This document shows, one piece after another, positions 1 to 64,000 of a stretch of DNA of 64,000 nt (position 1 is the first letter of the stretch; every line of letters starts with the position of its first letter). The stretch spans positions 124,001 through 188,000 of the forward strand of contig JAGTXK010000091.1 in assembly GCA_019096195.1 (NCBI GenBank), written 5' to 3'. The position numbers and the translations under genes were made by a program. The DNA comes from Boletus sp. NGJ (taxonomy: Eukaryota > Basidiomycota > Agaricomycetes > Boletales > Boletaceae). The notes under the pieces are model-generated. The model saw nothing but the letters and a program-made list of their open reading frames with translations. It ran no database searches and was not told the origin of the DNA.

Positions 1-112
1 AGTCATGTGACTGTAAAAACAATCACATGATATGGTCTAGAACTTATGATGTCAGCTGACATCATATCTCATGTGATCCATGACTCTTTAATCTCCTTTC
101 TTCTTATATAGA
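1..112 (-). repeat. LTR fragment (left half) of an LTR retrotransposon family
   Basis: This stretch matches, base by base with gaps, the reverse complement of 54,235-54,345, which lies inside the complete LTR at 53,933-54,415. The matching order continues at 9,528-9,802, so both pieces look like one LTR split by the Helitron between them. The start of the LTR lies beyond the left edge of the window. Compared with the copy near 54 kb, most CpG sites here read TpG or CpA, so this copy is the older one. Confidence 0.75.
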
Positions 113-258
113 TCAGCATGGGATTGTGGCAGATTGATGTTCAAAAGTGGTGTTTCATTACAGAGATTCTGAAGAGTTGTGTTTACAAGCACATGTTCTT
201 CGCTTGTACCATGTTGTGATGTTGTTTTCAAATTAAGATATGATCTCTTATATTCCTT

Positions 259-627
259 TCATACATCTTCACTTGGTCTATATGTTATCTTTTTAAACTC
301 AAATGGATGAAGAATGGCAATATCTTCTAAAGAGCGTGTGCATAAAAGCATCACATAGGAGCTTTCTGTTCCTCTACATCCTTCAAGATCAACAATTAAG
401 TTAGGTAACATTTGCCCTTGTACTTTGTGTGCCGTCATAGCAAAACTTGGCATAATAGGAAGTTGTGTCCATTGAAGTTTACATTTTTTTGCCACTATAA
501 GGATGTTTGAAGATAAGATCGACTGTATCTTCAAGTGTGACTGTATGTCATCAAGATAAGTTAGAAAGATGTTCATCAGCAGCATCAAATGTTTTAATAA
601 TGCAAGAATGTGTGTGTTGATCTCCAT
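259..627 (-). pseudogene. Helitron PIF1-like helicase, C-terminal part
   Basis: The 122-residue frame carries the PIF1/RecD C-terminal helicase signature: FAMTAHKVQGQ followed by LIVDLEGCRGTESSYV and a final PFEFKKITYRPSED, all typical of Helitron helicases. It is the last coding block of the element on the minus strand. The region between it and the ATPase block (627-1,085) has helicase-like order but no open frame. It is non-functional as it stands. Confidence 0.82.
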
Positions 628-1084
628 TCATGTCTGCAGTGTATTGAATCAACATAAGTATTCCTGTACAACCATCCACAATACCATTCAAAATGTCAAA
701 GTTCTGGAGAATCATCACTGGCATTCCAAGAACTAAAGGTAATCTTCCTACATGATGATTTGTGCTGCCTGAATGACAGTTAGCAAGCTAATTGCATAAA
801 TGTGCATCTGTTATAGGTACACCATTTCTGATATTAAGACTATGATACCAATGAAGAGAATGACCTGTTCTCACTGCAAATTCAATAATGCTTCATGCAT
901 TTAATGCATCCTTTACTTTGTTATCTGATACAAGAAATGGCACATTCTGCCAAATGTTCTATTGAGATGCAAGTAAAACATGACTTAAAAGACATTGATT
1001 CAATAAAGAGAAATCTAAATCTATACATGCACCAATGTGAAGTTGCTGGAGAAGATCTCTGAATGTATTGTTGTCATCACCTAC

Positions 1085-1696
1085 TTAACAAACAATTTCT
1101 TGGAGAATAACAACTTTGTCTATCAACAACCATAAAAGCTTGCCAAAGACATTGACTTGACCTGATAACATTGACACAAGATTCATATTAATTGACGCAA
1201 ACAGTCTTGTTTGTCCAATAGGCTGAAGTTGTGCAGAATCACCAGTGAAAATGACATTTATGCCACCAAATGCATTAGAATTTCCTTTAGCAGCTGACAA
1301 TGCTTTGCTTACTTGAGTCAATAAAGCACAACCAAGCATAGATACTTCATCAATAAGTAAGTAATCTACACCTTCCCACATGGTGATAAGTTCATTATTT
1401 ACTTCAACAGAATGGTGTTGGTGATAGAGTTGCAGAGCTGTATGCAAAGTCATTCAATTGATATTTTTTGCAGCCACTCCTGTGAAAGACAATAATTGCA
1501 GATAACATGCCATACCTTGGTGTTGGAAAAAATCAGTAAGTGCATGAATCACATGCAACTTTCCTATTTCAGCAGCACCTCCGATATACATTCTGAGAGA
1601 ATCTGGTTTAGTTTCTAAAGAATGATTAGCAATAATCCGAAATGCATGTTGCTGATCATTGTTGAGTTGATATTTGATCAAGTGGAAGTAAGGCAA
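1085..1696 (-). pseudogene. Helitron PIF1-like helicase, ATPase motifs I-III
   Basis: Two adjacent minus-strand frames make the N-terminal ATPase half. The first (1,454-1,696) has LNNDQQHAFRIIANH and a decayed Walker A reading GGAAEIGKLHV where the family has GGxAGTGKS. The second (1,085-1,453) has Walker B LLIDEVSMLG and motif III FTGDSAQLQPIG. The loss of the glycine-threonine-glycine loop together with the frame break between the two halves means no active helicase can be made. Confidence 0.85.
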
Positions 1697-2689
1697 TCAA
1701 CACTTGTGATGAAAGAGATGAATCTTCATGGGACATGCCATCAAGGTGTTCAACCGAACATAAAGGAATATTTGAAGGAGTATTAGTTATTTCTGAAGGT
1801 GATTGTTGAGAAGCATTCATTTTTAGATGTTCATGACATTGTAGATATTCATTGCACCAAATACTCTCATCATTAGCCAAATAAGGGAAAACAGGTAATT
1901 CAAGATCATATTCTGTAGAATTATGTTCATGTTGAATGAATAGACCCGAACAATCCAAACTTTCGAGATAACAAAGCACTTTATCAACATCTACAGCTAT
2001 ATGTAAGGATCAAGAAGTATCAATTGATTGAAGATGTTCTAAAATAGCTACATCATCTAGTTCATCACTTTGTGGTACCAAATTATGTGCTTCATCAGAG
2101 TATATAAAACTTAAAGATATGTCAACCTTTTTATTCTGATTATGATATGTACAATTTGCATAATGATCATCATGACTATCTTTACAGTCATGCAAAAATT
2201 GAATATTTCGTATGGTGGATTGTACATCTTCACTTGATGTCCCAAGGAACTGTTGGAATGCTGCACTTCAAGACTGCCCGATTTTACGAAAATCATGACC
2301 ACTTCATCAAGGTTTGAATAACAAGAGCATTACTTGACAATATCTTGGATATGAAATCTCACAATCATTACAAGGCAGTGAAGGTCCAATAGAAACTGGA
2401 ATGGTGCTCAAACATGGTAAATTGAATAACAATTCATGTGTTTTGTGTTTTGGATGAGGAGCATATAATTTACAATGAGGATGATGCCAAGAAGTAGTAG
2501 ATAAAAGTGCATGAAGACTGGAATTTTTGGTAAAACATTCTTCTTCTTCCATGCTATTATTATTTTCAGTATCAGAAGAAACCATTGTGTTGTCATTGGT
2601 ACTTCTTTGACCTTTACAGACTTTTTAAATTCTGCTAGTAAAGTCCCAGACATCTGTATTTCACATAGATGAGGCACAATCTAACTCTT
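1697..2689 (-). pseudogene. Decayed Helitron region between Rep and helicase
   Basis: Several short minus-strand frames (1,656-1,979; 2,010-2,195; 2,307-2,585; 2,408-2,677) are acidic and serine-rich, such as SDELDDVAILEHLQ. They lie where fungal Helitrons have the poorly conserved linker between the Rep and the helicase. No catalytic motif is visible. The assignment rests on position and strand. Confidence 0.5.
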
Positions 2690-3295
2690 GACCATCTGTG
2701 TTTCACACCGGTGGTATCCTTGGTGTCAGTTGAAGTGGCCCCAGTCCTTTAATCCCAACCCCCAGCCCTACCCTGTCCCCTCCACAGTTGTCCTCAGGTA
2801 AGCCAAAGCACACTGCACCTCCATTTTACCCTCCATTTTACTCTGCCATCCATAGCCCCACCATAACTCGTTTCCTTTTGCACAGACTGGCTTGGGAGTT
2901 TAGCCACTCCCTATCCCTGCTCTTGTTGCACCAGACCCTGGAGCACCTGCATGGGTTGATTTTACCCCAATTGATGCCCATGCCCCACCCCTGTTGTGCC
3001 AGATTTTAGTGCGCCCAGAAAAAATCACTTACCCTATGACCCATACCCCCCCTCCCCACAACCACTACATGCCTGCTATAGCTATTTCTCTCACCCCAGC
3101 CAACTAAACACAGAGGCACTGGCTTCTTGCACACCCCACATCCACATGCCCTAATTTGCTGAGTCGCAATAAGTAAACCTATTTTCCACCCTACAGGCCA
3201 TTCTGCTGTGAATTTCCATTGCTGTTCTATATAACCTGACTAACCATACCTGATTGACTAGGTCTGTAGCTTGGCCACTGAGTTTGTTGAATAAC
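2690..3295. other. C-rich foreign segment inside the Helitron
   Basis: The coding trace of the Helitron on the minus strand stops near 2,690 and resumes near 3,300. Between them lies about 600 bp with many CCCC runs on the plus strand and a proline-rich plus-strand reading, unlike the surrounding AT-rich DNA. I see no target duplication or terminal repeats and cannot name a gene. It may be a captured gene fragment or a separate insertion. Confidence 0.45.
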
Positions 3296-3300
3296 AATCC

Positions 3301-3933
3301 TCAGTGCATGTAATCAGCAATGAAGCTAGCTCTCATCAAAAGTGTTCTGTTATCTATGATATCTAAAATGACTTCATCCTCAGAAATGTCATGAACATCA
3401 ACTTCATTCAAAGAATCCTCTGTATTGTTTTCAGTAATGTCTGATGTTTCATTTTCATTCTCAACATGGTCAGTGGTGCTATTCAGTGGATCACAAGAAG
3501 ATGTTGTTGCATAACATTCAGGACTAGGATCGAGTTGATCAATGCATTTTTTGAGCATAGTCCAATACAATGAAGTATATTATTTATGGCTCATGTAATG
3601 ATCTCTGTAATCCATAAGATATGATGCTACTTGCTGTCCAGACAATTCCTGGTGTGTTAATATACTGTATGTGCATTTCTGCAATAACCATTTCACATGT
3701 AAATGTGAGTCATTTTTTCCATTTTCATATTCACCTAACTTTCATACTGCAAAATTCAATGCGTCATAAGCAACATGAGCCTTCAACTGACTTTTCATAA
3801 TATAATCTGTTATGTAGTACAGTATCGCTTTCGCAGCACTTTCTGACCCTATAAACTTGATGTCCATATTGCACCTCACAGCATCCAGAATTGTTTCATT
3901 GAAATTATTCACTAGTCCATTTGAACAGTGCAA
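3301..3933 (-). pseudogene. Helitron Rep, catalytic tyrosine region
   Basis: The 63-residue frame 3,742-3,933 reads GLVNNFNETILDAVRCNMDIKF and then LYYITDYIMKSQLKAHVAY. This is the conserved block after the HUH motif in Helitron Rep proteins, and YITDY supplies the two tyrosines spaced by three residues. The acidic frame 3,301-3,570 follows it. The block is cut off from its HUH partner by the Tc1 insertion at 4,049-5,648. Confidence 0.83.
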
Positions 3934-4048
3934 GTGAATATCTCCACTGTCCTCATCAACATAACTTTCCAGATGAACATTATCCTCATCCAGACCAAAT
4001 CAATAGACTCAGGGTTTAGGAGGACCTTTCCAATATTTGTAACATGTA

Positions 4049-4255
4049 CAGTGGCTCAAAAAAGTGTCCCAATGTTTGACTATTTTGCAAAGACTTGACA
4101 TTTGCAAAAGAACCAAAAGGTATTAGCCCTAACCCTTGCTGGGCCATTGATAGCCCTAATCCTTGCCCTGAGGATGAGCCCTTAGTCATGTGAGTTGGTT
4201 GTCATGGTACTGAGTTATAGCCATATTAAAAGAATATGTCATTGGGACACTTATT
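4049..4255 (+). repeat. Left terminal inverted repeat of Tc1 A1
   Basis: This arm pairs with about 5,440-5,648 in inverted orientation. The outer end carries CTCAAAAAAGTGTCCCAATG. The inner end (about 4,238-4,258) carries the same motif inverted, CATTGGGACACTTATTTGAC. Each arm therefore has two transposase-site-like motifs facing each other. Confidence 0.88.
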
Positions 4256-4399
4256 TGACCCAAATATTATCAACTATCATTTAGTAAATAACATAAGGTT
4301 CTGATGGATGCTGTGCTTCAACCCTGTCTGATTATGTCACTTACATAACTCCAAATGGTATAAAGAGCAGAGATACCATTCAGCCAACCCTACTTCATT

Positions 4400-5416
4400 A
4401 TGAAATCCACTCCCTCCTCTGCTAGAGCCAATATTCTTTTTCTCTTTGAATCTGGCCTTTCTACTAGGCAAATATCATTCCAAACTGGTCTGGGAAAGTC
4501 TACTGTGGCCAGGGTTATCAAGGAGATCCACCCAGGCAAGGAAAACATCAAATTAGAATGTCCTTCTAAACTTTCTCCTACTGATAAAAGGAGAATTGTC
4601 TCTAGTATTACCTCTGGCAAAGTTGAAAATGCTGTCCAGGCTACCCATCTCATCAATTCTGCTCTCTCTTCTCCTGTCTCTGCTCAAACTATTAGGAATG
4701 TTCTCAAGTCTGCATCTCTCAAGGCTGTAGTCAAGAAAAAGAAGCCACTCTTGTCTATGAAGCATAGGCAACATAGGCTAGCCTTTGCTCTCAAGCACCA
4801 ACATTGGACTGTGGAGGACTGGACTAGGGTTATATGGTCAGATGAAACCAAGATCAACAGGATTGGGTCAGATGGAAGGAAGTATGTATGGAAATTGGCA
4901 GGAAAGTCTTTGCAAGACAAGAAAGTTCAGGGAACAGTAAAGTTTGGAGGAGGTTCCTTGATGGTTTGGGGATGCATGAGTTGGAGTGGAGTGGGGATTC
5001 TTGCAGAGGTTGAAGGGAGGATGAATGCTGAGCAGTATGTCTCCATTTTGGAGGATAATCTGCTTCCTTCTATGGAAAATTCTGGAATTCCTGAAAAGAG
5101 CATTATCTTTCAACAAGATAATGACCCCAAGCACACCTCTAAAAGAGCCAAGGAGTGGCTGGAATCTCAAGGGATCAAGCTTCTTGACTGGCCAGCACAA
5201 TCTCCAGACCTTAATCCCATTGAACATCTCTGGCAAATCCTCAAAAAAAAACTCAATAGCTATACAACACCACCAAAAGGAGTATGGGAGCTTTGGGAGA
5301 GAATTGAAGTGGAGTGGGGGAAGATAGAGGTTGAGGAGTGTCAAGGATTGATAGAGAGTATGGCTAGAAGACTAGAGGCAGTGATAAAAGCAAAGGGAGG
5401 GCATACAAAGTACTAA
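4400..5416 (+). CDS. Tc1-family transposase (DD34E), intact 338 aa
   Basis: It catalyses cut-and-paste transposition at TA sites. The N-terminal half has paired helix-turn-helix segments (about residues 10-40, GLSTRQISFQTGLGKSTVAR; and about 60-110). The DDE core shows the first Asp in VIWSDETKINR, the second in [12 protein letters not shown], and the Glu in [11 protein letters not shown]. Exactly 34 residues separate the second Asp from the Glu, as in the Tc1 group. It ends AKGGHTKY, the usual end in this family. The ATG follows the left arm by about 150 bp and is the first in frame. No stop or frameshift is visible, so the enzyme may be functional; expression cannot be judged from sequence. 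Confidence 0.93.
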   Translation: MKSTPSSARANILFLFESGLSTRQISFQTGLGKSTVARVIKEIHPGKENIKLECPSKLSPTDKRRIVSSITSGKVENAVQATHLINSALSSPVSAQTIRNVLKSASLKAVVKKKKPLLSMKHRQHRLAFALKHQHWTVEDWTRVIWSDETKINRIGSDGRKYVWKLAGKSLQDKKVQGTVKFGGGSLMVWGCMSWSGVGILAEVEGRMNAEQYVSILEDNLLPSMENSGIPEKSIIFQQDNDPKHTSKRAKEWLESQGIKLLDWPAQSPDLNPIEHLWQILKKKLNSYTTPPKGVWELWERIEVEWGKIEVEECQGLIESMARRLEAVIKAKGGHTKY

Positions 5417-5439
5417 ATTGAAGAATAGAAATGTTGCTC

Positions 5440-5648
5440 AAAAAAGTGTCCCAATGACATGTCACTTTAGTATGGCTATATCTCAGTGCCATGACAACCA
5501 CATTATATGACTAAGGGCTCATCTTCAGGGCAAGGAGTAGGGCTATCGATGGCCCAGCAAGTGGTTAGGGCTAATACCTTTTGGTTCTTTTGCAAATGTC
5601 AAGTCTTTGCAAAATAGCCAAACATTGGGACACTTTTTTGAGCCACTG
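5440..5648 (-). repeat. Right terminal inverted repeat of Tc1 A1
   Basis: This is the inverted partner of the left arm. It begins about 24 bp after the transposase stop with the inner motif (about 5,431-5,452) and ends with the outer motif in opposite orientation next to the TA duplication. Confidence 0.88.
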
Positions 5649-5871
5649 TATGTGTATGTTTATGTAACTGATAGGTGATCACAAGGTTCTGTCAATCCTT
5701 CTGTCATAGAATCATGTTGTCCCCATTATTATTTCAAAGATCCACTCCTCATACTGTGCATGGATGATGATCCAAATATGGTATAGAAATATCCTCAGCA
5801 GGATCAGATGGAAGTGAGTTTTATATAGTATCATCAAGAAAGGATAGTAATCGATGTTTAAAATCCATATC

Positions 5872-6510
5872 TCATTGACAGAAAATATGATCCTGGATTT
5901 CATCAGGATTCATACCACCATGAAGCCATATCAGCATATGGCAATGCAAGCTCCCACAACCTTGAGCTTCAATACAACCGTAATCAGCCTTCACATGACC
6001 TAATGCACCATTTTGCCTACAAGATTCTTGATCGTTCCATCTAAGAATTGATTTAATGTAAGCACGCATATAAATATGGAAAAACTTAGCATCAACATAA
6101 GGATTTTGTGCAATCAACCTAGATTGAGACCAAAATGTTGGTTTGTCTTCCAAATTCATGTTATCAATATCAAACTTTATACCTGCTATAAACTTAACAA
6201 TAGGATTGTAGATGTCCACAGGATTGATGGTGATATAAAAACTAGGACATCTGCTGTGAATCATTAATCCATGAATTTCATTCCACATAGCAATATGTGA
6301 CTCTGAGGATCCATCAACATAATGCACAATACTATTCACATTTTGTAACAAATGCTTCACACATTGTTCTTCTGGTGTATATACCAACTGACTATCACCA
6401 CCAGCACAATGCTCTGCAACTGCATGCACAGTCATTGGTGATATATGAGAAAATGCCATAGCAGATTGAGAGAAAGATGCTTGTTTAACTTTCAATGAAG
6501 TATGGAGCAA
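5872..6510 (-). pseudogene. Helitron Rep, HUH domain (Helitron-like N)
   Basis: The 212-residue frame follows the Helitron-like N-terminal domain closely: PSFYITINPVDIYNPIV, then IAGIKFDIDNMN, then RLIAQNPYVDAKFFHIYMRA, then GALGHVKADYGCIEAQGCGSLHCHMLIWLHGG. HCH in that last block is the metal-binding HUH motif (hydrophobic residue replaced by Cys) that nicks DNA in rolling-circle replication. The frame runs from just after the linker at 6.5 kb to the Tc1-disturbed region. It is separated from its catalytic tyrosines by the insertion at 4,049-5,648, so it is not functional. Confidence 0.9.
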
Positions 6511-6977
6511 TGCACATCATCGCTGAAGCACATTGAAAACTGTAAACATGAAAGATGGATGTTCTTGAAATCATTGATCTCATATTCAAAGTAAATGTTT
6601 AATATGTTGTGCATTGACAGTTTTGTTTCCATCTGAAAATGCTCACAACCTCCTACATCATAAGGATACAGTGTAGGAAATAATGAAGGGAAAAGTGCTG
6701 AATTGTTGAATTTGTTGACAGGGTACATACCATGTGGTACATTAATGTACCCCCCTCCTCTATTTCTAAGCTGTCAAAGTGCTGCAACTTTCTGATCTTT
6801 CATAGAAGATGCTTGATTGAGATCAGATACTACCACATTTTCAAAAATAATGTGCTCACTATGACAATTCATGCCAAGATTGACAGATCCATTGCCCATA
6901 TCCAAACTATCATACCAAGACATTAGTTTATCTGCACTTTCTGTGTCACTTACAACTTTAACATGGATAGACAGCAA
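6492..6977 (-). pseudogene. Helitron Rep upstream linker
   Basis: The frame 6,492-6,728 includes ALFPSLFPTLYPYDVGGCEH, the typical block before the HUH domain in fungal Helitrons (LFP.LFPTLFPYG.GG). The frame 6,774-6,977 upstream has the acidic, serine-rich composition usual for the preceding segment. The frames are separated by breaks. Confidence 0.78.
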
Positions 6978-7241
6978 CTGTTCTTCTTGTTAAGCATTCA
7001 GTTCAGAATGATTAACTTCAACATTGTTATACAATGGGTTATTCTTCTTCAACCATAATAATGCATTATGAACTCATTCTCAATGTACAATCAGTGGTTT
7101 AGCATGATGCTGTAGAAATTCTATTAATGGACGCTTTGAATCTACAAACACCACACATATTGGAGTTGAAACATCAGATAATGGAGGTGGTAAAATTGTC
7201 AATGAATTGTCAGGTTCTTGAGGGAAGATCATAACATGACC

Positions 7242-7508
7242 TCAAATATCCTGTTGTGTTCTAGACACATTTTCTCCATTAGTTTGTTCTTGCAATTGCA
7301 AGATCCATGCCTTTGCATGACATCTGCTAATCATAGCCTCTTCCACAGCAGTTAAATCTTTGAGTACAAATGGAACATCACCCACTGCTACATGATTTGC
7401 CAATGTGAGCGGAGGTGTACACCCATGGAGCAAGTTCTGATCACACTCCAGACACAGCTGTATGACATATATTTCATTTTCTTCATATAAAATACCTTCA
7501 AGGTTCAA
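7242..7508 (-). pseudogene. Helitron-associated N-terminal domain (DUF6570-like)
   Basis: The frame reads CLECDQNLLHGCTPPLTLAN, then VGDVPFVLKDLTAVEEAMIS. This pattern (Cys pair, ALAN, G..P..L..LT..E..LI) precedes the Helitron Rep in many basidiomycete elements. Family naming is from memory and was not searched. A further fragment of the same protein lies at 7,658-7,903 (VNSLVKGKYILHSNGIDQGD). Confidence 0.65.
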
Positions 7509-7657
7509 TAAAGCATCACCAATTTGAGTGTTGTTCCCAGCTGTGATGGAAATAGTGTCAACTTATACCACAAAGGATCAATGACACTACAAATACATTC
7601 ACGACAACCTGGTCTATAAAGAAGTCATAAATCAACATTAGCAATATTGTGAAGAAT

Positions 7658-9224
7658 TCATGAAGCATAACTATACTCTTCTAAATATGATGCATAATAA
7701 AAAGATGCAAGTTGATTACTAGAAGTCACATGACGAAAATGTCCAAGCATATGTTCCTTCAATTCGCTTTTCACAAGTTGTGGCCAAAGTGCCTGATCCA
7801 TATCATCACCTTGATCAATACCATTACTATGCAATATGTACTTGCCTTTAACCAATGAATTGACATGACATTTGAGGTATGTTCTTAAGCACCTCAATGG
7901 CAAAGTTCAATCATGATGTACACTGAGCATTTATAAAATAGTCAACAAAATTGTTTGACAGATATGAGAAAGCAAACTCTGTAAGACAGACACCTGCATG
8001 TCAGCATTATACAACAAAAATGGTGTTATAGAAGGCTGATGTCACTCACAAATAGCATCACAACCAATGGGAACAGCATCCCTTGCTGATGCACATGAAC
8101 CAGTACTAATATGTCAAATAAAGTCCTCCCAGAGATCAGATCATTTACAAGATGAATCCAATCCATGTAAACATGCCAAAGCAACAATAGAAGCACATGG
8201 CAAATCCTCCACTTAGTTGAACAAATCATCTGATGGATGTAATCCAGACAAGGTGTTTTGATGATACACATATGTCTACAAAGCATCAAAAATATTACCA
8301 ACAGATGCAAAGATTTGTTTTTGATCAACAACACCAATAGAGCCAGCAAGGAAAAGATAATCACTTTTTTAAATACCTTGCATCCATTCCCAGACAAGAC
8401 CTTCACCAGAAAACCAACAACCTCCACGGATGAGCCAAAACAACATTTGAGTTCTATACATGATCATTCAGCTTGATATGCACATAAGCATCCACCACAA
8501 AGCAAATGAAACACTAGGGACTGTCATCAATACAATGGAGGTAAAGAACTAATCTTGATACCATGTGTAATGCACATTGATTGAACAACATAATCTGAAA
8601 TGTGCAGCGCCATCCTTAAACTACCTTCCAAACTGTCATCATCTCCAAAAGAGGAGCCAATTTTTGTTGAATACACTGTTCACATGCAGACATGTCAGAA
8701 ATATTCCCCTGTGCCAAGCACTTCCCTGTATCAATCTCAAAATAAACTCTCAAATCTCTTAGTAATGCATGTTAATCAACCAGATTGTCATCAATATCAC
8801 AAACATTCAATGCTCAATAAACCAACATTAAATGTGATATTGGAAACTCACTCTCACTGGAAATCATACACCTCTTCAAAAACAATTGACAAATATCTGT
8901 ACCTCTGCATCCCACCTGTTCTCATTTAATATGAGTGCAAGATTCACCCACACTACTTAGCTCACACAAAAGTAACAAATGCGAAACCATTGTATATCTT
9001 ATACTTTCTATGCTTGATTCCCAACATACACCATGAGATCATGCTAGTTCCACAAGCAAATAGCCTGACATGCAAAACACATTCTAACATTCTTCTCCAA
9101 AAAAAGTAGAAATTGAAAGTGTCTCCTCATCCTTGTCAGGGGGAAGTAAAGACTCTGAGTGACCACCTGTCACTCCTTCTATATTCACACATATAGACGA
9201 AGAGTACAAATCACAAACCACTGC
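7658..9224 (-). pseudogene. Decayed 5' region of the Helitron protein
   Basis: Minus-strand coding traces continue (for example 7,658-7,903 and 8,026-8,427) but no long frame survives and I recognise no catalytic motif. Cys/His-containing patches occur around 8.6-8.7 kb. I assign it to the Helitron by strand and position only. Confidence 0.45.
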
Positions 9225-9527
9225 TCAATATGTGCCAATCCATTCCATTCCAATAACAAAATCAACAACACTATGTGTTTTACAATACACTGAATGAACA
9301 TCCATAGTAAATGAGTACCCATTGTACTCAGCACTCAGCACCGCACTGCAGGCATGCTTCATACTGAAGGACAAAGTTTGAGATTGAGAGGGATCAAACT
9401 CCACTTGAACATGTACACCAGCAAAAAAAACATGAGAAGGCATGATTTCAACCACAGTCTTACAGCCCCTGATCCTTATATAACTGTGGCAGTGTGTATG
9501 GTGTTGTTGTTGCTTTTCACACCACAT
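9225..9527 (-). pseudogene. Aspartic-protease-like fragment (FVIGMEW signature)
   Basis: The 100-residue frame ends VVDFVIGMEWIGTY, which resembles the flap-side signature of retropepsin-like folds (D.ILG.DWL). The catalytic DTG part is not seen. It lies on the same strand as the Helitron, at its 5' end, directly next to the LTR half at 9,528. It may be an accessory domain of the Helitron or a residue of another element. It is not functional as seen. Confidence 0.35.
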
Positions 9528-9802
9528 TAATTTCTATCTTACTATGCATAGTAAATTATCACATGCACAGCTTGGTCCATGCATCATTCCTGTACATATA
9601 TAAAGCAGTACTTTGACAACTGGAATTCCCAGTCTAATCCACTTGTATTCTTCCTCCAACAACTCATTATCTTGACCACTCTGGTCATTGTAGGGTTGGG
9701 AATAGTACAGCCTAAGATTTCCTACCTCATTTGTTGAGTGAGGACTCGTGTAGCCTGCAAGTAGTTCCAAGCCTTGTGGTTTTGTTCATCAGGTTCATAA
9801 CA
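9528..9802 (-). repeat. LTR fragment (right half), continues 1-112
   Basis: About 275 bp align throughout with the reverse complement of 53,933-54,215. The match ends exactly at TTCATAACA, the 3' end of the LTR in the 54-kb copy, and the DNA beyond is unrelated. This suggests a solo LTR or an isolated LTR end rather than a full element. CpG sites of the 54-kb copy are mostly TpG or CpA here. Confidence 0.78.
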
Positions 9803-10632
9803 AAAGGTATAAAGTGGGTTTTCAAGACTCCACTGTGACTTCAACACATACTATATATTATTTGCTTTATTACTTTTGCCATCACTTGGTGACTCTATAT
9901 TAGTACACCCCTCTTTCTTGGAGAAGCTCCACTCAACACTTTCCAGCTCTCAGTCAACAATACCCCACCTTTTTCCCATTGAAACTAGCCCAACAATAGC
10001 TTTCAAGTTTCTAACATTAGTCATAATGGAAGCATTTCTTGTCATAAAGTAGATCTTCTCAACTGATGTGTCCTTCTCTAATGTGTCTCAAGGTGTGATG
10101 AGAGTGAGAGCAAGCACCTTTCCACACAAACTGCCAAAGAATAGATTTGATGGGAGTGTGATGGTAAAGATTTTCTTGAGATTGCCATATCCAACCAGGC
10201 AGATCAGGCTGCCATTGTGGGCTTCTAGGACTATTTTGTACCAACTCAGATCAATTAAGTGAGTGTGTACTAAGAGAATTTTGTAATAGTTGGATGTACC
10301 TTTACATAACAGTTTTGTCTCACTAGAGTTGCTGGTCTATGAGAAACTGCTGTTGTCTGGAATGTATTGCCTTTACCATGAATTCTCATTTTACCTGCAA
10401 AAAATAAAGGTACTAGTAGGTGTGATCTTTTGTTGAAGAAATGGATCTGCAGCAGAGACACAGTTATATAGAGGATGAAAGATGTAACCAGGATCTGATT
10501 ATTAGTAGTAAAATAGGAGCACTCGACCCACTGAAACATGATAATGCTTACATCCTTCAACTGCATGTTTATAACCAACTGGCCATCACCTTGTTATTTA
10601 TTCCACCAGTCCAACTCCTCTGAAAGATCATA
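9803..10632. other. No recognisable gene
   Basis: AT-rich, CpG-poor DNA with only short overlapping frames on both strands (for example 10,059-10,244 and 10,270-10,578, minus). The minus strand reads as weakly protein-like in two patches, but I recognise no family. It is probably decayed repeat DNA. Confidence 0.4.
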
Positions 10633-11960
10633 CAGTGACTTTCAAAATTGAGTCAATATTTTGAGATTTTGGAGTATTAGCTATATAGCTCAGGAACTTG
10701 AACAAATAGAACCAAAGTATAAGTGGGTGCCTAAATTTGCCTGCTGCTGGCTATCTGTCAAAAAAGTATTTATGTAAGTTGAGTATGTATCCATGGAGAT
10801 GTCATCAATTTAATTCAATATGTCATTGACTCAATTGTGTAACTATCTGTCAGATCTATCAAAGGTGGACAGCTGTTATATGTAACCCTTGATGGAAGTA
10901 TAATACATGGTTACCATAGTTACTATATCTTATTAATCACTTCAACTAACACTATTTAAAGGCTGGTTTAATCTCTTATGCCTTTCAAATTCACTATGCA
11001 TTCTACTCCCTCTTCTCAAAAAGAAAACATCCTTTCTCTGGCCTCTAATGGTCATTCTACTCATCATATTGCCTCCAAACTAGGTGTCAGCCAGTCTACT
11101 GTCTCCAGGATCTTTTTCCCAATAGATTTGTACCACTTTCTGACTGTCCCTTCAAGCTTTCAGCCACTTCTCAGCATGCTATCATCACTCAAATCACCAC
11201 AGGCAGAGCTGCCAATGCTGTCCAGACTACCCATTATATCAATTCCATCATTCCTAGTCTAGTCTCCTCACAAACAGTGAGAAGAGTTCTTAAAAAACAT
11301 TCATTTAAGGCTGTAACAAAGAAGAAAAAGCCACTTCTTGCTGCAAGAAATAAGAAGAAGCATTTAGCCTTTGCTCTAAAGTATCAGAAATGGACTATTG
11401 AGAACTAGAAGAGGGTTATTTGATCAGATGGAAAGGAATGGGTATGGAAACAGGCAGGTGAGGACCTTATTAATAGAGAGATTTAGAGAACAGTGAAGTT
11501 TGGAGGAGGAAATATCATGGTATGGGTTGGGAAGGTATTGGGCATCTTGCAGAGGTTGACGGAAGGATGGATGCCAATCATTATTTTAAAGAACAACTTG
11601 CTTCCCAGCTTGGAGGAATCTGGAATTTCTCTAGAGGATATGATTTTTCAACAGAACAATGACCCCAAATATACCTCCAAAACAGCAAAAACATGGATGG
11701 AGGACAATGATATCAATCTCCTGGATTGGCCTCCACAATCTCCAGATCTCAATCCTATTGAATACCTTTGGCATCACATCAAAAAGGAGCTTGCCAAGTA
11801 TTCAAGACATGCCAAAAAAGTATGGGAGATTTGGGATAAAGTGGCAGAAGTATGGAACAACATAGATACAGAGATGTGTCAGAATTTGATTGAAAGCATG
11901 CCTAGGAGGATCCAAGCAGTAATCAAGGCCAAAGGAGATCATACAAAGTACTAGAATTGG
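10633..11960 (+). mobile_element. Tc1/mariner element D, decayed, right arm missing
   Basis: The left end is clear: TA at 10,631-10,632, then CAGTGACTTTC, with the inverted inner motif near 10,840 (CATTGACTCAATTGTGT mirrors the outer AAAATTGAGTCAATA). No matching right arm follows the transposase, so the element is truncated shortly after 11,954. It is a different subfamily from A, B and C. Confidence 0.8.
10978..11954 (+). pseudogene. Tc1 transposase D, broken
   Basis: The N-terminal frame (10,978-11,262) keeps the first helix-turn-helix, HIASKLGVSQSTVSRI, then loses frame. The C-terminal frame (11,493-11,954) keeps FGGGNIMVW and [11 protein letters not shown] with the final Glu and ends AKGDHTKY. 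The second catalytic Asp reads Asn (FQQNNDPKYTSK), and the WSDE block with the first Asp is damaged around 11,400-11,440. It is inactive. Confidence 0.88.
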
Positions 11961-12329
11961 CTAATTCTATAGAGTTGATATATGGTTTGCTGACCACCTC
12001 ACATCCTTCCAATTGAATTCCCATGGACCATCAAACAGACTCATACTATGCCAACATTCTTGTTAGGTACTCATGTGCAGTATAGTCATAACAAATTTAA
12101 TTGGATGCCTTTTCTGTGTAGTATGGGGAGGGCCAAGACATGTTCTACTTAGTATACTGGAAATGAACATTTTCACTATGTAGTACTTTGTAGCAGATAC
12201 AAAATGATATTTTTCTACATAGTACTCTGTAGTGGACAGAATCACATAAATGACTACAGAGTGCTATGTAGACTACATAACCACCAAAGTTACTACAGGC
12301 CCATTTGTTTTTTCCAGATAACTAGAGAA
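11961..12329. other. No recognisable gene
   Basis: AT-rich spacer between the Tc1 remnant and the Copia tail. It holds several TAGTACT/ACATAGT-type short repeats (12,120-12,280) but no terminal repeats or coding signal that I can support. Confidence 0.4.
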
Positions 12330-13358
12330 AGCTAGAGAATTCTTGTATATGTGCATTTGTCACTTAGGCCACAAAATCTCATTAGATTAATGCACCTATA
12401 TAAACAAAGTCCTAGAACAATATGGCATGACCAATGCCAAATCAGCCACCACTCCACTTCCTACTGGATATTATCCAGAGCCTAACCAAGACACTGCAGA
12501 TTCTGCCCTTTGATCCAGATCTCAATAAGTTATCAGATTACTTCTATATCTGATGCTCATAGCAATGGTGCACCATTTGGCCAATCCCTTACAGGAACAT
12601 TTAGATAAAGCACTATACATTTGCCACTATCTAATTGGCACTAGGAAATATTCCTTAGACTTTGATGGTTCCTTAGGCTTAGGCCTAATGGCATGCAGAT
12701 TCAGAGTTGAGTACATGCCACTCTCCGATTGCAGCCAACAAGCTATCTAGATATGTACTCTCTTACATGAGTTAGGGTACAACTTTGCTGCTATTTCTAT
12801 CTGTGAAGATAATTAGGGTTCCATCTTTATGGCCTCTAATCCTATCACAGAAAAAAACACAACAAGCACATAGATATTCATTATCACTTTGTGCATGAAG
12901 GTGTTGCTAATGGCAAAGTGACCCTATTCTATATTGAGGGAAATGATAATTCTGCTGATATGTTCACAAAGAACTTGGGGCATATCAAATTCAATAAATT
13001 TAGAACAGACTTAGGCCTGATCTTCTACCACACACCACCAACCCCTTTGCAGCCTTTGATGGTGCAAACTTATGCTTGTAAACCTTATCTGATTTTAAGC
13101 AAGGGGAAGTGTTGAACATAGTACTATTAAGCTGCTTATGTATTTCACCCCTATCTATAGTACTAATATAGTAGGTAGATTATTTAGTGGAAGACTAAAT
13201 GTATCATATAAAGGCTATACACAGCACCTCTTTAATTTAATACTTTTGCCACTCTCACTTGTGCCCATAAGTAGCAAAGTCTCTCCTCTAGCATATTTCA
13301 GTGCTGCTCTAAGTGTCTAGCACACCTTTGTGCTGCTCTGATATGCACCTGTTCTACA
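12330..13358 (+). mobile_element. Copia element, 3' tail with LTR (fossil)
   Basis: The plus strand shows the end of a Copia polyprotein: the RT end (YINKVLEQYGMTNAKSATTP around 12,400), then PLQEHLDKALYICHYLIGTRKY, then the RNase H end (HYHFVHEGVANGKVTLFYIE and DMFTKNLG, 12,880-13,020). A purine tract AAGGGGAAG precedes the LTR at 13,110. Only the 3' tail remains; it is broken in several places and CpG-poor, so probably old. Confidence 0.85.
13110..13358 (+). repeat. Copia 3' LTR
   Basis: This 249-bp segment begins TGTTGAACA directly after the purine tract and ends TGTTCTACA, giving the usual TG...CA borders with short near-inverted ends. No second copy is in the window, so the end is set by the border motif alone. 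Confidence 0.6.
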
Positions 13359-13929
13359 TGGCAGCATTTGGTGGTCAATTAATTCACAGCACACACACAT
13401 AATGAGAGCATGTCACTTTTCATTGAGTGCACTCTTTTTGAACTTAGTTATTTACAATCTTATACCAATCACAAGCAATCTGTTAAGTCTAAACACCATT
13501 ATCATTGAATCACTCATTCCAAAGTAAGTAATGTGTATGCAAGATTGTATTGATATGTGATGTCATCAAAAAATTGTATGCACTATGGAAGTCATTAAGA
13601 AAGGAGGGTGAGGGGGGGTTATGAATGAGGGAATATGCAGCCAATGAATTTGGTAATCACAATGAGAATATTTAACAAATAGCTAGTAATCTACTATGCT
13701 CATGAGGTTTGAGTGGGGGGGAGTAGAGTAGAGAGCAGATACTCTTCATTGTTTAAAAGAGATTGTCAAACTGCACTGGATGGGAGTACTGGTGGTGGAG
13801 TAAACTGGAACCACACTAGAGTTTCCATGGTGGATTGGAAAGGGCCTGGAAGTTTTTCAGTTGATGACCCACATGGCCTACCAAATCTTGATGATGTGAG
13901 AACTGGAGTAGATTAGAGAATAAACCAGC
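13359..13929. other. No recognisable gene
   Basis: AT-rich spacer with G-rich patches (13,600-13,620; 13,710-13,720). One 67-codon plus-strand frame (13,713-13,916) has no recognisable feature. Confidence 0.4.
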
Positions 13930-16900
13930 ACTTAAAATGCTCCAGACTTACCTCCTGAATCATCATAATTGTTAGATTTGATTTGTTTCTTATGAAAAAG
14001 CTGAGATGAGTTGCTCTCAATGGCAAATGAGGTGGACACAGTGCGTTGTTGCTGAGATTGCTATCACTAGTAGCAACAATGAGATTATTCAGTTGTCATT
14101 ACTCAGACTAACTGTGATATAACATATGCCCCTGAGTTTGATGTATTATAGATGACACTGCCATTACCACCATCCATAGCATGATTGAGTCTGTCTAATG
14201 GGGTATTCAGTGCCAACACTGCTGCCTCCTTAGCTCTTTCATATGCTATGAGCTTTATAAAGTAGTATTCATCATCACTGTCAGACTTTAAGAGATCAAA
14301 ATCAGTAAAGAAATGTCAAGAAGTAGAGGAAGCTGGTGTGGGATTCATTTCAAGGATCTAAATTTCATCATTCATGTCACCTAGACATAATGACACCTTA
14401 TGATCAACAACCCAGGCCTTGCCTTTGTCATGGCCAAGGGCATCACCCAAGTCTAACTCAGAGTCCAATCTAATAATCTTGATTCCACTGGCATGTGAGT
14501 CTAACAAGTCCCTAGTTAGTGCTTTTGATATAGCCTTGTCCCAGTCTGTATATGAAGACTAAGGAATAGCAACTCAGAGAACTGAAATATATATAAGAAT
14601 GTCTTCATATATTCAAATGGCTATAACATACCAATAATGATGGAGTAAGTGCACCAGCTCTGTCCGGGGATATCTTTGGCTTCATTGAGAGGTCTTCCAA
14701 TGATAACAGGCCACTTGAGAATATAGAGAGTACGCCCTGTGGCACTAGCCACAACATAATGGAATGATTCTGTAGCCAGTTTTCCACAGTGGGCATCAAG
14801 CCACTTGAAGGATTTCTAGAGAAGCTGGTGAAGCCAAGCATCAATTGTAGTTGTATTCCAAGAAACTTTGAATTTGAGGTTATTTCCATTATCCTCGCGA
14901 ATGAGTAAACCACGGTGTCTCAAATTCTTGCAAGCAATTGCAGATGGTTTATTTGTTGCACATAGTGTACCATTCTGACAAGCACTGTGGTCAACACATA
15001 TATTCATGTCTGAAAGTGATTGAGTATATACCATATTGAGATCTGTTGGTATCATTATTACAATATCAATTTTGAGCCCTTGGTTTTGACAAACATGTGT
15101 AGCCAAACTTGAACTACTAGTAGTAGAAGCCTTGTTACTTAAAAATCTGTGCTAGATAAAATCAGAGTGTAAGTAGTAGAAACACAGTGATTGGATGCTG
15201 TATCTTACTCAAAAGCCAAAGGCTTGACCATCACATGACTGGGAATTCTGAGTCTGGTGGAACCCAGTGAAAGCTTCAGTCTGGATGGTCTCTGAAATAG
15301 TCTTTGCATGCTGTCATACACCATACCAGTCTAAGATCTTCTAAACAGTAGAATTATTCAGAGTTAATGAGGTGGAATTACTATGATGGCATTCTTTCCA
15401 TTGACACATTTAACAGCAATTTCCCTTTCTCCTAGCATCTGGAATGATCCAGAAACACTGTGATGGTTGATTGTTGCTTAACATAGATAGATCTAGCAGA
15501 TGGGGAAGGGATGATCATAGAAGCAAGTTCTTCAAGTATCTGTTTTATAACATTTGTACTAGTCATAGTTCCCATCTTTGATCATGTCCACCTATATCAT
15601 CATGTCCAAAACCTGCACCCATAAGACCACTCATAGCCATCAGATTGTAAATGGCATTTTCACTTTGGGTTTTTAGCCTCCCTCTATTCACTCTGCTTCT
15701 GCAACTCTGTAATCCATAGAGATGATTCCTTCTTCTCAAACTGCTTGGAGAGTGAGGGTAAACACATCTTGCACTTCAGCAAACTGAAAGGGGGTGACTG
15801 CAGGAGGTATATCAATAGCAGCATATTGAACATGCTGATTTGAATCAGCTTCAATCTCAGCTTGCTTGTTGCCAGTATATACAGTATTGTGGTATCTTCA
15901 TCTTCATGCATAATGCACCATGCTGCAGGTCAGATAGAAACTGCATGTTTTATGCCAATTGTGTGTTGATTGTATAAAGTTCAATGTATATTTTCACTGC
16001 CTCAATCACCATGCACATGAGAGGATGTCCCATACATCACAATGGCATTAAGGAAAACATCTAAAACAGTTGATGCATAATTGTTGATATTGGCTTGCAA
16101 ATCAATAACCTACTGCTCAGGCATTCTTAGTAAATAAATTTCAAAAGTAATAAAAAAAATGAATACTATACAAGAATATCTGTCAATCATTCCACGAATG
16201 ACAAAGCCCCAACAAATTAACTTATACAGTAGTGGCCATCAATATGTCACAAATGATTGAAATGTGGCACTTTGTAAGTCCAGTTTTGTATTGTTGTTTG
16301 GCAGTGAAGGATTTGGTCAAGCAGGTCAATCCATTACATGGATGATTGCACATGTTTCCATTGGATATGCAGTTCATGTGACTTGAGGCATGCAATGATG
16401 AAACAAAGACCAGCATTTGGCCACTCCTGCTTGTAATGATGGACAAGTATGTTGAGCTCGTCATTTGTTATGTCAGAAAACTGTTTGGTGAAACTGTTGA
16501 ATTGAAGATGGTGATGTAGTATATCCTGATCCATTTCTAATAACTGTGCAAGTGTTTATAGTGGGATGCAATGGCTGGCTGATACTGCTTCAGCTAATCA
16601 GTCTTGATTGAATATGAAAAATGGATGGCCCCAATAATCTAATGAGAAGAGCTGTACAGAATTAATATATACAATATTGGATGTAAGGTATTCACTTGAA
16701 GTTTTTTTTTTCAGTGTTAGCATCAAACACTTAAAAAAAATACTTACTGCCCCTCTGCAGCCAAAGCAACATCCTCAAGATTCTTTATAAGCTTAGCAAG
16801 CTGGTGTGCACATTCTTCAATCCAAATCATGTCATCTACCACATGTTCAAGTGCTTCTAATAGGGGGATCATGTGGTATTGAGTTAATCAGAGTGAATTT

Positions 16901-17041
16901 GAAGGCAAAGCAGGTCTGCATCTTCTTGTTGTAAAAGTTGTAGAGCATGTTTGTAAGTGCCTTGCAGGAGTTCATGAGCACAGACAACATCAACACTCCA
17001 ATAGTTTCTGGATGGAAGGTTTGAAAAATCTTGTAGATGGT
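13930..17041 (-). pseudogene. Remnant of an integrase-catalytic-domain (rve) gene
   Basis: Minus-strand traces form a multi-part gene. The N-terminal block (16,870-16,748) reads WIEECAHQLAKLIKNLED. The frame 16,334-16,534 has FSDITNDELNILVHHY and EWPNAGLCFIIACLKSHELH, followed by SLWHIDG-like and SRVHGD.GSEN-like stretches (16,300-15,990). These match the order of the cellular integrase-core family common in Agaricomycetes (helical DNA-binding part, HIDGH with the first Asp, then D.G.EN). The downstream pieces (15,684-15,911; 14,605-15,106; 13,970-14,420) have coding character but no family I can name. The gene is broken in many places. Confidence 0.6.
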
Positions 17042-17596
17042 TGTTATGACTGACTCAGGTAGAGGCAGTCATAGACTTGAAGGGTGACACACACCAACTA
17101 GGTGATGTTGACAAGGGACGAGCAATGTTGAGCACCACCAGAGACATAGACATGAAGAGTCTTCCTTCATAGAGGTTGAGGACTATGAAGAGCCTCACAA
17201 GGATGAGTAGCTAGAGTAGCTACTGGAGTTCACATGGTTAAAAGGACTCATAGAGATCTCAGAGATAATGTAGAGTAGATTCAAGTAGGTTCTATTTAGT
17301 AGACATTGTATTCAGAGTCAGATTTATATATGTAGGGCATGGGAGCCCACAAGCCACAATGGGAAAGGATAAGTAAAGTATAGAAACTGGTGGAATCCCA
17401 TGGAAGCGAAGGTGGAGATGAAAGGGATTCCATGTAAGTTATAAGAGTACAGTAATCAGCCAGTAGGGCCAAGAGAAACTGGTAGAAGTGTCAATTGAGG
17501 CCTAGACTGGTTGACATATGGTCCAATGAGTGGAGACAGTGAAGAGGATGAAGGGAAAGATGAAAGAAAAGGTGAACATAATGGTGAATCATAACA
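17042..17596 (-). repeat. Solo LTR of the Gypsy family at 18,792
   Basis: This 555-bp segment is collinear with the LTR at 18,792-19,353 over its whole length. It has TGTTATGAC and ATCATAACA ends and a nearly perfect 5-bp flanking duplication (ATGGT/ATGGC). No internal Gypsy sequence adjoins it. It is inserted next to the N-terminal part of the integrase-gene remnant. Confidence 0.8.
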
Positions 17597-18109
17597 ATGG
17601 CCATTCATGGCCCAGAACATGTTGTAGCTGATGTGGTAGATGTTGTGCAAGTTACAATGTCTTAATCAATGTAAATATGTACACATTAGTCTCCTCACAC
17701 TACATCATCAACTACAACTGTAACCCATGCCCATTCCTCAAGAACAACATCCTAAATATTACTTCAAGAATGGGACTGTTTTATTTTTGGTATTTTTTCT
17801 TCTTTATTTATACACCTGATGGAGCAACTCATGGGATGATGCATGGTGTGTTAACAGAGCCCAGAACCAAGGCAACACACACTGTATAAGCTCTACCCAG
17901 CCTACTTTCACTATGGTCTTCAGTTCTTGAGTCACTCCTATTGCTTTCTTATCAACATGACAATAGTACAGAGGGAACATGTGACAAGAACCCAATCATT
18001 CTACATGATATTGTTTGTCATGAATTCAATTACATTCTAATCTTTTTATCTGGTGGGTGTGTGCTACTAAGTTCTTATTATAGTTTATATTTGTGTAACA
18101 TCTAATGCT
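17597..18109. other. No recognisable gene
   Basis: AT-rich spacer between the solo LTR and a gene remnant. Short frames such as 17,677-17,889 have no recognisable feature. Part may be the degenerate 5' portion of the plus-strand remnant that follows. Confidence 0.4.
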
Positions 18110-18733
18110 TTCTATAGCTATGCTGGTGAGCAGTATCACAAAGAATATTTAATGTCTGTCCTCATGTTGTTAGCCTTCTTTGAGAACAGCCATGGTTACA
18201 AGTATGCCATTGCTGAACTCAGACATCTGTCCATCTTGACTCCTTCTCTCAAACTCCACCTTGAATGTCAATATCATGTTGACAAATGGGTTGAATCTGC
18301 TTTCCAGAATCTAATGTTATAACCACTGTCATTCATTTCCCTCCTCAAAGTTCATCAAATGGAATTGGAATATTTTTATATACTTGCTTGCATGGAGACA
18401 CTAATTGAGGAAAGCTATTGAGCCATTGCATACACAGAGCCCCCACTAGCATAACCAGCTACTTGCATGACACCTGCTCAATGTGCAGTTGTGTGGAAGG
18501 ATAAGTGGTGGAATGGAGTTGCACAACACTTGCTTCATCCTGAAGCTCCAACCTATGGTGGAGAGATTCTGACTATGCTGGATGAGGTTGAGATATCTAA
18601 TATCTACATTCACTGCAAATAGGCAGCAGTATCAAATAATGTATTGCAAAATATTGCCATACTTGATGTTATGGAACTACAGACAGATGAGCACATTTGC
18701 ACTTTGTTTAGACAAATTTCATCAGTTGAATAG
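18110..18733 (+). pseudogene. Remnant of an unnamed basidiomycete protein family
   Basis: The plus strand reads, with several stops, YKYAIAELRHLSILTPSLKL, then CQYHVDKWVESAFQNLM, then VHQMELEYFYILACMETLIE, then CAVVWKDKWWNGVAQHLLHP. Helix-rich blocks with W.E.AF..L and C..VWK..WW patterns recall a large lineage-specific family in mushroom genomes, often annotated as BTB-domain or hypothetical proteins. The recognition is from memory. It is broken by in-frame stops at several points and ends just before the Gypsy LTR. Confidence 0.5.
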
Positions 18734-18791
18734 TGTTCTTATTATTGTAGCTCTTTAGCTCTTTAGAGTTGTGCATATAGTACTATGTTCA

Positions 18792-19353
18792 TGTTACAAC
18801 TGACTCAGGTAGAGGTGGTCATTAACCTGAAAGGTGACACACACCAACTAGATGGCATCTACAAGAGACAAGTGGGAGTGAAGGCCACTGGGACATAGAT
18901 AAATATGTAGAGTCTTCATATGAATCGTAGTTGAGCACTTTAGTGAGGCTCACAAGGATAGGTAGCTGAGGTGGCTACTGGGGGACAAGGTGAAGATGAA
19001 GCATCTAGTTGAGAGTAAGACAAGAACTCACAGAGATCCTGGGTTACAATGTGGGTAGATTCAAGAAGGTTCTACCTAATGGACATTGTATCTAGAGTCA
19101 GATTTATATACATACGGCATGGAGGTCTATGAGTCATAATGGGAAAGGGATTGGGTAAAGTATAGAGACCAAAGAAGCTCTGTGGAATGGGAAGACAGAA
19201 ATAAAAGGAGCTTTGTGTGATATAAATACAGTAAGCAGCCAGTAGGGCGAAGAGGAACTGATAGGTTAGTCATCAGAGGCCCAACTGGGTGACATGTAGT
19301 AAAGGAGGAAGAAAAAGAGTAGGAAAGAGTACATTGGTGAACAGATTGTAACA
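18792..19353 (-). repeat. 3' LTR of the Gypsy chromovirus
   Basis: This 562-bp LTR has TGTTACAA...TTGTAACA borders, so the terminal eight bases are a perfect inverted repeat. A purine tract adjoins it on the internal side. A related solo LTR lies at 17,042-17,596 in the same orientation. Confidence 0.85.
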
Positions 19354-21712
19354 TTACCCCCAGCATATGGTCAAAGCACTGCTAAGACTCAGTCAAGGCA
19401 TCAGTAGTCTCTCTGGGGAGATCTGGTGATATTCCCAATGGTTTTGTCACTGTATATATCATCACTGTGGTCGATGGTGTCAGTGAGGGAGGTGGTGTGA
19501 TGAGGTGGGACTTTTCTTGGGGTATGACAAATGAAGTAAGGGGGAAGGACCTATCAAGTCATTTGCAGGGAGCAGGAGGAGCAGTTAGAGGATGGAGATG
19601 ATGAAGGTGGTGATGGAGGGTTAGGATGACAACAGAAAGGGCAACAGTAGGTGGTATGGCCTAGGGACCACCATAGACAAGAGAGACATTGGTAATTTGG
19701 ATATTGAGCATGTACATGATTGAGGTGGTGACATTGTCCCCAAACTGGGGATGGTTAAAGCCTAGAGGGATATGGCCATCATTACCAGTCCAGCTGGCTT
19801 CTATGCGTTGGATTAGATATAGCTTGTCAGGGTGAAGCAGGGCAGAGGAGGCAGATAGAGTGGATGAGGTGGATAGTAGGGGGATGGTGGGGGGGCATAT
19901 GGTCTGCTATTTCCCTGAGGTACCTATCCAGGTTGTTGAGTAGTTCTACTGCACTGAGTTGGTACATGGCAGTGACAAGGTCTGCTCTCAATTCCTCATG
20001 GATGGCATGAAGATGGATCTGGATAACCAAAAGGGTTGTATTGATGGTGGTCCTGTTAGCGACTATGCACAATTGAGCACACTGTAGATACACTTTGTAT
20101 AGAGAATAGAGCAGGAAGGAGTAGTCTAGATGAGCTCCCAACAATGAGGGCCATCTGTGGGTTTTCCAAATTCCACATGAGGTGGGTGACATCGTCAAGA
20201 TCTAGGAAGTCATCATGGAGCCTATTGGCATATAGAGGGAGGTCCATGGCAAGGATGGGTCCAGGGGTAGATGCTAGTAATACCAGAGTTGGTATGTGAG
20301 GAGGAGTAGATGAGTTGCTGGAAGGAGATGCCATAGGAGTAGGAGGGCAAGTGTTATTGTTGACAACAGTGGGAGGGTGTAGTTCCAGTGAATGGTGGGG
20401 GATAGGAGGAGGTGAAACACACAGAGAAGATACCAATGATACAGAGTCTGAGGAGAGCAGGTTGTGAACAACAACCAATTCAAAGGAGTCTTTGACAGAG
20501 AAGGAGATAGAGGTGTAGGAGGTGTTCATGTTAGAGTCAAGAGAGGGGGATTCTTAGGGAAACATTTTAGGGTGACATCTCTTATAGTCTTGGAGGAGGG
20601 TCTGTGTGTTTTTCAAGTCCCACTTAGAAATCCAGAAATCTTCTTCTATGAGGTACCCTTTCCATTGGATCAGGAAGGAGTAGTGAGATGGAGTTCCACA
20701 GTGTCATAAGACCTTATCTATTTCATATTCAGCTTCTCCAGCAATAAGGTCTGGTAGTGGAGCAGAGTGGTGTTTGCCATAAACAGCATTTTTGTGACAA
20801 GGTGAGAAAAGGGATGCATGAAACACAGGGTGGATTTTCCATATCTTTGGAAGTCAGAGTTTGTAGATAATTGAGGATAGAACATCAGTAATGGTGAAAA
20901 GTTCTTCTTTTTTGGTGGAGAACTTCAGATCGGCATCACATCATTTAAGGTTCATGGCTTCAAGCCAGACTTGGTCTCTTTTGACGAAAGGTTTGAACAT
21001 TTTCTTTGAGTGAGAGATCATGGTTTGGTGGGCAAGTTTGTAGGCAGCTAGGGCTTCATTCCTAGCTGTGGAGAGGCATTTAATGCGGTCTTCTACTGCA
21101 GGGATAGCTATTTTGGGGATAACCTTGGGTAGAGGGCGTGGTTTGTATTCAAGGAGAAGGGAGAACAGTGATTGCCTAGTGACAGAGTGGGATCAGTGAT
21201 TATGTGCAAATTCTGCATGTGTGATCTTTTCGGACCACAAGGTAAGTTCATTGCCACAGAAGATGTAGAGGTAGGTTTCAATTTCTTGGTTAACACATTC
21301 AGTTTCTCCATTAGATTGAGAGTGATAGGTGGTAGATAGGGAGAGGTCGTAGTTTAGGAGTTTACCAAGTTTCTTAGCAAATGCAGAGGTGAATTGGGGT
21401 CCACAGTTGGAGATGATTTTATCATAGAGGCTGTAATGTGAGTATACTTTGTGAAAAAAAAGGGTGGCAATTCCTTCAGCAGTGACAGTCTTCTTAGTAG
21501 GGCAAAGGATTACCCCCTTAGTAAGCCCATAACCAAGAGAGAGTTGAAGCCAGCAGAGAGGGGAAGGTTAGTGATAAGGTTGTAGAATATCTGACAGAAG
21601 GGCAAGGATGAAGCTGAGTGAATGAAGGTGAGGGGGTGGTTGGTGGGGTGGGTATTGGCTTTACATTGCTGGCAGGAGGGGCAACTAGCAATGTAAGAGC
21701 AGACATATATAA
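18792..21712 (-). mobile_element. Gypsy chromovirus, 3' half with LTR (fossil)
   Basis: On the minus strand the parts are a zinc-binding integrase N-terminus (near 21.7 kb), the integrase core (21.6-21.1 kb, with QSNGETE-like ending), a chromodomain near 20.6-20.75 kb (YSFLIQWKGY, EEDFWISKWDL), a proline/serine-rich tail (20,529-19,827), a purine tract GGGGGTAA and the 3' LTR. The 5' half is absent: the integrase abuts a Tc1 fragment at about 21,712. It is broken in many places and CpG-poor, hence old. Confidence 0.85.
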
Positions 21713-22548
21713 TACCATTGGTGAACCTCCTCCAAACTTAACTGTATCTTGGACCTCTCTAGCAATCAGTCCTTCTCCCTTCTTTTTCCACACATACTCT
21801 TGCCCATCTGACCCAATCCTATTGATCTTGGTCTCATCTGACCATATAACTCTCTTCCAGTCCAATGTTGATATTTGAGAGCAAATGCTAATATCTTTTT
21901 CTTGTGACCACTGGAAAGCAGTGGCTTTTTCTTCTTTACCATAGCCTTTAAAGAGACTTCCTTGAGAGTATTTCTGACAGTCTAAGAACAGACAGGAGTA
22001 TCAATGATGGTATTGATATAGTGAGCAGCATGAACAGCATTTTTGGCCTTGTTAGTAATGATTTGCTAGACAATAGCTCTCTTGTTGGTAGAGGTAAATT
22101 CGGAAAGGCCAGTTTGGATAGAAATTTTCCTAGAGGAAAGCCCATAAGAGGAGAGAGACAACATTGTTTCTTTAAGAGATGGAAATGGGTTTCATGGTGA
22201 TGATGGGAAAATAAACATGGAGTTTATATATGTTGTCTGATACTCAGTTACATAATGGTGATATAATAGACCCATTATCTAATTTATGTAATCATATTAC
22301 AGCATGCTAGGGTCCAATATATATAATCAAACTTAAAGTCAAAAAATTGTCTGAATGAGTTATAGTGTTAAAATGGCTACCAATTCATCAAATCTTATTC
22401 AAATCTCTTGAATTTTGAATGGATAGAAAGCCAAGAGTATGTACTTCATTTCCTACACTCATAGTTTAGGGCAAGGATTTGAGGTTATTTGGGGTTATTG
22501 TGTTTAGTAGAAAATGACCAAACATGTGGATAGTTTTTGAGCCAAAGC
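21713..22548 (-). mobile_element. Tc1/mariner element B2, fragment
   Basis: The right arm (about 22,330-22,548) matches the arms of element B1 at 37,037, with TTTTTGAGCC at the outer end and the inner motif near 22,340. The transposase is read on the minus strand from about 22,195 to 21,717. It has stops, an internal deletion joining GLS to FTSTNKRAIV, and stops after VKFGGGSPMV where the Gypsy integrase begins. The first catalytic block VIWSDETKINR survives (21,830-21,865). Confidence 0.83.
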
Positions 22549-22789
22549 CCTTTCTCATAAAGGTGAAGGGTAGGATCACTAAAAGGTTTGGCATCAAAGA
22601 TCTTGGATTGGTAACAGAATATCTTGGGGTCCAATTTGAATGAAACCAAAACACATGCAAAATATGGATGCATCAATTTAAATATATTGCAGTTCTAACC
22701 ATCTCTCCTCAGATTCCAAGACATCCCTTGGTTACCCCACAGCACAACACTCTAACATTCTCAATATCTACTCTATCTATCTGAAGATC
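22549..22789. other. No recognisable gene
   Basis: A short AT-rich spacer between the outer end of Tc1 B2 and the Copia scrap. I see no structure in it. Confidence 0.4.
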
Positions 22790-23300
22790 ATGGGGAAACT
22801 TGTCTACCTATTCATTAACACCCAACAAGACATATTCTACACTGTTAATGCTCTTGCACACCACACCACAAACCCTAAACTCCACTATTTCACTATCACC
22901 AAGAAAGTGCTTTGTTATCGAGCTGAGACAATGGAGCTCTGACTCCAGTATGAGTATAGGGTTCCTGATCAGAGTCTTTTCACCTACATAGATATGAGCA
23001 AATGAGACTGATTGGCACTAATCATCCATGTAGCATAGCATATTGTTAGATCTAGTATATACAAGTATAAACCCCTAGACAGTATATAAAGGCCCAAGAG
23101 CCACCAGAGGACCTAGGTCCTGTCCTCTTGGTCTTTCTCATCCTTTATTGGTGGATGCTAAGAGCTAGTTGATTACTCTTACTTGCCTTCTGATTGTACT
23201 AAACCTCTGATAAGGTTTGGCCATTTCATTGGGACAAGACTTCTGAGCAGCTCTTAGACTAGCTATCCAATTGCCCATCTTTAGTCATCCCTTGTCCCTA
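22790..23300 (+). mobile_element. Copia scrap with possible LTR start (fossil)
   Basis: The plus strand reads GKLVYLFINTQQDIFYTVNA followed by HHTTNPKLHYFTITKKVL, the Copia block between RT and RNase H (YL..TRPDI...V..LS). At 23,044 TGTTAGATC begins a segment with a TATATAAAGG box (about 23,080) that could be the following LTR; its end is not defined. Only a small piece remains. Confidence 0.55.
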
Positions 23301-24449
23301 GAGTAGGACCTTGCACACCTCACTACCCATAGTTTCCCACTGATCATTGTAACTGTCAGTGCTCATCAAATGAGAAGAGACTCTCTTCGTCCCCCTCCAA
23401 TTCATTGGTAGAGAACCCAAAGACACCATCAGAGTGCATACAGTCCTACCCCTAGTTATAGTAGCACTTGATATCCTAGCAGACCTCCAAGTCCCTCTCA
23501 CCAAGCCACCAGCAGACTCTTGTCATACTACACCTGAAGTCCAGCACCTCAGTACACACCATACTTGAGTATCTACAGGACAGCAACACTAGTGAGAGTA
23601 TATACCCCACTAGCTGAAGCAGTTAGTTGGGATCAGATAGTTAGTAGCCATGAAGCATCTCCTAATGCCACCCTCCATGCCTCCATGACCTCATCAGAGG
23701 CAATACCATTACTTGATTCTCTCCATTTCCATTTCTGTAGAGCTTTCCTCCTATTAGAGATCTCAAAGAGGGGATATATTTGGATCTATAGCAATGAGCC
23801 CATCAGGAACAGATTAACCAGATCAGAAGGAGAGTCCATGTGGCCTATGTCCATATTGAGGCACACTTACAACTTCAGTCATCAGATTTAAAGCAATCAA
23901 CTCCTGATCATATTGTACCTACTCTTTCACAATGGTAATCATGACTTCCTGATCATCCTATTCCTGTACACAGTACTCCATCTAGTCTTAGACCTTGAGC
24001 TCTACTCTGCACACCTGTGCATCACTGTACATATTTCAACTAGCACAAGTATCCTTTTACCTAGAATCTGCATAGTATCTAGATTTCATCCTTGTTCTAT
24101 TCCTATCCTGAATAGACCAGCTGCACCTCCTCCATACTTCAAGTCTGATGAAGAGAATTCAGATGTTGTGACTCAATAAATCATAACTCAATAAGTCTGG
24201 ATTGTGTAGATCAATATTAGAAGTTGAACTTTGATCAAAAGAAGTGCTTTCAATTTCATATAACAAATCTTGCCAAGTGTAAACCAGGTAAACTCTAACA
24301 TTCCAATTCCCCCTATCACTCGATCTTGAAAACCTCACATCATTTGAAATGACAAAACTCTTGTAAAGTTCATAAATATATATGAGCTGGTTCCTGTTCA
24401 TAATCCTATATATCTATGCCACCTTACTTCTTGCTATCATGCATTGCAT
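23301..24449. other. No recognisable gene
   Basis: CT- and AT-rich DNA with short frames (23,565-23,891; 23,913-24,179) that I do not recognise. Some of it may be LTR or leader sequence of the flanking retroelements. Confidence 0.4.
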
Positions 24450-27206
24450 TTGAAGGTTAATATCTAAGAATCACCCCCTTGCAATCGACTTTCCCTACAA
24501 CATAAAATTCTGGTCAGTCACAATCAGTGATTCCACTATTACTTGGAACATCTAAGGACAAGCAGAGATTAAAGGAAAAGAAGAACCAGCAAACTGGGAA
24601 AATCCCAACTATCAGAATGGTTGGCACAACCCAGATTTTGACAATGTGAATGTCTGGAATGCTCAACTCCTAGAAATTGAGCAACCAGACCATCATATGC
24701 TCAATTGGATTGATTGGATATTCATCATCTCTCTCTAACTTTGTTAGCCAGACTGGAGACAAATACCATCCAGTCCTTGCTAGTCTTATATCTGAAGTAA
24801 CCCCTGTTATTGAAGAAGCTAAACAGCCAGCAGACACTTGGAAAATAGACTCCACAATAGAGATACCTGGACTTGATCTTTAATAGAACTACCTAGTTCT
24901 TGTTCCTTGATTTCATTTCACTTGTAATCTACTCTAAGGACTTTCTCACCTGATATGTTGTCCTTCAACCCCCACAATTTCAACTCAAACCAGTTTCTGC
25001 AAAACTTATATGCATGTGCAGATCATGATGTGCAAATGGCATTAATAGCCACACAGTTTGAACTGTGGTTAACCATGCAACCACACTAGAATAAGCTCTT
25101 AATACAGCACAGGCACAGCTTGCTAAAGTGCCAGCTATAACCACATCATCTAAAGCAGCAAAGAAGATTAAAATCTTCTCTGATTCTGGTGAATTCAAAG
25201 GAGAGATCAATAAGTTCAAAGATTGATGGCTTAAGATAAAGACCTACATTGTCATCAATCCAGAAACAATTCTCCCTAAGTCATATAAGGCAGTCATTAC
25301 TGTCTTATTCTGTATGATAGGACAATGAGCTGGAAACTTTGCTACCACTTGTTTAGAAAAGGGAACAGCTTATCTATGGGACAAACTAACAGTGGATATC
25401 AAGAAACAGTTCTGTTCCACAGCCAAACCAGATTGGGCTCTAGAAAAGCTCTAGAAGCTCAAACAAGAAAACACTTGCACTTGTGACTGAATTGACCAGT
25501 TTAATGAACTCTATAAGGATGCTGACATCAGCAAGATACATGGTATAAACATCATTGAGCACAATGTGAACCCTGAGATCTGTGATTAAGTAATTAGATA
25601 GGGCAAATGAAGCACAACAGATGTCTATGTGTATCTCAAAGCAATTAGAGCAGTTGAAGAAACCATCAAAATCATGGATGCCTTCACAAAAGGACAGAAT
25701 TTGCTTTATCTAGTTCCTCCTATCTTCCTAGACTATCATCACACAACCCTAATGCAATGAATTTTGATTAGATCTATAATAGTTTTGAAGACAAAGAAAA
25801 ACACAACATTGATGCATTTGCTAAGAAATCAGCCAAGAAATGGTTCACTGGATGCTTCAATTGTGGTGGAACTGGACACATGGGTAAAGATTGCAAGAAA
25901 CTCTCCACCAAATGTTGTGAATATAATTGGTCTAGAGGAGATCACAAGAAGACTTGCTCCAAGTTCTGAAAAACTCACACTATAGATGAAGAACTCACTA
26001 ACTGTAAGAGAAAAGCCTGAGCAACTTAAACTGGCTGGGTGTCCAAGTTGCTAATCTATCTAATCTTGTATTTAGTCAATCATCTAGCCTAAATTATCAC
26101 AGCCAAGTGGGGCCTTTAATTGATTTGAAGCTCAGCTGAGGCTCTAAACCAGTACTTAATTCCACTTCACACTTATCTTCAATCCCAGAAAATGCTAGAA
26201 TTTGCACGTTGAATAATTGCAATATTATTCTATCTATAGAGATTGCCCCTACTTGTTATTGGAACAACTCATGAAAACCAAAGTTCTTTTAGATAGTGGA
26301 GCCAATACTATCTATATCAACAAGTCATATATAAAGAAGATCAAACTTCTGCTTTTTTCTCTATCCAATTCTATACTGATATATAATGTTAATGGAACAT
26401 GTAATGCTACTAGATCTATCACCCATTGTGCTGAGATCATTATTTAGTTTCAGAATTATTGTAAACAAGTCACAGCAGAAGTAACAAATCTAGGAAAGAA
26501 TTAGATGATTCTAGGATACATGTGGCTTAGTAAACATGATTCTAAGATTGATTGGACTTCTGGAAAAGTCCAAATGACTCAATGCCCCTGGATTTGTCAA
26601 ACTTTAAAAGGAAAATCCCCTTTTACATGCCAGATTAAATCTAAAAAGCATGATTCCCTAGCACATATTTTCACTATAAAACATGATGAATCTACCATGA
26701 AGAAAGATCTGAAACCAGAGGATCTCATTCTGAAACAATACCATAAGCATATGAGAGTATTCTGTAAGAAAGAAATAGAATGAATGTCTATATGAAACCC
26801 TTGGGATCATGCCATAGATATCAAAAATACCTTAAAACCAAAGAAAGGCCATTTGATATCCCTTTCACTTGAAGAACAGATGGAAGTATTAGATTTCATT
26901 GATGATCAGTTATCCAAAGGATACATTAGACCTTCTAAATCACTGCAAACATCATCCATGTTTTTTGTACCTAAGAAAGATGGCCAAAAACAAATGGTAC
27001 AGGACTACCAATATCTAAACAAACACATAATCAAGAACCATTATCTGCTCCCCTTGATCTCATAGCTTGTAGACAAGCTCAAAGGATCAAAATGGTTTAT
27101 AAAGATAGATCTTCACTGGGGATATAATAATGTTTGCATCAAAGAAGAAAATGAAAAGCTGCCTTCATATAGTATGTTACAGAGGCACCTTTGAACCCCT
27201 TGTAAT

Positions 27207-30200
27207 TAGTGTTGGAAAATTTCAGTTCATTTCAGTTCTTCAGAGATTTTCTTCAACTCTAAACTGCACTTCCATTCACATTCATGCCAAGTGTTCAAGT
27301 TTAAACACATTCAAACTTCGAACACATGATATTTTGTCATAACAATACACAAGACAACTACTACTTGCATATAGCATCAGACTCAGAGTCATTGTGAAGC
27401 TGAGAGAACTGATCAAAAAGTGCTGCCTTACAAGCATGAGACTCTGCCTCAGTTGCTGCCTGAATGTGTCCATTCCAATAACCACTTTTTAGCAGTTGTT
27501 GGGCTTCAAACATTTCAGAAGCAATCTGGTTGCAGCATGAAGTCCCAGTAAGTCCACCAAATAAGAATGCTTGTTCCAAAGGTATTGCAGAACCAGGGAT
27601 GGCCAGATAATCACATGCCATATGAGAGAGTGTTGAATACTGGCATGAGCATTCCTGTATACTACTGTTAAGCAGATATACACCAGTGCATTGTGAGTGA
27701 AAGGTACTCACCCCACCACTGCATAATATCACCAGCTTCCTCCTCAAGTGGACTCATTAAGTACAAAGTTAATTCAGTATGGGGATTAGTGGCATGTTTT
27801 GCCTGCTTCTCTGCTTGGATTGCTTGCTGCATCCCTGCATGACCATATCACATAAATCCTGAGATGAACTGCTTGACTAGCAAGAAACAACCAAAAATGA
27901 TGACTCATCAGTGCTCTGATACCACTTTTCCAGATTATTCAATCCTGCCGGAAGATGTGCCACAAGGGTCTCATAATCTAAGTTGTCACGTGAATCCTCC
28001 CAGCTCTGTGAGAGAAATTTGAGTACTAATATAGAATGTGACAAGGATGGGTGGGTTGTTACTGAAAAAGTCTAAGTTGCAGAAGCTGGTTTCTAGTTGA
28101 TAGTGGTCATTGACATTAAATCTGTGGCTGCAGTGACAAGATAATTGATTCTTACTAACCTGTAGTATTCAATGTATATGTACAAGATGTTCCCACTTAG
28201 TTAATGAAAGTTTATAGTTGGCATATTGCTTTCATTTGAGAGTGGGAATTTTGTCACTATCATCAGCTTCCTTAATAAAGCATGTAATGGCCTATTTACA
28301 GAGTAAGCAAATAATCAACAGAACTGCCAAATTGTAAATACCTTGCAAAGCTTCAAGAAACATTCCAAACATGTATATAATGATGTCTAGCAAGTATGAA
28401 TCCACTGAAGCAACTCAAGCTCAGACACATTCACCTCCCTATATGTTCCATAGAAGAAGGCCTGGGTCTGAGGAGATTTGAGAACCTTAACTTGTGATGA
28501 TCACTTTGTGCTATACCTACTGTAAGAACAGTAATCATATCTGTGTGATTAATGCCAGTGCTTTTCCCAGTGCATTGGCAACATCAAAATTCTCACCTTC
28601 AGATTTGAAGTCAAGTTCACATGCCCATAACTTCTTTACAAGCTGCCAGCCCAAAGTTGGGAAGATATCATTCATGAAATGTTCAGCAGCAAGATAAAGG
28701 GCATGTTCCATGCACTGGATGTGCCACCTTTGATAACTTTCAATGCCAGTCTTAGGAACATTCTCTGCAAATGAGTGGATTGCAGTATTGTTATTTGATG
28801 CATTGTCTGCAGTGAACCATCTAATCTATAGATATTATAAGCTCATTTAAAGGATTGGGAGGGGGGGCAAGAACTCAAAAGAACTTTACCTTTTTTCTAA
28901 TGTCATAATGACTGACAACACATGTGATAATCTTGGCAATATTAGCACTAGTGTGACTATCATCAATTGGCATGAATGCCAGTTACTCCATATGAAGTTC
29001 CCACTTTTGTAAGTCAGACATAGATATATAGTGTTCTATCACTAACAAATATGGGTCTTGTGTCTCACTGGTCTATGTATTGAAGGTGAATGAAACCTGA
29101 CCCTCAACTCTCTGCACAGAATAAGTGCTTAGAAAGCATGCAATAGATATTGGGTACTTCACTTACCTGAAGCCACTCTTTTATTCGAGATTCAACAAGT
29201 TTGCCCCTTTGAAGAATCTTATTCCAAATCTTCTTGTGATGTGGGATGTCCTTATCAGATAAGGTGGGTCTCATATACTCTAACAAGATAAAAGGCCTAG
29301 TTACTTTACTAATGGTATCAACAAATCACAGATTACCAAATAAAACTCACATCATCCTTCAAAACAATGAGCTCAATAATATAGTCAAGTAGTCCAGTTG
29401 TTGTAAATGCTAGAATCTATGGTTGTGATACAATGTGTGCATCAAGGTTGATTTGACCATTCCTAGAACTAGATCAACATGGTATTGACAACACCAAAAA
29501 TCACATACACTTTATCATCCTTGGTAATGTATGAGGATGAAGTGGTATTCCTGCCTTTTCACAGCAAGTCTGGTAGATAGTAACATGATCCTGGTGCCTA
29601 ATCCATGTAATACACCAGTGGATAACATTCATGATCAAATGGCATGTTTGATGAACTGTGCAATGTGGAGTTATAAGCTTGTTGTAACACTCCCAGTGAG
29701 AAATGAGTGTTTAGCTGTCAATATCTTAAAAAAAATCAGATGACACAGAAACATACTTGGATACACTATACCAATGTTTCTTCTCTTTGTTCTTCATTAC
29801 AGTATTAGTAACCATATTTGAAGTGAAAATGGTTTGAATGTCTGCCATATGATTACTTTTAGATCAGACCATAGCCTATCAAATATTAGAAACTGTTAGA
29901 TTAATAGTGGTCAGAACCTACCACACAATCAACATCATCCAGTGCCACAGCTGATATCTGACTGCTCTCACTCACACAATTGTCATTTATCATGTCAGTG
30001 ACTCCAAGACCATCAATATCAGTGTCCATAGAAATATCTGCAGCATCACTGCTGCCATTTCCATAAGACCAGTTTCATGGGACTGACTCATCTTGGCTAC
30101 TGAGTTCAGCTGAGAATGCCTTGCACTTGCCAGCATGAATGGCATTGGCAGGATTAGTTAAGCGATGTGAAGCGGAACTTGCTTAGGGTGGTGCTGACCA

Positions 30201-31059
30201 GTAATCTTGGCTGCCAGTCGAGGGATACAAATTTTGAGAGGGCTGCCACCCATAGCAGAATTAGACTTGGAGATGACAGTGGGAGCAAGAGCAGTATGGT
30301 CATCAACATCATGATACCATTGGATCTTGCTTGCATCTAGTAATTGGCCATTATGACCAACAGCACATCCAGCAGGATTGTTTGACATCATAATGATGGA
30401 ACATGTATCCACATCAAAGGCTTGCTTTTATATATATTCCTACCATCTGATCCTGAAGATCACAACTGGCATCTATTCTTAAATCCCAGGGTCTGAGGAG
30501 GCATGAGAAGAAACAGCAAGCTGGGCATGCTAGCTTCTAAGTATCATCTCTAGAACACCTTTAGAAAAATGCCATTTATGACCCAGCTTTCAAGGACACC
30601 AGTGTGGTTTCAGGCTGATTTATATGACATATACTATGCAATGGTCTTCTTTATTTAGTTGAAGCAGGGCAAAGCAAAGGAAGAACAGAAGGGCAGATGA
30701 ATTCTGTATGCAGTCACAGCAGTTGAGTTGCAGGATTCAGCACAAATATTCAGAGTGCAGCTGTGCAATTCTTCAAACACTTTGCATGATTACTGTAGTA
30801 ATTTTAAGCAAAGGCCTTCAACAGTGTGTAACTCTGGTAATAAATCACTCTGATGTTCTGAAAATAGGCATAAACATATACAGGTCCAAACATGTTCAAA
30901 CATGTTCTGAACTGACTGTAAAGGTTCAGAAGAAGGTGGATGTGAACCTGAACTGTGGTTCAGTTCAGCCCCCCACACTAAACCTGCACTAAATCTAGTG
31001 TTTGGTCCATGAAGAGTCCAGTTTGAACCAACATTCAGAACTGAACACATCCACCACTA
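27207..31059 (-). mobile_element. hAT transposon with 8-bp target duplication
   Basis: This 3,853-bp element has TAGTGTTGGA at the left end and, inverted, TAGTGGTGGA at the right. It is flanked on both sides by CTTGTAAT (27,199-27,206 and 31,060-31,067), a perfect 8-bp duplication as hAT elements make. The Gypsy RT reads across the site once the insertion is set aside (FEPLV before, MYFGLCN after). Both subterminal zones are rich in GTTCA/TGAAC repeats (27,220-27,310 and 30,890-31,050). Confidence 0.92.
27361..30412 (-). pseudogene. hAT transposase, broken, multi-exon
   Basis: The minus strand gives an N-terminal piece (30,158-30,412) with IQWYHDVDDHTALAP, a middle piece with RPTLSDKDIPHHKKI (29,104-29,286), and a C-terminal dimerisation piece (27,361-27,747) with MACDYLAIPGSAIPLEQAF followed by LFGGLTG. 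The last matches the hAT C-terminal domain (L..IP.S....ERAFS.GG). The catalytic middle is interrupted by stops and possible introns. It is unlikely to be active. Confidence 0.75.
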
Positions 31060-31549
31060 CTTGTAATGTATTTTGGATTGTGCAACTCATCAGCTACTTT
31101 TCAAACCACGATGAATGAGCTATTCTCAGATATGCATAATGTCATAGTTATCTACATTGATGATCTCATGATCTTTATGAAAATAAATAACATCATAAAA
31201 CATAAAAGAATTGTGAAGAAAGTATTGCAGTGCCTTGAAGACAATGATCTATTTGCAAAATCAAAGAAATGCACCTTCAGTGTTCAAGAAGTGGAATTCT
31301 GTGGCATAATAGTATCTAGAGATGGAATCACAATAAACAATAGTAAAGTCAAAGCCATTAAGAAATGGCTAATTCCAAAGAATGTTAGAGGTGTATGCAG
31401 TTTTTTTGGTCCAGCAAACATCTATCAAAGATTTATTGAAGAATATGCCTGAGTGACATGACCTCTAAATGATCTTACAAGGAAGAATGTACCTTTTGAA
31501 TGGAAAGAGGCATCACTACCTTGAAGGCACACACCATCAGTTTGAAATC

Positions 31550-32915
31550 TAAACTGATTATGCTAATCTTCGATGATTTATGAAATAAATTGAAAAGAGA
31601 TAGAAGATCTATTAAATAAAAAACTGTTTGGATTCATAGAAGTAGAAGTAAATTGTCCTAAAGTTGTATTACATCCCAATATTACAAATTAGAAGAGAAG
31701 TAAAAAACAATTTAAGAACTTTCGCTCCTGTTGGAATATTTATAGATTGATTTCATATCGAGGAAGTAAAAACTGCTATGAAATTGGGTTACAAAATTAA
31801 AATAATATCTGGTTATTTATTTAAAGAGGCTGAAATTTTTACAGACTATGTGGATGATCTATATAGAATAAAGGTTCATGCTAATAAGAATAAAGACCCT
31901 ATTTGGAGATTAATTAGTAAAAACTTAATGAATAGTTTATATGAAAGATTTGGAATAGATCAATATTTACAAAATAATGTTGTAATTGATAAAAATGACT
32001 TACAATTGAAAACTCTTTTTGATAAAACTGAAATTAGTGATATAATTGAATTGGATGATAAATTGTTAATTCAATATTTACCAAAAAGTATTGATTCTTA
32101 TTCATATCAAGAAAACTTAGATATTAATATATCAGTTGTAATTGCTTCCTCCATAACAGCATATAGTAGAATAATTATGAGTAAATATAAAATAATGATA
32201 ATTATAATTTACATTATACTAATACAGATAGTTTATATTTAAGTTTCAATTCAAATAAAGAAAAAATAAAATTTGATAGTAAATATGTAGATCCTTTGAA
32301 ATTAGGATACTTAAAGATAGAAAACCCTAAAGTAAACAGAAATTACATTCCATATGAAAGATTCTATTTCTTAGGACCTAAGTTTTATGTAGCAATTTTA
32401 GAAAATAAAATTGATTTCTCAAGTAAAACTAAAATAAAAGGTTTACAAAAAGCATACAGATCTTTAATAGATGAAAATAAAATAAAATCATTATTACAAT
32501 ATAATAGAAAACCTATAAAAATAGAAACAATGAAATGGTATAAACAATTATCTTGCTCAACAATTTATATTGAAAATAGACCTTATAATTTAGATATCTC
32601 AAATTTCAAAAGATCTTTGTTTTATAAATATTATAATCCTGAAAATATTTTATTAACTAATACAAAATCAATTGTAATGAAAGATAATAAAATTAGTTCA
32701 TTTGGAAATTTTATTGTTAAAGATAATGTAATATATGAAGATATATCAAATATAATGTAAGCTTTTTTCCCCTAAATATAATGTCTTTATTTTATATATC
32801 ACCCCTCATATGGTTAATTATTTTTAAAGGGGGGATAAATTTACTTTATATCCAGTTTTTCCTTATTTTAAAGAAAAAAAGCAGAGATAAAACATCTTTA
32901 AAATCTCTCTATACA
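31550..32915 (+). pseudogene. Family B DNA polymerase fragment from a mitochondrial linear plasmid
   Basis: A very AT-rich block has two frames (31,778-32,242 and 32,296-32,760) of a protein-primed family B polymerase. Visible are AMKLGYKIKIISGYLFKEAE, LMNSLYERFG (K..NS.YG motif), YTNTDSLY (the YxDTDS metal motif, read near 32,205-32,240), and a C-terminal part with YFLGPKFYV. This palm-to-thumb order matches the dpo gene of fungal mitochondrial plasmids. An in-frame TGA at 31,748-31,750 falls where a Trp fits (IDWFHIEEV), as expected of the mitochondrial code. Base composition differs sharply from the flanks, which are Gypsy on both sides. It cannot be expressed as a nuclear gene. Confidence 0.85.
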
Positions 32916-33320
32916 CACAGATCTTAACTGTCAGCAAGCCCAATGGGCACACATTTCAATTATACATGGCTTTATAAGGCAGATGCCACTATGGAAAAAG
33001 CCAATGCTTTATCTTGACATGAAGACCACACTATTGGAATAGAAAATGAAAATACTGGAGTGCTAATCATTCCTCTTGAGCAGATTAGTGTTACAGAAGT
33101 TCATATTGCTATGAAGTCTAATTTCATCATTAACAAAATCAGAAAAGCCATACATTTACTCAAAGAATCTGACATCACCACCATATATAACAAGTACAAC
33201 ATTGACGCACACACAGATGAACTTCTTCATGACAAAGAAGGAAAGATCTACACAGCCTCCCCTCCAATTCCCCCTATTCCTCCAATCCTACAACCATTTC
33301 TGCCTCTTTTATGTCAATAA

Positions 33321-34000
33321 GTTCACTGACCATTATTCCTTTTCCACTGCTTTTTAATGCCACTGTGCATCTAGCCAACTCTCTTCTGCATCCATAACAT
33401 TATTCTTGTGACTCATTGTTCCCCTTCCCTTTGCAACAGCCTTCTAGTCACATCGCTGTGTATCCTACTACTACAGTATATGCTATGAATCCGAAGATTG
33501 CTCCACACAGATCCAGAGAATGAGCCACAAACAGTGCCACATGACTCTCCTTCCCATCCACAACATTATTCTCATAACTTACTGCCAATGTAAATCTCTC
33601 CATCCCTTCTGCATACAACACCCAGACCATCCTCACACACTCAATGACAATCTAAGTAATACATTCTCCCTTAATTGCATTTTTTTTAATATGCTAGTAT
33701 GTTGAATCACTATGGCAGTACTACTTAATATCTTAGTTAGATGCTACTTTTTGGCTGATAAATCACTTTTGTTCTTTTCATGTCAGGATCATACTTTTAA
33801 TATAATTTGTGGTGCTTTTGTGTTTTTGTGCTTTTCATAGTGGTGACATGACACAAAGCTGCTAAAAAGCCCAAAAAGTACTTTATGAATTTACTGATGT
33901 CAGTCCCATTACTCGTTATACATCACAAACTCCATAATAGATTTAAGCAAAGTTAGGATACTTTGCACTTCGGGCACATCTATATGAAATGGTCTATATA
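33321..34000. other. No recognisable gene
   Basis: CT-rich then AT-rich spacer between the Gypsy end and Tc1 A2. A phrase of about 40 bp containing ACATTATTCT is loosely repeated at about 33,385-33,420 and 33,555-33,590. No coding signal is supported. Confidence 0.4.
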
Positions 34001-35561
34001 CAGTGGCTCAAAAAAGTGTCCCAATGTTTGGCTATTTTGCAAAGACTTGACATTTGCAAAAGAATCAAAAGGTGTTAGCCCTAATCCTTGCCCTGAAGAT
34101 GAGCCCTTAGTCATGTGATTTGGTTGTCATGGCACTGAGATATAGCCATATTAAAATGATATGTCATTGGGACACTTATTTGACCCTGATATTATCAACT
34201 ATCATTTAGTAAATAACATAAGGTTCTGATGGATGCTGTGCTTCAACCCTGTCTGATTATGTCACTTACATAACTCCAAATGGTATAAAGAGCAGAGATA
34301 CCATTCAGCCAACCCTACTTCATTATGAAATCCACTCCCTCCTCTGCTAGAGCCAATATTCTTTTTCTCTCTGAATCTGGCCTTTCTACTAGGCAAATAT
34401 CATTCCAAACTGGTCTGGGGAAGTCTACTGTGGCCAGGGTTATCAAGGAGATCCACCCAGGCAAGGAAAACATCAAATTAGGATGTCCTTCTAAACTTTC
34501 TCCTACTGATAAAAGGAGAATTGTCTCTAGTATTACCTCTGGCAAAGTTGAAAATGCTGTCCAGGCTACCCATCTCATCAATTCTGCTCTCTCTTCTCCT
34601 GTCTCTGCTCAAACTGTTAGGAATGTTCTCAAGTCTGCATCTCTCAAGGCTGTAGTCAAGAAAAAGAAGCCACTCTTGTCTGTGAAGCATAGGCAACATA
34701 GGCTAGCCTTTGCTCTCAAGCACCAACATTGGACTGTGGAGGACTGGACTAGGGTTATATGGTCAGATGAAACCAAGATCAACAGGATTGGGTCAGATGG
34801 AAGGAAGTATGTATGGAAATTGGCAGGAAAGTCTTTGCAAGACAAGGAAGTTCAGGGAACAGTAAAGTTTGGAGGAGGTTCCTTGATGGTTTGGGGATGC
34901 ATGAGTTGGAGTGGAGTGGGGATTCTTGCAGAGGTTGAAGGGAGGATGAATGCTGAGCAGTATGTCTCCATTTTGGAGGATAATCTGCTTCCTTCCATGG
35001 AAAATTCTGGAATTCCTAAGAGAGCATTATCTTTCAACAAGATAATGACCCCAAGCACACCTCTAAAAGAGCCAAGGAGTGGCTGGAATCTCAAGGGATC
35101 AAGCTTCTTGACTGGCCAGCACAATCTCCAGACCTTAATCCCATTGAACATCTCTGGCAAATCCTCAAAAAAAAAACTCAATAGCTATACAACACCACCA
35201 AAAGGAGTATGGGAGCTTTGGGAGAGAATTGAAGTGGAGTGGGGGAAGAGGTTGAGGAGTGTCAAGGATTAATAGAGAGTATGCCTAGAAGACTAGAGGC
35301 AGTGATAAAAGCAAAGGGAGGGCATACAAAGTACTAAATTGAAGAATAGAAATGTTGCTCAAAAAAGTGTCCCAATGACATGTCACTTTAATATGGCTAT
35401 ATCTCGGTGCCATGACAACCAAATCACATGACTAAGGGCTCATCTTCAGGGCAAGGATTAGGGCTATCAATGCCAGCAAGGTTAGCTAACCTTTTGGTTC
35501 TTTTGCAAATGTCAAGTCTTTGCAAAATAGCCAAACATTGGGACACTTTTTTGAGCCACTG
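34001..35561 (+). mobile_element. Tc1/mariner element A2
   Basis: This 1,561-bp element has CAGTGGCTC and GAGCCACTG ends and TA duplications at 33,999-34,000 and 35,562-35,563. It is nearly identical to A1; by eye about 1-2 percent of transposase bases differ. Both long arms are present with short deletions, for example near 34,080 and 35,470. Confidence 0.95.
34325..35335 (+). pseudogene. Tc1 transposase A2, frameshifted
   Basis: The frame is the same as A1 up to SGIP at about 35,017, with VIWSDETKINR intact. A one-base loss there shifts the frame through the second catalytic Asp region. An extra A in the A-run near 35,170 restores it for [18 protein letters not shown] four-base loss near 35,248 shifts it again, giving a short wrong tail at 35,272. 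The family end AKGGHTKY is still readable at about 35,310-35,335. The enzyme would lack the QQDND and NPIE blocks, so it is inactive. Confidence 0.92.
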
Positions 35562-35563
35562 TA

Positions 35564-36420
35564 TAAACAGTTTTGGTTGTTACTTACCTCATGGAATCAG
35601 GCTGTGCATCAGGTGGTTCAATGCCTCAGTTGCTGGTGAGACATCATTGGAAATGCAGCTGGCTATGTTGTGCTCAAATACCTCAATGAGAATACCACTG
35701 ATGGTTAGCCTGACTTAGAGAACTTGAACTTGACTACTAAAGAGAAACTGGTGATCCACTTGCTTGCACTTCATGCATTTGCATACAAGGACTTTGACCC
35801 CTCCAACTCCTCAAAAGCATTCTAGTCCCCCCTCATTCTTTCTCTTCTTAAAACAACCCACATGCAAGATATCTTTGGATGGGTAAAGGTTCCAGGGTTT
35901 GATCTCCTGGCAAAATGTAATCATGGGATTAGGGGAGCACTCGCTCTCTGCACCACACTGGTAATGAAATTTTCATTTGTCACCCAGATGCTGACTAACT
36001 AAGGTTTGTTAGCTGAAACATGCATTGAAATTGGCACAAAAGGGATGACTTGAGGTTATCATAAACCAGGAGGTGCAGATAGCACAAGAGCCTGAGGCTG
36101 TTGATGCCCACCCAACACAGGGCATTCAGATAAACTGAAAGCAACCTCAAACTTTGAATCAGACAATAGGAAAGCTAAGCACCAAGGGCAGCACCTTCTC
36201 CCACCAGAACTGGGGTGGTCAAACAGGAGCATACTACTTGTCTATCACAAACCAGAGTCCTGACATGCTGGGAGACATTGTTGCAGGGGTGCTGTTATAT
36301 CTCACTGCCAACGAAAATGATGATGCCCAGTTTGCCTCCATTGTGGCCCCAGACAAGCTCGATCCTAGAGCTTAGATGTGTAAGCACCTACTTGCCTATT
36401 GTTATTACACTGTGAACAGT
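35564..36420 (+). pseudogene. Remnant of an unnamed gene, related to 43.4-51.7 kb
   Basis: Short plus-strand frames (35,580-36,375) show ENLNLTTKEKLVIHLLALHA, a stretch with GIRGALALCTTL near 35,930, and STFSHQNWGGQTGAYYLSIT with SPDMLGDIVAGV near 36,190-36,290. The order and the FS.Q.WG block recall the remnant around the Copia element at 46 kb. The function is unknown. It is broken in several places. Confidence 0.45.
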
Positions 36421-37036
36421 GTGGATAACATTTTTATGTAGGATATCAATCACTCCTGCTATCTCCAAGTCAATAAATGCACCCACTCATCTTTATCATA
36501 ATCATCTATCTGCTAATTTTTTCACTCAACCCCTACCATTCATTTTACAATATCAATTTTCAACACTTGTTTCATCTCACCATTAATCTATCAAGCAGCA
36601 GCTATACCATTTTTCAGACATTTCTAGTTAAAAACTCATCATTTTGATCAGATTTGAACCCTACTGGCAATTCGTTGTACTCTCAAGCAGTGCCAGTTCA
36701 TATACTATTTTTCAACTCTTGTTTCACCTTGCCAATTCATACTAGTATATCAATTTTGATGCTTATTTTGTCCTGTTGTCAGTGCTTATATATCATTTTT
36801 TGAACACTTTTATGAATCTCTAGTATCAAATTTGTCAGCCAATTATATGATACATCTTAGTCCATGCTTTCCATGCTCCCTCAATCACACAATTGCTTTT
36901 TGGCCTGCTTTGAATGAAATCCATTTGCTTTCCATTTTTTGAATAGTGAAAAGCTCAGTGAAAAGCTCAATGAAAAGCTAGTATCTAGCCAGAGCAGTGC
37001 TCCTAAGTGGGACAGACACTGGATCACAGACAGCTA
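36421..37036. other. No recognisable gene
   Basis: AT-rich spacer with loose repeats of TTTCAACTCTTGTTTCA-like phrases (36,555-36,580 and 36,710-36,735) and three tandem GTGAAAAGCTCA-like units (36,945-36,980). No coding signal. Confidence 0.45.
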
Positions 37037-38645
37037 CAGTGGCTCAAAAAACTGTCCGCATATTTGGTCATTTTTCACTAAATGCATTATTCTCCAATAA
37101 CCCCTAATCCTTACCCTAACCTATAGGTGTATGAAATAAAGCACCGACCCTTGGCATTCTATCCATCAAGGTTTTAAGACATATGAATAAGAATTGATGA
37201 ACTGGCAGCCATTTCAAAACAATGACTCATTCAGACAGTTTTTTGACTCTAAGTTTTGATTACATATATTGGACCCTAGCATGCTGTAATATGATTGCAT
37301 ACATTTGGTAAGGCTTCTATTATGTCACCATTATGTAACTGAGTGTCAGACAACATATATAAACCCCATCATTCCATGTTTATTTTCCCACTATCACCAT
37401 GAAACCCATTTTCATCTCTCAAAGAAACAATATCATCTCTCTCTCCTCTCATGGGCTTTCCTCTAGGAAAATCTCTGCCCAAACTGGCCTAGGGAAGTCT
37501 ACAGTATGCCAAGTGCTTCAGGAACTCCAGCCAGAGAAGACTAGGCTTCTTGGTGGCTGTCCTTCCAAGCTTACCTCTACCAACAAAAGAGCTATTGTCC
37601 AGCAAATTATTACTGGCAAGGCCAGGAATGCTGTTCATGCTGCTCAATACATCAATACCATTATTGATACCCCTGTCTGTCCTCAGACTGTTAGAAATAC
37701 TCTCAAGGAAGCCTCCTTAATGGCTGTGGTAAAGAAGAAAAAGCCACTGCTTTCTAGTGGTCACAAGAAAAGAAGATTAGCCTTTGCTCTCAAGTACTAG
37801 CATTGGATTGTGGAGGACTGGAAGAGAGTTATATGATCAGATGAGACCAAGATCAATAGGATTGGGTCAGATGGGCAAGAGTATGTGTGGAAAAAGAAAG
37901 GAGAGGGGCTAATTGCTAGAGAGGTCCAAGGCACAGTCCAGTTTGGAGGAGGTTCACTGATGGTATGGGGCTGCATAGGGTGGAATGGAGTGGGGATTTT
38001 AAGTGAGGTGGAGGGGAGAATGGATGCTGAATGGTATGTGGCCATATTGGAGCAGGGGTTGCTGCAAAGCATGGAGGAATCTAGAATTCCAGCAGATGAC
38101 ATTATCTTTCAACAAGATAATGATCCCAAGCATACCTCTAAAAGAGCCCAAAGATGATTTGAAGAGCAAGGAATTAAGCTTTTGGACTGGCCTGCACAAT
38201 CTCCAGACCTTAATCCCATTGAACATACTTGGAATCACCTCAAGAGATGCCTCTCAGGTTATGAAAATGCTCCTACAGGTGTTCATCAATTGTGGGAAAG
38301 AGTAGTGGAGCAGTGGGGAAAGATTGATGAGGAACAGTGTCAGAAATGGATAGAAAGTATGCCTAGAAGGATTGAAGCAGTTATCAAGGCCAAAGGAGCT
38401 CATACCAAGTACTAGATACCTAGATAAATTTAGAGTCAAAAAACTGTCTGAATGAGTCATTGTTTTGAAATGGCTGCTAGTTCATCAATTCTTATTCATA
38501 TGGCTTAAAACCTTAATGGATAGAATGCCAAGGGTCAGTGCTTTATTTCATACACCTATAGGTTAGGGTAAGGATTAGGGGTTATTGGGAAATAACGCAT
38601 TTAGTGAAAAATGACCAAACATGCAGACAGTTTTTTGAGCCACTA
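37037..38645 (+). mobile_element. Tc1/mariner element B1
   Basis: This 1,609-bp element has TA at 37,035-37,036, a CAGTGGCTC start and an end reading GAGCCACTA where G is expected, followed by TA. The arms are about 220 bp and carry outer ACTGTCCGCATATTTGG and inner inverted CAGACAGTTTTTTGAC motifs. It is a separate subfamily from A; fragment B2 at 21,713 belongs to it. Confidence 0.92.
37399..38415 (+). pseudogene. Tc1 transposase B1, three in-frame stops
   Basis: A full-length collinear reading frame (339 codons including the end AKGAHTKY) keeps one phase throughout. It is stopped at 37,798 (a Gln codon position), 37,834 (Trp of the WSDE block) and 38,155 (Trp of the R.WFEEQ block). All three fit C-to-T or G-to-A changes. 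The second Asp ([12 protein letters not shown]) and the Glu ([11 protein letters not shown]) are intact. It looks recently inactivated rather than heavily decayed. Confidence 0.9.
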
Positions 38646-40335
38646 TACATCAGTAAATCCTCAAATTACTTTACATAACTTTAAGGCACTTCAACAATTT
38701 TATAAAGTAATTCCATGAGTTAAAGCAGTCAAAGTCTGTAAAGCACTAAAGTGTAACATATTCGTCATGCTCCGAGTTTCATAAAGTACTAAAGTAGTAT
38801 CAAAGTTCAAGTACTGTATCACAAAGTTAGTACTAGCTGTATAGTACAGTATCCATCTGACAGCCAATCACAGGCTAACCATTGAACAACTCAAAGTGAA
38901 ATGCCCTCCTATCATCCAGCACAGTGGTGGACTCATCAAATTAAGGAGATGGACCTTTTGCATCTTGACATTGGTGATAAAGTAAGGGCTGATGAACCCA
39001 TGCATGATGTGCCACATATCCTCTGTGATCTCAATCACACCCTCAATTGTACAGCCCTTCTTAAGCACACTGACCCAATAATGATCACGGAAAAGGAAGG
39101 GGAATGCTATTGTCAAAAGGATTGGGGGAGGAGTGATGTAGTTAGTGGGGTAAACATACATGTCAGGAAATTGAGGGAGTTGAGGTCAAGATGGAGAGAT
39201 GGACCTTTGTGTCTTGATGTTGGTGATAAAGTAAGGGCTGATGGACCCATGCGTGAGGTGCCACATGTCCTCTGCAATCTTGGAATTTATAGATTGAAGC
39301 GATAAGAAATTAGACTGGTATAATATGTCTCTTTGATGGGCGGACTGTCCAAACACAGGCTCACAGTTAGTATCCCAAGACCATGCATATACTGGTGGGT
39401 TGTATGGAATGGACACATGGCAATCAAATTTGGCACAGATATATAAATAGTGTAGTTCTAAAAGGCAAGCTTGAAAGCATAATGGTCAGCATACTTGTTC
39501 ACAGAATAAGAGTGAAAGATATCATAGGAATGGCTGGGTCTAACTTCTGAAGGGACCTCATTTGTTCCATATACTGGAATTAGATGAGCAGCACAGTAAA
39601 TGTGAAAGGCCGTCAACACTTGGTGTCACCTGTGGGGGTGAAATTCTGAGTGTATCGAGTGTGAAAAGCCTTAATATCTCAAGGGGTGCAAGTGCATTAT
39701 CCAAGAAAGAGAAAAGAAATTTCAAAGCTACTGAATACAGACATAACTATGCTACTTATATACTACCTATGGCCCATGGTTTAGGGCAGGCGTGGAAGGT
39801 GCTAGAAGCATATGTAAGTGTTTGAGAAGATTTCATGTGATGTACGGTGACATAGTGGGGTCTGGGCTGTTCTAAGGGTATAGGGTTATGATGTAGCCCT
39901 GATGTAGATGTGACATAGGGGTCTAGACTTAAGGTCTAGGTATGACTATGTAATCATTCGTGGGATCGCTAAGTCCTGACTAACTATAAGTTCGAGTTAA
40001 CTACAATAAACTTATGTCAGAATGGTCGGAAAATGTCAGGGTCATTTCAAAATGGTGTCGATGTGGATGACTGAAATGTCAGGCTGATAGTGAGTATTAT
40101 AGCCTGGACATACAGTCCACATTCCTGTATCTTGATCAAGTTCATCTAAGAGAACAAACCATTGGACAACAGCACAAGGATAGTCCTATCCATCCTGAGT
40201 CTTGAATGAGAAAAAGACGTGAATGTGCACAACATCCATCCCTCTCATTCTCTGAACTTTGGGGTCAGTAATTCCAAATGCACAATCCAGTCACTGAGGA
40301 CCATGCCTCCATGATGGGCACAATTGGATCATTTT
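38646..40335. other. No recognisable gene; holds one direct repeat
   Basis: About 1.7 kb without a supported gene. It contains an ~85-bp direct repeat (38,946-39,030 and 39,196-39,280). The part 39,840-40,100 has more CpG than its surroundings and a GTTCGAGTTAAC palindrome-like stretch, but I cannot assign it to a family. Confidence 0.45.
38946..39280 (+). repeat. Direct repeat pair, ~85 bp units 250 bp apart
   Basis: Both units share GATGGACCTTT, GGTGATAAAGTAAGGGCTGA and CCACAT.TCCTCTG. On the plus strand both read in protein-like form (DIGDKVRADEPMHDVPHILC and DVGDKVRADGPMREVPHVLC), so a duplicated coding segment is possible. No flanking duplications were found. Confidence 0.7.
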
Positions 40336-43300
40336 TCACTGCATCCCACTAACCCCACTAGTATTACTAGGGGTATAGAACATGGCTGATGCAGCATTGA
40401 AAATCTTGACCTTGCCATCATACATAGGGCACTTGTGAAGAGGGATGTCAGCTAAGTTGTGGAGATCTTTAGGGTTCAACATCTGGAATAGGAACTGCTG
40501 GATAAGCTCATGCAATTGTGGTATCCTAAGCTCGAGGCTCAGCTCAGCCATTGTTCATGCACACTTTCATTCTGGAAGAGTGACATCAAGCCAAATATAG
40601 TTGTCAGGTAGGTTGAGTATTTACAAACAGTGCATGCCAGCTTGACTTGCACATCTATATGAGTTGGTTCATCCACAGGAAAACCATTATTATACTCTTG
40701 TATCTAAGAGGTATCATCAGTGGGATTGAGGCAGCCCTGTGTTTGCCCTGCATTGGGCTGATTTGTTTGTGCTACAAGCATAACATCAGCAAATCAGCCA
40801 ATAAACATACAATGAAGTATTATCTACCTGAACCTTTTAAAACATGAGATACACATGTCCCATTGAGCATTTTGCGCTGATTGAAGTCAACATGATACCA
40901 TCCCAACTTGTCCAGTTGTTGGTTGGTTATTAACATCTGTCTGAGTGCATTGTGGTGATTTGACCATCTATATGGCTGCTTGACAGTTTTAATATACTTC
41001 AACTCAGTGATCAAAGAACATAAGCCATTTGAAGCACCAAAGAGACAAATAAAATTGGGATAGTGTGTCATCACATGTTGGTGAGGAAGCAAGAAAGTGG
41101 ACACAATATCTGGGTAGAATACTTTGCAGTATTGGTGAAAGCACTCCAGTGCATCATTGATGGCAATTAGTGTAGTATTGGTAATTGTGCTATAATGCAC
41201 AAAATAGCAAAACTCAAGGAGTGCACACATTGCCTATACTATGTCACACAGGACATGGCCTTTGATCGCTGGGAGATAAACCTAACACAAGTGAGCATAA
41301 TACTTCTGAACAAGATCATGAATTTGACCCCACCTTCATTAATGCCTTTGAATTGTCACCAGTCCATTGCTTGAAGTGGCGTCCTTGTGGGAATTGCCTT
41401 AATCCAGAAAAGGGGGCCACTGCAGCAATTCTAAAAGGTACCATTGTGGGCACTAGCCAGAATGCTGCAGGTTTAAACTTACTAACAGTCTATGTCAAAT
41501 AAAATAGTGTCTGCATCAGTGCCATACCTTGCCTTGATATACTGCTCAACCCAATCTACAAAGTGGTCCTTGAAGGCACCTTTAATAATTTGGTGCAAAA
41601 GATTGAGAGTGAATAGCTTATAAATGTTGGCATGAGGGAAATCATTTGTAAAGGGCTATATAATGTATATATTAGGGTACTTAGAATTAGAGTATAATAT
41701 TACATACCACTAGCCCACCCACAATGCCATACTTGTTCCAGAGCTGACCCAGTCCAAACAACTCTGAAAGTTGAGCAAGTAGCAATTCTGTATGCTCCTA
41801 ACAGCGATATAATGCATCAGTGTCAAGATCCTGCTGTGGGGTGAGACATCTATTTAAAATAAAAGTTAGGCAAATTCAAAATGAACATCATTAACCACTT
41901 ACTTTGTACACCAACCATGTACTATACATGTGAGGAGGACTTGCTCCTCATAGTCAGCAATGTAAGGACCAAGCCCATAAATAATGTGGTGGTAATAACC
42001 ATCCCTGAAAAAAAAACATACAATATCCAGGATTGATATGAATGGTTTTAAGGATTAAAGGATTAGTGACAAGGATGAGTGGAATAGTTGGCAATGAAAT
42101 TGACAAAATTCATTTGTCTTTGCATGTTTTTTCATGGCTACAAACACATCACTAACAACAACATTGATACAAGACAAATGGTTACTTTTTGGCATGGCTA
42201 AAAAACCAATAAGTATCAATGCATTTCTATGCACACATCACACATTGTTGCAAATGTTTCTGATGGACAAATAGAGTGGGTAGAAGTTATTTTTGCCAGT
42301 TGCTACAGACACTGTTGTCTTGTTGCCACTGAGGATAACAGGCACAAAATACTGAACCATGCATTGCAGGGTTCTGTGTGATGATGTCCTGTGTTAAATA
42401 AGTATTTGTTCTGAAAAAAGAATACACAATTCCTTACTGCCTGATTCCATGCCCAGTCACCAGACATGAAATCGCACCATTGGCACTCATTTGTACCTAA
42501 ATTGAACTCACAGTATGGACAGTAGTCCATTTCACTGGAAAAATCTGGATTACTTATAATGTGCTGCACCACTTTGTGTGAGCTGTGGAAATATACTTCA
42601 TATGCATTGTTCATCTAGGGTGGTGCACTATTGGCTGGACGGTCACCACTGTAGTGTACTATGAAGTTCTCCCACTTCACAGCTCCAAGCTCAATGTGAT
42701 CAATAGTCTGGTAAATGTCCCTATGGTCAGGTATATGTGTGCTTCCATGATGAGAAAATAACACTTGGCCATCCACCTTGATTGATAATGCAGCATAGAT
42801 GTCCAGAAGTGTGTCAATTTGGGCACCAGCCATTTGACACCAAGTGTAGAGGAAATCTGCAAGTTCAAACTCTAGTTGATTTTTGAAAGATGACCAGTCA
42901 TCAACTGATTTCTCTTGAATGGAAGGAGGGGCACCTTTGGGCAAAAAAGCCCCTTGTGCATTGCATGGATGACCTGTAAAATCAACACTCATTAATCAGA
43001 TGATACAGTATGGCTGGACTTCATTTACCATTCAATAGCTTGTGGTAGTTCCAATATAATTTTCATCCAGGACCAAAAAACTCGGTTTCAACATCTGGTG
43101 CAGATGATGATCTGGCAGCAGACCAATCTGGTGCCAGTGACAATCTGGAAGCAAACCAATCTGATGTAGGTGATGACCTGGGAGGAGACCAATTGTCCCA
43201 CTGCCCATTATTTTGACTTGAGGGCTGTGTTAATACTGGATGTTTGGCATTCAGACGTTGTGTTAATCCTGACCTGTTCTTGAACCAACAGTGACACTTG

Positions 43301-43340
43301 GGGCATGGATATGTTTGGTGGGATCACTCGGAACATGGCA
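40336..43340 (-). pseudogene. Plavaka-type transposase (CACTA-like), decayed multi-exon
   Basis: The minus-strand order matches Plavaka proteins. There is an N-terminal C2H2 finger (CPKCHCWFKNRSGLTQRLNA, about 43,330-43,270), a Ser/Pro region, DDWSSFKNQLEFELADFLYT and AGAQIDTLLDIYAALS (42,615-42,992), then NPDFSSEMDYCPYCEFN with CQWCDFMSGDWAWNQA (42,303-42,614). A gap follows where the catalytic core should be. Next are the block ALLEFCYFVHYSTI, HVMTHYPNFICLFGASNGLC, ITELKYIKTVKQPYRWS (40,820-41,230) and the C-terminal MYDGKVKIFNAASAMFYTPS (40,336-40,551). Introns probably exist (for example around 42,995-43,030 and 41,850-42,010). Stops and losses make it inactive. Element ends were not found. 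Confidence 0.82.
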
Positions 43341-43399
43341 CTGGCACAAAAGAGGCTGTGGTGCCAGCAAAGGTCCTAAGCTCTGGATTGTTTGTTATT

Positions 43400-45999
43400 G
43401 GGTATGAGGCACTTACATATTTTGGAGTCAAAAGCATGAAGTTGGATGCTGGCATTTTCGTTCAACACCATTCCCATGTCTATTATTCTGCTATCAGAAC
43501 AAGAACAGATGTGTCTTTTAATATGGAAATGCCAACCTCACCTTATAGAACACACCCATCCAATGCAACAAAGTGTCTTGGGCTACCTGACCTTCCTGCC
43601 AAAAAAAAGGACAATTGCAGAGAAGCAGGCCAACAAAAAAAGTCTCACTGACCAACATGCTGCAAAAGCTATCAAGACAAAGGCAGCAATTGAAAAGATG
43701 GGTAGGCTTGAGCAGAGAATGGAGACTGATTAAGCAGCTACCATTGCTCCAGTGAAATCTGTATACCTGCGCCCACACTCCGAAATTGTCAAAAGCCAGG
43801 AAGCTGCAAATGTGGAGATTAATCCAACCAATGGTAAGGCTTTTCAATGGTGACTGAGACATTAAACTTACCATTTGACTAGTCTCACAGGTAAATGAAA
43901 GCACAGAAACAGTGGCCATGCAAGGTACTGGGCTTCTGTCATTAGTGCATAGTGAGTTGTCTGTCTTGTATCAATGATGGCATGAAATAACCAACTCACT
44001 GCATTGGTGGGCTAGCTAAATGCTTGCAGGATGAACATAGTGGCCACACTGATGGCAAAGGTGAAGGCAAGAAGTTAGTCAAGAAAAAAATGGTCCTGTG
44101 CAAGGCCATCAGCAATGTCCAGACTCAACAGTGGACCAGAGAAGTAGGAGTTAAGGAGTGCCTGCTGGCATCTACACATGGTGGGAACTGTAAGAAATCT
44201 TTGGTTAGGTGCACATACTCTTTGACTTGCTCATAACCATGCTGTTACTGATGGAGGCAACATTATTTTTTCTCAACATCAAATTGTCTAGTTTGACCGG
44301 CAGGAACACATTGGTTAGTAGAGTTAGTGGCTGGGCAACTGATGTAGTCATCAAATCCACTGACAGTGTCAAGAAACCCTTATAGAGCACACATTTGGGC
44401 CTAAAAAAACCACTGCTATCTATAAGCACATTGTCCACAACTGGCTCAAAGACTTTGATGGTTAGTGATGTGACAGATCCTTCACCAAGCGAGACCTTCT
44501 TTTCTGTGGGTGGAACTGAAGAAACAGTCAATGACACTGTGAACAAGCCCAAGGACCTCATACCTGATGGGATGGATGACTTGGTGGATGGCTTTGGTGA
44601 TGATGAGCATGGATGATGAGATGGAAAGAATGGCTGCTCTGCTCAACAGAAAACAAACAGTAGGTTGTCTATTTAAAAAGTAGCAGATTACTCACAACAC
44701 TCAACACAGAACACCATTTCCATTACCAGTAGTCTGAGCCTCAACAATGATCCTAAAAGCCTGGTGCTGCTTTGGGCCAATGACTCCCTCACCCAAGTCA
44801 AACTTGGACCTGAGAGCCAAGTACAACTGTTGGTCAATGAACCCTTTAAAGTTGACCCTGAAAGTCAGCTGCCTCAGGATTCTCAAATCAATTGCACCCT
44901 CAAGAGGAAGCACTCAGAGCTGCAAGACATGTATTCCTCCTCATTCAAGGCTGAAGACTATGGTGAGGAGGCTGTGACAAGGGCTGTTGAGAGTGCCTAC
45001 CACGACATCAATGTGGAAATGGTTGTAGAGGAAGAATCACAGAACAGATAGAGTGCAGTGTGACTAATTATCCAGGTGAGTTGTCTATTACAGCAATGCA
45101 TACACACGTTCACCCAATATCAACAAAATTAAATCCCCATTAGACCATGGTAACAGTCATCAACAAACCAATCAAAGGTAAACTGGCAAATGCCTGGCCT
45201 AGCAGAGAGCTGATGAACATGCACTTTGGCCCCTATGATAGCATGCAGATCAAGTCAGACTGGTTCAAGAAAGATCCATGGCAAGATGGTTGGAAATCTA
45301 AGATCCTTCCTACTCTCTATCTTTGGGCCCCAGCCCAATCTAATATGTGGACTACCCCAAAAGATATAATAGCTAGCATTCTGACAATCATAGTACCTGT
45401 CATATTCCCTGACTTGAACATTTTTGCTTGTGGGCTCATGCCAATACACAAGTGTGTTGAAGCGGTACATGCTCTGCTTACATTGATATTGTGGTTGATT
45501 CTCTTTGATAGGCTTACCAACACCTTTGTAACTGGAGACATGGTGTGGGCTCAGCAGCACTCACACTGTGTATGAGCTTTTTCATGGACATTTTACAAAA
45601 TGCCATCATAAACAAAGTTACCGAACTTCTCGAGAACAACAGTTTTCATTATGAGGATCTCAATACTGGTGAACCCAAGAAAGCCTTCCATTCTGACTTT
45701 ATTGTCCATTTGTTCACCACAACATACATTCCTTCAATCAAAGGTCATGCCCATGTTGATGGCATCAAAACAATAAAACTTGCATCAAGTGGCATCAAAG
45801 AAATATTAGGTCTTTGTAGTGCTGCAGTATTTTTATTTTTTGGTAGTACCAATTCTTCAACACTTATTTGACATCTCTTTGACAAACAGATCAAATGCGG
45901 CTTACAACTCTCCAGCATTGTTGGATTAGAAGCTCTTATGAAAGGCAAAACCATGTTGCACACTCCTGCCACATTCAACAAATAGGCTGGCAGAGCAAC
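43400..45999 (+). pseudogene. Remnant of an unnamed multi-exon gene, 5' and central part
   Basis: Plus-strand pieces include a charged, coiled-coil-like segment (43,640-43,733, AAKAIKTKAAIEKMGRLEQR), an acidic segment (44,395-44,616), and a conserved-looking region 45,147-45,871. The last reads FGPYDSMQIKSDWFKKDPWQ, KSKILPTLYLWAPAQSNMW, FIVHLFTTTYIPSIKGHAHV and LASSGIKEILGLCSAAV. It continues to CTPATFNK-like sequence next to the Copia LTR at 46,000 and seems to resume at 51,443. The family is unknown to me by name. It resembles the remnant at 35,564-36,420. Start and introns are not defined. Confidence 0.5.
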
Positions 46000-46413
46000 T
46001 GACAAAATACCACTAACTCCAGATGGCATTCTGATTACTTGGACATCCAGATAACACCTAGTAGGTGTCTGCTCTAGTCCAGAGCTTCCAGAGCATCAAC
46101 TTCAGAACATTGATTTCCAAAGCACTGTCATATCATATCATAGGATGTCAGGATCAGTAATACACTTTGCCAGATTTCTCTTAGCTATCTTTCCCCTGAC
46201 ACTTATTGAGGTATGAGTGTGCCTCATTTCATACTATATAAACCCCTCATTTCATTCATGGCACCTCAGTTGTTTTAGCCTGTCCCAGCAATAGCTGAGG
46301 TGAGTTATTCCACACTTAGTATTTTCTTCTCTTACCTGTCATAGCTCCAGTCTACTCTGGTTTACATTAGCTCCACTTTGGCTCTGGTACTCCGAGATTT
46401 CAAATTTCTAACA
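46000..46413 (+). repeat. Copia 5' LTR
   Basis: This 414-bp LTR runs from TGACAAAATACC to TTTCTAACA. A TATA-like ACTATATAAACCCC lies at about 46,233-46,246 and probably marks the promoter. Confidence 0.92.
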
Positions 46414-49400
46414 GGTTATAAACCCTATTGGCACAATCTGACTGAACAATTTGATCAACTTGTGCATTCCTCAACACACCCTAGACACATCCCGTTACTC
46501 CAGCTACCAGCTATCTGACAGCTGTTAGAAAATAAATTCTTCTTCTATCATTTTGCCCTATTCTGTCATTCAAACATGACATTAGATAACATCCAAAGTG
46601 ATGAAATCCTAACTGGACCTGAAACCTTCCCACTATGGAAGGTAAAGGTCATCTGAAAACTCTGAAGCAGCAAAGCTTATGAAGTTGTCTCTGGCACAGA
46701 TGTTAAATCTGTCCTTGGAACCACTGGAGTAATAACTTCAGACATCCATGACTAGCAGGAACACAATGAGAAAGCCCACAGTATTATATAGGAGCACATC
46801 TCCAACACACTCCTTCTCAAGACTGAGTCCTGCAGTTCTGCTTAAGAACTATGGGAGAAACTCATGTTGCTCCTTGATGCTCCAAGTGTCTCCTCCACTT
46901 TCTACATTTTCCAGCAGCTCTTTAATGTTGCCTGGGATGGAAACTCCAAGGTTTCAGAACACATCACATCACTCCGGATCTCTGAATCCTGCCTTGCCAT
47001 CATAAAGTTTACTATGGACTTGAAAGTCATGGCTTTTATTCTCCTAAACTCCCTTCCAAAGACTCCAGAATGGGAACTATTCAAGTCATCCCTTATCAAT
47101 ACCATAGAGGACAGCAAACTAGCCTTCAACATGGTAGAGACTCAGATCATTGTGGAAGATGCCCACCTACACCCATCCAGACATTCAGAGTCAGCGATGA
47201 AAGCCTCCAGCACACAGAAACCCTCTATCTGTCCCTCAAATGTGTCTGCCTGGTGTGAGCACCACTTGTCCTCCACCCACAACTCCACCAACTGCACCTC
47301 CTATGAGAAATGGGTTGTGGATTTGAAAAATGGAGTGTTTAAGAAGCCAAGATGGGGAAAGGAGAAGGCAAATGCAATGGAAGGGACTCCAGATCCTCTG
47401 GACTCTGTGAATGCAGTCCAAGAAAATGTATCTCAGTCCTTAATTCAGTGGATTCATGCCTACTCATTGTCTGAGCAAACTGATAGTGGGAGAAAAACTC
47501 TAATCATCAACTCTGGAGCATTATCACACATGGTCCTCCACTGATCCTGATTCCAAACCTATCATCTGCTAAACCCACCACATCCAGTAACCCTAGGGGA
47601 TAACTCTGAAGTGCATGCAATCAGAATCAGAATAGTGCCACTTATGTCACAGGTATCCAGAAAGACTTTTAAAATTGTGCTATCAAGTGTACTTCTAATT
47701 CTGAAATTCCAAATCTCACTGATCTCTGTAAACCAACTCACTTCTGCTGGACTCTCCACTATATTCCCAGTGAACTCCAGTGTGTGTTACATTCAGAAGG
47801 ACCAGAAAACTGTTTTGGTCGCTGGACATAGAAATGGCCCCTATCATGCATGTGTCACCCTAAATGATCAAAAGGAAGTGGCCCATGCAACAGTTGATAT
47901 AAACCTTCTGCACCAGCGGATGGAACATATATTCATTGACTGGATCCAGTGCATGATAAAGTCCAACCAACTCTGAGGAATTGACACACTCTTCAGAACA
48001 TCTGCATTCTGTAAGGCATGCATACTCAAAAAGATGAAGAAGCTACCCTTCAGACTTCAGGGTGGATCTCGGACTACTCGCCTCCTAGAGATGGTGCACA
48101 TGGATGTTGGAGGCCCAAAAACTCCGAGATCACGTAAAGGCTATAGGTTCTGGTTAGTTATTGTTAATGATTTCAGTTGCTTCCCTTGGGTCTACTTCAT
48201 GAAACACAAGAATAAAGCACTACAAATCTACAACCAATAGAAAATAAATGTTCAGATCCTCCTCTGGATGGAGATAGGATAGAAGGATTTCTCCAAACTC
48301 TATACCAGGTTTGTCTGCAGTGATGGAGGCATGGAATATACAAACAAGGCATTCCAAAACCAACTCTGGACTGATGGCACACACTTTGAAACCTCTGCTC
48401 CATACACTCCAAAGCAAAATGGACTTGCAGAGTGGATGAATCAAACACTAGCCACATTAGCAAACACCATGCTGGAGAAATCCAAGCTCCCGAAGTCCTT
48501 TTGGGCTGATGCCATATCTACCACTGCCTATACCACCGCATGAAGCCCAACCTCCAGACTTGGAGGTAAAGTCTCCTACCAAGTATTTTTCAATCACCAG
48601 GTTGATCTAACTCTCTTCTGACCTTTTGGATGTCCAGCATATGTACACACACTGAAGGAACAACATGGAGGAAAATTCTGATCACATGGGAGAAAGTGCA
48701 TCATAATAGGATAAACTCATGGATAACAAGCCTACAAACTCCTCAATATAGAATGGTAGAACATCATCTCCAGTCACCATGTCATCTTCAATGAATCTGG
48801 AAAAATCTCCAGAGCTGAATCTACTTGATGGAATGCTCCCACAGTTGAAGGACAGTGGGAGGGCTTACTTCCAAAACATCTCTGCAAACCAGAGGATAAT
48901 CATGATGATGAACATTGTCAACCTCCATCCAATTCCAAATCAGTGGAAGACATTTCTATCTCTGTGGAGGACCTCCATCTAGCCAGCCCTGGTATTAAGG
49001 AACTTACTGAATGCCTAGACCAACTTCGAATAGATGAAGCTCCTGCTCCTACTCCAGCTCCAGATCCAGGTTCTGCTCTTGCTCCAGGTTATGCTCCAAC
49101 CCCAGGTCCTACTTCTGCTCCAGGCCCTGCTCCTGCTCCATCTGTCATGTGATGAAGCCATCACCAATACAAACTGGCAAACAAAAACCAAGACTATGAA
49201 TGCACCATACAGAAGGAAGCAGCAAGGCGAGAAAATCAGAAGGAGGAAGTGCAATCACACATTCTAGAACTCTCAATGGACAATCCAGAACTTTCAGAAG
49301 CATTTGCTGCCTCAATAGAGGACTTCTTATTTGCTGGATCTACAAGATCATCTCCTGATGAGTCACTTCCGACAATATTAAAGGAAGCCTACTTTGAACA

Positions 49401-50957
49401 GGACAAGGAGTTGTGGAAGTCCACCATAGAAGAGGAACTCCAAGGCCTCAACTCAAACCATGTCTATGAAACTGTACTCATTCTGAAGGGAGTAACTCTG
49501 ATCACCTCAAAGCTGGTTTTCTGGATCAAATGAGATCAGAATGGAAATGTAGAATAGTACAAGGCTTGAATAGTCATACGTGGCTTCACACAGAAGAAAG
49601 GTGTTGACTACCAGGAAGTTTTTGCTCCAGTAGCCAATCTAGATTTAATTCAGACTTTTATTGCCTTAGCCACTAAGTACAACTTGGAGTTAGACCAAAT
49701 GGATGTGTCCACAGCCTACCTCAATGGAGAACTGGAGAAAGACCTGTACATGTCTCCTTCAGAAGGTATTCCCATCCAGCCTGGATATTGTTGGAAACTT
49801 CAATGCTCGTTATATGGACTTAAACAAGCTGATCAGACTTGGAACAAGACTTTAGACTAAAAACTCGGAGAACTTGGATTTACCTACTTGAACGCTGAAA
49901 CATTTCTTTACATGTTTCAAAAGGATGGCCAAGTCTGTTTCCTAATTGTCTATGTCAATGACCTACTTCTAGCAGCTACTACTTGAAGGCTCATGGATTC
50001 CATCAAGGCCAAACTCTCCACTGCTTTCAAAATGCATGATCTCGGAGAAGCCAAATATATTCTCAGAATTGAGATCAAGCAAAACTGCTAACTCTGAACC
50101 ATCTCCTTGGTCCAATCACAATACTGCTGAATAGTTCTGGACTGGACCGGCATGTCCATCTGCAAGCCAGGATGGACTCCCATGGCACATGGCTTTCACC
50201 TTTCTGCAGTCAACTCAACAGATAATCAAACTGTTCTGAAAATGATTATTGAAGGGAAACAGGTTTCATACCTCACTGTCATAGGATTCTTAATGTATCT
50301 TATGCTCAGAACATATTCAGATCTTGCCTATGTAGTAGGTGCACTTAGCCATTTCAGCACAAAGTCTAAATTCATACACTAGGAAGCAGCAAAATGTGTG
50401 CTCCGGTATGTCCAAGCCATTAAGGACATGGAGCTCCATTTCAACAGAACTGAGCTATCCATGGACTTGGATTTCTATGGCTACTCTAATGCTGGTTGGT
50501 CACAGGATCCAGACAACTTTCATTCCACCTCCAGTTTCATATTCATTAGCAATCATGGAGCCATCTCCTGGTCTAGTAAACAGCAAATTATGAGTATGGT
50601 GGCTCTTTCCACTACAGAGTCAGAGTACATTGGACTTAGCAACACCAGACAACACTTAGCCTGGCTCTGGACTTTCTTTAATGAAATTGGACATTCACAG
50701 AAAGCTCCTACTGAACTTCTTTGTGACAATCAAGCGGCCATCATCCTATCCAGTGATCCACAATTTCAAGCCTGGATCAAGCACATCCAATGGAAGTATC
50801 ATTTTGTCCAAGATGATCTGGTCAGACAAGGAGAAGCAGTAGTCCAATATGTCTCCACTAGGGACATGGTGGTGGACATACTCACAAAACCACTCATAAA
50901 GAAACAACACTGGAAGTTTGTTTGGGGTATGAGATTGTGACTACACTTGAGTGGGAG

Positions 50958-51442
50958 TGACAAAATACCACTAACTCCAGACAGCATTCTGATTACTTAG
51001 ACATCCAGATAACACCTAGTAGGTGTCCACTCCAATCCAGAGCTTCCAGAGCATTGACTTTGAATCATTGATTTCCGAAGTGCTGTCATATCATATTGCA
51101 GAATGTCAGGATCAGTAATACACTTTACCACATTTTTCTTAGCTATCTTTTCCCTGACATTTATTGAAGTATGAGTGTGCCTCATCCCATACTATACATA
51201 TAAACCCCTCATTTCATTCATGGCACCTCAGTTGTTTTAGCCCATCCCAGCAATAGCTGAGGGGAGTTATTCCACACTTAGTATTTTCTTCTCTTATCTA
51301 TCGTAGCTCTGGTCTACTCCGGTTTACATTAGGTAAATGACCAGTTGTTTTAGCCTATCCTGGCAACAGCTGAGCTCTGGTCTACTCTGGTTTACATTAG
51401 CTCTGCTTGGCTCTGATATTCCAAGATTTCGAATTTCTAACA
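50958..51442 (+). repeat. Copia 3' LTR with internal duplication
   Basis: This 485-bp LTR is collinear with the 5' LTR but longer. A stretch containing GTTGTTTTAGCC, GGCAACAGCTGAG and TCTACTCTGGTTTACATTAG is present twice (about 51,228-51,330 and 51,342-51,402). A purine-rich GAGTGGGAG precedes it. Confidence 0.92.
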
Positions 51443-51720
51443 GCAATAATAAGTGAACATGTGTTTTCCGACCAGAAGTGGGGAGATGCTATATGAAGAC
51501 TTTCTCATGTAGTAGAGCATCACTCTAACATCCAGCTTGCAGGAGTTCTTGAGAAAGCATGATCTATTGCCCATTAGTTTGAGCATAATGCTGGCAGTGA
51601 GAATGTGAACTCAGAAGACTCCAAGGACGAATATGCTTGGATTTGTGAGTAGCCTCATCATCTTTCTAAATATACTAACATGTTTTGTTAGGACCTTCAT
51701 TGCTGGTTCCACTGCTGCCA
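51443..51720 (+). pseudogene. Unnamed gene remnant, 3' part after the Copia element
   Basis: Directly after the Copia flanking duplication the plus strand reads ISEHVFSDQKWGDAI, then HVVEHHSNIQLAGVLEKA and a Ser/Asp/Glu-rich end SEDSKDEYAWICE near 51,650. It is followed by a GTGAGT...TTAG intron-like segment (51,647-51,704). FSDQKWG matches FSHQNWG in the remnant at 36.2 kb, which supports the view that the Copia element split one gene. Confidence 0.45.
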
Positions 51721-51952
51721 TTCCTATGCTACAAGTCTTGTTTTCATGTTGTCAATTAAACTCTTCATTCCGTTCCTCAGTCATCACATGCTGATTGCTT
51801 TACTGTTTAGTTTTTTTCCTGCCAATACATGTCTCAACTCTTGACTACTATGATGGACCATCTACCCTTCATATTACCTTTATTCTATTCCATTTTTCGC
51901 CTCTTCCTCACTTCTCTGTTTGGTCCTCCTGCATGCCACTGGACCACCTATA
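51721..51952. other. No recognisable gene
   Basis: CT-rich spacer between the gene remnant and Tc1 C. Just left of the insertion site is CCACCTA, which recurs just right of the element, so the target was a short tandem CCACCTA-TA-CCACCTA. Confidence 0.4.
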
Positions 51953-52478
51953 TAGTGACTCCCAAAACTGTTTCCAATACCTAACCCTAATGTCACACTG
52001 CAAACACCCATGGGAATTTCACTTGGCTTTGGTGGGACAAATAATAGTACATACCCTTGGCTACCTATTAGTGCTTGGATCATGTGATTTGATCAGAGAA
52101 AGTGGAGATATGGCTATTTTAAAACACCAACTACATTGGAACAGTTTTGAAACTTTTGATTATCATAAGAGTATTTGGTATATATAAGTACTTGGTATGT
52201 CCTTCTTTGGCTTTAAGCACTACCTGAACCCTCCTAGGCATGCTTTCAATCAATCACTGACACACCTCAGCTGGTATCTCATTCCATTTCTTCTGAGTTC
52301 TTCTTCACAACTCCTCTATTCCCTTAAAAGGCTCCTCATAGTCTACTAGCTTCCTTTTGAGGTGAAGCAAGATATGTTCTATGGGAATTGAGGTTAGGAG
52401 ACTGTGCAGACCATATCATGGTTCTAAATTCCTGCTCTTCCAGCCACTCCTTGACCTTTTTGCAAGTATGCTTGGATT

Positions 52479-54415
52479 TGCCACAGTGGAAACAGGTTCT
52501 GGTTTCCTTGGAAGGTCCAGCCTGCTGGACACCTATTTCCATGGGCACACCGTGACCCGGTTGTGTTCCTACTGCCGTGTAGGTTGGACGATAAGAATTT
52601 TGTGGGGGATGCCCACGTGGAGGAGGAAAAGAAGAGCGTGGGGGTAGAGATCTATGAGGGGGACCACGCTCGTTCGCTATCTGTTCGAATGACCGACCTA
52701 TTGTTCTATAGTTTATGACTAGGTCTTCATAGTCAAAATTGCGGGCAGGGCTGTTCAACGAGAATGTTCGTAAATTTTGAAGTCTACTGCCTTTTTCAGT
52801 AGAACTTCGGCGTGGTGATCGTCGATGTACGACTCCTTTCTTAAGATCTCAAATCGTTGTAGGAATAGGTCAATAGGATGACCATTTGTGTTTCAGAGCC
52901 TCGAGTTTCCTTAATGACTCGTGGGCCAAAGTATCGATACAGAAGTGGGTTTTGATCTGCTCCTGTAACCTATTCCAAGTGGGCCAAGCGTTGGCTCCTT
53001 TTGCTGGTAGCAAGGTCCCGTTTGCATCCGTCTCAATGGTAGCTTCCTCATCTAGGTAATGCTCCATGATTAATTGTGCGAAGGATTCCGCTTTTCCTTC
53101 AAGACGGGAGAGGACAGCAATGTCCATGATCTTGTTATTTTTCCATTTCTGGGCGTCGACCCAGAGACAGAGCTTTATCCACCAAGGGCGGAAGGATGAC
53201 CTTGTGCCGTCCCATTTTCCAGGATCGGCAATCTTTTTCATGATATTTTCCTTGTCACATTCCTGAGTAAGGTCGGCGAGTTTTTGGACGAGTTCGTCAA
53301 TGTCGACTCTAGACATATCAAGGGTTTGGCCTTAGGAGGGATGCGGGGCGAAGATAGGAGTGAAAGTATTGAATACGGTAAAGTGCGAATGCGGAGGATG
53401 GGCGAAGTGGTCTGACTTTGTCGGGATTTCTGATGTAGGTTTTCCTTTTCCTGTGTTGGTCTTCTTTCAGAACCTTACTACCAGATATCTTACAATCTGG
53501 TTCTGGGGTTCCTACGCCTTTGTAGGAGTCGAAGTATAGGTCGTTAAAAATGATGGGCAATGGTGGTGAGGGACCGGAGGATAACTGCTTTTACTACAAG
53601 CAGGTGTAGCACGGGAGAAAGGCGAGATAAATCTCCTTAACGCTACTTCGTGATGTCACAGGTAATCACGAGAATCTGGGTTCACTATCATAGAACCAGC
53701 GTACGCTCAAGTCGGCAACCACCTGAGAAGTGGGGCTAGTGCACTATGCCTGCAGCAGCAACATTATCCTTATTTAGTATGCCGGACGAGCGTATATGCA
53801 AGAGTTTCGGCAAGTTCTTTTCTCGTCACCGTCAAGTGGTGAATACTATGCAGATGTCCCTTAAAATGCTGGGCCCGCGTATATCTCCTTAGCTCTGGAG
53901 TCCGAGCGTTGTGTATAGCAGTCTAATCCAAGTGTTATGAATCCCTTTCGGAAAACAAAACCACAAGGCTCGGAAATGCTTTGCAGGCTACACGAGTCCT
54001 GGCTGAACGAATCAGGTGGGAGAGTCTTAGTCCTGGATATTCCCAACCCTACGACGACCGATGGCCGAAGCTAATAGGTTGTTGGAGGAAGATACAAGTG
54101 GATTAGACTGGGGTACCAGTTGTCTAAGTGCTAGTTTATATACATGATGAAAGTGCACACGGACCAGGCTGTGCATGTGATAAATTACTACGTATGGTAA
54201 GATGGAGATTAATAGGGCTGTGTGAGAAGAGCGGAAATTAAAAGGTCGTGGATGACATGAGGTATGATGTCATATGACGTCATAGGTTCTAGACCTATCA
54301 TGTGATATGTTTCCATGGTCACGTGCACAGTCACGTGACTTATGAAGAAAAAAGGTGAAGAAGATGAGAAATAGGAGAACGTTTGAAAAGTTTGAAAATT
54401 TCCCATATTATTACA
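52479..54415 (-). mobile_element. LTR retrotransposon fragment: LTR plus gag region (fossil)
   Basis: On the minus strand a 483-bp LTR (54,415-53,933) is followed by a leader and a gag-like region. The gag frame 53,316-52,870 has WDGTRSSFRPWWIKLCLWVD and WNRLQEQIKTHF; a Pro/Arg-rich stretch with the zinc-knuckle start CFHCGK ends at the junction with the Tc1 element. No pol genes or second LTR are present, so it is broken. CpG is frequent, unlike the surrounding 50 kb, so the insertion is young relative to its neighbours. The gag resembles the Gypsy type. Confidence 0.85.
53933..54415 (-). repeat. Complete LTR of the retroelement fragment
   Basis: On the minus strand it runs from TGTAATAATATGGG to ATTCATAACA (483 bp, TG...CA). 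Its central and 3' parts align with 1-112 and 9,528-9,802, and the shared 3' end fixes the border. Its CpG sites correspond to TpG/CpA in the older copy. Confidence 0.87.
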
Positions 54416-55487
54416 CTTAAGATCTTATCTTGTTGAAAGATAACATCAGGAGGATTCAGATCATAGAACTACAAGGAATCCTGGAGTTCGTCCTTCAAAA
54501 TATGAAGGTAGAGATCACCATCCATCCTACCATCAATCTTGGTTGCATAGCCAACCCCATCCCAAGCCATACAGCCCCACAACATCAAAGAACCCCCTCC
54601 AAACTTCAAAGTCCCCTCAACTAATCTGTCACTAAGCTCCTCTCCTGGCTTTTTCCATGCCCATTTGCGACCATCTGACCCAAGATGATTGATTTTGGTC
54701 TCATCAGACTATATCACCTACTTCCAGTCCTCTGGAGTTCAGTCCTTATGAGCATAAGCAAAGTTCAACCAAGCCTTGCAATGTTTGGCAAAAAGTAGTG
54801 GGTGTTTGGACTTGACTATGGCTTTCATACCAATCTTTTTCAAATGACAATGAACTGTATTAGGATGGAGAGGCTGGTTGGTGATAGTGGAGAGAGCTTT
54901 GATGACCTGAACAGCATTCTCTAACTTATTACTAGAGATAAGGTAAACAGCATGACAAATATTAACAGAGGAAAGCTTTGATGAACAGCCTCCAGCAGAC
55001 TTTTGAAGGTCAAAATGCTCCTTGGAATGAAGCCTAGAGATGGTAGCAATGCCAACACCTGTACTAGAGGCAATAGAGCAGATGGAATGGCCAGAATCAA
55101 GTTGAGAAAGGATAGTGTTCTTTTAAATGGCAGAGAGAGATCACATGATGGTAGTGGTTGAGAGTCAAGAAGTGTGGGAACATTTTTAGACTCAGACATG
55201 ATATTTATATGTATATCTTTGTTTGTACTACCAAACAACAGCAATTATCCCCTTATATCATAAAGATTCTAATGCTCACATCAAAAGTCCCAAAACTATT
55301 CCAATGTAGTTGCTGTTTTAAAATAGCCATATCTCCACTTTCTCTGGATCAAATCACATTATCCGGGCGCCCATAGGTAGCCAATGGTATGTACTATTAT
55401 TTGTCCCACCAAAGCCAAGCGAAATTCCAACAGGTGTTTGCAGTGCAACATCAGGGTTAGGTATTGGAACAGTTTTGGGAGTCACTG

Positions 55488-56299
55488 TACCACCTAATTT
55501 TTTTCTTGTTTCTGTTTTGCTCTAATCTTTGAAATATATGCAGTATTTTGTTTTCATTCATGTGGTCAAAAGTTCTAAAGTAAGTACACTGAAAATATGT
55601 GAAAGCTCCAAAGTAGGTGAACAACAAAGTGTGAAAGTGTGAAAGCAAATGAGCATGAAAGCATGAAAGGGACTTTAAAGATGGCAGATCTACTTCAAAA
55701 GTGGTCAATTGCTTTACAAGCATAATTTTGAAAGTGTGCACAAAGTTCATGAAAAGCTCAGTAAAGTAATTGTAGGATTTGCTAATGTACAAGACTGTAC
55801 TAAGACATGTGAGGAAGCATAGGTATGTACAAATGAGGAAGTCAGAATACTATAACAAGGAAGTTACAAGTCTGAGGGCATGAGAGCATGCTCCAGGGGA
55901 GAATGTGCTGGAGTTGTAGACAGGGGTCTGGAGTTGGACTTGTCGAGTTGTACGAGATATGACAGTCATCATCAAGATGAGCAAACCAATCTCTTAATCC
56001 TCATGCCGAATGTCGGAGGATGAATATCGTGACCTGGGATTAGCACGACTGTCCAGGCTTCTATAGTATAGTCCTACTGTATAGACTCTCTAAATTGAGA
56101 TGAACTTTTTCTGAAAATAAGCACCTTGAGAATTCCAACAAAGCATACAGTATACAACAAGAGCACAGACGAGGGATAACGATAACCTGATGCATACAAT
56201 CATGTGAGGATTTGAAAAGAACACGGCACTATTTTCTATCATGCAGGTATGTCCGAGTCCTCCTGAAGGACCTGGAGTAGTGGTGACGAGAACGAAAGC
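55488..56299. other. Spacer between transposon region and gene island
   Basis: The left half (55,500-55,760) is AT-rich with scattered GTGAAAG/GCATGAAAG repeats. The right half gains CpG and probably holds the 3' untranslated region of the next gene, which is transcribed toward it. No gene is supported. Confidence 0.5.
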
Positions 56300-58253
56300 T
56301 CATTCTCCAGCACCGACGCTACTGCCACTAGCAACTGTAGCAGCATATTCCTGTTTCACGCCATCCCAGCCTTCAAACCAAGAGGGGGGTCGGCTACCGG
56401 GTGCCCAGCGTGCCCAACGTGGAGTGGTGGCATGTGAGGTGCGTAAAGCAGGGTTGCTAAAAGATCAAATGTAAGCGAGCAAAGTGGATGTCGTCGCAAA
56501 GACATACTTGGCACGTAAAGTTGGACCTAACGCAAGGCGAGCAAAATTGCTCGGGAATAGTGGGTTGCCTGGCGCGCGGTCACCCGCGGGGTCATATGCA
56601 CGCTCGTTCTCGCTGTCCCCAATTTCTGAAGAAGGGACATTGTAGCCAAAGTCACGATATATATATGAGCTGCGAAGAAACGATCAGAATAAGATGTGAT
56701 GTGGCTTGAAGAATGCCTAACCCAGACACAGGCCGCCCAAGGCTTGTGGTAGAACCGTGGGAACTCGACCGAGAGAGACGACGTGTCAGAGGAGAGAGAG
56801 AAAAATCTGGACTGCGGGGTTCGACGCTGTTTCTTCCTGATACCTGCGTGCTGATAGCCGGACTAGGTGGATACGAAAATACATGCGGTGTGACTGCAGA
56901 AGAGGAAGGAACTGGGGACGTGCAAACACGAAGTCCATGAATCTGCGCTGTCAGATCATTATCTGCCTTGATGCGGTCTTCGTCACTGGTGTCAACATTG
57001 GGTTCTTCCTCTTCCTCACGATCCTCGACGATGTCTTGTAATACCTGATCAGCTTGGGACTTGGAGGCAGATTGAGAAAGACCAGCTGGAAGACTGGATG
57101 GTGGTGGGTTGCTTGATCCAGGAGTAGAAGGGGGAGGGTTCGAGGACGAGGTGGCTAAGATTGTTTCAATCGTCAGTGATTGCCCTGGGGACGATGACAA
57201 GGTGACCGAATCCAGGAACTGATCGGGATGATCAGTAATGCCTTGGACATGTTCATCTGCTTGGAGGGAAAGAGCGGACGCGCTATCTTCAGGGTCGATG
57301 AAATAACAAGTATCCGAGTCCTCCTCCTCCAATTCGGGGGGCACGCCTAGCGCGCCTTTCAAGCGTTCCCAGATGAGCTCAGAATGAGCAAGAACGCATT
57401 TTCGGGCTTGTCTCACCCACACAGCGTCGTTAACGGATGAGCGATCAACTTCAGTTAGCCATTGACGTAACGTGTTGAAGGTCCATTGGGCTGGGTCGAT
57501 GGTGAAGGGATTCTGTATCTCCTCATGGGGTGTCTGCATTGGGAAGGTCTGAGCCAAGAGGGAGAATAGTTTCTTCGTTGGAGGGATTGAGAGTAGATGA
57601 GTGGTTTCCGCAGCTCTATCTATAAAAGGCAGGTAGACATCGACTGGCAGGAGAGTGAACGTTGCTGGCGAGGAAGTCGACGCTACCGTGGAACCGGAGT
57701 TGCTCGCATTGGACGGATTTGCTGAACCAGGGACGAAGCGAGGGGCGGACGATTGACGGGCGAGGTCGACGAGCTGTTCTGGTGTAAGATTGGGCTTTGA
57801 GAACGTGGATCCACCGGACGCGGAATGCCGACGAGTAAACTGAGGAGAACTCGGGCGGAGACGAGGGGAGGCAGATGGACTAGAAGCAGTTCTAGTAGAA
57901 GAATTATTCTGCGGACTCGAGGACGAGAGCGAGATGGAGGGTTGGGGGGGAGAAACAGGGGAAAAGGAGGAGAAAGCAAAGCTGAGTCTGTTATCTGCAG
58001 GGGAGGAACCAGAAGTACTGCCGTTACGACGGAGGGATCTGCGATGGTGGGTAGGAGAAGAGGGTAAGTTGGGCAAGTTGAGCGGGGCATTCACAGAGAC
58101 AGAGGACGCGGGGTCGACGACGCGAACGATTGTCAAGGTCGAGGAGGAGGATCGATTGGGATCATGGTTCAGAGCTGCGTTTTTTCCGAGCGGGTCTAGT
58201 GCGCTCACGGATCCCCGTCTTACTGCGAGTCTCCTCGGGGGGCTCTGGGACAT
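56300..58253 (-). CDS. Unnamed 616-aa protein, Ser/Pro-rich, three exons
   Basis: I propose exons 58,253-56,722, 56,669-56,508 and 56,456-56,300, with introns of 52 nt (GTTAGG...CGCAG) and 51 nt (GTATGT...TTTAG). These keep frame to a TGA and give a plausible end (SYIYRDFGYNV ... WFEGWDGVKQEYAA). Without splicing the frame ends in low-quality sequence, which supports the introns. Residues 1-200 are low-complexity Ser/Pro/Arg. A compact region at about 200-325 (VDVYLPFIDRAAETTHLLSI, then WTFNTLRQWLTEVDRSSVND, then CVLAHSELIWERLKGALGVP) looks folded and helical. An acidic, Ser-rich stretch follows. There is no signal peptide or membrane segment. The function is unknown to me. It shares a 192-bp divergent promoter with RPL34. 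Confidence 0.8.
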
Positions 58254-58445
58254 TGTTCAGGACGACACACCGCAGAATCGATTAGTGCCTCCGACCTCAT
58301 CCGGGGTAACTTCCCAATTCAGCTGCGTGACAGCATGTCGCACCTGTCACAGCTCCTCGACTCGGCAGACGCCGAGGCGCTGTACAGTAGCACTTTCAGC
58401 CACAACAGTGTGCACACAGTAAATCATCCAGCCACACCATCGATA
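58254..58445. promoter_or_regulatory. Divergent promoter, unnamed gene / RPL34
   Basis: Only 192 bp separate the two start codons, so both genes must draw on this region. It has CpG-rich composition and a run of CT-rich sequence on the RPL34 side. I recognise no specific factor site. Confidence 0.6.
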
Positions 58446-58899
58446 ATGGCCCAACGTGTTACGCTCCGCAAACGCACCCCTTACAACACCACCTCCAACC
58501 GCCGCCGCATCGTAAAGACTCCAGGCGGCAAGCTTGTTTATCACCATCTCAAAAAACTCCCTACTCAACCTAAATGTGGTGATTGCGGGATCGGATTGCC
58601 TGGTGTACGCTAAAAGCTTTGCTGGGCCTTGTCCGAGGCACTCACATGAGCTCCGTAGGTTCCTGCACTTCGGCCACGCCAGTATGCCACTGTTTCGAAA
58701 CGCATAAAGACCGTCCGTCGCGCGTATGGGGGTTCACGGTGCGGTGACTGTGTGAAGTCGCGGTACGTCCTTTGTCATCTCGCCATCCGTTCCATATTTC
58801 ACCATTCACCTACACAGTATCCTCCGGGCATTCCTGGTTGAGGAGGCAAAAATCGTAAAGAAGGTCATCAAAAGCCAAAAGACCACTACTCGAAAGTGA
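58446..58899 (+). CDS. RPL34: 60S ribosomal protein eL34, three exons
   Basis: A structural protein of the large cytosolic ribosomal subunit. Exons are 58,446-58,604, 58,659-58,762 and 58,818-58,899; introns are 54 and 55 nt with GTACGC/GTAG and GTACGT/ACAG borders. The product is 114 aa, close to yeast L34 (121 aa). It opens MAQRVTLRKRTPYNT and has SNRRRIVKTPGGKL, the first zinc-type pair PKCGDCG, then RPRQYATVSKRIKTVRRAYG, then the second pair SRCGDCVK and the end RAFLVEEAKIVKKVIKSQ. All family landmarks are present, and the second and third exons join in phase only with the borders given. Confidence 0.96.
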
Positions 58900-59302
58900 T
58901 TCGCCTCTCTGCGGATAACACCCGGGGTGTAGTGGCTGCTCGCTGTATATGGCTATTCATTGTGTTTCTCTTTGCGCTTTACGTCAATCCGTACTGCATC
59001 CTATGCAATGGCTCCCTCAACCAATATAATGCCGCTATGCTTCGTCCCTTTGTATCTCATGCCATGACTACAACATCACGTCTTACGTCAGTATCTACAC
59101 GCCAAATTGACAACTACGCGAGATTGTCAAGGTCGTAGCAAGACTTGGCCGAGACAACACTCATCCTACCCAAGTTCGAATGTAACAGAGATTATCCTAG
59201 ACTCCAAGCTCGTTGCACAATAGTTATCCGGGAATCTAGAGATTACTATGAAACAGGATCGTGTAGCTTCTAATGGTTGTCATAAATATCGATAGTCTTC
59301 GT
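58900..59302. other. Convergent intergenic region RPL34 / transporter
   Basis: Both flanking genes end here, so the 403 bp should hold two 3' untranslated regions. I see no additional gene. A frame at 58,896-59,138 only overlaps the RPL34 stop and lacks recognisable features. Confidence 0.6.
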
Positions 59303-61039
59303 CTAGGCGGACACCTGTGTTTCATGCACGCATTCGTCCCCGGGTAGATGGGGGTGCGGATAGGTAAGGGAGACCGTCTCGGTCAGAGGGGAATCAAGCG
59401 AAGGAGGAGGCGAGGGGTAAAGGTCAGTGGGTGATATGATTCCAGCGCGTTTAGTAAATGCCGAAGACAAACTCAGTGGAGAGACATGGGTGGAAAGCTT
59501 CCTCTCTAGAGAGCTCTTGTGCATCTCAGGCGATGGTGCTCGTGTACCGCCAGGAAGCAAGGGAGGGAACTGTGGTCGTGATTTCATCCCAGTTGTGGAT
59601 GACATCCCAGATTTCACCCACGAACTAGGTGATGATGGGGTGCTACCGCTCAACAGTTGCTCATCCGTGCGGTTAGATGGAAGCATCATGTCCCGTGTGG
59701 CCTCTACTCTCCTCACTTTGGTCTCCCCCTTTTCTACATCACTCTTCGCAGAGTTGTACGTATATAAGCCGATGAATGTCAACCCAATCCCGGCGCCTTG
59801 GATTGGGTGGATCCTCTGGTTGAACCATAAAATTGCCATGCATATGACCCATATCCGTTTGACCAAGGAGGCGATGGAATACGTGACTGGAGAGGTGGAT
59901 GACAAAATCACGAATGCGATAATGTTCTGGGCAAAGTGTGCAAGACCATTGACAATGAAGTGGTAGGAGAGGGAGTGCATAGAGGAATGGTCATGATGAG
60001 GATGGACAACATATGTCGGGTTATCAAGGGCAGCGAGGAGACGAGGGAGGTCCGTGAAACTCCAGAGGGGTACCATGAGAGCAAATGCCGCGCTTGATGA
60101 ATAAAACAACAAGTTCACTTTATCAAGCCGATGCGAGGATGCTTGCGATCCAGACGGGATAACCTTCTTGAAAAAGATGTTCGAGCTCACGAAGACAAGG
60201 GCGGAACCAAAGGCACAGAGTAGCCCCATTGGACTTGACGCGGAAGTGTCAAAAGTGGAAGCTAGCATGACTCCGATAGTCAAGGGAAGGAGTGATAGAT
60301 AAGTCTTGGGAGAGTATTTGACCCCAAAGAGAAGTGCGTACGCGGCGACAGTGAAGAGCGGCGACAACGCCTGTGGTATCATGTGAACGATGAAAACGGG
60401 GAAGAAAATGATGTAAGATACCTTGATGGTATGCACGGTGCTAACGTGAATTCTGGAGATTGCCATGCTAGAAAACATATGTCCCCCGACCTGGAATGCA
60501 CCCATAGGCAAGGTGGCTCTCAGTATAGCGACCGTTGGCGAGCGCAACTTGCTGAAATTAATCGCAGGGGTCATGATTAAGAGACAGCAGGAGGCGACAA
60601 AACCAAACTGGATGATAGTGAGAGTGACTGGGTAGCGAAACTGCTCGAGGATCGCTTTCCCAGTGTTTGACGACAGGGCGGATGTTGTGTACCAAAATAT
60701 ACACAAGATAAGAAAGCGGGCGGTGGAAGCGGCGGGAGGTTCTGCTGCAGATGTCCAAGGACCCCGGGTGCGACGGACGAAAGATGAGGGAAAGTGATGT
60801 GCTTCTCGTGCGAATGGCCGGCGGTAAAAAATCCTCTTGAGGTTTTCCGAGATCGAGGAAAAAGAAAACAAAGAACGGTGGCCTAATCGGTTGCTCCAAG
60901 CACCTTGCGACATAGATAATGCTGCTTCAGAGGGATTGCTGGCCTGCCAAGCATGCCCGAAATTCGCGGGATTATCATGGAGGTATTCATCATATGGGGG
61001 ATATCTGACGGGATCGGTAGCAGGGTGATTTTTATGCAT
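59303..61039 (-). CDS. Triose-phosphate-transporter family protein (SLY41-like)
   Basis: A drug/metabolite-transporter-superfamily membrane protein of the TPT group, like yeast Sly41, which acts in ER/Golgi membranes. Exons are 61,039-60,422 and 60,370-59,303. The 51-nt intron (60,371-60,421, GTATCT...CCACAG) is a multiple of three and stop-free, so the unspliced frame is also open, but removing it restores the conserved HTIKALSPLFTV. The product is 561 aa. Residues 1-105 are a soluble N-terminus; 105-400 hold about 9-10 hydrophobic segments with SSNTGKAILEQFRYPVTLT, VFVSSNIFFKK and VTYSIASLVKRIWVI, typical of the family; the last ~130 residues are Ser/Pro-rich and cytosolic in character. Its substrate cannot be told from sequence. 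Confidence 0.92.
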   Translation of the reverse strand: MHKNHPATDPVRYPPYDEYLHDNPANFGHAWQASNPSEAALSMSQGAWSNRLGHRSLFSFSSISENLKRIFYRRPFAREAHHFPSSFVRRTRGPWTSAAEPPAASTARFLILCIFWYTTSALSSNTGKAILEQFRYPVTLTIIQFGFVASCCLLIMTPAINFSKLRSPTVAILRATLPMGAFQVGGHMFSSMAISRIHVSTVHTIKVSYIIFFPVFIVHMIPQALSPLFTVAAYALLFGVKYSPKTYLSLLPLTIGVMLASTFDTSASSPMGLLCAFGSALVFVSSNIFFKKVIPSGSQASSHRLDKVNLLFYSSSAAFALMVPLWSFTDLPRLLAALDNPTYVVHPHHDHSSMHSLSYHFIVNGLAHFAQNIIAFVILSSTSPVTYSIASLVKRIWVICMAILWFNQRIHPIQGAGIGLTFIGLYTYNSAKSDVEKGETKVRRVEATRDMMLPSNRTDEQLLSGSTPSSPSSWVKSGMSSTTGMKSRPQFPPLLPGGTRAPSPEMHKSSLERKLSTHVSPLSLSSAFTKRAGIISPTDLYPSPPPSLDSPLTETVSLTYPHPHLPGDECVHETQVSA

Positions 61040-61311
61040 TCCACGAAGGAAAGAGCGTTCAACGCAAGAGGGTTAGGAAAGGGGATTACGACTCCCGTAC
61101 TATATGCGCAGTGAAACTTGTCAACACTGACCGCAACGTGGAATAAGGTCACGGTGCACAGCCACGGTAACCTCTTCCATTGACCAAAATCACGTGCCAC
61201 AGAAAGACCTACCCTAAAGTAGCCCAGTCCAGTCGGCCCTCAGAGTACCAGACCGCTCGGTATCGAAATCAAGGCCGTCACTGTAGTCGCCATTTCTTCA
61301 AGAACCCCATC
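61040..61311. promoter_or_regulatory. Divergent promoter, transporter / RPS4
   Basis: These 272 bp lie between the two start codons and must serve both genes. A CT-rich tract directly before the RPS4 ATG (61,288-61,311) is usual for ribosomal protein genes. I recognise no defined factor site. Confidence 0.6.
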
Positions 61312-62426
61312 ATGGTCAGTCGTATGTCCTCTGATATAGTTGTGCACACCCCGAGAAACCATCCATCAATGCTTTCTGTCCAAGGGATGGGTGGATGCTG
61401 CCAGCCTTGTTGGGATGGACTGGATATATGCCCTCGCCATGCTCTCGACCTCACAGCATCTGACCCATTCTCTGTTCTGTAGGCCCGTGGACCAAAAAAG
61501 CATTTGAAACGCCTTGCAGCTCCATCGTCATGGATGCTCGACAAACTGAGCGGCACCTATGTGAGGAACCTCAACCATTTCATCATCTCTCAAAACTCAA
61601 ACGCAGGTCACAGGCTCCCCGCCCATCGCCTGGCCCTCACAAGCTCCGCGAGTCCCTTCCCCTTACGATTTTTCTACGAAACAGGCTCAAGTATGCTCTG
61701 ACTGGACGCGAAGTTATTACAATCGTCAACGAACGCCTCATTAAAGTCGATGGAAAAGTGCGCACCGACCCTAACTATCCCACCGGCTTCATGGGTAAGC
61801 AATTCCAGTCCTCTACTCGGATAGTACATTTATATTTGGTCAGATACCATCTCCATTGAAAAGTCGGGCGAGCATTTCCGCCTGCTGTATGATGTGAAGG
61901 GCCGTTTCACCATCCATCGCATCACCCCCGAGGAGGCTACATACAAACTTCTGAAGGTCCGCAAAGTTGCCCTTGGCGCCAAGGGTGTCCCCCACATCGT
62001 CACACACGACGGGCGCACGATCCGCTATCCTGATCCAGCAATCAAGGTCAACGACACTGTGAAGTTTGACCTTGAGCAAAGCAAAATCACCGACTTTGTA
62101 CCCTTCGACACCGGTAACATCGTCATAATCACCGGTGGTCGTAACATGGGTCGTGCAGGTGTCATCGTTCACCGTGAGAAGCATGTTGGAGGTTTCGATA
62201 TCGTCCATGTCAAGGATTCTCTCGATCGTACGTTCGCCACACGGTATGTGACATTACGCGTTTCGTACTCCAGTGAGCTCCAGCTATTGGCGATTATAGT
62301 ATCTCCAACATCTTCGTTATCGGTCAAGGCACCAAGCCTTGGATATCGTTGCCGAAGGGCAAGGGTACTAAACTGACGATTTCTGAGGAGAGAGACCTCC
62401 GGAGGAGACGCGCCGCTGAGCAATAG
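61312..62426 (+). CDS. RPS4: 40S ribosomal protein eS4, five exons, first exon is only ATG
   Basis: A structural protein of the small cytosolic ribosomal subunit. Exons are 61,312-61,314 (ATG alone), 61,483-61,560, 61,614-61,794, 61,844-62,243 and 62,300-62,426; introns are 168, 53, 49 and 56 nt with GT...AG borders. The product is 262 aa, the normal length. Landmarks are [37 protein letters not shown], the S4 RNA-binding part [20 protein letters not shown], the S4e core [19 protein letters not shown], the KOW motif [20 protein letters not shown], and the C-terminus [18 protein letters not shown]. The ATG-only exon is chosen because MARGPKK is the invariant N-terminus and GCCCGTGGA follows a good acceptor. 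Confidence 0.96.
61315..61482 (+). other. Long first intron of RPS4
   Basis: This 168-nt intron (GTCAGT...CTGTAG) is about three times longer than the other introns in this window and directly follows the start codon. A long first intron right after the ATG in a ribosomal protein gene often carries regulatory sequence; that role is inferred. Confidence 0.85.
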
Positions 62427-62607
62427 ATACGCGTTATCCGGTTTCTCTTTCAGGTGTATGTACCTCCATGTGTATGCCTCTCACGACGAAAAAAAAATGC
62501 AGCTGATCACATGGTGCACATGAATATGATACACAGAAGTTACTCTCACATCGCAGATAAAACGTTGCAGTTAATCTTGGTCTCAACGTTCAACAGTATG
62601 GCTCGCA
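62427..62607. other. Convergent intergenic region RPS4 / PSO2
   Basis: Only 181 bp separate the two stop codons, so the 3' untranslated regions must be short or overlap. It includes an A-run (62,490-62,497) on the plus strand. No gene is seen. Confidence 0.6.
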
Positions 62608-64000
62608 TTACCAGCAATCGATTGTTTTGGGTTGTATGACAGACGGTTTAGTAGACCTCTTCTCCAACTCCCATCGTTTCAACCACTTGATCATCTTTGC
62701 CCTTGAAGTAGGGCTACCTACGTTCACGGTGGGTATCATTCTACCCCAGTCGCATGACATAGCAAAGCAAGTGAGCTCAAAGAACGAGCTGTGCTCCGAA
62801 TAAGGCACCCCAAATATCTGGATGTTATGTGATGACTTTTGCGAGGGCTGGAGATCTGTGTAAGAGAAATGTTGTGACTCGCCACGGGAGATGATGGACT
62901 GGATGGAGGCATTAAGATCACTACCAGCGGGGGGAGAGTAACTGTGAAAGGAGTCAACCGAAACCAAGCATCGGACTTGAACAACGCACGTCCATCCTGT
63001 TGGCCGAAACCCGATAACCCTCGAAAACGTGCCCTTGAATCTTTGAAGATACGACCTAAGAACATCTGAAGTGACTGCCCCTAACGGCAATATATGTACG
63101 CTTGCTTCGGCAGGATCTGCGGTCAGGAGAGCGTGTAGCTCTTTATCAGCCTGACATCGTAGTATTGCAGTCTTGCGCAGGTCACAGTATATCTTTGCCC
63201 CAAGAGCTTGAGCAATCGCTTGAGTGCATTTTTGTTCAGTCCCAACTTGGACGACAAGATCAGACTACTTACCTTTGACAATACGCTCCTTGCCTATTGA
63301 ATATGTGCTAGGGACAAAATCAGTCGTGAATCAAAAACGTCAAGCACTTCATCTACCCTACTATCACAAGGATGCGCTCCTGCAGCTTCTGTTGTCCTCC
63401 CGTCTCAGCAGAGTTCGAAGATTTCATCCAAGCATCAATCGTGGAGTTCCGGCTTCCCCCTCCCACCACTAGTCTGCGGGCTAACTCTGCACAAGCAGTT
63501 ATAACAAGTGGCTGAGGTGGAAATGTGTACTGTTTTGATGATTGAACTTCTCGACAGCCGAAGAAAAGATTACGACATACCTTCGGATCGAGATATGTAG
63601 TATCTAGGTAGATGTGATCGATGTGCTTTCCTTTCACGGCGGGGTGGACGACATGTTGTGGTGACGCGCGGAAATCCCCACAATGCAGGTAACGAAAGAT
63701 TTTTGATGAGCCTATAAACGGGGACTTGAATGCGCTGTCGCCAGCATCGATTGTTTGCTGCCCCTCAAAGAAGAAGAGACAGGAACCTGGGCAGTGATTG
63801 GCTTCAATCAGGGTCACGCTCACTCCTCCAGTATTCGGTATCATTGTCGGCGTGTCCAATGGTAAGGGATGGATCCATATAGGATCTACAGCTAGCATGT
63901 GTATAATTAAGTTGGCAGTCTCCTCTGCAGAAACATTAGCACAGGCTCGACAGGCTGCTCGCGCATTGACCTGAACAATAAATAGGTCCACTCTTCCATT
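62608..64000 (-). CDS. PSO2: PSO2/SNM1-type DNA cross-link repair nuclease (partial)
   Basis: A metallo-beta-lactamase/beta-CASP 5'-exonuclease that processes interstrand cross-links in the nucleus. The visible exons on the minus strand are 64,000-63,971 (partial), 63,924-63,581, 63,529-63,357, 63,307-63,273, 63,218-62,990 and 62,941-62,608; introns are 46, 51, 49, 54 and 48 nt. About 380 C-terminal residues are in the window; the N-terminus and the HxHxDH motif lie beyond it. Landmarks are SVTLIEANHCPGSCLFFFEG, YLHCGDFRAS, IYLDTTYLDPKYTFPPQ, VGTYSIGKERIVKAIAQALG and GVPYSEHSSFFELTCFA with the beta-CASP motif C His. The splice borders rest on these conserved joins. Two introns are multiples of three without stops. 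Confidence 0.93.

Follow-up and report, generated by a model that had tools for sequence, protein, structure and literature searches.

According to excerpts of a survey of 7,163 organisms, linear plasmids of fungal mitochondria occur in nuclear genomes, in mitochondrial genomes or in both (Wang et al. 2023, PMC10583447), and the relevant sections of two further papers describe degenerate dpo genes in fungal mitogenomes (PMC4201751, PMC10234125). For organelle DNA that is found in nuclei, end joining is named as a route in parts of two other accounts (PMC7037861; PMC2567098).

The locus described here lies in a 64,000-nucleotide stretch of DNA from Boletus sp. NGJ, hereafter called the window, and resembles each of these systems in part. 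Like the plasmids of the survey, whose excerpts include nuclear genomes, it carries a protein-primed family B polymerase of apparent mitochondrial-plasmid type, but as a short broken piece within a Gypsy relic, a setting not described in those excerpts. With the mitogenome dpo genes, as the sections of the two papers portray them (PMC4201751, PMC10234125), it shares the kind of gene and the same frame-shift decay; however, it adjoins nuclear transposons and genes and not a mitochondrial genome. Its nuclear, decayed and repeat-rich character, together with end joining as a possible route, recalls NUMTs as well as organelle DNA in the vicinity of transposable elements, at least as these appear in portions of three reports (PMC7037861, PMC2567098, PMC12125605), whereas its source would be the organelle's plasmid and not the main organelle genome.

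We consider it probable that a mitochondrial linear plasmid left this block in the nucleus as a fossil, which was captured at a break into a Ty3/Gypsy element with loss of RNase H sequence and has decayed since. Because plasmid copies occur in many fungi, according to the excerpts of PMC10583447, and dpo fossils have been published, the block is a further case of a known kind. Plasmid-to-nucleus transfer is thus an already known, ordinary kind of event, of which the block provides one more example in a neat, nested transposon setting, and it does not alter present views on the transfer of organelle DNA to the nucleus.

The polymerase piece and its decay

The block and the elements around it comprise the following features (window coordinates, strand, description, basis):

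25815-27206, + strand: 5' part of the Gypsy relic (tblastn of the L023 reverse transcriptase)
27207-31059, no strand assigned: hAT-type DNA transposon of 3,853 bp inside the Gypsy reverse transcriptase (8-bp target duplication)
31060-31578, + strand: Gypsy C-terminal reverse transcriptase, connection and start of RNase H (RVT_1, Ty3 4ol8)
31597-31665, + strand: N-terminal end of what survives of the polymerase (by-frame reading; weak BLAST match to L002, E=0.035)
31652-32190, + strand: central polymerase stretch, including motif B and the TGA at 31748 (PF03175; alignment with 21 relatives)
32191-32760, + strand: C-terminal polymerase piece, with motif C, to the stop codon TAA at 32758-32760 (ORF of 189 codons; motif tally)
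32761-32915, + strand: AT-rich non-coding tail (G+C 0.247 over 32758-32915)
32916-33317, + strand: probable end of the Gypsy RNase H and linker before the integrase (by eye)

The coding stretch at 31,597-32,757 codes for the C-terminal portion of a DNA polymerase of family B. The Pfam profile PF03175 (DNA_pol_B_2) matches the window at 31652-32242 with E=3.2e-31 (109.2 bits; the cut-off is 25.8), which rules out a chance ORF and bears out the original prediction that part of a family B polymerase, with NSLYERFG and YTNTDSLY motifs, is present. This match spans profile positions 288-463 of 468, and motif A, which lies further upstream in the relatives, is absent from the piece. In the PHROGs collection, the first polymerase piece matches the DNA polymerase family phrog_1907 (E=5.7e-12; a further match, at E=0.11, is of unknown function) and the second piece matches nothing; NCBIfam holds no match for either piece, and the PDB none for the first. 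The C-terminal piece (32191-32760) has no Pfam match of its own, and its best BLAST match among the relatives is L009 (E=5.6e-5).

The block had been placed at 31550-32915. Its right end was read by eye near 32912-32920. The left junction has to be moved to ~31579-31597, because the polymerase reading starts at ~31597 and Gypsy sequence can be followed by eye to ~31578. The tail, which shows no notable fold (z=-1.25), is probably plasmid DNA past the stop codon. Inverted pairs of at least 14 nt that would bracket the block as plasmid terminal inverted repeats were not found in 29000-36000, as expected for a fragment. A companion single-subunit RNA polymerase had no match among the ORFs scanned with Pfam, which are part of the window's ORFs. 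The polymerase block is present in one copy in the window.

The reading of the frames places two frame changes in the polymerase, at ~31655-31670 and ~32185-32195. Motif B reads NSLYE in the block and NSLYG in all 21 relatives of the aligned block, and motif C reads YTNTDS, i.e. NTDS, against the catalytic DTDS that the motif tally returned for 21 of 21 relatives. With two frame changes and lost active-site residues, a working polymerase is very unlikely; judged from its sequence, the block is a dead polymerase derivative without function.

The in-frame TGA at 31748 had been taken to occupy a Trp position and, hence, to speak for the mitochondrial genetic code. The codon is indeed present, but a conserved Trp is not: across the 21 relatives, the residues of the alignment column are V F F V W Y S F T Y A V V V T T D S Y T T, with Trp in a single one. 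A second TGA is found at 31591, at the left junction, and the left Gypsy flank also has in-frame TGA codons. Since Trp is so rare in this column, since CpG loss favours TGA and makes it common locally, and since the Gypsy flank contains TGA codons as well, TGA gives little information on the genetic code at this locus, and the mitochondrial-code argument, as it was put, finds no support.

Relatives and source of the polymerase

Every fetched polymerase locus was kept for comparison, resulting in 21 relatives (L001, L002 and L004-L022; L003 is the whole record containing L001). They consist of 19 loci from 273 candidate stretches, which were obtained with a three-sequence alignment against genome contigs, as well as one plasmid and one phage record; four further phage matches were left out of the set. 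The tree was calculated without Polinton and yeast cytoplasmic-element polymerases.

All relatives are distant: where BLAST aligns them best, over 56-200 residues, they share 25-47% identity with the block. The tree places the block with L001, L005 and L006 at a support of 85/79, below the 95/80 mark; it comes with a warning of long branches, and the window row fills 49% of the columns and belongs to no starred set. By path length, the rows nearest to the block are L005, L004, L001, L006 and L002. L004, which stems from an archaeal bin and stands outside the four-row group, scores best in BLAST and is also the most similar row of the tree, with 34% identity over 128 columns.

L001, deposited as a plasmid of Peribacillus, combines its polymerase with a single-subunit T7-type RNA polymerase (PF00940, E=1.9e-49); 7 codons of the RNA polymerase and 9 of the polymerase are read otherwise under code 4, and the record has perfect inverted repeats of 712 bp. 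This layout looks like that of a mitochondrial linear plasmid. In L005 (WBTZ01000171.1, binned as Zoogloea), the polymerase gene lies ~1.4 kb from a cox1-type gene (667.1 bits, just below the model cut-off of 670.75), and L005 therefore probably represents eukaryotic mitochondrial DNA that was sorted into a bacterial bin. The polymerases of L005 and L006 are free of in-frame TGA codons. In L003 (NZ_CP110135.1, 1-11389, filed as a Peribacillus frigoritolerans plasmid), the 712-bp inverted repeats are arranged head to head.

Because one member of the four-row group is a mitochondrial linear plasmid and another a polymerase gene close to cox1, a mitochondrial plasmid source is favoured, and the predicted mitochondrial-plasmid type of the polymerase receives moderate support from this grouping. 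The polymerase could also have come from another protein-primed family B element, such as a Polinton/Maverick, a yeast-type cytoplasmic linear element or a virus: PF03175 takes in organellar and viral polymerases, Polintons and cytoplasmic elements are outside the tree, the best single match is the archaeal-bin L004, and identity to L001 and L005 is just 28% and 30%. However, the grouping with a mitochondrial linear plasmid and a near-cox1 polymerase, though at 85/79, the 78% A+T of the block, and the neighbouring ORFs, which among those scanned (part of all) have Gypsy and hAT domains and not Polinton genes, make such a source unlikely.

Viral contigs contained no confirmed match to either polymerase piece, to the Gypsy reverse transcriptase or to two alignments used as queries, genome contigs searched with a single polymerase protein gave none, and neither did the plasmid search with the C-terminal polymerase piece. 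At the DNA level, 23 plasmid records were matched, of which the 20 listed cover 3-7% of the query; as the DNA is AT-rich, we took these matches as chance.

The Gypsy host element and its nested hAT transposon

The left flank of the block is a Ty3/Gypsy reverse transcriptase (RVT_1, E=1.5e-16; Ty3 chain 4ol8, E=5.8e-17). These alignments extend to ~31512, and the remainder to ~31578 was read by eye, without a Pfam match. The N-terminal part of the reverse transcriptase is located at 26895-27173 (residues 1-93 of L023, E=3e-13, tblastn) and residues 105-174 of the same reference at 31063-31275; the two parts belong to a colinear reverse transcriptase, 26.9 to 31.5 kb, which is interrupted by a hAT insertion. 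Further upstream, from ~25.8 kb, a gag zinc knuckle and a protease were assigned by eye; Pfam gave no gag match at 25815-25967 and nothing relevant at 26688-27059. The reference L023 (NZ_CP087956.1) is filed as a Wolbachia plasmid and L024 (NZ_CP065945.1) as a Bacillus licheniformis plasmid; the Gypsy-like reverse transcriptase and RNase H frames that both contain are probably eukaryotic contamination.

The termini of the inserted element are TAGTGTTGG / TAGTGGTGG, and an exact target duplication of 8 bp flanks it at 27199-27206 and 31060-31067. hAT elements are marked by 8-bp target duplications and such ends. Restoring the empty site produces a continuous Gypsy reverse transcriptase reading. 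A hAT dimerisation domain on the - strand (27364-27753) matches weakly, with E=0.0012, below the Pfam cut-off. Because the 8-base word of the target duplication occurs 6 times in the window, counting both strands, the case rests on position and reading frame.

Gypsy sequence had been noted on both sides of the block. This is confirmed on the left by RVT_1 and 4ol8; on the right, the assignment was made by eye and is backed neither by searches nor by shuffles. Pfam, PDB and plasmid searches of the right flank returned no Gypsy match, Gypsy RNase H and integrase references, run with tblastn on the whole window, found nothing there, and shuffled pieces scored equally well in 676/2000 and 642/2000 trials. 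A DUF4937 match of the same flank (E=0.0042, below the cut-off) was regarded as chance. If the right flank is Gypsy, it is plausible, by eye, that ~250-290 nt (85-95 codons) of the RNase H are missing, a length that was estimated from motif positions in L023 and L024.

Base composition and the nuclear setting

The block differs clearly from its flanks in base composition, with a G+C content of 0.217 over 31571-32890 against 0.336 and 0.379, in line with the very AT-rich block that had been predicted (22% against 34-38%). In its CpG content it resembles them: 31575-32915 contains 2 CpG, an observed/expected ratio of 0.13, and the ratio is 0.07 and 0.06 in the flanks of the block, 0.01-0.11 in the surrounding transposon stretches that were measured, and 0.05 over 20-30 kb. 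The entire transposon part of the window (1-55,000) has a ratio of 0.11, compared with 0.89 for the genes at 56-64 kb, and this contrast between 1-55000 and 56000-64000 is a strong signature of CpG-directed mutation or methylation. The polymerase genes of L001, L005 and L006 have ratios of 0.68, 0.77 and 0.82, although these are values of other organisms, from which that of the donor may differ. TpG and CpA are not elevated in the block (1.08 and 0.90).

Genes for the ribosomal proteins S4e and L34e and for a TPT-family transporter are found in the same window, ~25 kb or more from the block. Together with the Gypsy, hAT-type and Tc1-type elements on the same contig, they corroborate the nuclear setting of the original prediction. 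The genes in this part of the window seem basidiomycete-like.

An assembly chimera, in which reads of a mitochondrial plasmid or of mtDNA were misjoined into a nuclear Gypsy relic, would be consistent with the abrupt composition shift at both junctions and with TpG and CpA at ordinary levels, and mitochondrial genomes can carry degraded, frame-shifted dpo copies, as the relevant section of PMC4201751 describes. Yet CpG is almost as scarce in the block as in the nuclear transposons, in contrast to the polymerase genes of the three relatives, and this argues against a recent misjoin, which would be expected to keep a higher CpG content. Moreover, the nearby nesting is finely consistent, as exemplified by the exact hAT target duplication, and Gypsy sequence, read by eye, seemingly resumes to the right of the block about where expected. 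We therefore regard a chimera as very unlikely. The CpG loss that is common to block and flanks provides a simple check that can assist in telling an old nuclear insertion from a mitochondrial misjoin without reads.

Proposed capture of plasmid DNA by the retrotransposon

The formation of a nuclear plasmid fossil may have proceeded as follows: First, a plasmid piece of ~1.3 kb, consisting of the 3' part of the polymerase gene and sequence past its stop codon, would have entered the nucleus. Second, this piece would have been joined into a resident Ty3/Gypsy retrotransposon, from which ~250-290 nt of the RNase H region were apparently lost. Most likely, free organelle DNA would have been taken up at a double-strand break through end joining, the route proposed for ordinary NUMTs. 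After capture, the piece would have decayed through frame changes, active-site substitutions and a CpG loss like that of the host transposon.

Words of at least 8 bases common to the 55-base stretches around both junctions were not found. AGATCT and AGAGATA, which the junction stretches have in common, are too short to be called a target duplication or microhomology without the donor. Break capture with target loss is the simplest account, because no inverted pair brackets the block, the junctions share no such word and part of the target has seemingly been lost. The mitochondrial-plasmid source, the Gypsy identity of the right-hand flank and the repair route are what we infer from these data.

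That a chimeric Gypsy element captured the polymerase piece and was then copied to several places would suit the shared orientation of the block and the Gypsy pol, and plant organelle pieces may have multiplied with nearby retrotransposons (as stated in part of PMC7037861), but the 64-kb window, in which copies were counted, holds a single one and the seemingly destroyed RNase H would permit movement only with help, which makes this scenario extremely improbable.

Capture of plasmid DNA as a nuclear fossil could be extended to the proposal that free mitochondrial plasmids, whose linear DNA has ends, regularly supply the filler with which this organism repairs nuclear breaks, leaving many scars in transposon-rich regions. 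The block would then be one such scar, nested in a retrotransposon that bears a hAT insertion as well; we consider this rather unlikely.

Other elements in the window

Two Tc1-type elements are located at 4042-5655 and 33996-35565. They are 95-100% alike in most of the ungapped stretches compared, and one stretch of 300 nt is 69% alike, probably owing to an indel. The transposase frame of the first comprises 350 codons, that of the second 327 codons with a weak DDE match. A PIF1-like helicase piece on the - strand (1088-1453; PF05970, E=1.7e-8) is perhaps Helitron-derived. Direct repeats at 46000-46370 and 50958-51332, which are 88-93% alike and surround a copia-type gag match (PF14223, just below the cut-off), are probably the LTRs of a copia element.
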